Assembly (NCBI RefSeq): GCF_000006405.1
Contig: NW_003215385.1
Span: 32,180 to 96,179, forward strand
Source: Perkinsus marinus ATCC 50983
Taxonomy: Eukaryota > Perkinsozoa > Perkinsida > Perkinsidae
DNA length: 64,000 nucleotides
Direction of reading: 5' to 3'
Position numbers and translations under genes: made by a program. Below the pieces are notes generated by a model. It made no database searches, was not told where the DNA came from, and worked only from the letters and a program-made list of their open reading frames with translations. Below, piece by piece: positions 1-64,000 of the stretch (positions within the stretch are counted from its first letter, which is position 1; each line of letters begins with the position of its first letter).

Positions 1-109
1 AGGAAGAAGCATCCCCGAATAATATGCTCGAGAAACTTCGGCTCTCATGGGACATGCATCGCACCGCACAAGGCCAACACACAAGCTAAACTCCAACTCC
101 TACTGAGCC

Positions 110-1500
110 AACCGTGTCAACGTATAGGCGCGCAGTTGCCCATGGAATATAAGGAGGAGAACCAACGCTCGTCTTCAACTCTCACAGAAGAGTCAGTTCT
201 TTAGCTAAAGAACTTAAACACAACACTCGGATTCATTCCTAGGCATGGTGGTCGCTGCGTGTGGTCTATCTATCAATGTAGGAAGATCCATAGAAATGCT
301 CTCCGGCGTACTCGAAGGACTATGAAACGTAAAATATAGCTGAGGAGCATGAGCCGTGGGTTGAGAAGAAGAAGACTACACCAAATCATCAGTTTCATTA
401 AACTAGGCACTTATTGGAATGAGTGCTTTGGACATCCCGGCATATGTGCCCCTACTGGACCCGTTTTGAATCTTGCTCAGCCAACCAGAAGATACCCCAA
501 GATACGCGCCATGGGCGTATCTTCATGTCGAGCGAGCAAGATCCAAATTAGGTCTAATGATGTTGTGCATGATGACTCGAAACCATCAGGCGATAGGCAG
601 CCCTATAAATCATTCGATATACATAGTCACTTTAGTCGAGGAAAGTATCACCGCCCTGCTTTCTCTACGGGCTCTGACACGAGTGCAGTGATCTTCCCCG
701 TTGGACACTTTCTCGATCAGCTTCAGCATAGCAAAGATTCTATCTAAGCCTGCAGACAGCGAATAGAGGGTGAGTACTTTCTTGACAGACATTGCAGCCT
801 CAATTCCAACGTACAAGCGGTACCCTATGTCCCACGGAGTAACTCCGTCAACGCGTTGGCGCGCAGTTGTTCCATAACTCATGGGCTATGCTGTAGGGCG
901 GAGAACCAATGCTAGTCCCAAACTCACATAAGAGAATGAGTTATTCCACTGAAGGACTCGAACGCAATACTTAGATCTGTTACAAGGCACGGCACAGCAT
1001 TTTTCGCTGCGAGTAGCCTACCTATCAATGCAGGAAGATCCATAGAAATGCGCTCCGGCATACTCGAAGGACAATGAAGCGTAGACTGTTAGTGAGGGAC
1101 ATGAGCTGTAGGCTACAAAGGAAGAAACTACACTGAGTAATCTGTTTCAGAAAACTAGGCACTTACTGGAATGAGTCCTTTGGACATACCGGCATATGTG
1201 CCCCTACTGGACCCGTTTTGAATCTTGCTCAGTCAGCCAGAAGATACCCCAAGATACGCGCCATGGTCGTATCTTCAGGTCGAGCGTGCAAGATTCAAAT
1301 CAGGCCTGGTGATGGTGTACACGATGACTCAGAACTATCAAACGACAGGCAGCTCTCTAAGTCATTCGATATACATAGTCATATCCGCCCCGGCTCCTCC
1401 ACCCTCACTAGCATGATGGTAGTGGTATCTCCAGTTGGACGCTATATCGATGAGCTACAGCATAGCAGAGATTCTATATGAGCCTGCAGACAGTGAATAG
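110..1500. repeat. Two diverged direct copies, about 752 bp apart
   Basis: The stretch around 121-780 is repeated at about 873-1500 with an offset of 752 bp. Anchors include GGAAGATCCATAGAAATG at 281 and 1033, and the segment beginning GCCCCTACTGGACCCG near 448 and 1200. Copies are clearly diverged but collinear. Both keep a short plus-strand frame open (centred near 470-620 and 1220-1380) with similar residues, including RRYPKIRAM and KSFDIHSH. I recognise no protein family, and no terminal repeats or target-site duplications are visible. It may be an old tandem duplication of an exon or of an unclassified repeat. Confidence 0.75.
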
Positions 1501-2712
1501 GTGTTCGCCGTGTAGTCAGATTCATCGTCATGCTTTCGCCGCCCGCTCCCATATGACTGCAGTGGTCTTCCCAGTTGAACGATGATTTGATTGACCACTG
1601 CACAGGTGATATCCGATGCGAGCCAATGCCGGCTCGCTTCCAATCGTCCGGAGTGTTCTTCCCGAGTTTCGATGCAACGTTACAGCCTATATTGAGCTAT
1701 CTCCATGTGATCAACAGATTGAATCCCGCTCGCTATGATTGACATGATGGCTGATGTCAACGGGAGCTGATGCCGACGAAGGACGTGTTCTCGTTATGCC
1801 AGTTTGAAATATGACGTCCAAAATATCTTCAAAGGTGTGATCGACCTTTTCGCTTCGGAGAGTTCAAATGATCTTCTGGCATCATCACAAAGGGCTTCTA
1901 TGTGTGTAGAAATTAGTCATGGCGAGGATATGGTGATTAAACTCTTCGGCGTTATCCTCACATGATTGCCGACTTTGTACCATGCTCCAGATTCATGCTA
2001 GGCGCTTGTCTCGAGTGGTCGTGATGCTTGCAAGTGTTGACAAGCATATATCTTCAACCTTTTCACCAAGCAAGCTGCACTGAGGCTAAGCGTGGTTGTG
2101 TATGTTTTTGACTCGTCGACGACGTTTCACGTTGAATGCAGGTTATGCCATTCTCCGACTTGCCGACAAGTGGATATGTCTTCCGTCACTCACGTGGCTG
2201 CTCTACTTGGTGTGCGGCATTTGACAGGGCAAGAACACAACAGAGCACATACGCTGGAATTCAAGTTCGGCAGTAAACCAGCTGCATAACTTGTTTCCAT
2301 GGGTGGACTTTTTCAGATCAATTCAAGGCGTCGGAGCAAGGCTGACATGCTTGATGCGAGTCAAATATTTGTGGAGCTCCTGAGATAGCTCAACACATAT
2401 ATCGAACGAGCAATCTTGCCGATTGGAAGATATCACAGCTTCGATCGTCTTCCGTACTTCCCAGTTTATCTTCTTTCTGCATCAGTCAAGCGCCTGCATT
2501 CAACAGTAATCATGACCAAATCATTGCATTCGGACTATGAAAGTTCTCCTTGCCTCTAAAAAGTAATTTCCGATTCTGCCTCCTCCCCACACAGTGCCAC
2601 ACTTCCATTGACATCAATATAGAACGCCACTAGCAACCAGATGTTCTCAGCATCGCTGACTAACACTTGTAGCAAGAAGCTCAAGGAGTCGATGGCCGGC
2701 CACTTCCCTCTC
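1501..2712. other. No gene recognised
   Basis: Only short open frames are present on either strand and none shows a recognisable motif or convincing exon joins. A final exon or 3-prime UTR of the WD40 gene to the right may reach into the end of this stretch. Confidence 0.5.
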
Positions 2713-5160
2713 TTAGCTAATTAAAATACTCAACGCCTGTGATGATGATAATACACACTGAATATAGCGATGGAATACAGGCAGAAGTTGAAGCCAGTAG
2801 AGCAGCAGCCGCTTTGTTCTTCCGCTTATAGAGTGTTGCTGGCCACCCCCCACATAAGGGCTTCCAACATTTTTATATACCACCCTCGACTCGACACACT
2901 TATATTTTATCGGCCAACGCTGAAGCAGGGATGAAGACCGTGAACATGTCAATGAGAAAAGGTTGGACAAACTTACGATCTATCTGCGGCATCGGACTTA
3001 TCTTGTTAGACTCCGATTCCCCTTTGGGTGATGACTCATCGTCTAGCTCAATCTCGCTCACGCATTCTCCGCCAGAGTCCGTTGGAGCCTCGCCACCCGG
3101 AGAGGCAACTGCACGTAACAGAGCATTTGAGGACAGCCTCTGCAGACGAGCGAGAGTAAGGTAGCGGCACTACCTAGATCCGGACGGGGGTCGAAAGGAA
3201 GAGCATCCCTATCCTCCTGATGCTCAACCATCGATCGTATCATACTTGAACAGTCGAGAACCTAATGATCGACTATGTCTTGCAAGCAGTACTGTTGCGT
3301 ACGATCTCATCTAGCGGACCGAATCCATGCACTCGGCACCCAGCATCACCAACTAGGATGCACTTTTTGGATGCTACATACACCAGTGAGGTGAGAGGGC
3401 ATAGATACCTATGCGAGATGGTGAATGCCATGCGACTTAGTAGCAGTACTCGTCATAGTTCTCATCATCCATCCTCCGCTGGAAGTCGGCAAGCGACTCG
3501 AAATGCCGAAGAAGGATAATCTGCAGCCTCGAGTCCGCTGCGCGCCCTGCAAAGGATATGCGGAGTGGCAAAGGTCTCTGACTCGATTCCAACCGCCAGC
3601 ATTATTACTAACGAGTTGCCGCAAGACAATACTGCCATCCGTGCCACCCAACACCATCAGCGCCACAGGCTTCTCCACCTCGCTTGTAGTGGCGGCTCCC
3701 GCAGCTTGAATCTCCCCTGAGCTCCCACTCGGTGATGCAGAAGACTTGGCATGATGCTGAAGCCAGATACCGCACTCACAATGATGCAGTCATGTCTACG
3801 CCAACTGAATACAGCTCTATCGTCCGCTACCTTTTTCCCTCTCTTCTTATGACTCCTCTTCTTAGGAGTTTCCTCAGGAGAAGCAGTAGAAGCGCCAGCA
3901 GCAGTACTGTCCTCTCCTGGTCCATGCACTATCTCCTCACTGCCGTCATCATCATTATCAGACTCGTCTGCTTGAGGGGTCCTTGCGTTATCCTGGTTAC
4001 TGCTCCTTGTGAGAGGGAGCTCCATCTTAACGTCCAACTGGACCACAGCAAACGCCGATAGTGGCGCACCACACGTCATGATCGAGGTAGGATACCTAAA
4101 CCGTAACGACGATAACCATCATGGACACGGAGCGTCAACTGATAGTTACAAACCGACACAGGATCATCACGGGACGCTATGGGCATATACCACAAACATC
4201 CAAGACTTCAAAAAAATGCCAGAAGCACAATAATGAGATGAGCGACTAACACTCTGAGAATCAAGCTCATCCCGTCTCGCAACGACGAATCCAAATGGTA
4301 GTTTGGAGGACACACTGAAGCGACGACCTAACCCTTACACATGCTCAATAGTCCTGTCTTCCCTTCGCCATAATACCACAGTATGATGGGCAGCCAGAGT
4401 GAATACCACATCGAGCATGTAGCAGTAATTGATACAGGTGATGGCATCGTGACTACCACTCATAGCACTTTGGGATGATGCAGATTGTGGATGCCCACTG
4501 GCACTCCTGTCCTCACTACTCTCAACAGAAGGCAATGACGATGGTGAACTAAGACAAGATACTCATATGCACTCACAATAATCGTCTATGGCTGAGGACA
4601 TCTAGCGTAAGCAGAGCATGAGGATGAACATCCAACTCACGTAAAGGTATCCACTTTATTGAATTCTTTGTCCAAGACCATAATCCCACCGTTCTCTAGA
4701 CCAACCCATACCTCCTCGTGGAGGTAGCATATGGCCGTCGCAGCAGGGCACGACTTACCACCCGACGGTCCTGAGGATAAGTCCACCAATACCTCAGATT
4801 ACTGCAACGACTCTAGTCAAGAAGTCGCCAGGCCAACCCCAGACTACCTTCCTCTTCTCCAACACTAGGGAGAGTGAGAGTGACGACTCCCGATGGTGCA
4901 GGGCTATCCAGGGAATTGAAGACATACAGCAGTCCCGAGGTAGACCCTACAGCAACTCCCATGCACTACTTAGAGCAACGTAACATACCAGCAACAACCG
5001 CTGTTCGATCCACGCCTTCGTCCTCTCCAGCCGGCATCACAGTCATACACGTTATCCCATCAAGCAATGCCTCAACACTCACTGAGCGCCCTTCCGACGG
5101 TGCGGTGAAATATGTATGAATAACAGTCTTCTGTTGAGGAGCGAAGATCTGACAGTTCAT
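2713..5160 (-). CDS. WD40-repeat protein with acidic/basic linker, multi-exon
   Basis: Exons on the minus strand join into a beta-propeller-like protein. Seen in order: a first exon from the ATG at 5160; strands near 4.9-5.0 kb containing GSTSGLLYVF; an exon at about 4.64-4.75 kb with VWVGLENGGIMVLDKEF; an exon at about 4.34-4.53 kb with SGSHDAITCI followed by HHTVVLW, a typical WD40 blade; a charged linker at 3.81-4.03 kb (acidic run, then KKRSHKKRGKK, a possible nuclear signal); another blade at 3.63-3.70 kb (LGGTDGSIVLRQL); and a serine/acid-rich tail at 2.95-3.24 kb. An in-frame TAG near 4976 is avoided if a very short intron of about 33 nt is removed there. That step, the exact 3-prime end and the exons between 2.7 and 3.2 kb are uncertain. 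WD40 proteins act as scaffolds in complexes; the partner cannot be told from the sequence. Confidence 0.6.
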
Positions 5161-5269
5161 ATGATGCTATATCGGCAGATTCGTTGATCGATCACCTCGA
5201 TCAGATTCCGTTCCTGGCATCCCAGATAAATCACCGGATTCCCCGCTATGAGTCCTTGCGCGCCACAGG

Positions 5270-6236
5270 TGAATGATTGACCTAAAAGCTGAGGTCATCG
5301 CTCAGAACGGCGAAGCCACGCTCGAACATGCTGCTACTGTGGCTACTGCTACAATGACCGTCATCATCTACTACCTTCTCGAGGAGTATGTGAGTACTCT
5401 AACTTCCCTTTCTTGAACTCCGAATCCAATGAATACAACTCGAGCACTAAATGAATACCACATGCACCATTCTCACCGGGTTGTGTTGATATTATCACTC
5501 ACCACTGGGCGTTAGCGAGTACGCCATCTCCTCCCCGTCTATAGTGAGGATGCCCGAGAACAGCACCGGCCCACGCTTTCCTAACCGATGCAATGCCGTT
5601 ACTCACTACGGAAGCTAGCATTGTTATACAAGTCGGATAATAGACAGCGAATTAGAAAATGAACTTTTCTTCGGAGAAGACCATACCCTCATACCAGTTC
5701 GCTTATCTCCAAACTCTAATTGTATCTCCAATGCTGCACGGGACTGGCTCGTTGACCACAAGGACTCTCGAAAAGACGACAGCCACTTGAACATGCTAGA
5801 TGATGAAAAACTATCCTCGAGCATCACAACAACCTATCCCTCGTAACCACTTAACACAATACAACGTGAGCCAAGTCAATAGTAACTAGCCTTACTCTCT
5901 TCCTCCACTCAATAGCACCACACACAGCAGCAAGAGGCAGCATCCAAGATACCAACCCTCTACTGGGCACGAGTGCATAATGAGGTGGAAGAGCAAGCAT
6001 CAGTGAGGAAGAAAATCGGACGGCCGAAGAGTGATGAAACTATACACCATCTAATAGTGTGTTCATCTACTCCCTGTCGTCTTAACAGTATCAACGTAGT
6101 GAAACAGGAATCGGAAGCGGGCCTTATGGCCACACACTTTCATCACTACGACGACTCTGGTGGAATCCACTCCAACTCTAGCTTAGTATCTGATGAGAAT
6201 GAAAACGATAATGACATAGTCGTGGAGCTACAATAG
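5270..6236 (+). CDS. Uncertain spliced gene of unknown function
   Basis: Three plus-strand blocks look coding. One runs from an ATG at 5270 to a GTGAGT donor at about 5388. A second runs from about 5619 to 5845 and is rich in Asp, Ser and Leu. A third, from about 5930 to a TAG at 6234-6236, contains KKIGRPKSDE and an acidic C-terminus. The opposite strand is less convincing over the second and third blocks. Splice phases between blocks two and three do not join cleanly, so an exon is probably missing from my model. No family is recognised. Its stop lies 2 bp from the stop of the converging gene at 6239, and its start is about 110 bp from the divergent WD40 gene, so it would share a promoter region. 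Confidence 0.4.
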
Positions 6237-6238
6237 AA

Positions 6239-6768
6239 TTACTCCTTATGAATGTTCATGGCCTTAGCGGCGAACCTGTCAGGAGTCCTGATATCGTACA
6301 AGCAGCAAGAGCCGATCCATACCACGGTGAACACGATGATGCTGAGATAAGAGATGAGGTGCTATACGAGGCCATCAGAGGCTGGGAGAACTTACGTGAC
6401 AAATGTACCAGCAAGGAAGGTAGGGGTCACAACACGCTTCATCCAGCCCGACTTGGCGAGAGCCACCTGCGTGACCTCTTGGATGACCTACCATGAGAAA
6501 TGAGTAACAGATGACACAAGGCGGAGGGAATGCGATATACCTCCTCATGCTTCTTCTCCTCTTCCTGCTGCTTACTCAACAGAGGCTTAGCCTGATCGAA
6601 CTGCTCAGCGGAGGCAGCAGCGACTGGAACGGCTACTTCCTAGCAGAGGAGTCTGGTAACGAGGGATAAAGGAAGCATTGCACTTACGGAAGCCATAGAC
6701 TGTTCCTGGCCGAACACAGCAAGGACGGCAACGAGGCAGAAAACGAACAAAGCATTGAACGAACGCAT
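6239..6768 (-). CDS. Small secreted/type I membrane protein, four exons
   Basis: Four exons (6688-6768, 6541-6639, 6396-6487, 6239-6341) join in frame at GT-AG sites to give 124 residues. The N-terminus has a clear signal peptide, a Met-Arg start followed by a hydrophobic core (ALFVFCLVAVLAVFG). A Gln/Glu/Lys-rich segment follows, likely helical. A C-terminal membrane segment (about residues 82-105, containing IIVFTVVWIGSCC) precedes a short basic tail. The ATG at 6768 is chosen because it begins the signal peptide. The layout predicts a small single-pass protein with a short lumenal/extracellular domain. No family is recognised. The gene converges with the plus-strand model ending at 6236. 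Confidence 0.75.
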
Positions 6769-7161
6769 TGGTAGTAGTTACTGGTGGAGAGGAGCTCTAC
6801 GAGCAGGAGAAAAAACTCAACTAACAACTGAGTAGCAGATCCAACCTGAGGTACACCAAGGCAACACAATCTCTTCAGACGCTCCCATTCCACAACAGCG
6901 AAAAAAATCTCAAGTGTTCACAGTATATTCAATGTCAGCAGTGTGATATGGGAAACACATCGGAAGTGCTGATGATGACAATGTGCTAAGAATGGTGATG
7001 GTCATAGTGTGACGCTAACGATGACGGTGAGACAAGCAAGTCGCTGACTAATATACTACAGTACTCAACGATTATCTCTGTTGAGGAATTGCCAGAATGC
7101 AAGATTCCACACATCATAGAACGTCGTCGTTGAGCAGACCCAAGGATAATAACCTCCGCAT
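6769..7161. other. Intergenic between the small membrane protein and NFS1
   Basis: No coding signal is seen. It should contain the 5-prime region of the small membrane protein gene and the 3-prime UTR of the NFS1 gene, both on the minus strand. Confidence 0.5.
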
Positions 7162-8920
7162 TTAGCTCCAGGTAACCTTGGGTAGAGGTTCTCCACTCTC
7201 CTCAGCTTCCATTATCATCTCCCAAAGAGGCGACAACTCACGAAGGTATGTCACTTGTTCGATGACCTTGGCTATCGCATTATCAACCTCTTCATCCGTG
7301 GTGAAGCGGCCAATACCGAACCTGTCACACAATGAACAGCATACCATCAAAACATGAACCCTGGTGACACCTTACCTAAGGCTCGTATGTGCAAGATCAT
7401 CACCAACACCGATCGCTCGAAGGACATAGCTAGGCTCAAGGCTGGCACTAGTACATGCCGAGCCGCTAGATACACAGAGATCCTTACTAAGGGCCATCAA
7501 CAGAGACTCTCCCTCTACAGCAGAGAAAGAGAGATTAACATTACCGAAATACCTAGAAGGGAGTAGTGATGATAAGACGACGATCCCCTTCGTACCTCTC
7601 TTTCTCACTTCCGTTGAGTATGACCTTAGGTAGGTGTCCTCTGATACCATCCAGAAGCTTTCGAGCTAACCTCGACACATGCTCCTTATCCCTGTCCATC
7701 TCCTTCTGACATATCTCACAGGCAGCACCAAACCCCACCACATTAGGAGTAGCTAAAGTACCAGAACGGAGACCACGCTCCTGACCACCACCATCAATGA
7801 TAGGGCGCATACGTACACGAGGATGACGACGTCTAACGTAGAGGGCCCCGACCCCTTTAGGGCCATAGACCTTATGTCCAGAGATACTCATCAAGTCGAT
7901 GTTCATATCATTCACGTCCAACGGAATCTTACCGACAGCTTGTGCGCAGTCTGTATGGAAGTAGACACCGTGCTTCCTGCAAACCTCGCCAATCTTCTTA
8001 AGTGGTTGCTCAACGCCTATCTCGTTGTTCACAGCCATAACACTGACTAGAACAGTCTCGCCAGGCCTGATGGCCTCCTCGAGCTGTTTGAGGTTGATCA
8101 AACCGTCATGGTCAACCGGCAGATATGTAACTTCAACATCGTCATTCTGTTCTGCCAATGCACGAGCACTAGCCAATACACACTTATGCTCAATTTGAGT
8201 AGTGATCACGTGTTTCTTGCCGGTCTTAGTCCTGAGAGAAAGAAACTCATTCGTCTGCACTAGTAGTAGAAGAGAGCAATCGTACTTGGCGTAGTTAGTG
8301 ACACCTTTCAAAGCCAGGTTGTTGGACTCAGTAGCACCACTAGTGAATATGATCTCCTTAGGGTTGGCACCGATCAGACTGGCCACTTGTCCTCTGGCGT
8401 GTTCACAGGCATCATCAGCCTCCCAACCATAGGCGTGACTCCGACTGTGAGGGTTGCCGTACCTGTTCATATCGACGAGTCGGAACCGTTCAAGTGGATG
8501 AACTACACTTACATATTGCAGAAGTACGGCAACATCGCATCAAGGACGCGAGGGTCCATAACAGTGGTAGCACCATTATCAAAATACGCCTGAGTGAAAG
8601 TACATCACATATACCTAACATGGACCTAATCCGTATCATGCACGCTCGACCTCTAGATACGCCTTACGACTCTCAACAACGCCACTTCTATAGTAACACC
8701 CTATCACGAGACAAGTCTCTGAGCAACTCAGCGCATGATGACTTTCCTAAGCTCTACCAAACCCGAGCTGAACTGCGACAACCCACCAACCTACTGGTCG
8801 CTTATATTCGATATCTTCCACTTGATCTGCCTTAGTGGCGAAGGCTCTGCCGCAACGACTCAGGACGGCCACTTGAGCCCTGCTAGCCAAGGTTAGAGCG
8901 CTCCGAGAGCATGACAGCAT
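7162..8920 (-). CDS. NFS1: Cysteine desulfurase, mitochondrial (NFS1/IscS)
   Basis: NFS1 is a PLP enzyme that takes sulfur from cysteine for Fe-S cluster assembly with ISCU and ISD11 in mitochondria. Visible signatures: the substrate/PLP region GATT then [51 protein letters not shown] with the PLP lysine; [12 protein letters not shown]; and the catalytic-cysteine loop SSGSACTS. The C-terminus has the [10 protein letters not shown] motif typical of mitochondrial NFS1. The first exon starts at the ATG at 8920 and encodes an Arg/Ser/Ala-rich amphipathic leader, a good mitochondrial presequence. Introns interrupt at about 8.61-8.80, 8.46-8.51, 8.24-8.29, 7.56-7.60 and 7.32-7.37 kb. The apparent Met-Asn-Arg start at 8470 lies in an intron just before the YGNPH exon. 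The protein has the usual family length, and no key residue is missing. Confidence 0.95.
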
Positions 8921-9343
8921 TTTGGGTAAAGCTGTATACGCTGAGTGCCACTGACGGCGGCGCGGTAAAAATGCATGAAACTAATTGACCTAACTGCAAG
9001 AAAATGTTAAACATGATTGGGTATCAAGTTGAGCAAATTTGTGACAGGCAAATATTGGCAATGATGATGGCTACTGTTGATTAACCAGTCGCCTATCAAT
9101 ATGTAATACTGAAGGAGAATTCAGCGGCTTGGCCAGCGACAAGTTTCGTTTTAAGAGCGTCTCATGGTAGGACACAACAAACATTGGTGGAACCAGGCAT
9201 CGTGTAGGGTATAACATTACTCTCTATACCGTGTGTGAGTTGATCATAAACACATTAGAAACATCACAAGTGGGAATCCATGAGGCAACAATACACTGTG
9301 ATGGCGTTCAAGTTCAGTGCCCGAAACCGCTGGTATTGTGAGC
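8921..9343. other. Divergent intergenic region
   Basis: This separates NFS1 (minus) from the CIMIP2-like gene (plus), so it should carry both promoters. No TATA box or other element can be assigned with confidence. A short 5-prime exon of the right-hand gene may be hidden here. Confidence 0.4.
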
Positions 9344-10118
9344 ATGTCCTCTTCCAACTCCTCCAGACGGGCCTCCAAGTCCATGAGCACGTCTAGGCTC
9401 AGCGGTACATCAACCTCATCATCATCTAGGAAGATATCTGGTCGATCTCTCTCCACTAAAAAGAGCCAAGTAGACCCCAACTGCCGTAGTTATCCTTATG
9501 GTTGGGGTATTTCTCAGTCGGTCTCATCGGGAAGGCCAAGCTCGGCTAGCAGTGACTGGTACAGTGACACTGTTGACTGTCCTTTTCTTGGTGACTACCC
9601 TCTGAGTAGGGCACGAAGCACAGGCTTCCTCCCTCAAATAGGTAATGGTCTCCTCCTCTTTATGGTGGTAGTAGTGGTCGTCGGCTTTTCGTCAGGGTGC
9701 TACCCCCTCACTGGCATTCCTGGGTACACAGGATACGTACCAAGGAAGGGGCCAGAGAACGTCATCGGTGCTACCTTTCGACGCGCTAATGAATTGGCGC
9801 TTTATAGAGACTCTCGACGACCGGCGTATGTTACAGATGACCACTTCCTGCCACTTTGCCTCTCATCGTCATCAACTATGCAATGGAGGAGGAACCCGGG
9901 AGGCCTAGGCGGCCGGCTGGGAGCCGATGTGCCTGGGTAAGACTCTTTTGAGGTCGATGGTGACGGCTCATCGTAGATACGGTGGGTATATACCCGGAAA
10001 GTACAGTGACAACGTATTCGGGCAAGTGTTTGCCCAAGCCAATAGAAAAGCCCGGACAATCAAGTTACAACAGGCTATGGAGAGGAACGAGGCTCAGCAG
10101 AGGCTTATGAATGGATAA
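9344..10118 (+). CDS. CIMIP2/FAM166-type (DUF2475) microtubule-inner-protein-like
   Basis: Two copies of a motif are seen: a first block with PLTGIPGYTGYVPR then NVIGATFRRANELAL (about 9.71-9.80 kb), and a second with VPGYGGYIPGKYSDN then VFGQVFAQANRKA (about 9.94-10.06 kb). The pattern P-G-Y-x-G-[YF]-[VI]-P followed by G-x-[TV]-[FY]-x-x-A matches the CIMIP2/FAM166 domain of ciliary microtubule inner proteins (family knowledge). Introns at about 9642-9695 (54 nt) and 9939-9979 join the frame. The N-terminal half is Ser/Arg rich and weakly supported; the antisense strand there reads as an acidic peptide, so the true start could be later or on another exon. The ATG at 9344 is the first in frame. 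If right, the protein sits inside axonemal doublets, consistent with a flagellated zoospore stage. Confidence 0.6.
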
Positions 10119-11068
10119 TGGAGGGCAGATAGTAGTGTAGGCAATGTGCCGCCGCTGCCATATCACTGCTATCTCTTGTAGGTGTCGATCATGCGTGCTC
10201 GGATATAGCATCGAGTCTATCAGGGTATGGAGGATGTGCATGCACATTTAATGTTACTGTCACAAGGGTGTTCACAACGCTAATGTGTTGCGTTGGAGTA
10301 AAGAGTGGGCGGCGTCTGGTCTGGGCTAGCCTTGTTGGAGTTGGGTAAATTCGGTAATCTATTCAAGTTGTATACTGTCGGGGTCGACTTATTCAGTGAC
10401 ACCTACTTAAACTCGGTGACACTTCTTAACCGGGAGATGGTGTAGAACTATCTCCTAAACGATGTGCTGAGTTTCTAGTTCAAATCATTAATCTTCTCGT
10501 CATTCTGTCGAGCGACATAACTCGATACCGCATAGTGGATAATATGCGCGGCTTGCACCGGCACTTGCTGGATATATACCGTATTAATTGACAATCATCT
10601 TGCCGTTCGGAATGTACTCCTGGGTCCTTCGCCCTCTTGGTCGGTCTCGGTTGAAGTTTCTACCGTATGCGGTAGGTGCGCTCTGACCGCCCTGATGGAT
10701 GATCCCATACGTGTCTGAGTATACGTCGTCCGCTTGTGTTTCGCAGGGAGAATCTCAGTGGTATCGAGCTGGCTTGTTTCTCCATTTTTATCTTTGATGG
10801 GCTGGTGACTAGATCCAGACCACATTCTGGTCTAGTGCTCAGGCTCAGCGAGGATATTTTTCTGGTCATTCTGCGCGCACCTTGAAAAATGGCCTATAGT
10901 TGTGCATATGAGTCTGGTGATGGAAACGAAGTGGTATCAGCAGTGAGAATTCTGGATTCTGGTTTTGTTCTATACAGTAATATGATAGAATATGAACGGC
11001 AACAAGGTTTAATGATCAGTTAATAATAATCATACTAATAGTTATTTATTATAGTGATATCACCCACT
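10119..11068. other. No gene recognised
   Basis: No frame here shows a recognisable motif or a supported exon join. Short minus-strand frames at 10.6-10.87 kb are basic and Ser/Thr rich but isolated. Confidence 0.45.
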
Positions 11069-11990
11069 ATGGATAGGAATCCTGATAGTAATCATAAGAA
11101 GTCGAGAAAAAACAGTTCGAAAGGAAGAAGGGAAGTTGCGAAGCGGATGGTGAGTCGTGCCATATTTTGTTTGTCTACGCGAACTATGTAGTTCAGTATG
11201 AAGATAAGAACAAGCTACAGGAAGACCTAGATGACTTGAAGGTTGAGGTCATCAGATTGCGGACGGTCTGCGAAGAGGATCGTCATAATTTATTAGAGCA
11301 ACTGCTCTATATGCCGGGAGGTACGGTTTCCTTCGATAGGCACTTAATTGATGCCGATACAGCATTGTACAGTTTGCTGATAGATGGAAACTTACAGACT
11401 GTGATACTGAGTATCACACTACGGCTCCCGTTCTTCGAGTTCAGCTTGGACCAGTTGTAGTTGACGCCTTGACCACGAGGAAGATAGCTTATCGTAGATC
11501 ATTTGCTGAAGCTTTTCACTCCTTATCAGACCCGATATACGAATTGCCTTCAGTTGATGAATTGATCAATGTCACTCAAGTGCAACCCCTCCAATGGAAG
11601 CCTCAGATACGTCGAGGACGAACGCAGACACAGCAGTCTTTTGATGAGCAACAAAGAACTCTTCGTGTGGGTATAGACGCTATATATCGACTCAGATCAG
11701 GGGAGTTTGCATTCGTACCCGCCCCTATTTTATTGGACCTCCAGGTAGCGGAAAATCATTCATTACCGCTCATTGGGGTGCTTGTGCTTTGGCAAAGGGT
11801 TTCAGTGCCATTGTAACTAGCGTGGCAAGTGAACGAGCTGCAGCACTTGGAGGTGAACATATTCATCTGGTTTTCCCATACCTGTAGCCCAAAACCTCTC
11901 GAGTCGTACTTTAGCTGAGAGAGCTCTCACTAGATTAGTCCGAGATACAATCAAGACGCATAGCCTGCTTTCTCTGCCGAATTTAGTTTG
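11069..11990 (+). pseudogene. PIF1-like SF1 helicase N-terminal piece with basic/coiled-coil leader, frame-broken
   Basis: An ATG at 11069 opens a Lys/Arg-rich segment that splices (GTGAGT donor near 11151) into a leucine-zipper-like coiled coil, giving a bZIP-like layout. After another short intron a long frame runs to about 11.73 kb. The next block has a Walker A motif, GPPGSGKS (about 11.74 kb), followed by ALGGEHIHL, then after one more frame step GFPIPV. Walker A followed by a G-[TE]-x-x-H region and F-x-I-P is the start of PIF1-type helicases. Two single-base frame changes, near 11.72 and 11.87 kb, are needed to keep this series, and no normal intron explains them. The Walker B region was not found. 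I therefore call it a broken helicase, possibly from a transposable element. It may join the gene to the right. Confidence 0.5.
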
Positions 11991-12479
11991 TGTTTATCTC
12001 GTTTATTATTATCGACTCGTGGATTGATGAATACGGACGAATCGGTGTAATCGGTTGTGCTTAGCTTGATAATACTCTTTTCCCCTAATATGAGCATCTC
12101 TTCTCTAGATCTAGCGAAGGATACCGAGTTTGTCGAAAACTTCACCGAAGTACACCTCGCCAATGTTCCTGACGATGGCTATGCTGTCAGACCTAACAGG
12201 GAGCGAAGAATCAAGCTCTTCGCCAAGTTACTCCACTGCAAACGAGCTGATGCTTCGGGTCTTTTCCGGTTCACCAAGGCCAACGATAAGAAGTATGGTC
12301 CTAGGGTTCCAACAGAGACCCCATACGATCGATGGTTGTTGATGATGGAGATCAGCACATCAACCACTTTTGTGATAATATCACGTGATCCAAGCAGCAC
12401 TAGTGTTCTACTGCATTATAACGAGTGTATTACATTGGGTGGTCTCGTGGCGCTGTTATAGTGTAGAGGCTGTGGAGAA

Positions 12480-14081
12480 CTTGAAAATGGCACCCGAATC
12501 CGAGGAGTACCTAATCCTTTGGTGCCGATAACAATTGCTAATCTACCCGAGTTCGGTCTTAGATCAGCGGAGATCACTACGCGATTCAAGTCTTTTTTTG
12601 TCACCGGTTGCCAGATTGATGTTGTTAACCTCGGCATCATACGTGCAACCTGTCCTAGACTTCTCTGTGATGGTCAAATGTCAACGAAGGCATGTCCTTG
12701 CACTGCAGTGTTGCCTAAAAATGCCTGGACGTTGAGGATGACCATCAATTGTGACCACCTTGGAAGTAGCGTTGAGATTGACGTATGTGGCCATAACCTA
12801 ACATCGTGGTTTGCAAAGCCGGCTGTTCGGGTGAGTAAGTATCGAGTGAGCATCAAATTATGTCTTCCAATCGTCTCCTTGGATTTCACTAGGCATCGTT
12901 ATCATATAGGCCGATGCTGGTTTGATAGAACCATTTGGGATACGGGAAGCAGCAGTACCGCTTGTGGAGTATATCAATGGTCGTAATGGGTGGTCTCTCA
13001 CGGGATGGTGTAAACCATCCCGCATAGGAGATGGGGAAACTTCAGTTAGTAAATCAATAATACATGTGACGAGATTGGAGCCAGCCTCAATTGACGAGGA
13101 AACAGCGCTATGGCTCGATGAACACAAGTACCTAGTCATCAGATGTTGACTGTGCAGATTGGAACAGTTAGTTCGTAGGTATGATTTTCCACGGCCGGCG
13201 CCAATACGTGCAGGCCCACCTCCTTTTGTCGGGCAGTATGCTCGTGACCGACTCAATGTAAGTGCGTCGCTTGTTTCCCGCTCTCCTTCGTAAGTACGAC
13301 CGTAGTCTACGGTCCGTAGATTTGTTTGTTTTATCTTGTGTTCCAGAATCGTCGGGATGCTGATCGCAACCAAGGCTTACAAGTTGTAAGTTACAACATC
13401 AAAGAGGACAGAATAATGCTCAAGGCGGCCCAGGCAATGGTGGTCAGGGCGGCCGAGGCAACGATGGTCAGGGCGGCCAAGGCAACGATGGTCAGGGCGG
13501 CCAAGGCAACTGTGATCGGGACCAAGGCAACGTTAGTCATGGCCAAAGGCACAGGGGTCAAGGCAACAACCCTCAAGGAGATAGCCTAGACCGCCAGCTC
13601 GGTACCAGTGGTCAGCATCGTGTTCAGGATAGCGATGGATTAGGTGGCGAACAGGCTGATGGCGGGCGTCGTTCTGGTCAGTGCCATGATGATGAAGAGG
13701 GCAAGGGGAATGATGACGACGATGGGCCAGCATCCAAGCGGGGGAGACTTGAAGGTACTAACTTTTTCCTTCGTATTGTCATAGCCTTTTCTCCCTCTGA
13801 TTGTGCTCCACCGAGTCTAGAATCTAGACTCTAGCAAGGAAGTATCAAGTGAATGATGAGATCTCTCGCTTTCAGATAAAAAAGCCAACACAGCCGGAGC
13901 CGGAGCATCTGGCAATCAGGTGAGTTGTTCTGAACTACTCAACACCACTCGATCAACAGTGTGAACTAGTTGTTCACTCTATTCATCGAGCGGTGTTGAG
14001 CGGTTTTGTCAGGCGGCTGCCAATGGGCGCGCAGCAGAACCACCATCGTTGCTTGCCGCTGCCTTTGCCGCATTGAATTGA
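12480..14081 (+). CDS. Gly/Gln-rich protein with nuclear-signal-like tail, unknown
   Basis: Plus-strand exons from about 12.48 kb to a TGA at 14079-14081. The first part contains two Cys clusters (CRGCGE, and about 50 residues later CPRLLCD with CPC) that could bind a metal. A middle exon (12.91-13.15 kb) is acidic. The exon at 13.38-13.75 kb encodes repeats of a GQGG-RGND/GQGND type, then a charged stretch with DDDDGPASKRGRLE, which resembles a nuclear localisation signal. The last two exons (ending 13.92 and 14.08 kb) are Ala rich and join at GTGAGT...CAG. I recognise no family. It may be the 3-prime part of the same gene as the helicase piece at 11.1-12.0 kb; the exons between 12.0 and 12.5 kb do not assemble cleanly. 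Confidence 0.45.
13437..13545 (+). repeat. 24-bp coding tandem repeats
   Basis: A unit close to GGTCAGGGCGGCCAAGGC plus six more bases (AACGAT) recurs about four times and then degrades. It is in frame with the surrounding exon and encodes an 8-residue Gly/Gln/Asn/Asp unit. Unit number may vary between strains by slippage. Confidence 0.75.
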
Positions 14082-14802
14082 AAGAGGTGCTCATGTTATA
14101 ATGTGTGTTTCTGGATGTGTGCTCCACCCTTGCTGATCTAAAGGGGGAGAATCAGAGGTTGGTAATTCACATATAGACCTGTCCTTGAATGTATTTGCTG
14201 TAGATTGCGGGAGTCTCTCTTAATGAAAGATAAGAAAATTAATTGGAAATCTATGTAAAGGTATTCGGGCAGTGTTGTAAAGTATTTTCGTTTTCCTCAG
14301 TTGAGCTCGGTAGTTTTCTTACTAATTCTAGGGGTTTGTATACGAATCTGAGTTGTCATTTTAAGTCTTCAGAAACCAACGAGATGGTACCAAAACATTC
14401 CCTGAGATGAGGTTTTCCTTGCAAAGGGGAAGGGTGTGTTGAAATCTAAAGACTATACGCAATAGTCTCGACCACGAGGCCGAATGAGAATGATCAATCA
14501 TTGCTCATAGTAGACAGCCTCTAAATTTGTGCTTACGGATGGACGGACGTTCGCCCACGAATAACCGCAAACTGCATCATAAGTTCCACTTCTGTTTCCT
14601 ATTTCTTAATTTCTTTTTTTTCTGTTAGTATTTTCTCCTAATTTCAATTTTCTGAGGGAAATCTATAGTAGAACATGTAGATTTTCCCATACTGTACTCA
14701 ATAGCTCAAGCAGTTGATCGTTAATCAGTATAGTCCTGGTCAGGGCTCAGCGAGCAGGAGGGAGTTGGAAAAGAGTTGGGTAGAAAGCAGTGAGTGAGTA
14801 TT
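14082..14802. other. No gene recognised; AT-richer than surroundings
   Basis: T-rich tracts (14.59-14.65 kb) and no supported coding exon. It probably contains the 3-prime UTR of the gene ending at 14081. Confidence 0.45.
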
Positions 14803-15400
14803 ATGAGTACTACATTAGGAGGGGTCCTCGAATCATATATCTCCACTCAGACTCAAGGATTCTGTAGTCACATTGCAGGGACAAGTAAAGGAGAGAGGGG
14901 AAGAAATCAATTACCAGTGATACTAGATGAGGAGAAGTCCCGTGAATCATACGTTCCCATTCAGACTCACGAATACCAATGATAGCAGTAGCGAGGGCAG
15001 CTGTTCACCGCGAAGCGTGAGGCGGCCTCATCCGAGAAACGGAAGCGTGTACTCTCCAGGCTCTGTCCATCCCAGTCAGCAAGCACTACCCTTCCATCTG
15101 CTAAGAAACGTTTCCTCACTAAGCTCCCACCAGCTCAGTCTGTGAACAGTTCGCATCAATTAACCGTCATCGTCCACAACACTCACATCTCGAAGATGGA
15201 ATCAAACGGAACTCCAGTTGGAGGAATAGCAACCACTCGAGTGTTTACAAAACTGTCTCCCTCCGGTCACCGAAATATCTGCACTTCATCATCTGGAAGC
15301 AGCGCGGCAGTTGTCAGTTGGAGGCGAGAATTGTATACTACTGCTGCAACTGGGAGGGTCGACCGCAAATTCAATAAGTTACCATCCGTGCCAAAACCAT
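14803..15400 (+). CDS. Unknown gene fragment, disrupted by the retrotransposon region
   Basis: An ATG at 14803 opens a 59-residue frame holding two copies of a short motif (ESYISTQTQ and ESYVPIQTH), encoded by a 35-bp imperfect direct repeat at about 14.83 and 14.94 kb. Downstream, another frame at 15.0-15.4 kb is basic (EKRKRVLSRL, SAKKRFLTKL) and Ser/Thr rich. The two may be exons of one gene or, for the second, an ORF1-like part of the element to the right. The second block is duplicated after the assembly gap at 17402. No family is recognised. Confidence 0.3.
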
Positions 15401-15486
15401 GGTATCTTATAGTTTTCATACGACCCGAATGTGTTGGTTTAAGTCTGTTAATCTACTACATTTCTTTACAAAAAAGTGTTGTTCAT
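15044..15486 (+). repeat. Flank duplicated at 17402-17852 (left copy)
   Basis: This segment is repeated after the N gap from 17402 to about 17852 with only a few percent difference and one 11-bp indel. Homology stops near 15486 in this copy, exactly where the retrotransposon region begins, while the right copy continues into different sequence. This is the pattern expected if one copy carries the insertion and the other is the empty allele joined in the assembly. Confidence 0.8.
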
Positions 15487-17301
15487 CCGTTAGTGCGGCG
15501 TTTTTGTTTTTGCTATTGGCCTCCCTTCACCTACCCTCCCCTTCACCTGCTAGGCTGGCCCCAGCGAGGCATTAAGAGAACCACCTCCTAGCGGTATCGC
15601 ACAGGCAGCTTTGCACCAGTTCTACTGAGTCGCGGCTTCAAACGGTTCCGGTTCCTCTGATGACTCGGCGTGGTGTGAGGTCTATGTCTTCTATTGTACT
15701 CCGTCGGAAGCTGTGGGCGGCCAAAAGGAGAGTTGGTAGGCGTCTCCACCGGTTCTTCAATACCCTCTATGATACGTCTACTTATCCCATTTTCGATCGA
15801 AACGACGCCACTACGACTTCTACTGTTCCTACAACCATCCACCATGACGAGATTCGCATCCTTCAAGTTAATGTCCGGGGCATACGGAAAAACCTTCCCC
15901 TTCTACAAGGGCGTGCTCTCTCCTCTAAGGCGTCGCTTGTTGTTGCTTGCGAAACGATGATAGACGACTCAGTTGAAAGTGGCTCTCTCTCTTTGCCCGG
16001 CTATTCTCTGGTTACCCGTAGGGATCGTACTTCTCATGGTGGTGGTCTCCTAGTCTGGGGTAAATCAGTCCTAAACGTTACTGAAGTCGACTGTGATTCT
16101 ACGGCGGAATGTTGCTGGGTGCTCGTGGCAACTGTCATCGGTAACATCTGCATCCTATGCGCCTATCGTCCTCCTAACACTACTCATGTCGAACATTATC
16201 TTAGGAGATCCTTTCATAAGGTCACGGTTTTTAATCCTATTTGCGTTCTGGCCGTTGGTGACTTCAACAAGCACTCCTTGGATAGCCTCTTCTCGACTAC
16301 TCGAAGTCTGGGTCTTTCGCAAATCGTCCGTGAGCCGACTCATATACACGGTGGTACTCTTGATATGGTCTTCACCAACTCTGATACCCACTGTATTAAG
16401 GCCAAAGTTGATCCTATTGAGGCTCGTATCTCGGACCACTCGTGTGTTGTCACCACTATTCCTATCACACTGACGACGGACTCATCCCGGACCACGCGAC
16501 CTGGCTGGGACTTTAGGGTAGCTGATTGGCCTAAGTTCCGTACCTATGCTTGCTGTAAGTTGAGGAGAAATCTTTTCTCTAATGGTTCTCCCGATAATGC
16601 TGTTGAGCACCTTCAAGCAGTACTCCGCGCTGGTCTACGCAACTTCGTCAAAGAGGTTCACATACCTACCTACCAAAACTCGGTTCCATGGTGGGACGAG
16701 ACCTGTACAAGCGCTTTTGCCTCTCTGCTGAGAGCCTCTTCTACCGATTCTCGAGATTCTGCTCTTCAGCTCATAGAAGCTAAGCGGTCTGGTTACTGTG
16801 ACTCTGTTCGCTCTAAGCTCGTTGGTGGTCGACTTTCGTGTAAGCAGTTTCATCGTCTCGCTAAAGAACTCTCGCTGAGCACCAAAGCTAAGTCTTGCGC
16901 TATTCCCCCTTTGGAACTGAGCCCTGGTGTTCTCACTACTGACGATGCGGCTAAAGCCGAAGCGCTGGCGAAGCATTTCGAATCAAAGATGATACTTCCC
17001 CCCGTGTCCGCCCCCTTCAAACTTGGTGATAGGATCGCTGACGCACAATCCATCACAACCTTACGCGTTGACCCTTGTGATGTTAGGAGTGTTCTTGAAC
17101 GACTGAATGTCTCTAAAGCTGCAGGTCCTTCCTGTATCGGCCCTAGGGTTTATCGTGAATTGGCTGGTGTTCTAGCCCTCCCTCTCTCAAGACTCTACAA
17201 CAACATCCTCCAAAAGGGTCTATGGCCAAGGGCTTGGAAGACCTCCAACATTTGCCCCATCTACAAGCGGAAATCCAAGCGTGATGTTCGCAACTACCGT
17301 C
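15487..17301 (+). mobile_element. Non-LTR retrotransposon (LINE) with AP endonuclease and partial reverse transcriptase
   Basis: One open frame (from about 15.66 kb) holds an apurinic-endonuclease domain: an RILQVNVRGI start, then CETMIDD, GGGLLVW, CAYRPPN, VGDFNKHSLD and, at the end, ARISDHSCV with the D-H pair of the active site. After a linker of about 250 residues comes the start of a reverse transcriptase: KAAGPSCIGPRVYREL, WKTSNICPIYKRKSK and RNYR, typical of Jockey/CR1-type LINEs. The frame runs directly into 100 N, so the catalytic RT motif (YxDD) and the 3-prime end are missing from the assembly. No frameshift or stop is seen in the visible part, so the copy may be young. The 5-prime junction is near 15487. 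Confidence 0.88.
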
Positions 17302-17401
17302 NNNNNNNNNNNNNNNNNNNNNNNNNNNNNNNNNNNNNNNNNNNNNNNNNNNNNNNNNNNNNNNNNNNNNNNNNNNNNNNNNNNNNNNNNNNNNNNNNNN
17401 N
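17302..17401. other. Assembly gap of 100 N
   Basis: Exactly 100 N, the usual placeholder for a gap of unknown size. It cuts the reverse transcriptase domain of the element to its left. Confidence 0.99.
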
Positions 17402-17852
17402 AAGCGTGTACTCTCCAGGCTCTGTCCATCCCAGTCAGCAAGCACTACCCTTCCACCTGCTAAGAAACGTTTCCTCACTAAGCTCCCACCAGCTCAGTCT
17501 GTGAACAGTTCGCATCAATTAACCGTCATCGCCCACAACATTCACATCTCGAAGATGAAATCAAACGGAACTCCAGTTGGAGGAATAGCAACCACTCGAG
17601 TGTTTACAAAACTGCCTCCCTCCGGTCACCAAAATATCTGCACTTCATCGTCTGGAAGCAGCACGGCAGTTGTCAATTGAAGGCGAGAATTGTATACTAC
17701 TGCTGCAACTGGGAGGGTCGATCGCAAATTTAATAAGTTACCATCCGTAGTTAATCCGTATAAAACCATGGTACCTTATAGTTTTCATACGACCCGAATG
17801 TGTTGGTTTAAGTCTGTTAATCTACTACATTCCTCTACAGAAAGGTGTTGTT
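17402..17852 (+). repeat. Flank duplicated at 15044-15486 (right copy)
   Basis: Near-identical to 15044-15486. It starts immediately at the N gap and continues past the point where the left copy is interrupted, so it reads as the uninterrupted version of the same locus. Confidence 0.8.
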
Positions 17853-17963
17853 CAGCTATTCGCTGTACACCCTTCCGTTCAGTAGCGAAACCTTCGTTAC
17901 AGGGGAACATGATGTTGTTTTTAGTTTTTTTCTCACTTTGTAGGTTTTGAGTTGAGATAACAA

Positions 17964-18344
17964 TTGTCCGCTGGAAAAGGCTTTCTATCCCGTCGAGGCC
18001 ATCATAAGGTAGCAGTACGAATGATGATGATTATGGTATTGTGGCAAGTGGTTCACCATAGCTGCTACCATCCTCTATGCCTTTTCGTCAACAGTACAGT
18101 GATGATGTCTCCACGAATGGGAGGAAGAGGCCCGCTGAGTCTGTTGCCCTATGCAGGTTTGAGGTAGTACTACCGGGCCGGTAGTACTGCTGATACACCC
18201 ATTATGGGTGACCCATACGAGGAGAACTGCTACATGCGCTGTCATTGGCCGCCACCTTCCTCGCCACCAGATCGCCGCCTCGTCATGGGGAAAGTTTCTT
18301 CCTGGTACGACGATCCAAAGTATCGGTCACAACATGAAGTATAG
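17964..18344 (+). CDS. Uncertain small gene, unknown
   Basis: Short plus-strand exon-like blocks: one at about 18.07-18.16 kb (SDDVSTNGRKRPAESV) and one at about 18.19-18.34 kb (TADTPIMGDPYEENCYM, then a Pro/Ser-rich segment) ending at a TAG at 18344. A palindrome (18166-18188) lies between the two blocks. The start and exon joins are not resolved, and no family is recognised. Confidence 0.3.
18166..18188. repeat. Perfect palindrome, 11-bp arms, one-base centre
   Basis: AGTACTACCGG, a single G, then CCGGTAGTACT. It could form a hairpin or cruciform. It lies between two exon-like blocks of an uncertain gene. Confidence 0.8.
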
Positions 18345-18762
18345 TACATTGCGCTCGATCAATACAGGTAAACTGAGGATCGTATCTCTATCCGTCCCGG
18401 ATAGGGATAAGCACTCATCTCGAGTACAAGCTGATAGCTACGCCGGCATACGAGTACGATGACCACATGATCCTCTCTCTAATGCTCAGCCGACTATGAC
18501 AACACTAGCAGGACAAGAGTTTCTTGGCCAGTTAAAGAAGATCGCCTTTGTGATTATATAGATTTGAAGAATCACAATAGGCCCATTATTTGTAGCAATG
18601 GTACAGTGCGAATATTGAACCCCGTTTCCTACATCGAACGCAGCATCATAGACTTCTGCAGCATACCGCCAATTATCCATGGAGTTGCTTTATAGCAGGA
18701 AAGACATTGGAAACATACATCGCAAACGTGTACTGTAGGAAGTACACAAAAATATCGTATAA

Positions 18763-18834
18763 GCCTTCTGCCGGAGTTGAACCGACGACCTCCCGCTTAC
18801 TAAGCGGGTGCTCTACCAACTAAGCTAAGAAGGC
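18763..18834 (-). tRNA. tRNA-Thr (anticodon AGT)
   Basis: A complete 72-nt cloverleaf reads on the minus strand. The 7-bp acceptor stem is GCCTTCT with AGAAGGC. The D-arm contains AGTTGGTAGAGC. The anticodon stem CCCGC/GCGGG closes a 7-nt loop TTAGTAA, giving anticodon AGT. The T-arm is GTCGG-TTCAACT-CCGGC. A run of five T lies about ten bases past the 3-prime end, a good Pol III terminator. No intron and no enco​ded CCA. It stands alone between unannotated stretches. Confidence 0.97.
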
Positions 18835-20739
18835 TTACAAAAGTTTCCTTCTGCCTGACTTCACCCGTATAAAACATATTATCCTCATAAACGTCTGATG
18901 TCAACAATCAACCCTGATTCAGCAGTCTTAGTATATGGATTTGCGCGACTGACTAACACAACACTCCCGTCCTTGATAGTCAATATGGGAGGGTATCGCA
19001 GTTATCATCATCGATGCGCTTCAAATTCAACCCTCTATAGAATCCCCTCAGGAGAATATTCTGGATATTTATGGACAGCCAATGACGGTCGAGCTCGTCT
19101 CAACATGCATGGAGCTCGACAAGGCGGAGCTAGCTGACCACTGCTCTGGAGAACACCTCAGCGGCATCACGCGGATGATATCAAATCACTGTTCTTGCAA
19201 CAATAGCGAACATTATGGCAACATGTCAATCGTCTTCACGTGTGCAAATCTCGAGTGGAGAGATTGACGAGATTTCTGATTAGCATAAGACACTAGTAGT
19301 CATACTACCATACTGAACGACAATCCGCAAATCAAGGTTTGTTGATAGAATGCGTGAATGCTAATACTAATACGTTCTTTCTCTCAGGGTAGACCGTTTT
19401 TACGCCAAATCTCTACAAAATAGAAAGCCTCCGCCTGTCTCCTCGACCACCACGTACTCATGAGCAACGGCATAGGATGGTGGATCAGTGCAATAATCGA
19501 TGACCAGGGCGAACATTACTCAAATCCACTGACCCGCTAGTAAAGACAAAGTGCAGCAGTTAGATAAATAATAATGGAAACCAAGAATAGTGATAACCCT
19601 TGAATATGCAGTCTCATGAGTGGGATGCAAGAAAGTGTATCACAGTCGGGACCAACATTATCAACTTTGAATGGTTTATATAGAAATTATGGGAATGATG
19701 TCGAGACAAGTTGGGGGAGCCCGTTATGAGAAATAGGGCCTAGAGAGAGACAGTAAGAACTACCAATACTATTCTGAGGCTATTATTTCGGCGGCATCAT
19801 CACTGTGAATAAGTTGCATGCTGTAAAGTATATTGAGCACTTGTTCACTTAGTCGCACGGCTAGCCTCCCGAACAACCTCTACTGCAGAGGGAAGCGAAC
19901 GAGCTCCTGTAGTAGGCATGCTATAGCGACTAAGAGACGTTCTGCAGGGAGCTTACATTCAATACGTGTGGACCATCTTCCTGTAAGCTCTCGCTTCGGA
20001 ATGTTCTCTCATACACAACAAGATCCCAAGCAGTGATAGGACCGAACTCGGAGACTGGACGGCCACTGAACCAATACAGAGTACATGGACGGAGAAGCTT
20101 CACTATCCCTCACAGCTTCTCCCTATAAAAATTCAAAAGCTTGGTGCCTTCCTCTCCCATCCGGTCTTTGGCTAGAGTAAGATGAGCACGCTTCTTGTAT
20201 CGGATGCCATCTGAACAGTAGTCACTACCCCAATGAGAGGCCACAGATAGTCACCTCTAATACAGCCGCTGAGGACCGAGCGAACTTCGTATAATACTTT
20301 ATCATAACTGACGCTCAACAAGACGCATCTGAAGAGCGGCTTTAATTTTCCCTCAGTCCGTCTATCCTAGAATGCCTACCCATCCGGCGACAAGAGGAGT
20401 TCTTCCACCTCCACAGGGGCCACGGCGGCGGCACTCGTCTCGAACGACGACTATAGTTACGACCATTTCAAGCATGGATAGCCTCCAACACTACAGTGTC
20501 GGCTTCCTTCTCCTGAGATCCGTCAACACCAACAACCTTGACTGGTGACACTGAGCATCCCGAGCTCGCGGCAGTCACCTATGATGGAGATCTTGAGGAG
20601 GAAAGGCTCAGAATATTAAACACGTTAAACGCGACCGACGTCCCTTCTGAGTGACGTGTTTATCAGGACTAGGGCATTCAACACGATCCTTGAAGACTCT
20701 TCGTCTCGTTCCTCGATTAAGAGAGGTAGTCACTCTGCC
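18835..20739. other. No gene recognised
   Basis: Several short frames occur on both strands (longest 79 codons at 18.9-19.1 kb, plus strand) without motifs or supported splice joins. Exons of an unknown gene may be hidden here, but I cannot support one. Confidence 0.4.
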
Positions 20740-21578
20740 CTAACTCACCATGCTAGCCAGACTACTGGGGGACTGCTGTTCATCAGCACTGGTGTAGATG
20801 GATGACACTGTACTACTGCTACCACCACTGCATAGAGCTGATAGGGAAAGGCCCTCATCTAGTCCCATGCCCTTGTCTTTGGCAGCCTCAAGGGACGACA
20901 AGAATGCCCAATCAAGGTCGAAGAGTACGGCTGAGAAGGTAGCTAGGGTCGTCGTGATGATGACCACCATCCTTAGATATACCCTACCTTGAGCCTCCTC
21001 ATATGATGTTGTGAAGAAGCATGTGACACTAGAATGTAAACCGTAGAGATAACTCTCGTCCGACCCAAACAAGGACAACGCCTGACACCTTGCATGTCGA
21101 CTCCTGGCTACCAGCAAAGTACTAATACCTCCTTTCTGGCCTCATATAGTCTCTTATACAAATCTGAGTCCTTACGAGGCTCCATGTAAAGTATGAGTTC
21201 TTTGGTACTGCCTCTACAATAGCCTTCCTCAGTAACCTCTTCCCCCTGCGTTGAGGTTCCACTGCTGCTTCCTCTCACTCCTTGGTTCATCGTGGCGAGC
21301 ATGATAGTAGTAGCAGCCATGCATGAACGTATTCTTACTTGTGTTTTCCAGGCCCAAGGGCCGGATAAAGGCTCAGACTGAGATACACATCGGGGCAGTA
21401 GAATCTCGGGCCTTTCCCTAGACGTCTTCCCGTAAAGACAACTACGACTACTAGAAAAAGTGGTCACTATAAACTCTACACCATAGAAAGTACCGAAGCC
21501 ATCACAATGTCGCGTGCTCACGAGAGTCACTTCAACAGGCAGCCATCGAAAGCCATTTGAAATACCCGACTTCACCAC
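20740..21578 (-). CDS. Membrane protein of unknown function, two or three exons
   Basis: A frame from 21578 runs to a GTATTAG donor at about 21120; an internal intron of about 72 nt (GTAAGAATAC donor near 21.33 kb) is also possible. It joins a second block to a stop at 20740. The second block has a hydrophobic segment (MVVIITTTLATFSAVLF) followed by a Ser/Thr-rich tail, so a single-pass protein is likely. The first block is Ser/Thr/Glu rich with a basic helical end (RKDSDLYKRLYEARKE). No family is recognised. Start and splice sites are moderately supported. Confidence 0.45.
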
Positions 21579-22514
21579 TTAATTAGCGCCCCTCTCAAGC
21601 AGGGCGAATATGTCCCCTCAGCTGTTCATGGAGGAACATATGAAAAATATGTCTCCTGGTGCAGACATCCACAAGTAACCGTTATGAGTGTCAAAAGTGC
21701 AATGCCAGCTTATATGTAATCAACAAATTATGGAGTCGACATGATTTCGAATATTCGCCGTTGTGTATCTTCTTCCTAATAGCAATCGCTATATGCACGC
21801 ATGCACAACTCTCACGTGCGACCACCTATTGATTTAAGTATATACAAATAGTCGTTGCCGACTGAGGACTATCTCCATAGCTCGAATAGGGACCGGGCAC
21901 AGCATGGTTCGCACAGGACATGCAGGTCTACAGGACACATACATTGGCTCTCAGTAAGGCTCCAGTTACCAGCAAAGGATACATAAACCACATCAATCTG
22001 AGGCGAATACCTATCAAGCCGAGACTTACAGAGTATCGGCCAATGCATAGGGTGGAGCGGAGCGTACACATAGACGGAGATGTTACTTGAAAGGTATGGT
22101 AGGAGATCCAATTCTTCAGTGGCATCCAGCAGTAAGCCTTTTGAGGAGCTCCGCTATTGCGGGGCACTAGACCGAATACCACAGCTTGATCTACGTCTCT
22201 GCGGACGGGAGGGATTCCCGAATAATGACTCTTCTATGAGATCCCACGATCCACTTCGTCTTCCATTGCCATTCCTCTTGCACAAGATTCATACCACGAC
22301 CCAGGTTACTCATCACCAATACTAACTTGTCAAGGGAGGGCCTCAAATTGAAACCGCTTTAATTTGCAACGGTATCTCTGCATTGTCATGCAGGGTAACT
22401 AACCGACATAGGTGTGCATGGGACGGTATGAATAGTATTTCTACTCTCAACACAATAGCAGTGCTTCCCGGGTCACTTATCAATCACACATGATCACCAT
22501 CATCATCATGATAC
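21579..22514. other. No gene recognised
   Basis: Short frames without recognisable motifs. The right end should hold the 3-prime UTR of the WD40 gene that ends at 22515. Confidence 0.4.
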
Positions 22515-24314
22515 TTATAAGTCTCCACCCTCATTCTCTTCATAGCCAATCTCCATGACTCTAACAATGCCATCACCGCCGCCCACAGCCACCAACTCCG
22601 GTTCCGTGGACTTCCCAGAGGAGAAGTCAACTGTGAAGCATCCCTTGTCCACACCTGGCACAAGCCTTAATTCGACCCCACTGATGGCAGCTAACCTGTT
22701 AATGTCCCCAAAGTCCTCCAACCAGCAGATTGGTCCCCTGAGCCCTTGTCATTGTGCAGTATCTTAGCCTCATTGGCACCGCTTCCACCAGCACATATGA
22801 ACTCTCCCGATCGATGCCCCTTGTTAAACTGTGCTGCATACAGCATGCATGGTTTAGTAACAGAGGCCTAAGGCTAACGGAATACACACATTAGTTTATC
22901 GAGGCAAAGGCCAATGAGCAGCGTTGTAAGCCAGAGGTAGCTCACCCCGCTCCGCCAAGGTATATCCTCAATAAGGGTCCCTTCAGCGTAATCCCAGATC
23001 TGTAGCTGTCGGTCAACCCTCCAACTACCAGTCAGGATACGTTTCCCATCATTGGTGATGTCAACACTGTCACCGCAAATATGCGGACCTGGGAGGCATT
23101 CATGCAATGCCATTAGCTGAATACCGAGGACCACCAAAAATTACTGGAAAACGCACCGGAGGGCGAATCGAACGCCTGCGCCTCCCGACGCCCCAGGATT
23201 TGAAGTCCTGACCGAGCACCAGCCCGGGTCACCAGTGCACCATAGGAAAAAATCCACTACTTTACGCCGCCCCGACCCACCAAAGATTGAGCGCACGCTA
23301 TGTCCCTTCCTGATATCCCAAAACTGCACTGTATTATCCCAGCCGCCAGTAATGATCACGTTTGGGTCTTCTGGGTGATACCTAAGCACCGTGTAACCAT
23401 AGCTGTTCATCCGTTGAAACACCCATTCACTTGAGACTGAAGACTCTATTAGAATGACCAGGAGTATGTAGACTATCTCCACCCTTCAGTGTCGTGATCA
23501 GCGCTTTCGTGTTCTCATCATAGACGGCTACTCCTCTAACTCGAACACTCTAACATCCTTTGAGTAGTTATACCACCTCTCCCTCCCTGCTGTGGCAAAC
23601 TGACTTCCATCAGGGGAATAGTCCACACAAAACAGTTGATTCCCATCTTCGGTGAACTCATGCATGCATGAGGCGCTTGTCACATGCCAATGTGATACCT
23701 ATCACTTCATATCAGATAACTTATGATACTCAAGGCCATACCACTCCTTCTGCATTTACACTGACTAGGACATTCTGAGTCTTCGCCGAGCTCCCCATAG
23801 GGCGCCAACGGATCTGCGTAACCGGTTGTATGACTTCACCTGGCACAAGGCTTCATAGTGGTCTAGTGCTCTGGCAATATACCTGTACGGGGCGACTGTA
23901 GGGTGTAGATTTCCTTCCCATCCCGGCAGTTGTAGATCTTAATAAGGCCATTACTAGTAGAGACAGCCAACAGGGTGTTATCCGGGGAGAATCGGACACA
24001 GAAGACCTACCACTCCTTCGACAATTTACCCGCCATCTACATCACCCCACCTCAGCCGGTTGTATATACTCCTCGACGACCTTCCTACGACGCCCACTCT
24101 TGATGCCAGGACTGACCACCTGAGCCACCAATTCCCCCTGAGGCGAGCCCTGAGCTGTAGAGTTACGAATTTAGGAGTGAGTATACGACTATCAGTGTCG
24201 TTAAAGTCGACTACAGTCTCATTGGCGCCTAACAGACAGTCTCAATATCACCCCAGCTAGCAGCAATGTCTCACCAAAACTTGGTGGATGCTCAGTGGCT
24301 CCCGAGGAGGTCAT
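22515..24314 (-). CDS. WD40-repeat protein hosting an intronic tRNA-Sec
   Basis: Exons join from an ATG at 24314 (short Ser/Thr-rich leader) into a multi-blade propeller. Blades seen: FCVRFSPDNTLLAVSTSNG then IKIYNCRDGKEI; LFCVDYSPDGSQFATAGRE then VAVYDENTKALITTL; YHPEDPNVIITGGWDNT then VQFWDIRKGHSVRSIFG; PHICGDSVDI then ILTGSWRVDRQLQIWDY; a late blade with FICAGGSGANEAKI; and a final ELVAVGGGDGIVRVM. The series S-V-R-S-I-x-G-P-H-I-C-G-D occurs in a group of protist and ciliary WD40 proteins (recalled family knowledge, not tested). The intron at 23089-23280 splits that motif and contains a complete tRNA-Sec gene in sense orientation. Several other introns are 40-70 nt. Function is unknown; a cytoskeletal or ciliary scaffold is possible. 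Confidence 0.8.
23152..23238 (-). tRNA. tRNA-Sec (anticodon TCA), inside a WD40-gene intron
   Basis: The 87-nt length matches eukaryotic tRNA-Sec. Acceptor stem GCACTGGTG pairs with the 3-prime end over 9 positions with one mismatch. The long 6-bp D-stem is CCGGGC/GCTCGG with the loop TGGT. The anticodon stem CAGGA/TCCTG closes the loop CTTCAAA, giving TCA. The long variable arm GCGTC/GGCGC has a GGGA loop. The short 4-bp T-stem encloses TTCGATT. The discriminator is G, followed by TTTT as a terminator. It lies in sense orientation in the intron 23089-23280. Its presence implies UGA-Sec decoding in this organism. Confidence 0.95.
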
Positions 24315-24445
24315 GCAGGCACTCAATCACTTTCACTATTGATCAATTGACAACAACAACAACACCCTCCGACCACATTGAAATGACTAAACTGATATCC
24401 TCCTGATGAGGACCTCTCAACGGGATTAGGTCGAGTATCATCATA

Positions 24446-25270
24446 TCACGAATAGAATATTTCACCGGCACTCTTCATCCTAGATATCCTGTTTTGTCGT
24501 CCCCTAGACTCCATCTTAACATCACGTAGAGTCTTCCTCAACTGCTCTACTTCTGACTTCATCGACGCCGCCTCATGGCACACATACCTGACCACCTCCT
24601 TTTAGCAATCACCGAGCCGATACTCCAATGAATACGCTCGATACACGACCACGGTCCCTTCACATTCCTCCACCTCTCGCTCAAGGCATGTGGCGATTTC
24701 AAAAGATGTTATAGGATTCTATACATCACTCCTGTCCCCAGGCCAAATCTTGGAAACGAAAGTTACTTAAACACTATTCGTTATACCACCACTATGCAGT
24801 TTCACAGCCCTCTGCTTACAATGCAGCGCGACGAAGTGCCTTAACATCCTTGCATTCACTGACACATCGCCACGCATTGAGTGCAGGCCAATACTTCTCA
24901 CTGAACCAAGCGGCGACTACCTATCGATACGTTCAACACTCCCGACATGAGCAGCAAGTCTCTCACTCACATCGGAGAGGCCATGCGCAGCCAACATATC
25001 CGCGATGCCAGGAGTACGCTGTTCACCGTATGCTTCATCGGACAAGACCTATTGCGGACAAACTAAACGAATATGAGTTTGGGAGCGTCCATGCCGACTT
25101 CTTGCAGTTCTCGTGAAAGCCAGGAGGTCTGTAATCGATCAACCAAAGATATGACCTCTACAGCTTCTATGAACCCCAACTGACGGTAGGGAGGATACCT
25201 AGGGGGGAGCACCAAGTCAGTGAGAGTCTACCTAAGTACTACTTACACTCGTTTGAGCAAGGTTAGCCAT
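24446..25270 (-). CDS. Coiled-coil protein, unknown
   Basis: Exons join in phase from an ATG at 25270: a short leader, then (after a GTAAGTAG donor) a block with VISLVDRLQTSWLSREL and ADMLAAHGLSDVSERL, then charged helical blocks with LEREVEECEGTVV and MKSEVEQLRKTLRDV, ending at a TGA at 24446-24448. The later parts predict a coiled coil. The gene lies 132 bp upstream of the WD40 gene on the same strand. No family is recognised. Boundaries of the exons at about 24.6-24.8 kb are less certain. Confidence 0.6.
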
Positions 25271-25443
25271 GCCCGAGGGGAATCGGTCGGGAAGTAAGCC
25301 TAAAGCAGTCTACAAAGAGAGGATCCATAATGTGACTACAATGCCTTCGAACGACTCCCTCATTCGACTGTCCTTCATGTTTTGGAAATACGAGAAGGAA
25401 CTACATAGAACCTCCCAATGGGCGTGTAGAGTAGTAGGCTTAT

Positions 25444-26303
25444 CTACAGAGAAAGCTGGCTCGGGGGGGGTATTGACGGCGATGGGCTATCTACCTCCAC
25501 CAATGACAAGTACGACATTAGCAGATGCTCGGTGACCGAAGAATATACTCTTCCCAGTGAGGTTATCATTGGAGTAGTCCTGAGCGATGACCTATGCTTC
25601 CCATAACTAACACTACCAACAGCTGCTGACTCTGCACGACTCAGCGTCCCAGGCATCCTCAGGAACGCTCAGATGGTGGTAGTCACGAGCTTCCTCATCT
25701 GAGGACTGTGAGTCCTCCACTACAACGGGGATAACGTCGGGGAATATCGGTGTGATAAGCCGCCTGATGGAGAGGCATCGGATGATTATGATGATGGGCA
25801 TGTGTAGTCCATCCCCTACTCCTCAGGCAAGCTCTGTCCAGTTGCCGTAGTGATATAGTACCCAGCAGCGCTGTTACGCCCCATACCAGTAGAAGAGGAG
25901 CTCCTACCTATACTAGGGCCTATAGACAGTATAGGATCACATATCTCGCCTCTTGAAGAGGAGATGAACACTGAAGAGCTTCCGAAGGGAGTAGTAGCCC
26001 TGTTTGTTGGGGGCGTGTTGGTATCCTGTCAAGGTGGGAGTCTTAGGACTAGGCATCTGGTCAGCGCTACCTCCCCCTCCTCGTCCTCTTCTGTCGGCTG
26101 CTCACTACTATCAAGCTGCTCGTGAGAGGCTCTCTGTGTATCGGCTTCTGATGAGAACTGTACGACCTGTGAAGGGTCTCCAAATAGTCCAACTAATTGG
26201 TCACCTGATGATATTGGATATTCGTGTTATTGCCACCCTCTCCTGAGGTGGCGGTAGTAGTGGTAGGAGTAGGAGGGGACCAATCTGCAGAGGGAGTTGC
26301 CAT
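25444..26303 (-). CDS. Ser/Thr- and acid-rich protein, unknown, five exons
   Basis: From the ATG at 26303 five exons join in phase at GT-AG sites to a stop at 25444. The N-terminus is Thr/Pro/Asn rich. An acidic segment follows (EQPTEEDEEGE), then a Ser/Gly-rich segment with SSRGEICDPILSIGPSIGRS, then a block with ITPIFPDVIPVVVEDSQSSD, and a tail with MSYLSLVEVDSPSPS. Each intron removal is needed to avoid stops, which supports the model. No domain is recognised; the protein looks largely disordered with a hydrophobic central patch. The gene is transcribed in the same direction as its two left neighbours. Confidence 0.65.
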
Positions 26304-26440
26304 ACAACATTATGAATCATGCTCAGTTGCCATAATCATGGTCACTAATCCGCGTCGCTCCGCTGTAAGTGTCCAACATTTTTCGACCATCGATATCCGC
26401 GTACTGACTCAGATGCAGACTGTTTTCCGATATCGTACGC

Positions 26441-27006
26441 TCACTGTCGTAGCCCGCACCCAGATAATCGATTGCATTCGGAACCCATTCCATTTGCTGT
26501 CTCGTTTGCCAGTACCCTCTGGATCACGATAAGACGGTCGGGCAGAGGAATACGGACGGTCGTGTCATAACACTTACACTTCAACTTATTTCTTCCGATC
26601 TCAACCAAATTTTTTTCTCTCGATATGTTCTCCCATTCGCTGAATTCAAGATTGAAAAGTCGAACGTTGTAATTCACTACTTCTTCACGGGCGACATGCT
26701 TGCCATCTGTAGGCAGACCAGTTGTAAGTAAGGCCAGGCTCGAGGTCTCTCAAAATGAGGGATGATGGATCAGGATTGAACCACCTTCGGAATGCGCCAC
26801 AGAAAGCTTGTGGTCACTCGTGGGTTTTCCTCCCCAACGGCGGGTTCATCGCCGTCGTTAGTAGATGAACAGGGCAGGCAGAAGTCGATGCCACGCTCTT
26901 TAAGGGGTCTGGACACTAATCCCGCGAATGTAAGGCTTCTATCTACGAGTACCACGTTGCTATCTAATACTCTGTAAGTTGTCCATGTTCCATGGATTGC
27001 AGACAA
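26441..27006 (-). CDS. Unknown protein, 5-prime end unresolved
   Basis: A minus-strand block at 26.77-26.97 kb encodes a peptide with DSNVVLVDRSLTFAGLVSR and an acidic patch. It splices (GTGGTTC donor near 26.78 kb) to a block with VREEVVNYN-like sequence and FNLEFSEWENISREKNLVEI. The next donor is near 26.57 kb, and further exons were not resolved. The start lies upstream of about 26.98 kb. No family is recognised. Confidence 0.4.
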
Positions 27007-27071
27007 AGGGGACCTGTCTCGCGAGGGCTCTGCTTCGATCTCTGTGCAGGAGGAGCTCCTTTGAGGCCTTC

Positions 27072-27106
27072 CCGATGACTACGAGAGAATCTCTCGTAGT
27101 CATCGG
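27072..27106. repeat. Perfect palindrome, 17-bp arms, one-base centre
   Basis: CCGATGACTACGAGAGA, a single A, then the exact reverse complement. It lies between the unknown minus-strand gene and the R-SNARE gene. It could be a regulatory hairpin or a foldback remnant. Confidence 0.85.
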
Positions 27107-27528
27107 TATTAACCTCTCGAGGAGATTGATACAAACGAAAGCCACTAGGTACCTCAGACTACAGTCAGTGATTCAATACCGACAGAGTCGGCCTCGGGAA
27201 CGTCGTCCACTGAGTTCCCATGTATTGCGATGAGCCCTGCATCAGAAAGCTCGAGTGATGATGAGTCAAATACTAGACGAGTGGTCGACTACTGTTAATA
27301 GCTACAGTCAATGTCATGGACTGTTTTATGATCTCGAGTCATACCACACCTCAATAAACTTGCATTGTAGCATAAGCCACCGCCAGGACTCCTCAAGTTG
27401 GTAACTTCTGGTTAATATCAATTATGGACGCTCGCTACCATGATTACTCTGAGCTGGTTTAAGACAGATATGAGTAGACATATGCGTTTTCGAGTCACGC
27501 TTTCAAACTGCATATAGTTGTACGAACG
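27107..27528. other. Intergenic region 5-prime of the R-SNARE gene
   Basis: No coding evidence. It should hold the R-SNARE promoter, but no defined element is seen. Confidence 0.4.
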
Positions 27529-28780
27529 ATGCCTTCTATGGAAAGTCTCAAGAAAGCACCTCTCGTTTACGCCTGCGTGTCGAAAGGCACCTACGTTATA
27601 TGCGAGTATCAGCCTGTGCTCGGCGGTCAGGACACAATGACACCACGAGGCAGGACTGACTATGAGAATATAGTACGACGGTCTGCTCGAATTGACCAAT
27701 ACTCTAACCCCTTATAGATCGCCACTGCTCGCAAGAACATCGGTGACTTCTCCCGAATGGAAGACTTATGCCATAGTCTTGTCTATCAGTCCCACACAAT
27801 AAACTTCGTAAACATAATCACATACCCTTTTGGGTGCAGGCCGTTGCTTCAGTATCGCGAGCATCCGTACATTTATGTGGTAGTGGCAGTGGAGAGGGAG
27901 GGAGGCGCCGAGCTCCCAAGCATGATACTCAAGCGAATGGCTGGCCATATAACGCCGAGGTTTGAAGAGGCCCGTTAACAGTTGTGTGTGACCAGACACT
28001 TCCTTAGGAATCGTCAGCAGCTACCCTCCGTTATCACCATGACAAGAGAGCTTAAAGCCATAATAGTGAGATGTGGATCCATTCGTGGTCTCAATGTTTC
28101 GAACTGTTGGTGAACAGTGAAATCGTGTCCTTAGGATGGGGGCAACGGTGTTAAGATGACTAAGGTATCCCAAGTGGAGGAGGAGCTTGACGCTGTCGCT
28201 GATATCATGGTCGAAAACATCAGTATGTTCTGTGTGTCATCAGCGCAAGCATTAGCGATACAGATGCTGTTATCAACCGTGGAGAGTCCATAGCTTCGCT
28301 TGTTGACAAAACCTCAAATCTTGGTATTGATGCACGGGTATTCCGGTCAAAGGCAAAACAAGTGAGGTTTTACAGTGCATTGCTCGACAAGAAGTTAGAT
28401 TCATTCTGAATCTTCATTCGTCTTACAACTGAGGCTAACGAGACATAGTTGTGTATGCGCGGGACCACCACAGACTCCCCAGGCACTGGCCCCAGTACTG
28501 GACATTCATTTTTGTGGTTGTATTCTACTTATTTGTGTTGTACTGTCGCTTTAGGTTGTTCGTAAGATATGGTGGCAAAGAGCGAAGGTTCATGGAGCAC
28601 TCGTGGCCATCATTCTGGTGAGTATCTTTCCTGTCTAACGTGAAATCAACTATATGTATGCTTGGATCTCTGTACTTTATTTCCCGTTATGAAGTAGCCG
28701 TCCCTTTGCAGCTGGCTTTATACGCATTGGTCTCTATACTGTGCGGTGGGTTATCACTACCTTCATGCCGAGCTGTGTGA
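27529..28780 (+). CDS. Longin-type R-SNARE (VAMP7-like)
   Basis: R-SNAREs on vesicles pair with three Q-SNARE helices to drive membrane fusion. Exon 1 starts at the ATG at 27529 and begins a longin domain (VYACVSKGTYVICEY). Exons at 27.72-27.82 and 27.87-27.97 kb continue it (MEDLCHSLVYQSHTINF, then YIYVVVAVEREGG). The SNARE helix follows (VEEELDAVADIMVENI, then GESIASLVDKTSNLG and ARVFRSKAKQ), and the conserved juxtamembrane WWQ. The C-terminal membrane anchor (about 20 hydrophobic residues with ALVAIIL and LALYALVSIL) is best read with an acceptor TTTGCAG near 28.71 kb. The central layer residue aligned at the Arg position could not be fixed with certainty, and the join near 27.98 kb is unclear. 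Domain order and size fit VAMP7. Confidence 0.82.
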
Positions 28781-29370
28781 TACTCAGACTGAGAGCATTA
28801 TCTATATTTGGGTTTCATGCACAATTGATGTACTCATTTTCCGCGATGACCATTTCGAGTTTGTTATCAAGTCACTCAATTCGAGAGTAGCATGTTGAGC
28901 CAAGGCTAGTGTGGGATAATGGAGCGAAATGACGCTATATCTTCATAAGGCTCAAAGCAATGTCGAAATAACCGGAAATCAGTTATTGGGAACAAGTTGC
29001 TGCAAACAACAGCAAGATGCTCAGTAACACAATCGGACAACGCATGTCCGACAGCATTATCGAGGGATGGACCCGGACAGTTCATGGATGGAAATGGAGC
29101 ACTCGTCTTAAACAATAGGTCGCGTTATCGCCATTTGAAATGCCACTTCTTTCCCCCAAATATTCTTGGCACAATTAATGTGCTCATCACTATCGCAGGT
29201 TGTGCCATGAGCCAAACATGTCTTGCTTTGTCTATCATGTTGATGAGGTTAACCGCGGAGTTATCTTGAACGTTGCTCCCCACAAACACATTAAGAGAAC
29301 CAACGGTCCGGAATTACTAGGCGAAAAACAAAACACTAGCTACGATCCATCTTAATATCATCGGTCATGA
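28781..29370. other. No gene recognised
   Basis: Short frames only. It may include 3-prime UTR of the R-SNARE gene and undetected 5-prime exons of the next plus-strand gene. Confidence 0.4.
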
Positions 29371-29379
29371 TCTTACTGC

Positions 29380-29870
29380 TGCGGCAGCAACATTTATGGG
29401 TGGAATAGATGCTCGCCGCGCGGGAACTTTGTCGGTCCTATCTTGATCGGACGAGGTCAGAGACGAGAGAGGCTCCAGTGGAGCGGATATAGTCTCTCGC
29501 CCTCCTGTAGAACCCATGTATGGGCAACGTGAGCGCACACCGATGACACAAGGGAAATACCAATTCAACGACTCACTGAGGGTGAGGCGAAGTCAGAAAC
29601 ACATTGAAACTCACCTCCCACGGGACTAGTAGATGTGACGTTCATAGTGCCGAATCGAGTGTCGGGTGGTGGCCAGAACCTGTGTGGGACGCGAAAATCA
29701 GGTTGGCATACGAACGGGAGATGTCACGTTGTCGCCTGAGGGGAGCCTCGAAGAGGAACGAAGCTGTGGTGACTAGTCGATATACCCGGGGAAGGCTCAG
29801 CTCCTCGGATATTATCGACAGGCTGTGCGCTGACCCTATCAAAAAAGATCGCTTGCGAACTGTTAGATGA
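29380..29870 (+). CDS. Small protein of unknown function
   Basis: Two plus-strand exons join in phase (AG|GTGAGG donor near 29.58 kb to a GTAG acceptor near 29.63 kb). The first contains PPVEPMYGQRERTPMTQGKY. The second contains WWPEPVWDAKIRLAYERE and ends with SSDIIDRLCADP and a basic tail, stop at 29868-29870. The 5-prime end is not resolved; an in-frame TGA near 29.44 kb blocks a simple extension, so another intron is likely. The antisense frames are open too, but they lack splice support. No family is recognised. Confidence 0.45.
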
Positions 29871-30027
29871 CTGAGACCTCGGGAAAGGTTGGAGAGCCGC
29901 ATAGCTCGGGTACGGCAACGGTGCTGGTAGCAGCTGAGTGGTGGTCATTGTCCGAACAGCTGTGAGGCACTCTTGGTGCTTCAATATGTATCTGTATTGC
30001 AGATACATCAGAACGTTATCATCTCTC

Positions 30028-33000
30028 TCACTCATCAATCTGCATGGCCTCCTCCTTTAGCTTCCTCCACTTGTCAGCATCGGGAACAGATCGAAGCAGT
30101 TGTGGCCTCGTGGTGACTGAGCAGAAAGAAGCTTGCCACAGTTCAGCCCCAATCTTGGTCGTATTGAATCAACATCCACAAGTCCAAATCCCCCACCTCG
30201 TGACATGCTCCTCGACTGTCTGTGGCCAACCTGCGCCGAAGATAAGGCAGCTCTCAACTGAGGAACGAACCAAACATGCAGCCAAGCATACACGAGATTC
30301 TCGTGCCGAGAATCCGCCCAGTGAACAATTGCATCGAGAGGCTACATTTGGCTGAGAGGAGGCAGATACAAGGGTCTCAGTGGTGATGCCTCCTAATGTG
30401 TCAGTGTGGTTCATCATCTCCAGCTTCCGGGCACTGACTGCAGTCTCGGCCTCAATAACCCTCAGTCGCTGCTCCTCGATCTCCCTGATATGGCCAGACC
30501 GATAATAACGACAGAAAGTGCCTTCAATTCCGACCTCTTCATCTCTTCCATTTCCTTTGCTCCTTCTACCAGTTCATTCTCCCTATCACTAAGCTCTGCA
30601 TGGAGTCTGTGTGCCTACCGTAACAGCCAACTCCTGTGAGATTGACAACTGAACTTACCTCTGCACGGACATGCTCAGCTGCCGCATAGGCCTCAGCTAC
30701 TTGCTGGGCCCTATTCTTTAACCGAGAAGCCATCTCAACCTGATGCGTCAAATGTCCATGAAGATGTACCGAATAATGGGCCCACTGACCATGCCGTTCA
30801 TGTCAGCCCTAACATCAGCTTCTTGTTGGCGAAGAAGTACCAGTCTCCGTTTCAGTTCCGCCGAATCCTCGTTTACCTAGAGGGTATCTCCACAAACCAG
30901 GTATATGATATCTTCCCACCTGCACACTCTTCTTTTCTATGGTCTCCATCTCGGCAGCAGCCCGATCGCGATGCCTCGCAACCGCTACCTCCGCCTCGTT
31001 GGCTCGTCTCTGCGTAGCCATGAGGCTGAGGTCGACGGACTTCTGTACACATCTCAGCTTCTCCCACTCAGAACGAAGCCTACCAAGAACAATGACCTAG
31101 AGAGGCCATCTAATCTCCACCCACCTCCTTTCCTGGTCCTCCCGATCAAGCTCGAACGCCTTCTGTTGAGACTCCAAAGCCAACTTCTGCTCATTCAGAT
31201 TTCTAACGGCAGACTCTACTGCTGTCTCCCTCGAGAACAGAGCTGATCTGGAAACAAAACTGTTCTGCGACTTGATCAGCTGAAAGATAGAGAGAGGTCC
31301 TTTCCAAAGGATTCTCTCTCCCAGTTTACTGAGGAGTATTTCGAGCACACACTTACTTGCTATCACGTTGCATCTGCCTTGCTGTCTCCTGTAGCTCTTG
31401 TAGACGCACATGCTCAGCTTCCAGCCTTTGAGACTCTTTCTCTCGGGTGAGGCGATGTTGTCTATAAACACCGCAGTATCAACTTCAAGCTTCCTGGCAT
31501 GTGAACTCCACTGATAGTCAGTGTTGACGATGCACAGGAGGTCGATTCACCATGAGACGATGAGTAAGCGGTCCTTACCGCGAAACGGATACTCAAATAT
31601 GAAGGCGCACTGAGCTCTAAGGCCCTCACTTTTGCTCTTCCTCCATCTCCCGCGTGAGTTCACTGAGCTTCGATCGTTCCATCTACCAGGGCAGGTCACG
31701 ACTCGAGGAGTGCCAAACTGACGTACCTCGATCTGCCGCTGTTGTTCCTTCATTGAAGTCTCCAGCGACTTCACAAAACTCTCCCTCGCTGACAGCTGTT
31801 CAGCCCTAAGGCCAACCCAGCATCTCATCGGTCATTGCCCCACCGCCATCCCACTTCATTTGCTCCGTCAGTGCAGTAGTGCCCTTCACCGCACTAGCTA
31901 TATCGTCCCACTGGGTCATGTGGGCCACCATCTGGGGACAATAGAGACGAGTGCCTCCCTTCTCCAAACCTCACCTGTGTTGTCAGCTCCGACAGCTTGT
32001 CCCTCTCCCCAGAGGAAGCCTTCAAAGACGCCATCTCTGCATCTGAGGTACACCAACAACAGCTACCCAGCTCGGTGAGCTAATCGGAGGTACAGATGGG
32101 GCACTCACCGTGTTTGCGCTTGAGCAGGTGAATCTCCCTGTCATGATCGGACTTGAGTGCGTCTACCTCACGACGATGCTGATGCACTATCCTTTCCATG
32201 GCAAGCTCTTGCCTAGTGAATAGCACATAGAAGAATAAGAGTGACGATGCCCACCGTTTGGCCTCATCGGCGACCGCACGCCGCAACTCTTCTTCTGCCC
32301 GTTGCTTATCCAAGCTACGTTGCTCCTCCAACCTTCTTATTCGCTCTAAGTAAGAAAATACCTCGAGGCTCGTTTGGAGATATTTGAGTTTTTTAGAGCA
32401 CCGACCCTCGTAACGGCTTCGTTCATCCTCTAGTTCTTCCCTGGCGCGTTCGGCCTTCCAGTTCAGCCGCTCAACCTGTGACGGTGAGCTTCGAGTCTTG
32501 AGGACAGGGCGATACACGAAGAAAGTAGTGGGATGAGTTCGATCAACAATACTGTGGCATGGATGATTCCATCGTGTGCCGTTGCATACCTCATCCTTAG
32601 CCCGGAGTTCGTCCGTGGCACGTGCCCTCGCCAAGTCGGCGATTTTAGCCTGAGGAAAGCTACCGTCGAGGGAGGCCAGGGAACTTGCTGTCTCTTCCAC
32701 CAGGGTTACCTCCAGATTTTCTTGAGCCCTTCTCGCCATTCGCTCAGCCTCATGGCGTTCCAGATTGGCCCTGAAGGCCCAGCAAGAGTCCAATCAGCAC
32801 TCATCCATAAGGCTCACTTGATGAACTCGCCCGATAAATGTGGTAACTTATCATGTCCACCTCGGTCCAGCGCCTCCTTTGAGCGGAGTGGAGGTGCTGC
32901 ACGCGAGGTTTTGTCTGATGGATCATCGAGATTTTCTCTCGGAATACCGTCGTGGACGGAGTTCCCTTTTTCCAGCAAGGGAGTCTCCAGAGTTGGAATC

Positions 33001-34211
33001 TCGATGATAGACGCTGGTGCTGCCTTGGCAAGCCGTTTGCTCAGAAGGCCTGCCACACAGTACCCTCGGATGGAGCAGCTGACCTTACCAGAGCTTGTGG
33101 CCGGCAAGGGTGGATTCGCCCTCACAGCAGATGTCACATCATTCTCCTTGTCCATCGATCGGAGAGTCTCCGATACAGGGGTAATTCGCTTGGTGGTCGA
33201 CTGTCTGAAGCCGTCGTAGGAGGGTGTGAAAGAGGGTGTGTTGTTGCTACTGAGCCTTGGCTGCTACTGATTCACTTGACTTCTCGCGTTGGTCCGAGTT
33301 GCCAAGAAGACCTGTCGGGTGGGAGAATCACCGATCACATACAACTCACCGACTATTCAAGGTAAAAGACCGGACTTGGGCTTGCATTCGCGCCTTATAC
33401 CCACCAGTGAGAGACGGTAAGGCAACGGAAGTAGTGCTGGACTTGCGGACATCCTCCTTGTTGCTGCCTTCTGCATCGTTGCTAGGCTTGAGCCTCTTGC
33501 CGAGTCCGTCATTCCCCAAGGTGGCTGAGGGTGTCGGTATGGTATAACGAGGAGCTTGGGGTTCCTGTGCTCGAGGCTTGCCCCCTGAGGGGACTGTGTG
33601 TGACCATTTTACTGTCGCCCGACTTATCGCCTGATGACGACCAGTGCACCGGTTACCAGCAGTGTTGGGAAGTTTGTCCGGTCTTCTCACTACACCATTG
33701 AAACTTTCACACAGCTCAGAGTGAAAGTGTACAAAAATCAACAGCGATTTCCGCAGATTTTCCTCATTGTCACCAACCCATATCAAAGTGTATATCATCT
33801 CACACTGTTCACAAGCTCCCCGTAACGAAGAGTGGTTTACCTTCGGAGCTCCATTCATTGAACAGTGCCTGAAGCTCATCCTCTGCCTGCTGGTCATCGT
33901 CGACTGGCTCAGTGTGCTTCGGCTGATCTAAGGCTAACTTAATTCTCTATCTCCTCTCTAATTAGACACTATTTCTGTCATTACTACTTATAGTTCCCCT
34001 GCTGTTCTTTCTGGCAGCATCTGTATTCAAAGGTTTCAACTGTAACTGTGCAATCTCCTGCGGGCACCATCGTTTCAGAGGCTTTCTCATACAAGTTCTT
34101 TGATACCTCTTCTAGTCGTCTATTTTCCTCAGCAGCAGTCTTTTCTCCCCGACTGTCATCTGAATGTTCCCTGCCCTCTCCCAGAATGAGGCTGTCCAGT
34201 GAATCCGCCAT
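30028..34211 (-). CDS. Long coiled-coil protein, many exons
   Basis: The ATG at 34211 opens [13 protein letters not shown], then an exon at about 33.84-33.9 kb (QQAEDELQALFNEW), a disordered Ser/Pro-rich region (33.4-33.2 kb) and a segment with MDKENDVTSAV (33.15 kb). From 32.8 to 30.05 kb nearly every exon encodes charged heptad-type helix, for example RHEAERMARRAQENLEV, RLEEQRSLDKQRAEEEL and ANEAEVAVARHRDRAAAEM. It ends DKWRKLKEEAMQIDE with a TGA at 30028-30030. This is the layout of a cytoskeletal or centriolar filament protein. No named family is assigned. The intron at about 33.70-33.83 kb carries a dispersed repeat also found in other introns here. The first exon is duplicated at about 36.03-36.09 kb. 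Confidence 0.7.
33700..33815 (-). repeat. Intronic dispersed repeat, family B
   Basis: On the minus strand: GGTTGGTGACAATGAGG, then about 15 bases later CTGTTGATTTTTGTACAC. The same ordered words recur at 34.34-34.46, 36.24-36.33, 55.13-55.22 and 61.31-61.38 kb. This copy is in an intron of the coiled-coil gene. Confidence 0.65.
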
Positions 34212-35314
34212 TTCACCTCAACAACTGAGGTTCTGCAAGTCGGTTCATATTCTCGAGCAACAGTGTATGCCCACCATCGCGCAGTGTTGCAATATTGTTT
34301 GGTTGCCTCAGCTGAGCTTAAGAGTGTCCTCACGATGAGAATTTGCACACGACATAAAAGTGTACAGAAATCAACAAGAATTTCTCGATATTTCCTCAGA
34401 ATTTCCATCTCGTCACCAACAAACGTAGTTGTCCATGTGCCCAGTTTTCACACTATCATCTCATTGAGAACAGCTTTTCTATTGAGTTCCTCGACATCAT
34501 ATCAGTGAAGACAAGGCATGTCCTTCTCGTCATGCTTGTGGCGGATGAGCATGGCGCCCACGATGTGCTACTCAGGAAAGTCTCCCAATGCGGTTCATCT
34601 CGAGTTTGTTCGTATGAGTGATCAGACTGATACGGAATTGAACATACTCAAGATTCCCTGGTCCGTGAAATCATCATTCATAGTTCTTCAAGACTATTGG
34701 TAAGAAGTAGAGCGTCTTCATTTCCAGCGCTCGTGAAAGCATCTCCACTGTTTAGAGACGGGAAGTGCTAGTTGAGTAATCTGCCATTGGGAATTGACCT
34801 CCACTGCGAACCATATTTGGCAACGAGCTCTTGCATCTCGAGAATACCAGCCACGCTCCGCAGAATAGCTTCTACACAAATGACGTGTTCATCTGGACAT
34901 AGTCGTTTAACAGTGCCATTTTCAACAGCACCATTGGTTTTGGACAGCCAATGACCTAAGGAGAGCAATGCATAGCTCATACAACGAGGTCGACCTGTAT
35001 GTCGGTAGTCGAAACATCCTCGATTACGGAGGTCGATGATCGAGCCTCGATCACTTGAAATGACATTTGTACTAACTCACACTCTTTGCCCTTCTCGACT
35101 AGCTTCCATGGATGACTGTATGATCCAAATTCAGTTGAAACAGACTGAAATCTTAGCCGAGTTGCATGTACTTGAACATGGTGACGCATCAAACCGTCGG
35201 AATAGCGAGTCGCACCAGCTCCTATTGAAGCTACAAACGCGGTCGACAATCAGTCTGGTCTATTCCGTGGAAGCCGATTATCTAATAGATCAAGTCGTGC
35301 CGCGTGGACCAAAT

Positions 35315-35401
35315 CGCTTTGAAGGGCGAGTCAGACGCCTACGCCTTCTGACGCCCCCGGGTTTAAAATCTTGTCCAAACACAAACCTGGGTCACAAGTG
35401 C
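35315..35401 (-). pseudogene. Decayed tRNA-Sec
   Basis: It aligns over exactly 87 nt with the intact copy 212 bp to the right of its end. It keeps the T-arm, variable arm and 5-prime acceptor, but has many substitutions. The anticodon is changed from TCA to TTA and the D-stem is weakened. It is an old tandem copy. Confidence 0.8.
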
Positions 35402-35612
35402 ACATCAGATGTTCCAATGCACTCTTGAGTTTCTAGCGTACTCGAGACGGTCGTAACATGCCATTCAAATCGCCCATCGGGAACGTGCCGCGCTTGTTCT
35501 GCATGTCAGTATCATACGGCATCTCCTAGTGATGAAGATGCCCAATAATTAACATTGTTAAGATGTCCAAGAAGTTTATTCAATCAGCAAGGTTTCGTTT
35601 TATGGGTTAAAA

Positions 35613-35699
35613 CGCACCGGAGGGCGAATCGAACGCCTGCGCCTCCCGACGCCCCAGGATTTGAAGTCCTAACCGAGCACCAGCCCGGATCACCAGTGC
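35613..35699 (-). tRNA. tRNA-Sec copy 2 (anticodon TCA)
   Basis: Differs from the 23152 copy at only two positions (linker AC to AT; first anticodon-stem base C to T, giving a T-G wobble). The 9/6/5-bp arms, long variable arm and TTTT terminator are kept, so it may be functional. It lies in copy A of the duplicated unit. Confidence 0.9.
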
Positions 35700-35819
35700 A
35701 ACACAAAATTTTGTTCAGCACTTCTGAACTGCCCGATTTTTCGAAACACTCATGACATAATGAGAACCTCAACATTACTCGGAAACGTGGTTATGTATCG
35801 TTAGACATCACCTCATTAG

Positions 35820-37370
<1,551 letters not shown>

Positions 37371-37762
37371 CCCATCCAGCCTACGACCCTCAATATGTTC
37401 ATCCTTCGTCGAAATTGAGATATGATTTTGGAATGTGTCAATTCAGCATATTATTGCAGCCAAACACAACTACGACAAGGCCTTCTTGGCCGCATTTGTT
37501 CCCTGGAAATACACGCACGAGTTCGTCCAATTAGAATCAATGAATACTCCATCGGTCATATAACGTCGACCATAACACTCCATGAGAGGTAATCACCTCA
37601 CACTTCCTACATACCCCTTACAATACTAGATAACACAACACTATGGCCACTGCCTTCCTGGAGAAACCTCCTTCGAAACCCGAGAGAGTCAGTGGCTGCT
37701 ACACAAGCGGTGGCGTATGACCTCTCTTCGTCGTCGTCGAAGGTTAATGATAACCCATAGAT

Positions 37763-38281
37763 TTAGAAGAAGAAGCCAACGACCTTGCCACCAGTATGCT
37801 TACGACGGGCCTCCTCGTGGTCCATGATGCCGTAAGGAGTAGTGAGGACAACGTGGCCGAACTGGCGGGAAGGCAACAGATCGGAAGCCAACTGAACAAG
37901 ATAACAGCAATTAAACATATACTCTATGTAGACTAATAATACCTGTTCCATATCACCGGTCTCGATATCAAAGCGAGGGGAGATAACACCGCACTTGTTG
38001 ATGCGACCGTTGAGGTTGACAATGATCTTGCCGGCACGGTGGTCATCGACGATCTCGAAGTCGCCAATGTAGCCTGAGGAAACATGCATTAATCGAGAGA
38101 GGACGGGCAATAGAGGAGATTCTATCTAGACTCAAATACCCTTATTACCATTCTTTTGCATAACCTGCAAGAACTTGACGATAACCTTAGAGCAAGGTCG
38201 GACGAGGACCTGCCTCTTACCGGCCTTCTCGGCGTTCAAGATTGAGTTGAGGCAATCACGTAGCACAGACACACGTACCAT
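37763..38281 (-). CDS. RPS15A: Ribosomal protein uS8 (RPS15A)
   Basis: A component of the cytosolic 40S subunit. Three exons (38149-38281, 37943-38073, 37763-37891) give 130 residues, the exact usual length. Signatures include [49 protein letters not shown]-like sequence, [32 protein letters not shown] and the FFF end. The first donor is GTAATAAG at 38148; using a later GT would insert three residues not found in the family. The ATG at 38281 starts the conserved MVR. A foldback element lies about 250 bp upstream of the start. Confidence 0.97.
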
Positions 38282-38528
38282 CTAAAGAAGGCAACAACAC
38301 TTCTATAGCTACCACAGCCTCTAGTTATACGAGTACTCCACGTGAAGGCAACCACGTCGATATAGGACCGCAACACAGCGTTACACAACGTCGAACGATA
38401 CTATGTATCACTCACACAGGAGAGCCCAAGCCATTCATTGCCACCACAATACCATAGAGTAACGGAATAAGCCCAAAAGATCCGTCCCAGACACTACCTT
38501 GGCAGGAAGTCTCCGAAGGGGGTGATGG

Positions 38529-40046
38529 GGCCTCGGGGCCGAGTGTCCGCACAATCCGGGTCGAGTGTCCGCACCCGCGGAAGGTGTGCTTAAAACCTTG
38601 GAGTAGGCGGGCCTCCGGCCCGCCGTTTACCCAGAAATCCTTCAGGCATCCACGTAGCATCCCACTGATGCCGATAAGAGCCACTGGTACGAACTACTAG
38701 ACGCGCGCGCGGTTTTCGTGCAGATTGCAAGAAATCACGTTGTGGTGGAAGAAACTGCCGTCACTGACGACCCGTCAACTGCGGATGTTATCCTCAATAT
38801 GGAGTTATTGGTGCCCTTCATGGGTATTCTGAAATGTGATGAATGACATCGTGTTCATTTCTAGTCGTGTAGAGTAAGCCAGATCACCAAACACAATTAC
38901 CGATGCTCTAGCAGTGATACTTGATTCCGGAATTGCAACCCGATTAGTGTATATGATATAGTTGAGACACTGCTGAGGGTCTATGACTCGGCTCCAGATC
39001 ACCAAGCACAATTACCGATACTCTACAAGTGATACTTGATTCCGGAATTGCAACCCGACTAGTGTATATGATATAGTTGAGACACTGCTGAGGGTCTATG
39101 ACTCGGCTCCAGATCACCAAACACAATTACCGAAGCTCTAGTAGTGATGCTTGATTCCGGAATTGCAACCCGATTAGTGTATATGATATAGTTGAGACAC
39201 TGCTGAGGGTCTATGACTCGGCTCCAGATCACCAAACACAATTACCGATACTCTACAACTGATACTTGATTCCGGAAGTGCAACCCGATGAGTGTATATG
39301 ATATAGTTGAGACACTGCTGAGGGTCTATGGCTCGGCTCCAGATCACCAAACACAATTACCGATACTCTACAACTGATACTTGATTCCGGAAGTGCAACC
39401 CGATGAGTGTATATGATATAGTTGAGACACTGCTGAGGGTCTATGACTCGGCTCCAGATCACCAAACACAATTACCGATACTCTACAACTGATACTTGAT
39501 TCCGGAAGTGCAACCCGATTAGTGTATATGATATAGTTGAGACACTGCTGAGGGTCTATGACTCGGCTCCAGATCACCAAACACAATTACCGATGCTCTA
39601 GTAGTGGTGCTTGATTCCGGAATTGCAACCGGATGAGTGTATATGACATAGTTGAGACACTATAAATTGTAAAAAAATGGAAATTTCCCTTCGGGACTTA
39701 CTCTACACGACTAGAAATAAACACGATGTCATTCATCACATTTCAGACTACCCATGAAGGGTACCAATTACTCCATATTGAGGATAACATCCGCAGTTGA
39801 CGGGTCGTCAGTGACGGCAGTTTCTTCCACCACAACGTGATTTCTTGCAATCTGCACGAAAACCGCGCGCGCGTCTAGTAGTTCGTACCAGTGGCTCTTA
39901 TCGGCATCAGTGGGATGCTACGTGGATGCCTGAAGGATTTCGGGTTAACGGCGGGCCCGGAGGCCCGCCTACTCCAAGGTTTTAAGCACACCTTCCGCGG
40001 GTGCGGACACTCGACCCGGATTGTGCGGACACTCGGCCCCGGTAGC
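38529..40046. mobile_element. Non-autonomous foldback / Mutator-like element
   Basis: Two inverted repeats of about 345 bp (38534-38878 and 39697-40041, roughly 97 percent identical) flank an array of 115-bp tandem repeats. The candidate 9-bp target-site duplication GGGTGATGG lies at 38520-38528 and 40047-40055. Long terminal inverted repeats with a 9-bp duplication are typical of Mutator-like elements, and inner tandem repeats are typical of foldback elements (established knowledge). The outermost five bases of the two ends do not match, so exact ends are inferred. There is no transposase, so it is non-autonomous. The high similarity of the arms suggests a recent insertion or gene conversion. 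Confidence 0.85.
38879..39662. repeat. 115-bp tandem array, about seven units
   Basis: Units start near 38880, 38995, 39110, 39225, 39340, 39455 and 39570, the last one partial. They are 90-99 percent alike. Long minus-strand frames through the array are a by-product of the period and are not genes. The array forms the core of the foldback element. Confidence 0.95.
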
Positions 40047-40055
40047 GGGTGATGG

Positions 40056-40443
40056 AGGAAGATCAGCAGCGATTTAATGGCTAATCGATCAGCTTGGCGG
40101 GCGAGATATTGATCAGCGGAGCGAAGTGAGTATTGTTGTCGATTTTCGTCGAGGGTTGCTGGGGACTCGGGGGAGGGAGTAGCAGAGTGGAGGGGTTCCT
40201 CTAGGGACAGTATAGTTTCAGGCGGTACTCAAATCAATGCTTCCGTCGATGTGATCGACGAGAAAAAAAATATTTTCTTCATTTTGTGGAGCGAATTTAT
40301 CGCTACAATTGCACGCGTTGTTCCCTAGGGAATATCTTATGTTCCACTCTGGTTGGATTCAGATAAGGTCCGGAAATGGTCAAGATTCTCTCGCTCCTGA
40401 GCTGTATTGAAAGAGCACTGTCGTCGTTGTTGTAGTTATATCC
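40056..40443. other. 5-prime region of the Ded1/DDX3 gene
   Basis: No coding signal. It lies between the foldback element and the ATG at 40444 and should include the promoter and 5-prime UTR. An A/T-rich patch occurs at about 40.26-40.28 kb. Confidence 0.45.
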
Positions 40444-43469
<3,026 letters not shown>

Positions 43470-45439
43470 GCAGCATGCACTAAGTTCTGCAGGGATCTAT
43501 ACTTTGCAGGGTCAACACTCGAGCCGCTGGTATGCATCAAAAGCCAGCCGTTAGGCCGCAACCAGCTCGATGTAATAACTGTAAATTGCAATTGTTGCCT
43601 ATCATTGTCTTTTACTTAGCCGTTACCCCTCCTGAGGACTCCTGGGCTGATGCTTGGTAACCTCCAAGTTACTCTGATGATATTACTGATACCGCAACTG
43701 CTGCTTGGTTCTCCTTGTACTCATAGCTGTCACCGTTTCCATCGGTGAAGTATTCCTTCCCTGTTCGGTTGGCATTTCTTGGTTGAGTTGTCGAGCAGTT
43801 GTTCGGGCAACAAGCAGTCGCGAGAGTTTGGTATCTCTCGAACGGATCCTCTGCAAGCTAGTGGGGAGTCTACAGCATTTCCAGGTCAATTTAATAACTC
43901 ACCCGAATTTTATTAACTTGACGTCGTTAATTGAAGTGGGTATGTTTTTAAAAAGACAAGCTATTAAATTAAAATTTTGGGTAATAAGTTGAAATCAGTC
44001 GGTAAAAGATTTAAAAAAGTGGTATTTTTTCAAAAGAATTCAATTGACCTGGAAATGCTGTAGACAAGTCTAATCGCAATATAAGCTTGATATTGATCCT
44101 TTCCGCAAGGTGCCTCGAGTCACAGTTCACACTTGGAGGAGTTCGTTTTCATTTTCGAACTTATCGATCGAAAAATGAAGAATATGCCAGGGATACGTGG
44201 GGTAACGACGTGGAAGCTCTCAACGTGAAGTGATAGACTTCGCGACGTGTGAAAATAAGGGTTACCTTCGCCCCGACGTGTGGCGCCTCCCTCCGTGAAG
44301 GTTGGGAATACCTGGTAATTATTACCAGGTATTACCAACCTTACCAGGGTATTAGTAATAGTATTACTGGGGAGGTCAGCGGTAACAGAAATTCCATTGG
44401 CCATCTGGGCTAGTATGCAAAATGTAGATATATACCAAAAAGTGAAGGAAATGAAGAGCACGAGAAGCGAGTCCGACAGTGGATGCCATCGAGCAATAAA
44501 ACAATTGGGGTCTCTTAATGTACTTCACTGAGGAAAGGTTTATCCGGAAATGAAGTTTGGTCTGCACGCATACGCTTACCAGTAAAGCTATGTATCCTTC
44601 GGGATCAAAAGCGTCCGTGGCCCAGCCTGCGCAGGGTAGTACACAACTGTATACTAGGCGTTGCATACTGTTACTGATTGAGCGATCGTAGGTGATCGTG
44701 TCCACGTAGGCCCACTATGGTGATCGTCACTAACAGCCGAAATAGAATGGATGTCGCAGAAATGGTGCGAGGAAACGAGTTGACTATTTAATACCTACAT
44801 CGCAGTTTTAACCGTGATATGAAGAACGCTAGTCAAAAACATTTCACAACTCACTTCATGGGGAAACGCATCTGAAAGAACACTTGAAATGTTTTACACA
44901 TTATACGTGAAACGCGAAAGTATTTTTTTTTCACGCCTGGATCTGCGGAATTATGATTCATCCCGGTTAAAGGAGATCGGGGGTCGTAACGCCTACAGTG
45001 ACTTATGTGCTTCAGATTCCGAAACATATACCATAACCCACGCGCTGAGTGGTATACGATCGCATCATTCCAATAGGGGAATATCATTTCATATCGCGAA
45101 TATTACGTTTTTCACAGAGAGTATTCCACCGCTATTCACGTTAAGCAGGTGAGTTACGGATCAGTGGTACACTCCTTTGCATATCATGTTCGTAATGTCC
45201 TAATCGTGATTGACGACATGACATGGAGCTGAGTAGGCACGGCAATGTTAGAAGCCGAAATTCTCAACCTGGCAGTGTGGAATACTCATCGAGGTGTTCT
45301 TTCGCAGCCGCCCGTGTTCCGACCTGCCCACTTTGAAACCAAACACAGTGAGTAGATAATGAACCAATCATACCATGTCGGCGATCATACTAAACTTCCA
45401 GTTCGAGTCCGTTCATCTGACACGGGGCAATGAGGGGTA
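43470..45439. other. No gene recognised; AT-rich patch and a palindrome
   Basis: It begins with the 3-prime UTR of the helicase gene. An AT-rich stretch lies at 43.9-44.05 kb. A 41-bp near-perfect palindrome lies at 44300-44340. No open frame has motif or splice support. Confidence 0.5.
44300..44340. repeat. Near-perfect 41-bp palindrome
   Basis: Twenty-base arms with one mismatch and a one-base centre (arms contain ATACCTGGTAAT and ATTACCAGGTAT). It is followed by further TACCAG/GGTATT words, so a larger foldback remnant is possible. Confidence 0.85.
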
Positions 45440-48330
45440 TCATAAATTCTCTCGGACGAGGATGTAAACTGCTGAAGTAGCACTCACTAGAGTAGCACGA
45501 ACCAACTCTTGGTTCTTCCGCCTAAACGACTCACTAGAAATCCGCCATCGTGAAGCCTGCCCCTCGAGGTGCTGACATCAACACAGACGGTGCGTGAGAG
45601 TTACCTCACGCCCATACCTCAATTTTCTCCTGCATCTTCCGTTTGAGACCATCCTCCCGTTCAACCCAATCTTTTTTCAAACCCTCCAACTGCTTGCGAA
45701 GTTTCTCGGCCTCATTTCGCCGAGCGGCGAGCTATACAAACGACGTATAGTATGACACTACATGGAGCATGATACACAAAACCACTTGAACATCTCCGAT
45801 ATAATCTAGCTGGTTAAGATGCCTGGCTCTCACTCAGGCGACTCCAGTTCGAGCCCCGGTGACGACATACTTATCATCGTCGAAAAAGAAAGAAGACTTA
45901 CTTCAGCCTCATTTTGATGCGCGGCCGTCATGAGCTCCTGGTCTTTCTTATCAACTGCATTACGATGGTGAGTGACCTCCTTCTCCAACTGTTCCACGAG
46001 TCGGCTGTTCTCCATCCGTAAAGCCTAACATCCCCATTTCATCATACCCTTCTACTGATACTATCAGCAGCTCACTTCGACTTCCTTTCTCATAACCACT
46101 ACTTCCTCTTCAGCCTTCGCACAGCGCTTGACAAGACCTTCAGCCTCTTGTGTTACGTCAACGGCTCGTGCTGCTGTCACCTCTTCCCTAAGGCTTCATT
46201 TCACGGTGGGTAAGGGGACCGAGAGCTCACTGGGTCTTCAACGCAGTCCGGGCGATGCTGAGCTCATCTAGCAATGCACGTATTCGTCTGTCCAACTCGT
46301 CGTTCTCTGACACCAGGGCTAACCGCGACGATTGCAGCTCCTCCGACTGAGGACAGGCAGCAGCGTGCTACGGCTTCCGATGTCGAACGACTTGACTCAC
46401 CTCTTTATTTCGAAGCTCCCTTTCACGATCTATCTCTCGATCTAATACATTATTAGCCTTGCGTAATGATGATACCTCCTCCTCCAGGGTGCAGATTCGA
46501 GCCTGCAGGGAAGTCATCCAGTGTTTATCAACCACATCATACGAATGATGCAACTACGTAGTTATTACTCGGAGACTGGCAGCGAGCTCATCTGCTACCT
46601 CCAGTTTACCCTCCAGTTCTCCACATCTGAAAATACTCGTGCAATCTACACCAACGACCGACTGCAGCCCCAAGTCACTTTCGGCGCCACACTTCCCTTT
46701 CTGACGCCAACGACTCGGCAGCATCTCGCTTCAGCTGAGCAACCTCTGCGTTCCTCGTTTTTACCTCATGCTCGAGCTTTTCACTCAGCACTTGCTCCTG
46801 GAGAGCCACGAACAGTATATGAATAGCCATTTTTAATTAGATGAGAGCATTGTCACCTGTAGACCGGCCCGATCCCTCGCTGCTTGCAAGTCCGCGAGCT
46901 GGTCACGAACCTCCATCAGCTCAGCTTTACAGTCATCTAGTCGGAACTGAGTGTCGGCCCGTCGTTTCTCGAGGGATTTCTACAACGAGTCCAATGATCG
47001 ATAGTTATTCTATCATGGAAGACTCAGTCCACTCACGACTGTCTTATTAGCCTCATCAGCTTCAGTGCGGGAGATATTCAAATCGCTCATCAGCTGACCT
47101 ATTTGGGACTTTGAGTCTTCGAGTCGCTCCTCGAGCTAAGAGACAGTAGCTGAGCCATCAAGAGGCGCTGCTAAGGTCGAGTATAAACTGACTCTATGGA
47201 GTTGCCTTGCACTATTGAGCTCTAGAGTATGCAATCGCTCGACCGCTGCTCGAGCTCTACTTTCTGCGTCTTGCAGTGCCTGTCATCAGCATCCCTACAC
47301 TCATCGGAATTACCCAATCTACTTTGTTCCTCTGCCGCAACTCCTCCCGATGCTTCTGCAAGGCGTCTTCGAGGCTCTTGCGTTGTTGCCTAGGACGATC
47401 TGTTGCACTCAGATAAGAATAATCACCCCAACCGGTCAGTGTGAGTATCTCTTTCAATCTGAGCTCGGCGTTCCTCGCTTGTCTGAGCCTCACTAGAGAG
47501 CTCTTCCAGTCTGCCCTCCACAATAGATCGACGCTCCTCCGAACGGGCCAATAGTCGTGCAAACTACACAGGAGATCAGCTTGTGAGAAACACATCCAAC
47601 AATGCGTGCTGTTCCGTTCAGTGCTGGGTATCAGATACTCACAGAGTAGATAATGCAGATCTCCTGTTACCATACCTCCTGCTGCTCACCTCTTGAGCTC
47701 TAGCCTCAGCCTCATTGTAGCGACTATTGGTCTCCTGATATTGCTTCTTTAGATGCCCCACAGCACTCTACAGCGTTTAAGCCTTGACACCAGCATAGCA
47801 ATCAAAGGTAGCTGCTTACTTGTAGCTTGCATATCTCCTCCTTCAGCAGGTGGTTCTACGGAGCACATCAATAACCTCTTAGACGATAAGCAGACCATAC
47901 CTGCGTGTCCAACACCTCGTTCTGTTCTCGAGTCCGCTCGTGCAGCTCATCTTCAGCACCATCTGTTGGGTTCTCAAGCGCCTCTCTAAAGGCAGACATA
48001 AGCAGTGATGATGATGACGGCAACAGCAACAGCAGCAGACCTTAGTGCATCACTCAGTCGTCCAATCTCTCCTCGCAACTCCTTATTTTCACCCAACAGC
48101 TCAGCGGCTTCATCTGAAGATAAAACCCATTCGTAGATGGCCATAGCAAAGGCCGCCGCCACTAACGTGTCAGAAGGCGCAGCTCCTCCGTTCGCTGCAG
48201 TAGCAGCTCATCCGTCGTTTTCTTCTTCTTACTACTACTAGGAGACCTAAGAGCATCACTCACAGCTTATCCAGAGAGCTTGAGCTTATCAACCTCACAT
48301 CGGACTTGGAGTTGGAGTCACCTCGGACAT
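45440..48330 (-). CDS. Long coiled-coil protein, many exons
   Basis: The ATG at 48330 opens a Thr/Pro/Ser leader joined in phase to SPSSSKKKK and then TDELLLQRTEELRLL. Exons down to 45.4 kb are almost all charged heptad helix, for example LEDALQKHREELRQR, MENSRLVEQLEKEVTHH, LAARRNEAEKLRKQLEG and FRRKNQELVRATL, ending at a TGA at 45440-45442. It resembles the other coiled-coil gene in style but shares no clear motif with it. A structural or trafficking role is likely but not provable. The intron at about 45.73-45.90 kb contains a tRNA-Glu-like sequence in antisense. Exon joins at 46.0-48.1 kb were inspected only in part. Confidence 0.65.
45795..45866 (+). pseudogene. tRNA-Glu-like (anticodon CTC), antisense in an intron
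   Basis: It reads TCCGATA at the 5-prime end, a D-arm with TCTAGCTGGTTAAGATG, anticodon stem CCTGG/TCAGG around CTCTCAC (anticodon CTC), then a T-arm with AGTTCGAGCCC. The T-stem and the 3-prime acceptor side no longer pair well, so it is probably a pseudogene or a tRNA-derived element. It lies on the plus strand inside an intron of the minus-strand coiled-coil gene. Confidence 0.75.
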
Positions 48331-49255
48331 AGTGAGAGGTATTAATTATTACAAGGGCGACACGAAAGGCCGGGCAGCTCGAGAGAACACAACAAGAAGA
48401 AGAATAGATACTGATGATAACAATCAGCGGCACACTGTCATGGCGCGTCTACCATCGAGTGAGCCTCCCGGTTTGAGGTCGTACACTCATTTGTTTGGGA
48501 GGCCTGACGCGAGTTGCGTTTGGAGTGGTATGACCCCATGAAAGAACCCCCACCTCAGTTCCCTTGGATGCCCGCCTCTTGATGATAGTAGCATCTGCAA
48601 TAGAACTGCTCAGGTAGGGTACATACCGGATGTATCCATTAGCTGCAACACAAGCTGTTAACGACGACGATGATGATGATGAGCATGAGCAAGCCCTGAC
48701 CTGGGAAGTGGGAGTCGTGTATCTCCATTACTTTACGTAAAGCCATCGCCTCCGCCCCAGTCGGCGCCCTCCTGAGTCGGCCACACTGTCATCACCATAA
48801 CTCCACCACCATCACTACTCACTCGCAGATGCTACTAGGGTCGGTGGCAACAGTCGATATCGATGCTAGACGGCTCGAGTGGATCCCCCCTCTCTAAGAA
48901 GGGGCACTACAGTAGGAGGAGGAGATGCTGTACTCTTACTATTTGGGAGACCTCCCCAGCCTGGGGAGGCCGGCTATGATAATCCACTACGATCGCTGTA
49001 TCGCTGCCTTTCGAGGGACTGCCTGTCTCCCGTACTTGCAACACATCGTCCGTTTTTATACACCGACGATTATGCCGCATTCGAGATCCGCTTACACCCA
49101 TAGTATTATAAAATAGTGTACTCTACCATACATTCACATTGAGGCACTACTAACACTGATGAGAAAAGGTTTTAAGTATCACTAGTTGAACATGGCTCCA
49201 TGAAAAGTAGAGGATCGACGATATTGATCCTCAAGAACTATCTGATGGAGAACTG
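48331..49255. other. Unresolved; possible small exons
   Basis: Short exon-like pieces on the minus strand (for example one at about 48.74-48.79 kb with WPTQEGADWGGGDG) may be upstream exons of the coiled-coil gene or a separate gene. No complete model can be supported. Confidence 0.35.
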
Positions 49256-49996
49256 TCATTCCAAGTCAGTGGAGAAGTTGCAGGTGAGGTCGTCAATCTG
49301 AATCCAACCATGATAGAGCTCAGCCAGCGAGGTCAAAGCCATCGTCATCTCACAGCTCAACCAAATCAACATAGTGGACATTCCCGTCTTTATCGAGCTT
49401 GATATCCTTAAAGACTTCCTCAACCTACCATGCAATCGACTGGCCCCTCCACTGAGCCCTACCTCAGCCTCGCTCAGCTTCTCACCAACAGTAGTAATAA
49501 GCTCCTTCAATGTATCACCAGCCATCACACCTAAGCCTAGTACAGCTTCCCCTTTAACCGAACAGCCTACCCGTTCTCGAGGGCTCTAGTGTTTGAAATG
49601 CTCCTATAAGGCGGTCCAAGGGTAATGCCGGGGTATAGTGCTGATCTGAGTACGTGTCGTGGAAACCATTAGGGAGATTCACTACTCAAACGGTCGATGA
49701 AATCATCGAGAGTGATTGCATTCGGTAGCTCTTGGAGGAACTCAGAGCATTGCTTTTGAGTAGGAATGTGTCCCAAAGCTCTGACAGGGACAGCTCAATC
49801 CACTCCACCACACTGATCACCTGAGCAGCATCGTAGCCTCCTTCTTTGTGATGTGGCCGTCCCCATCACCATCACAGAGCCGGAACGTGGCCCTAAGGAG
49901 GGCACCTCACGGCCTCGCAGGGCGGAGCAGTGCCCCTCACTCTATGGCCGATATGGTCGACTCTGGGAGGGGTCGCTCGGCCGACTCATGCACCAT
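49256..49996 (-). CDS. Calmodulin-like EF-hand protein
   Basis: The ATG at 49996 opens MVHESAERPLPESTISAIEA, spliced in phase to the first EF-hand: TFRLCDGDGDGHITKKEATM with the D-x-D-x-D-G loop. After an intron comes LGHIPTQKQCSEFLQEL. Later exons give TLKELITTVGEKLSEAEV and a last EF-hand-like loop DIKLDKDGNVHYVDLVEL. About 150 residues, close to calmodulin or myosin light chain length. Only the first loop has the full set of calcium ligands; the last lacks the acidic residue at position 12, and the middle ones look degenerate. This fits a myosin light chain or a calmodulin-like regulator better than calmodulin itself. The exon at about 49.55 kb is less certain. Confidence 0.75.
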
Positions 49997-51122
49997 ACTA
50001 AGATAACCAATACAGTTGATAATCCCACCCACAACGATGAGAAGCCTCATGAATGGTAGAAGACCGCTAGCATCCTGGTGGATACCGAGGATGTTGCAAG
50101 GCGTTGTAAACTGTACGCCTCCGAAGATACGATGCCCTCTTTCGTAGGCCTGATCCAGTTACATATTACTGCAAGAATACAATTGCAGTCTAAAACTATA
50201 GGCGCTCTCATTGTCAGAAGTCTTCAACACATACGCCTAAGGCGTAACATTTTACGTACAACAACATCTCTGCCAACGATCACAACAATCATTCATGCAC
50301 ACGTTTAACAAGCATAGATGGATTGACAAGACAAACAGTAGACAGAAGAAGGGTAGAAACTCATCGAATCAGCAGTCAGCGAAGGGAGTACTGTACCATG
50401 AGGAAACCATGACGAATACGGATCATGCGTACTCGGTCCCATGCGCCCGGCATATGCGCGGGCAAGGAAACTACCAAAGCGGTGTGAATGATTTTATCAA
50501 CACAGACTTCGCCACCCCCGGAGTACTTCTACTCCAAGTATGAATCCAACGCTACTCCTCCTTAGCCAACATCCTAAATAACAGGGAGGACATCCCGAGC
50601 TCCCTAAACGAACAAGACGCGACGACACAAAGCTGTCTCCCATCCTGGCATCAACCACAAAAGGAGATATGATGGCTCACTCGACAGTCCACCACAAACA
50701 ACAAGTCTGTATATTAATATTAACACAACAGCATAGCTAACTGGAATCGACTGATGGTAGCCGTCGAGATAGATGGTCCACAAGCTTACAAGATTACCAA
50801 TATATAAGGATAGCAACCACTGAGCCTTCAGAAAGGATACAACTCGATAAGAGGCTCTACGACGACCATCCTTGATTTCAATCCAGGGAGTTAGTACTCA
50901 AATGGTGTGGTAAAGAGCGAAAACTGGCAACGACAATGTTTAGTACGATGAATGTTAACTTGAGGGCGTATGTAGGAAAGCGAGAATAAGAAGACTAGTA
51001 CGTCGTGCACTGTCCATCCCAGTATGGCAATGATCAGATCGACTTCGGCCTTCCCGCTGCTGCTAGCATGTTCGCTTGGTCTTCGAACTGACAATTAGCC
51101 ATCACCACAGCTAGTAGTACTA
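49997..51122. other. No gene recognised
   Basis: Short frames on both strands without motif or splice support. The right end should contain the 3-prime UTR of the gene ending at 51123. Confidence 0.45.
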
Positions 51123-54100
51123 CTATAGAAAGCTCCCTACATTCAGGAATGTGTTCTTCACCGACACAGGCACTGCAGCGCTGCCATCTCCTTGGTCGTA
51201 GGAACTACCCTTCGGACTGCTAGGATCAACCGAGCCTCCGAAAGCCGCATCACTCGTGCTAGCATTCATCCCCAACATTTGTTGTTGCCAATCAGATAGC
51301 CCAGTCAGGTATCGACCTACAATCAAGAGTATCACGATGGCCCCTCAGAGCCCCCACCGCCTACTGGGGTCTTCCAGATGAGCCATGCTGCCCGGTATCA
51401 CATCGTCTAAGACAGATTTATTGCCACCACCACTGGACGTGTCTTGTGATGGCATTCTTGTAAAAGAGCCGATACCAACAGCAGCAGCATCGCCACCTCC
51501 CATAGCCATCCTCGACCCCAGATGAGGACAATGCCCCGTACCTACACACAGTGACATACTGCGACAGATATAACCGAGGAAGTGACAGCGTACATGGCTG
51601 AGGGTCCACTTCAATAACACCATCCAAGACTAGCATAGGTGATAGGGAGGCATCATGGATAGCAGGAGCAGTAGAGACACCTTCAAACCATGCTGGTGAG
51701 TTGTTCATACCTGCCATCGCCGACCTAAGGACCTCCTGTGGTACTACCGCCGCTCATTACCGGCCTCCCTAAAGGACCATCTCAGACGTCCCAAGTCATA
51801 CTTGGTTACCTTACCACAAGTACAGTTCTCGTCGTCCACTCTCATCACCTGAATAATAGCATCTCGTCGAGGAAGCTAGCAACAACTTACAAAAAGCATA
51901 GCTGCAATCCTGGTGAAGGAGTCCTTCAATGTAGGCAAGTCCCTCGACTTCTTCGCCAATGCCGTCAACACATTAGCATAGTCGTGAATACAGAACGTCG
52001 TCACTTGCTTCACACAGCACTCCGCCAGCTCCTCCCATAGTGACGCATCACCATAGGCCGTATTGGCTAGGGCCCACATGGAGTTCGACAGACAGTGAGG
52101 GGCCAACTCAGGAGCATCATCACGGAGCTTCCTCGCGCAGGCTTCAATCTGATATACATCCTATGGCCAGTGTGGGAGAATATGCATATGGTCATCTACC
52201 AATAAAGTAATTCCGCTAAAAATCATCGTTAGTTTCCTACCCCGAGTCTTGTGTGAATTTTCATTATCTACCGAACCAATTCCTAACCTCCTAAGCTGAG
52301 GAAGAAAACATACTGGATATTACCAAATCCGGGTAGTCCTCAGTCTGACCCATCCTAACGACACTCCACAAACATAGGGAGACACTCTGTGCCGACAAGC
52401 TAGCGAGGTCATCACGCAGTACATCACATATCTCCTCGATGAGTGGCATCACCTGTGAGTAACACTACTCAACAGTAATAGCCTCGGTACCTTCCTCACT
52501 GAGTTAGAACCCGTATGGCCGAGTTTGACGATACCATGTAGGATCATCGCCGCGTCCTGAGCTGCTAGACCAGTAGTAGAGTTAATCAGATTAGCACGGT
52601 CGGCTAAAGCGTCGATGGCACAGCAATCACAAACGCCCATTCTCCCATAGGCGCTCAAGATGGTCGCTGAGAGAAGGTGAATAGTCAATACCACGCCTTC
52701 ACCACTTCGTACATATATCAGCTATACAGAATCGGAAGCTCTTAGACTTCACGTAAGCTGCCGTGGCATCAACCAACTGGGGGTCCTTTGCAGCCAGATC
52801 CATGCCCATGTATGCTAATGCCCATAGACATGTGCCTGAGCAAGGGATCGAACCTCTGCGGGAAATGATCATATGGGTTCTTCTCTCACTCAGTTGAGCC
52901 GGTGAGTATTTATCAAGATGTTCATCCAGTTGCCTTGCTATAGCATCACAACATACCGAGTCGTGATAGCCGAGTTTACATAGTCCCCATGCTGCTGAGG
53001 TCAGATCTTCACAAGTGAACCTGAGCATAACACCGGCCCTACTACTACTATCACTGCTTCCCCCTCCTCAAACTACTTGGACGCAAACTGTGCAACATAA
53101 ACTTGGCATGCTGCGATGAGGTCATCATGTTTTATGCCAACACGACCAAAGGACTTCAGAATAGTGGCAACATCTTGAGGATTGAGCCTTCCAGCCTGCG
53201 CATGCGTGCATACCATCTTTCGTCCAACTCCTATACAAACTACTCTTACCTGTGCGTGCATGAGAGCAACATATCCACAGCGCTCGAAGACCATCTTCAC
53301 ACGAGATCGATCCGATATGTGAACGACCAACCGACTTAGTCCCCACAACGTCATGGACAGGTCCTGGGGATTGTACTTATCCGCTTGGGATAAAATCTGA
53401 GCACAAGCGAGCGAAAAACAATGATAAGGAATCTTTGCGCACAGCGAAGAATATCGCCGAATAAGGCCAATAACAGGGCCAAGGGATGGGCAGTTTTATT
53501 ACTCTATCGCAGACCGCACTGAAGTCGATACCCTCATACCAGTCGATCTTGGCAAAGGCCCAAATCGATCGAGAGATGTCTTGGGCTACATACACCGACA
53601 GATGCTTACAGAGGTACCTGACCAAGACGACCCTGATGGTTGGGAATTGGGGATGGCGAGGTCCTACGTGACTTCAGCACGTAAAAACTCCGCCTCATTT
53701 AATCCAACCTTCACATGCGCCCACAACATTTGTACAGCAACCCGAGGGGTACCTACAAAAATGCACCATCCGGGGATCGAACCCACGCCCTCGTGTAATC
53801 CTACTCCCAGCCAGACGGGGTGCAGCGTAAGCGCACATATCCCTAACAGGACCATCATAACCCAGCTTCCCGCACTGCTCACAGATGCCCGTGAGAATTG
53901 CCAAATCCAGACCAGCATCACTCTTGGCCTACAGCCACCACCATGACCGCAACGACCTCAGGGCCTCCTTCCCTACATGCTCCGTCGCGAAGACTCTCTG
54001 CAGCTCATGCGTTATCCACTCCAATGCATTGCTTGTAGCTGCTTTATTGCCACTTGTCATCTTGCGTAGTTGTCTAAACCAACGAGGCAAGTCCCTTGAG

Positions 54101-54853
54101 GGCAGCGAGCCCGCAAAGAGGAGAGGACACCCGACCCGCCCATTACCAACCTCAGAACGTTATGGAGGTCTTCATCGCCGGGGTCCCGGTCCGGCTGTGG
54201 GGGCGTCTGCTGCTGCTGTTGTTGCCTCCTAAATGGTGGGGTCTGCGATCGACGAGCATCTGATAGGCGCCTTCAGAAATATAACAATGACGCTGAGGAT
54301 GAGGCCCCTCCTACAAGGAGCTACACTCCGCCCCACCACACATCCACACGACCGTCCAGGTATTCAGGAGGCCGAAAATTACCGCGCGCCCCGAAATTAT
54401 CCCACTCACTTCTCCCTCCGTGATTTCTTCCACCATATCCCATCTGTTGTTGTTGTTCTCCTGGGGAGTGTGGCCCATGCCCCAAGATGCTTGAGCTACT
54501 CGGAGGTGCTTTTGGTACGCCCGCCGTCGAGGAGGAGGAGGAGGAGCTTTGGAACTAAAACAAGAGTATTCCTGCCCTGAGGCCTCGTCCATCATCATCG
54601 CTAAAGCCCACGAGTGCAGCATCACTCCGCTTACAAGGTTGCTAAAAAATCCTCTGGATTCTGCTGGTCGCTGCTGGTTGGGCACACCAGCTGGCATCAT
54701 CCTCATTGGTGTTGTTGGAGGGCCACCGCCAGCAGCACCCAGATGATACTGCTCTTGTTGTTGATGTGGGCTGTTGTTATTCCTCCTCCCACGACTATCC
54801 CCATCTCCTTGTCGACTACTATTACCGTGGTGGAAGGGCAGGGAAAAGGTCAT
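51123..54853 (-). CDS. Octotricopeptide-like (OPR/FASTK-type) helical repeat protein
   Basis: The ATG at 54853 opens an Asn/Gln/Pro-rich leader. After several introns a chain of at least ten alpha-helical repeats of about 38 residues follows, each with the signature L-W-[AGS]-x3-[LMV]-G: ICEQCGKLGYDG, LWAHVKVGLNE, IWAFAKIDWYE, LWGLSRLVV, LKSFGRVGIKHDD, AWGLCKLGYHD, LWALAYMGMDL, LSAYGRMGV, LHGIVKLGHTG, LWSVVRMGQTED and MWALANTAYGD. It ends in a Ser/Gly-rich tail at 51123. This pattern is that of OPR/RAP-associated RNA-binding repeats in algae and alveolates, which act on organelle RNAs (established knowledge). No RAP domain was recognised. Two introns (52836-52889 and 53753-53816) contain tRNA T-arm sequence. 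Confidence 0.8.
52836..52889 (-). other. tRNA-derived intron (54 nt)
   Basis: The GT-AG intron contains GGTTCGATCCC (tRNA B-box/T-arm) followed by CTTGCTCAG. The donor GTGAGAG follows exon sequence GGCTCAACTGA, which together resembles a tRNA D-arm. Removal joins two OPR repeats in phase (SPAQLS to TCLWALAYMG). Confidence 0.75.
53753..53816 (-). other. tRNA-derived intron (64 nt)
   Basis: The intron starts GTCTGGCTGGGAGTAGG, contains GTGGGTTCGATCCCCGG and ends GGTGCATTTTTGTAG. The last exon bases before the donor are GCACC, which pairs with the intronic GGTGC, so the 5-prime acceptor strand of the tRNA lies in the exon. The anticodon arm is shortened. Removal joins the frame into LWAHVKVG of the OPR protein. 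Confidence 0.82.
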
Positions 54854-55106
54854 GACTATATAATGAGGATTGTAATACTACTATGATCGATAACAGCCAC
54901 ATACCCATGAGGAACGTCAACAGCTCGTTAAAGTAACAGAAATTACGAACAAGATCATCAATTTTCACTACCATTATCAGAGACACTCGAGCCTTCGCTA
55001 ACATCAGCCTCCACCAAGTCTATTGACTCGTTCATGCTCCTCCCCTCCCCAGAATCTGCACAACAATCCTGGAAAATATTTTCATCTTCCTCAGTAGACT
55101 TCCTCA

Positions 55107-58100
55107 CTAATTATACAACTTTACACATGAATTCGGGTACAGGTGTATAGAAACCAATAAAATTTCCTCACAATTGTCAACAACACATGTAGTTGAGCAT
55201 GTGCATATTTCTCCCCACACTCTCCTCCACACCTTACCTTCATCTCGGCTACCCAACTGGGCATCCCCCTCATCCGGCCACCCCACAGGAGTCGATGCCC
55301 CCACCCACTTAGTGTCACTAACAGTAGGTGAGGTTACCCAACCCTCATCATCCTGCCCAGACGGCCACTCCACTAACCCACCGCCGCTACTGCTGTTGTT
55401 GTTGTTGCCCCCCTGCCCCTCCGGCACCGGCCAACCACCTGGCGTACCCTCAGAGTCAACCCAATCACTCGGGACAGGGCCGGGCCATTCAGGTGTCGGC
55501 GCCCTTCCCGTCGGTGACCGAGACGTATCATGATGCGAACCAGCTTGAAAGAACTCGGGTGAGTCTAAGGAATCATCTCCTAGCATACTCCCAGTCGACG
55601 GGGTGGTAGAGGCAGCAAGAGGCAGCAGAGACGATGATGTTGAGGGTAGAGAAACTCCTGGACGACCTGAGACCATATGTCAACTAGGCCTCACTATACA
55701 CTCTCGATAAGACATGTATCATCACCGCCTTCTTCCACACTCCTCGGTACAGCTATGGTCCCTCCTAGGTCCAACTTCATGCCTCTAGACAAACGCCATC
55801 TAGATAGGTAAGCCTCGGCAGCTGGGGACTCCACTGCTAGCCTCGACACTCCCTGATACCCAGTAATGAGCGGAGCGATGCTTCAATGACACCAACCTTG
55901 TCGTTGTCTTCAAGTGAGAGGACTATCTCGGCTATTTGAGGTCGACATCTGATACAAGATATTTGTGGTAAAAACGACACCTGTGGGATTCGAACCAGAG
56001 ACCTCCTACCCCATAGACCTCCCTCCCTCTCCTGCCAGACACTTCTCCACAGCTTCCTTCTCGCATACCAGGGCATCAGCAATAACTCCCTTCCCCCCCA
56101 ATTGGCCCAATGCCCTACTCAGCTCGAGGACTGCGTTTGCCAATAGTGAGCACCGAGAATGCCGCGCTATCGTAGCATCCAAAGCAGCCACCATAAACTC
56201 CTGGTCCACGAGTTTATCCACCTGACCCTCGCCACCTGACGCCGCTACTTCATTCGAACAAGCTGTCATTGCTGTCATGACAAGGCATATAACCTGCCGA
56301 GATTATCCACGCCACACTAGATGATCCTCCCCACCTCAGTGAGCAACTCCACATCTTCCTCAGCCCCCTTGCCCTCTACTATCATCCTCAACTCATCTAT
56401 CTTTGCATATACACATTCAGCGACCCTTCGAGATGGTGCCGAAGACATAGCACTATCGACAATAGTAGGAACCCCACTACCACTCGGTGTGGATGCCTGA
56501 CACATACACTCGATGACTTCAGCGTAAACCACTTCCTTAATAAAGCAAACAGAAGAGTAAACGATACCATCCATCCTCCAACACAGCCGAACTGCATCAC
56601 AGGAGCCCAGTATTCATCAGTGATGTCATTTCATGTGCACTAGAGGCTACGTCGTAAGACCAACACGGACGCAAACAGCTATCATAGTCCCTAGTACGAT
56701 GCTACGAATTCTCACCACATAGCAACAGAAGTCGTCGTCGCCTCCATCACAATCATTTGCACAACCCTCCTCTGCAACATCTCCTCCAGACTCCTTCAAG
56801 TTGAATAACAAACTAGTAACAGCATTAGCAGCAGCGCCCATCACAGAGGTGATCTCCTGCCCCGTCACAATGCGACATACTAGACGATCTGTCTGTTCCA
56901 CAAGACCCTTGGCCAACCGCGGTATGTACACTGGCTTGGCATCTTCCGATGGGCATTGATCTGATAACAACAACAAATCAATAACCACTCTTAGGTCGAC
57001 TGTCCTCAGTCCCATGCCCACCCTTACGTACAGCATAGGAGCTTCTGTAGTAGCTCAGCACAGTTCCGAGATGCTTCCTCGGTGTTGGCCGCCGTCTCGC
57101 TACAAATAACATCCACGAATTCGCTTGCGTCTAGCCTAGCAAAAGGTACCTGTCAGGACAACAGCATGAACATAATAAGTTCGACGCATTGCAGCTTGGG
57201 CGATGAAATGCAGCGAAAACGAAAATCAACGCATCCGTTTATTAAATTTCAATACTATTGGACCAATGGCCGATATTTTAGTCTACATATTCAACACGGT
57301 CTGCCTGCGCCTATGAAATCCTAATAACGTATGACCTGCCTCGCAACACGTATCAATGACAACCTAACGAACGATGAAAAGGATGAAGGAGTGCACGGCT
57401 GAATCCCTCGAGCGACAAGCCTAACCCTGTTCCTACAGCTGCCTCATCAGTTGTCAGTAACATGGTATACAAAAGCTCACATGTCGATAGGTCATACAGT
57501 AGTGCCAGAAATGCGGTCTTCAATGATGCTTCCATGCTCTCTGAGGACAAAATAATAATCAAAATTACCAACGCACGCGTGCACAAGCTCGACACTCATC
57601 GAATGTGCTAATGATATCAACTGAGAGTGAACCTACTTGTTATATTCGCCACTTCAACAGGACGCTTCTCAAAAATATTCTGAGAAAAGGTGTAAAATTC
57701 CAAGACCAAACCTCGGGTAGTAGTACACTGACGGCTCGGGACATGTAGCCTGATATCACACAATTCATCGGTTCTTCGCACTCTGACGCCAAGACGTACT
57801 GAAAAACACGAGAATCAACTCTAAGTAATCCTCCTGAAGATGAAAATACGCTCATGGTTATGAAAAATGTGGGAAAATTCCGAGAGAATTTTCTCAGTTA
57901 TTGTACACTTCTACCTCAGGTCACCTGTAACCTCCTAAAATCAGCTGTAATATATTTTTGGAATATATACAACACCGGGCACATGTCCAAGACATTCACC
58001 AAGTTTACCGCTTGCAACAGCTCCTTCAACGCAGACCATCCAGTAGTAGCATCCTCATGGACCCAGGCGTCCAGGAAAATATCATTCTCACAGCTGATAA

Positions 58101-59251
58101 GCTCAACGCATACGTACGGTAGAAGATATTTTCCTAAAACATGATCATATCCTTAGCGGAGCGAAGCCGTCCCCCTACCTACGAGTATCGGACGATCCAC
58201 CTGGTGGCAACTGAGTGAGTATCTTCACTATACTTTGCAGACTAGACTGAAAACAGATCTCCTGTCTGCTACTAACACAGACGCATTTCCTTCTCTACCT
58301 TCTCACAAAGCCTGTCCACCAACTTTGTCGATCCCGCCCGTAGTTCTTGCACGACTTCATCATTACTTAGTATTTCCTAACATCAACAATCCACAAAAAC
58401 TCCAGCATATCACGCTACCAACCTCTGTAGTGGTAAGACTGCCCTTCTCCAACAAATCATCCAGCCTTCCGAAGGAGGAGTTACGCAACCAGCTATTACC
58501 TCGGGACGCCCTCGTCGAGAAGAACGATCCCGCTCCTATGTATTCCATCAGTTGAGATTGATACAAAAAAACTGACTCTCGCACAGCAATAATAAAACCT
58601 CTCAGCGACAACTACACTCGGAAGAAATTCTTCAATGACCTGTGCGGATCTCGTTCGTATGCAGCTATCAAGACACTCAAACTCAATAGCCAAGTTGAAG
58701 TGGTGGAGAGACGACTGTAGAGGAATCTCCCATGAAGCAGCAGTGTTGGTCAATTTAGGTTCATGCCTGCAGGTGTTGCATCTCGGAAACGCCACGAATT
58801 CATCCCAATCCGGCTCCGTAGCAAAACCATACCTTCCTCAAACAGTGGGAATTTAGCCTGAGAAAAGTACATCTACCAGGATTCGAACCAGGGAGAAACG
58901 ACTTGAATCCCCCCAACACTTTAACCGGCCATGGTCTCATACAGAACGACATACCACACCTTGTTTACTTCCTATCGTCATAGTGGCAATACCCATCGGC
59001 ATCAGCCTCAGGATGATACTTCTCATCACATCCAACATGACAATAACATCCTCGCTGATGTCACCTGGTAGTAAGAATCTTCCCTGTGCGCTAAGATACC
59101 TTCTTATCACTTGCGGTTTACACAAAAGACCCATACCCTCCTGATCAGCATCGATCCTCACGGTCACCGAGGGAGACATGATAGCAACGTCACTAGTCAG
59201 GTCGATCCGTTGGGGAACCGACGACCGTACACACGAAAACTGCTCCTCATG
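55107..59251 (-). CDS. Large ARM/HEAT-like helical protein, many exons
   Basis: Minus-strand exons: 58.96-59.25 kb (SDVAIMSPSVTVRIDADQEG, then DVIVMLDVMRSIILRLM), 58.0-58.1 kb (WSALKELLQAVNLVNVLDM), 57.04-57.15 kb (ASRNCAELLQKLLCC), 56.72-56.95 kb (IPRLAKGLVEQTDRLV and NAVTSLLFNLKESGG), 56.32-56.55 kb, 56.01-56.28 kb (NAVLELSRALGQLGG), 55.85-55.95 kb (AEIVLSLEDNDKVGVIEASL), and a last Ser/Pro/Trp-rich part at 55.25-55.68 kb. The repeated helix pairs suggest armadillo/HEAT folds. No named family is assigned, and I am not certain that all exons belong to one gene. The true N-terminus is upstream of 59.25 kb and unresolved. Introns at 55949-56009, 58858-58959 and 59252-59355 contain tRNA-like sequence; the one near 55.13-55.24 kb contains repeat family B. 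Confidence 0.5.
55125..55240 (-). repeat. Intronic dispersed repeat, family B
   Basis: On the minus strand: ATGCACATGCTCAACTACAT, then TGAGGAAATTTTATTGGTTTC and TATACACC. It follows a GTGTGG donor and ends near an ATTAG acceptor, so it fills an intron. It shares ordered words with the copies at 33.7, 34.4, 36.3 and 61.3 kb. Confidence 0.6.
55949..56009 (-). other. tRNA-derived intron (61 nt)
   Basis: Starts GTAGGAGGTCTCTGG, contains CTGGTTCGAATCCCACAGG, then CGTTTTTACC and ends TTGTATCAG. The donor is the GGTAG of a D-loop-like word. Removal joins RSMG to CRPQIAEIVLS in phase. Confidence 0.8.
58858..58959 (-). other. tRNA-derived intron (102 nt)
   Basis: Contains, in order, an A-box-like word (ATGGCCGGTTAAAGTG), a shortened anticodon region, and CCCTGGTTCGAATCCTGG (B-box), then ACTTTTCTCAG. 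Nearly a whole tRNA-like unit is inside the intron, in sense orientation. Confidence 0.82.
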
Positions 59252-59355
59252 CTAGGCTTGACCAACGCCTGAAACACCCCCTCTGGGAATCGAACCCGGG
59301 ACCTCGGAAGCACTCATCTATCTTTACCGGCTACACCACATCCTGGTGTTTGCAC
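59252..59355 (-). other. tRNA-derived intron (104 nt)
   Basis: Contains GATGTGGTGTAGCCGG (A-box-like), then about 40 bases later GTCCCGGGTTCGATTCCC (B-box). Two possible acceptors follow, GTGTTTCAG and AAGCCTAG; the second keeps the frame of the next exon. The donor GTGCAAAC lies upstream of the tRNA-like part. Confidence 0.78.
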
Positions 59356-59786
59356 GAACTCCCTAGCCTGAAAGGCGACATATTTTGAAGTCGAAATATG
59401 ACCATCGTACCTATCAGATGTTATCCAACAGCACTTCCACGAATTCTTCATCTCTACCCAGGATCATACCGGCATCCCTCTGGATCCAAACTCAAGATGC
59501 AAGATGCATCGCTCCGCTAGCTCATTGCAATATGTTTACTCATCCTTCCCAACGGGCCCTACCACGATACACGATGACCCCAAAGGATCCCCACATTACT
59601 TCTCTCCCCAGACCACATGTTTTTAATACACTCTTCGGATTGTTCATGATGAGGACTATGAACAACAATAAGAACTACATCAGGGACGATGATACGACGT
59701 GCCGAATCACCAACGCAACTGCTATGGTCGAGGCGAAACTTGTCAAGTGGGTAGATGACAACGTGATGAACAGGTTGGAAGAAGAC

Positions 59787-61499
59787 TCAGTTTTCGAACT
59801 TAGAGTTTGGCGTTCGTGGGCTCGCCATAACTTTCATCCTCTCCTCATCCATACTAGCATTGCTTTCTGGAACACTCAGTAGACTCTCCGTGAACGTGAA
59901 CTTCTCCTCCTTAGGGACCTGAAGAAAACAAAATGCACTCACCAGGGATCGAACCCACGACCTTCCTCTCTACTACCAATTTCAGCAGTGGCAAACGCAT
60001 CAACAAGGCCACCAGATAAATATAAGCCGTCACAACGAAGGTATATCGATAATCATGGTTATCCATCAGATACCCTCCTATCACCGCAGACCCCGACCAG
60101 GTCATAGACGATAGCGACTCCAAGGCGTTCCACCTCCCCCTTTGGTGAGATGGTACGAAGTCCATAATGATCGATCGATCAACCGGGTATATCGCATTCT
60201 GGACCGCCCCTCTGAGTAAGAAGGTAAAAACAACGGCGGGCAACCAGCGGACCCATGCCAGACAGAAGAGGCATATAACACCAAGAGTAGAGAAGAGGAT
60301 TCCAGCTTGGACTCTACCCACATGATTCGCTACTTTATCACAGAACCATGTGAAGAGCCCAAAGGTGAGCCCATAGAAGGCCCATAGGAGCTGCACTTGA
60401 GTCGGCGAGAAGTTATAGTCGTTTTTGAAGAATAGTGGGAAGAACTTCACAGTCATCCCGGCGCCTATACATGTGATGAAGTCATTCGCACACATCAGAT
60501 ACGGTATTGTCCAGGTCCACTCTGATGTGGTCTTACGATATACATGCGCCCCTGAAAGACGATTTGCGATAACAGTAGGTCACGACACTCACCTGATCGG
60601 CCTGCGTTGCCACCGAGGCCATCTTCATGGGTTACATCAGTCCATCCAAAGAGGAAAAAATTGGCAGGGATGAACCCGAGAAAACCAATGATGAGCACAG
60701 TGTGCAGCACACTTAGTCGCCACTCATTACCAAAGTATACGAACAGGAAGAGACCAATAAATGGTCCGAGCCCCGAGGCCAACTGATTCACCACTGATGC
60801 TCGCGTTAGCCACTTAGCACGGTGACCCTGAGGGATGGAGTCTGCGAAAAGGGAGTAGGTCGCGCAGTTCTGTGTTGCGAAGTAGCCACCAGCCACAGCT
60901 AGGGCGAAGCATATGACTATCATCTGAAAAAGAAAGGTAGACGATGAGTAATACCATGGCTACTTACATTGTCATAGTATATACCACATATTGATAACAC
61001 GACCATGAGCAAGGAGAACCAACCACACCATCGACATATCAGGGCTCGAGAGAACCTATCATCGTGGGAATACCCTCTAGAGGAGGCACCCCTAATTTTA
61101 CTTATCGACCAGTATGCCTGCTGGTATGGCAACAGAGACTTGACTCAACCCAGAGATGGACTCAGCCCATCCGACAGCTTTATTAGAGTCCCCAGCCATA
61201 ACGTAAAGATATGCATCGAAGATACCCATCTGCGCGATGGCTTGACATATCCCCTGCAGAGCTGAGTACCTGAGGAAAGCGTCTCCTCAACTGAGCTCGT
61301 GAGTTTCTATCTACACGATTTTGGGTATACAAAATCAACCATAATAAGTAGTTGACCATGTGCATATGAAGACGGATGTGAAACAGGTAATATCCTACAT
61401 AAGCATGTGATAGATGTTCTTCTTGCATGCCTTTTCAAACTCCTCCTTATCCGTAATCGGAGAGAGGACCTTGTGGCCTAGATGGTTCGTAATGGGCAT
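59787..61499 (-). CDS. Major facilitator superfamily transporter
   Basis: A probable first exon from the ATG at 61499 encodes a hydrophilic leader (HKVLSPITDKEEFEKACKK). Exon two (61.14-61.28 kb) begins the membrane part: SALQGICQAIAQMG, then SISGLSQVSVAIPAGILVDK. Further exons give TM segments with FSLLMVVLSICGIYY, MIVICFALAVAGGYFA, ASVVNQLASGLGPFIGLFLF, LHTVLIIGFLGFIPANFFLF, then in the second half AFYGLTFGLFTWF, ILFSTLGVICLFCLAW and FTFLLRGAVQNAIYPVDRS, ending with TM VTAYIYLVALLMRL and a hydrophilic tail to a TGA at 59787-59789. This is an MFS-type 12-helix layout; the substrate cannot be inferred. The intron at 59919-59976 is tRNA-derived, and the first intron (about 61.29-61.41 kb) carries repeat family B. 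The join of exon one is tentative. Confidence 0.8.
59919..59976 (-). other. tRNA-derived intron (58 nt)
   Basis: The exon ends AAATTG and the intron begins GTAGTAGAGAGGAAGG, so donor and exon edge together read TTGGTAGTAGAG, a tRNA D-loop. It continues CGTGGGTTCGATCCCTGG, then TGCATTTTGTTTTCTTCAG. Removal joins the last MFS helix to its tail in phase. Confidence 0.85.
61300..61410 (-). repeat. Intronic dispersed repeat, family B
   Basis: On the minus strand: CATATGCACATGGTCAACTAC, then TGGTTGATTTTGTATACCC and GATAGAAACTCACGAG. It is closest to the 55.13 kb copy. It lies in the first intron of the MFS gene. Confidence 0.6.
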
Positions 61500-61971
61500 A
61501 CCCGATAACCAAAAACAACTGCTGCTAGCCTCTATAGAGTCCGCGCATACACGCATTGTGCAATTCTCGCTGCGCCCTGGTAATCGATTATTGTCGTCGT
61601 CGTGGCTACCTCTACAGCGCAGCACCCCTATACACGATTAAGGTGGCGGCTGCTTTAAATGGGGATGGCCCATCCTAGGCGTGGTAGAGTAGATGATAAC
61701 AGGGCAAATCTCAGTGTGCTATGAGAGGAGATTTCGACTTCTCCATGGTTTGACAAATTCTGGACTGATTTAGCGCTCGCCCAGTAAGTCATAACAAGGC
61801 GACGCACTGGTGGAAGCTTAGACCTTGACAATAAGCCTCCCCTGGCCGCACTAATATCTTCGCAAGCTTGGTCAGCTAAGGCTGATAACCGAGACTACGT
61901 TAGGCGTGTAGTTCTCTCGCCACATCTCCGGTCTATCGTCTCTCAGCCACCCTTTACGTTATATATCCAAA
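61500..61971. other. Divergent intergenic region, MFS and Dbp3-type helicase
   Basis: No supported coding exon. It should hold both promoters. No defined regulatory motif is assigned. Confidence 0.4.
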
Positions 61972-63742
61972 ATGCCGGAAGCTGTATCAAGGAAGAGAAC
62001 TGTGGATGCTGCCGTCGGCAAGCCTAGCCCTCCTGAAGTCATCTATGGGGACTCCAAGATAGAGGTTGCTGGTAACTGGACATGGAATAGGTGTACCACT
62101 CGTTATCCACATCTCAGGTCTATCAGACCCCACTGAGGTCCCTCTCGCACGGACATTCGAGGAGTCAGGTCTTCGGAAGTCCTTAAGGGCTTATCTTAAG
62201 GACAAGTTCGCGACCCCATCGGCCATCCAAGCAGCGTGCTGGCCCCTCCTTCTCTCGGGTCTAGATGTCATTGGTGTTGCCGAGACGGGTAGCGGTAAGA
62301 CCCTCGGCTTTGCGTTGCCTTTCATGTCAAAGGCCATGCAGAAGGGCGATGATAGCATGATGATGGTACTCTCCCCTACTAGGGAGCTCGCCAGGCAAAT
62401 CCATGAGGTCATCGTGGATGTTGATAAGAAGAAGCAGAAGCTTCCTTCGATCTGCCTTTATGGTGGTACGCCTAAATGGGAGCAGCAGAAACAGTTGAAG
62501 GCTGAGCACCCTAGGATCGTTGTTGGTACTCCCGGGCGAGTCTTGGATCTCCTCCAGGACGGCTCTTTGGACTTATACAAGGTCAACTATGCTGTTCTTG
62601 ATGAGGCTGATAGAATGCTGGACATGGGCTTCCTACCTAGTGTCACGGATATCTTTGGGTATCTCCCATCGCCCGATAAGAGGCAGTCTCTTATGTTCTC
62701 AGCTACTTGGAATAAGGAGGTAGTAATGCCTTTGGGGAGCCTTCGGACGGCAGGTGGGAGTTTAGGTACGGAGGCTGTCGAGGAAGCTGATGAAGCGCGA
62801 GCGGATAACAGTGACGGTGATGGGAAGTAACGAGACGAAGGGCAATGAGGATGAGCTCACAGCCAATACACGAATCACTCAAACTATCGATATCGTACAG
62901 GACAGGAAGCCTAAGATGAATCGTCTGTGGTATCATCTTGGCAACCTTTGCCCTAACAAGGGAGTTTGGAAAGTAATATTGATAATACTAACGGGGAGGG
63001 GCACTCATCTATGGGTAAATCTACACTGTGCGTAGATATCTATACCCTTTCTGATGGAGTAGCTCGTACTTGTACTGTGGATAACTTTGTCTGCTGTCGT
63101 AGGTGATCGTGTTTGCCTTGTACAAGAAGGAGGCAGCGCATCTGGAGAGGACCCTTCGGGACTATTACGATGTTGTTGGCCTCCATGGTGACATGACGCA
63201 GATGGCCCGTGAGGCTTCTATCAAGAGGTTTACGGAGGGTCAAAACCTCATCCTGGTCGCCACTGATGTCGCGGCTAGAGGGCTCGATGTTAAGGACGTT
63301 ACGGGAGTCATCAATTATACCTTCCCATTGGTCATTGAAGATTATGTTCATAGGTAGAACATGGTCATGGGTTCGATCCCTGGGTAGGGCATTTTTCTTA
63401 GAATTGGTCGTACTGGCCGAGCTGGTCGTACTGGTAATGCTGTGACTATCTTTAACGCTGATGAAGAGAAGCAGTTCGCCTTCGACCTTAAGGGCCTTCT
63501 AGAACGTTGTGGACAGCCGGTAGTACCAAAGCCTTTTCTCACGAGCTTATAGGAAGGTACTTCTCTGCTGGTAGGTGTCTGAAGGGCTCGCTAAGTTGGC
63601 TAACCAAACTGGAGGGTTCAAGGCCAGCAAGAAGAAGGTGCATCCTATATATGGAGCGTTCTTCAAAGATGAGGAGGAGATGGCTAAGTTGGAAGCTAAG
63701 AAAACTCACGTTACTTTTTCCGATGATGAGGATGACGATTAG
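61972..63742 (+). CDS. DEAD-box RNA helicase, Dbp3 type
   Basis: Likely acts in nucleolar rRNA processing. Starts at the ATG at 61972; intron 1 is 62072-62117. Motifs in order: Q-motif [15 protein letters not shown]; motif [38 protein letters not shown]; motif [13 protein letters not shown]; motif III SATW (typical of the Dbp2/Dbp3/DDX5 branch); [48 protein letters not shown]; motif [15 protein letters not shown] across the tRNA-derived intron at 63354-63401; then [16 protein letters not shown] and an acidic end at a TAG at 63740-63742. The FALYKKEA series and the motif-VI region are close to yeast Dbp3 (recalled family knowledge). Other introns begin near 62716, 62975 and 63518. All catalytic motifs are present. 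Confidence 0.93.
63354..63401 (+). other. tRNA-derived intron (48 nt)
   Basis: Begins GTAGAACATGGTCATGGG, contains GGGTTCGATCCCTGGG and ends GGGCATTTTTCTTAG. With the last exon G the donor reads GGTAGAAC, close to the tRNA D-loop GGTAGAGC. It interrupts the helicase motif VI exactly between HR and IGRTGR, so the splice is certain on protein grounds. Confidence 0.9.
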
Positions 63743-64000
63743 ACCCCTTCTAGAGCCTTCACGATGGTGGACCTCTACACTGAGACCAATTCGTGAGCGA
63801 CTCGTCGCCTCCCGACTGTTGTATTAGTTTCTAGTTCCATTATTGCGTATCTGTAGGGTGTTGTTGGTGCTGCCTCGTGGAGGCCTTGGGGAGTCGCCTC
63901 CTCATGTATCTATAGGGATGGGGTGGCTTTCGTTGGCTAACGTACTGAAATCGGTGGAAATTACTGTCCTACAGTTGTGACACTTTCCGATCATACGCCG
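63743..64000. other. 3-prime flank of the Dbp3-type helicase gene
   Basis: No coding evidence; probably 3-prime UTR and intergenic DNA to the end of the window. Confidence 0.5.

Follow-up and report, generated by a model that had tools for sequence, protein, structure and literature searches.

Do short introns in neighbouring genes of Perkinsus marinus ATCC 50983 share a piece of tRNA and, if so, how would it have come to lie in them? The question arises from a window of 64,000 nucleotides (contig NW_003215385.1, positions 32,180 to 96,179), the whole stretch of DNA analysed here, in which a sequence-only reading had marked seven introns as carrying the same T-arm word and proposed them as candidate tRNA-derived introners. 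The host genome is that of a shellfish parasite, a Perkinsus close to P. olseni. Our analysis suggests that a tRNA-like mobile sequence may have turned into short introns of this genome.

Seven predicted introns in the window

At each of the seven places a gene-like frame has the B-box word in sense. Its exact form GGTTCGANTCC, which had been given for every intron, was found in three of them (55986–55996, 58879–58889 and 59286–59296; n = 3 in the window against 0.11 expected), whereas the remaining four read GGTTCGATCCC, one mismatch away. When at most one mismatch to GGTTCGANTCC was allowed, the window yielded 10 matches against 3.3 expected, corresponding to the seven introns, a tRNA-Thr gene and positions 954 and 45400. 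The introns, with the 35-nt module described below, and the tRNA gene are:

52836..52889, minus strand: intron of 54 nt in an OPR/FAST-like gene; core word only, without T-run
53753..53804, minus strand: intron of 52 nt in an OPR/FAST-like gene; module 53757–53791
55949..56009, minus strand: intron of 61 nt in the same CHORD gene as 58858..58968; module ~55970–56004
58858..58968, minus strand: intron of 111 nt, the longest of the seven, in the same CHORD gene as 59269..59327; module ~58863–58897
59269..59327, minus strand: intron of 59 nt, GTAAAG...TTTCAG, in a CHORD-domain gene; module ~59270–59304
59919..59976, minus strand: intron of 58 nt (alternative donor 59973) in an MFS-transporter-like gene; module ~59929–59963
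63354..63401, plus strand: intron of 48 nt in helicase motif VI of a DBP3-like DEAD-box helicase; module 63362–63396
18761..18835, minus strand: tRNA-Thr gene for comparison, a genuine tRNA (ARAGORN, Rfam) with a one-mismatch word

Splicing had been deemed clearest at 63.35 kb, in helicase motif VI, and this was borne out by protein homology: exactly the segment 63354–63401 is absent from the P. olseni protein P0001 (junction VIEDYVHR^IGRTG), and a Helicase_C match above its cut-off spans the joined exons. The proposed borders at 55949–56009 were also retained, the exons joining in frame to GRSMGCRPQIAEIVLSLE, which matches GRPMGCRPQVAEILLSLE of P. olseni P0121. The two other introns of the CHORD gene were re-bordered with the same protein. 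P0121 reads HYHDGKPIFHDLKKEWSCCGA against the joined HYDDRK^LNSHCLRKVWFCYGA at 58858; GTAAAC is the most likely start of this intron, which would then span 58858–58968. Similarly, P0121 reads EFMKIPGCAV...GVGQA against the joined EFVQTPGCGVAG^VGQA at 59269–59327, which appears to be a better reading than the earlier 59252–59355. A tRNA 5′ half inside that longer segment was rejected, this part being CHORD-domain coding sequence. Because the CHORD gene has, relative to P. olseni, an in-frame stop after the 59269–59327 intron and a frameshift near 58.8 kb, it may be degenerate or misassembled, and its status as a gene is uncertain. The 111-nt intron at 58858 may resemble a class II tRNA of the Leu type; a strict pattern for such a gene gave no match, and a small Rfam scan of 58800–60000 gave nothing above threshold, its weaker matches being a tmRNA model at the T-arm and snoRNAs.

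The intron at 59919–59976 was found by a gene finder blind to the word; its joined frame is open, and a weak MFS_1 match, below the curated cut-off, crosses the junction. In the OPR gene, for which a homolog search found none, the intron at 53753 has a better donor at 53804 than the one at 53816 originally assigned to it, which lies 12 nt upstream, both being in frame; with the 53816 donor the joined frame is open, and the intron score is 18.3 in sense versus 1.5 in antisense. The frame joined across 52836–52889 is open as well (intron score 18.6 in sense versus 3.4 in antisense), with a FAST_1 match across the junction (E 5.5e-5, below the curated cut-off); the T-run before the acceptor that had been described for most of the seven is missing from this intron. 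The blind gene finder placed three of the seven words in sense introns, one of them with a wrong acceptor, called the 53.8-kb word exon and left three words outside its models. Elsewhere in the window, visual inspection of an ORF at 15660 suggested a retrotransposon endonuclease, which no Pfam match supported.

A 35-nt module in introns and SINEs

The unit common to the copies is a sharply bounded 35-nt module that corresponds to the 3′ end of a tRNA, from the variable loop to the T-run, and it is to this end, not to a whole tRNA, that the proposed tRNA derivation applies. The module consists of the variable loop AGGTC, the T-arm with the TFIIIC B box, the acceptor 3′ strand, the discriminator A and TTTTT, and among 67 non-redundant copies conservation begins at –8 and ends at +26. 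Genome-wide, GGTTCGANTCC occurs 976 times against 132 in reversed controls and GGTTCGATCCC 924 times against 5, while AGGTCNCNGGTTCGANYCC (424 versus 0) and a 34-nt pattern with at most three mismatches (121 versus 0) were absent from the controls altogether. These last two contrasts, together with in-frame removal in well-conserved proteins, make it very improbable that the seven introns are chance matches or misread introns, even though several gene models are weak and one gene has the stop and frameshift mentioned above.

Homology predicts that module segments are spliced out in other genes too. In-frame removal was supported in DHX15 (with one residue fewer at the junction), glutaminase, dynein-2 and a CFAP251-type ciliary protein, and PSS gave a junction-spanning match above the Pfam cut-off. 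Homology supports 13 introns, 5 of these being weak or in a damaged gene, and their median length is 53 nt, of which 18 nt lie outside the module. Two loci that we take to be BRR2 (L032) and serine palmitoyltransferase (L042) had no Pfam match; PDB searches returned only an irrelevant lectin for the BRR2-like piece and no match for the hydrolase piece. The module is thus found in introns of many non-homologous genes, and the idea of a multi-copy intron family in unrelated genes, with the tRNA T-arm in sense, is upheld by homology and by counts far above chance. The family perhaps numbers several hundred introns.

Orientation was assessed with intron scores from a small home-made gene model, on which the intron status of many copies depends. 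Over 83 contexts, scores of at least 10 were obtained for 34 copies in sense and 6 in antisense (12 expected), and scores of at least 14 for 22 in sense and 3 in antisense (6.8 expected). The excess of sense copies stems from the window and from loci selected with the 15-mer; pooled, the remaining three groups give 5 sense versus 4 antisense (n = 33), and in the systematic sample the words L089 and L092 obtain high antisense scores. The bias speaks for our best explanation, its limited extent against it.

Outside introns, the word had been placed only in real or decayed tRNA genes of the window; it is not confined in this way. A systematic sample of 20 words comprised 3 in tRNA genes, 4 intron-like and 13 that were neither, and the 16 of 20 outside introns likewise count against the best explanation. 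The word and the same 35-nt module also occur in a tRNA-derived SINE of this genome, some copies being non-intronic; L067 and L091 also contain an A-box-bearing 5′ half and a body or tail. The intron copies have the B box and T-arm of a tRNA-like head, and two hand-typed representative sequences of the SINE and the intron module are identical at 29 of 35 bases, with the parts in the same order. In contrast to the SINE, the intron copies are without a 5′ half and body: taken as a set, the 67 copies are conserved neither before –8 nor after +26.

Origin of the module-bearing introns

We favour, with a probability of roughly 0.55, a tRNA/SINE-head-derived introner-like family that would have arisen by intron gain and in which the pol III terminator would serve as polypyrimidine tract. 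As source we envisage a tRNA-like RNA transcribed by pol III, the head of a tRNA-derived SINE of this genome being the likeliest candidate; the 3′ part of this RNA, ending at the terminator, would have been copied into genes by retroposition. In sense orientation, the terminator T-run beside an AG would act as polypyrimidine tract and a GT a few nucleotides before the module as donor, and the insertion would be spliced out and hence tolerated. In favour of this reading we count the copy numbers, the sharp edges, the removal by homology, the short remainder outside the module, the sense bias, the SINE with the same module and the pattern of core variation given below. The broader statement that hundreds of Perkinsus introns arose by insertion of the 3′ end of such a SINE head, with its terminator recycled, seems to us evenly balanced.

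Other tRNA features were sought in the copies. ARAGORN found 0 genes in 40 loci, none of 20 loci matched a tRNA family of Rfam (at L101 a tmRNA model matched below threshold), the T-stem showed no covariation or compensatory changes, its observed pairing equalling expectation, and no parent was evident among 20 tRNA genes read. The lack of T-stem covariation, of an Rfam tRNA and of a parent tRNA is in each case counted against the best explanation. The T-stem result also bears on the proposal that pieces of many tRNA genes were captured independently as double-strand-break repair filler, some becoming introns, since real tRNAs pair this stem. The flanks do vary more than the core, as if sources differed, and target-site duplications are lacking, both of which would suit such filler; the shared TGG/GGGCA consensus and common edges nonetheless point to one source family, and we hold independent capture to be improbable.

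Between copies, nine core positions are ~7-fold less variable than the flanks (13/900 versus 187/1900), which might in turn indicate a functional signal of Perkinsus introns, either for splicing or as a TFIIIC-bound chromatin element, selected in each intron. However, core bases differ between duplicated genes (in 2 of 11 between the glutaminase copies), the word is carried by only 3 of 105 blind-predicted introns, and the same module resides in non-intronic SINEs, all of which leaves this reading with little probability. Low core variation between copies together with change between duplicated genes is what would be expected from constraint on the source, not on the inserted copy.

Insertion itself was approached via empty sites and flanking repeats. 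A search at 19 joined sites turned up no empty site: the module is kept in those duplicated genes that were found, and the other queries matched only themselves. The module is kept in three copies of DHX15 and in two each of glutaminase, the BRR2-like gene and L030 (span and 34-nt pattern); its insertion would predate the split of those DHX15 copies, which differ at 31 of 203 exon bases. The target-site duplications of DNA-transposon (MITE-like) introners were absent from the 67 copies (mean best repeat 0.51 versus 0.59 for shuffled flanks). Likeness between introns is confined to the 35-nt module and does not extend end to end; since the part upstream differs among copies in length and sequence, with a variable donor side, the intron was not copied as a whole. 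The lack of empty sites at these 19 places, the lack of target-site duplications and the unshared upstream part count against the best explanation.

The missing empty sites, the unrelated 5′ intron parts and the age of the DHX15 insertion would suit old introns that received a tRNA/SINE-head fragment near their 3′ end, the sense survivors supplying a polypyrimidine tract and the old 3′ part then being lost. With ~18 nt outside the module, there is little room for an older intron: in 12 of the 13 supported introns the non-module part measures 8 to 26 nt, the dynein-2 intron keeping 8 nt only, and remnants of this size could not represent a former intron without later deletions. We consider this course of events rather unlikely, although a serious contender, and retain insertion of the SINE-head 3′ end as the preferred reading.

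Relation to known introners

In rice, the CatA catalase gene reportedly has a p-SINE1-like intron, a tRNA-derived SINE that functions as spliceosomal intron, and is said to be the single gene concerned; the Perkinsus introns differ in that tRNA 3′ ends lacking a SINE body form a dispersed family. Introners, as recorded in PMC9860276 for Micromonas, Aureococcus, Symbiodinium, Florenciella and others, have for the most part been traced to DNA transposons, and tRNA and Perkinsus do not occur in the main text of that source. Those introners and the Perkinsus family are alike in being dispersed similar introns in unrelated genes, and the families described there include short ones (median lengths 30–654 nt), some without TSD and TIR and some for which the insertion site supplies both splice sites (PMC9860276). 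Most of the families described fit DNA transposition, whereas the Perkinsus unit is a tRNA 3′ end with an unshared 5′ side and a presumed gain. The introners of Amoebophrya, as described in PMC7789003, are likewise repeated introns in a marine alveolate parasite, but they carry both inverted and direct repeats, and their splice sites are largely non-canonical, whereas the Perkinsus module introns are GT-AG and have no target-site repeat.

The origin of new introns is a long-standing question. If true, a family of tRNA ends would add an RNA-polymerase-III-based route to new introns and would explain the immediate splicing of a very small insertion, the terminator T-run already resembling an intron 3′ end. 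The question would then become testable within one genus, by comparing orthologous genes across Perkinsus species and strains.

Word-bearing introns and protein homology across their junctions

Seven introns of the window had been read from the sequence alone as each holding the same tRNA T-arm/B-box word, and this held for three of the seven, which contain GGTTCGANTCC exactly, while the other four carry the form GGTTCGATCCC. Alignment with two P. olseni proteins confirmed the proposed borders at 63354–63401 and 55949–56009 and moved two others to 58858–58968 and 59269–59327. A helicase model of the window was identical to a P. olseni protein at 411/495 residues (83%), its exon pieces ranging from 74 to 98%, with a short first exon and a piece including the intron lowest; the DNA thus belongs to a Perkinsus near P. 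olseni. A gene finder whose training excluded the word, run on the window and 200 kb of contig C34, placed the word in 3 of its 105 predicted introns, all sense, all within the window and one with a wrong acceptor; the remaining four window words fell in an exon (one) or outside its models (three).

A CHORD-domain gene at 54.9–59.4 kb (–) has a relative in P. olseni named 'Integrin beta-1-binding protein 2'. A TAG stop lies in frame downstream of the 59269 intron, and the frame shifts near 58.8 kb, so this gene may be degenerate or misassembled.

Splicing was assessed by protein homology, aligning translations joined across word-bearing introns to known proteins. The joined translations aligned over the junction, with one residue fewer there for DHX15, and gap-free for glutaminase, dynein-2 heavy chain and, at locus L097, a ciliary protein (best PDB chain Adenylate kinase 7, followed by CFAP251 chains). 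Pfam matched 9 of 15 joined pieces and gave none for 6, with OB_NTP_bind, Glutaminase, AAA_7, Helicase_C and PSS above the cut-off, and Response_reg, Abhydrolase_1, MFS_1 and FAST_1 below it; two joined pieces may belong to BRR2 and serine palmitoyltransferase. Thirteen introns were taken as supported, with weak matches in the MFS, OPR/FAST, hydrolase and response-regulator genes and with the 59269 intron in the damaged gene. They measure 43–111 nt (median 53), and their non-module part 8–76 nt (median 18), a figure that is nominal for the 52836 intron, which is without the T-run of the module.

A module resembling a tRNA 3′ end

The 35-nt module was delimited by aligning 72 words (67 non-redundant copies), including those from 40 stretches fetched for 42 of the 87 matches of the 15-mer GGGTTCGATCCCTGG. 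Conservation across the 67 copies sets in abruptly at AGGTC, 8 bases upstream of the word, and stops with the T-run, 26 bases past the word start; since the stretches retrieved with the 15-mer supplied 44 of the 67, conservation inside the 15-mer is partly due to selection. The conserved parts are, in order, a tRNA variable loop, T stem, T loop, T stem, acceptor 3′ strand, discriminator and pol III-type terminator, an assignment for which we assume the general layout of tRNA genes. None of the 40 fetched loci held a tRNA gene according to ARAGORN, and Rfam gave no tRNA match in 20 loci, with a single sub-threshold match to a tmRNA model. Neither T-stem covariation between module copies nor target-site duplication in their flanks was found.

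Two weaker module-like sites lie in the window at 3580 (+; 19.1 bits), antisense to a predicted intron, and at 45846 (+; 19.7 bits).

Genome-wide abundance and orientation

The window occupies 32180–96179 of contig C66 in an assembly of 54.46 Mb and 347 contigs. Across this assembly, counts were compared with those of the same pattern read backwards, yielding 976 vs 132 matches for GGTTCGANTCC, 924 vs 5 for GGTTCGATCCC, 424 vs 0 for AGGTCNCNGGTTCGANYCC, and 121 vs 0 for a 34-nt pattern with at most three mismatches. ARAGORN tRNA genes account for 3 of 20 systematically sampled words (each tenth place of two 100-place listings, confined to the first contigs listed); a tRNA model search scored 63 of 4410 first-look candidates and so undercounts tRNA genes. 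Of the 20, four were intron-like, two through homology (loci L093, L097) and two through the model (L096, L106), and the other 13 were neither; some of these 13, like copies elsewhere, belong to longer repeats. Applied to 1900 words, 4/20 gives a family of about 380, a rough figure with wide error from a sample of the first contigs listed.

Intron models were scored in both orientations in 83 contexts (91 minus 4 tRNA-gene loci and 4 duplicates). The best model reached at least 10 in 34 sense and 6 antisense cases (12 expected from random places), and at least 14 in 22 and 3 (6.8 expected). In an earlier scoring version, the sense score exceeded the antisense score in 34 of 42 fetched matches, and 14 sense vs 0 antisense scores lay above the random 90th percentile.

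Orientation of best intron models scoring at least 10
15-mer-fetched loci: sense 23, antisense 2, n = 43
Window: sense 6, antisense 0, n = 7
Systematic sample: sense 3, antisense 2, n = 17
Contig C34: sense 1, antisense 2, n = 9
Loci L001–L008: sense 1, antisense 0, n = 7
Last three pooled: sense 5, antisense 4, n = 33

The sense signal stems from the 15-mer-fetched loci and the window. The family claim draws on the homology-supported introns together with the 15-mer class, so its likelihood is left unchanged by the weak sense bias elsewhere. The score misses some introns, as the homology-confirmed L097 of the systematic sample reached 9.0. Locus L101 scored 10.8 in sense yet looks repeat-like, and L089 (19.9) and L092 (14.6) scored highly in antisense; all three were counted as neither.

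Three tRNA genes, near-identical to one another, lie in the window:
23152–23238 (–), tRNA-Sec gene
35613–35699 (–), tRNA-Sec gene
37149–37235 (–), tRNA-Sec gene
Two of them flank a piece of a DEAD-box helicase (35.9 kb), which resembles another at 42.1 kb.

SINE-like repeats and a possible source of the module

The absence of the word from intergenic DNA other than tRNA genes, as proposed by the sequence-only reading, is true in the window but false genome-wide, where longer repeats carry it:
L067, L091, L095: tRNA-derived SINE-like repeat, about 310 nt
L001, C34:42222: tRNA-derived SINE-like repeat, about 310 nt
L002, L103: tRNA-derived SINE-like repeat, about 310 nt

These carry GGCGGAGCTC close to the start and, besides a B-box head, a CACGCACGCAC run. 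About 310 bases, with a tRNA-like head bearing the module, are common to L067 (second match) and L091, and L095 shares more than 200 of them from the module onward; all three have the common body and the CACGCACGCAC run. The head pattern has 35 genome matches vs 0 in the control. In the second repeat, L001 and C34:42222 have 313 bases in common (91%) and terminate in GCTCCGCTCGCTTCGCTCGCTCCGCAA. A long window ORF at 15660–17522 (+) resembles by eye the endonuclease/reverse transcriptase of a non-LTR retrotransposon; Pfam gave no match for it.

It is possible that the introns pre-existed and the module was inserted into them, since a search of 19 joined sites yielded no copy without the module. 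No description of a tRNA-derived introner family was found among the open-licence papers listed, judged by titles and abstract openings, and the main text of a paper on introners (PMC9860276) mentions neither tRNA nor Perkinsus.

Near-identical gene copies occur across contigs (C13/C79, C52/C69/C263, C162/C233, C6/C243; 96% for BRR2-like copies, 98–99% for DHX15 on C52 and C69), which suggests that the assembly contains haplotigs or recently duplicated genes.

Among 100 of the 121 matches to the 34-nt pattern, those with fewest mismatches first, the nine core positions vary in 13/900 sites vs 187/1900 in the flanks. Between duplicated genes, the glutaminase pair differs at 4/53 intron bases, two of them in the core (exon 5/180), DHX15 on C52 and C263 at 6/35 module bases, two in the core (exon 31/203), and DHX15 on C52 and C69 at 3/35 module bases (exon 3/203). 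As the core is steady between copies yet changes in duplicated genes, we infer that the source, in the manner of a mobile RNA transcribed by pol III, requires the B box and that the copy in the intron would not.
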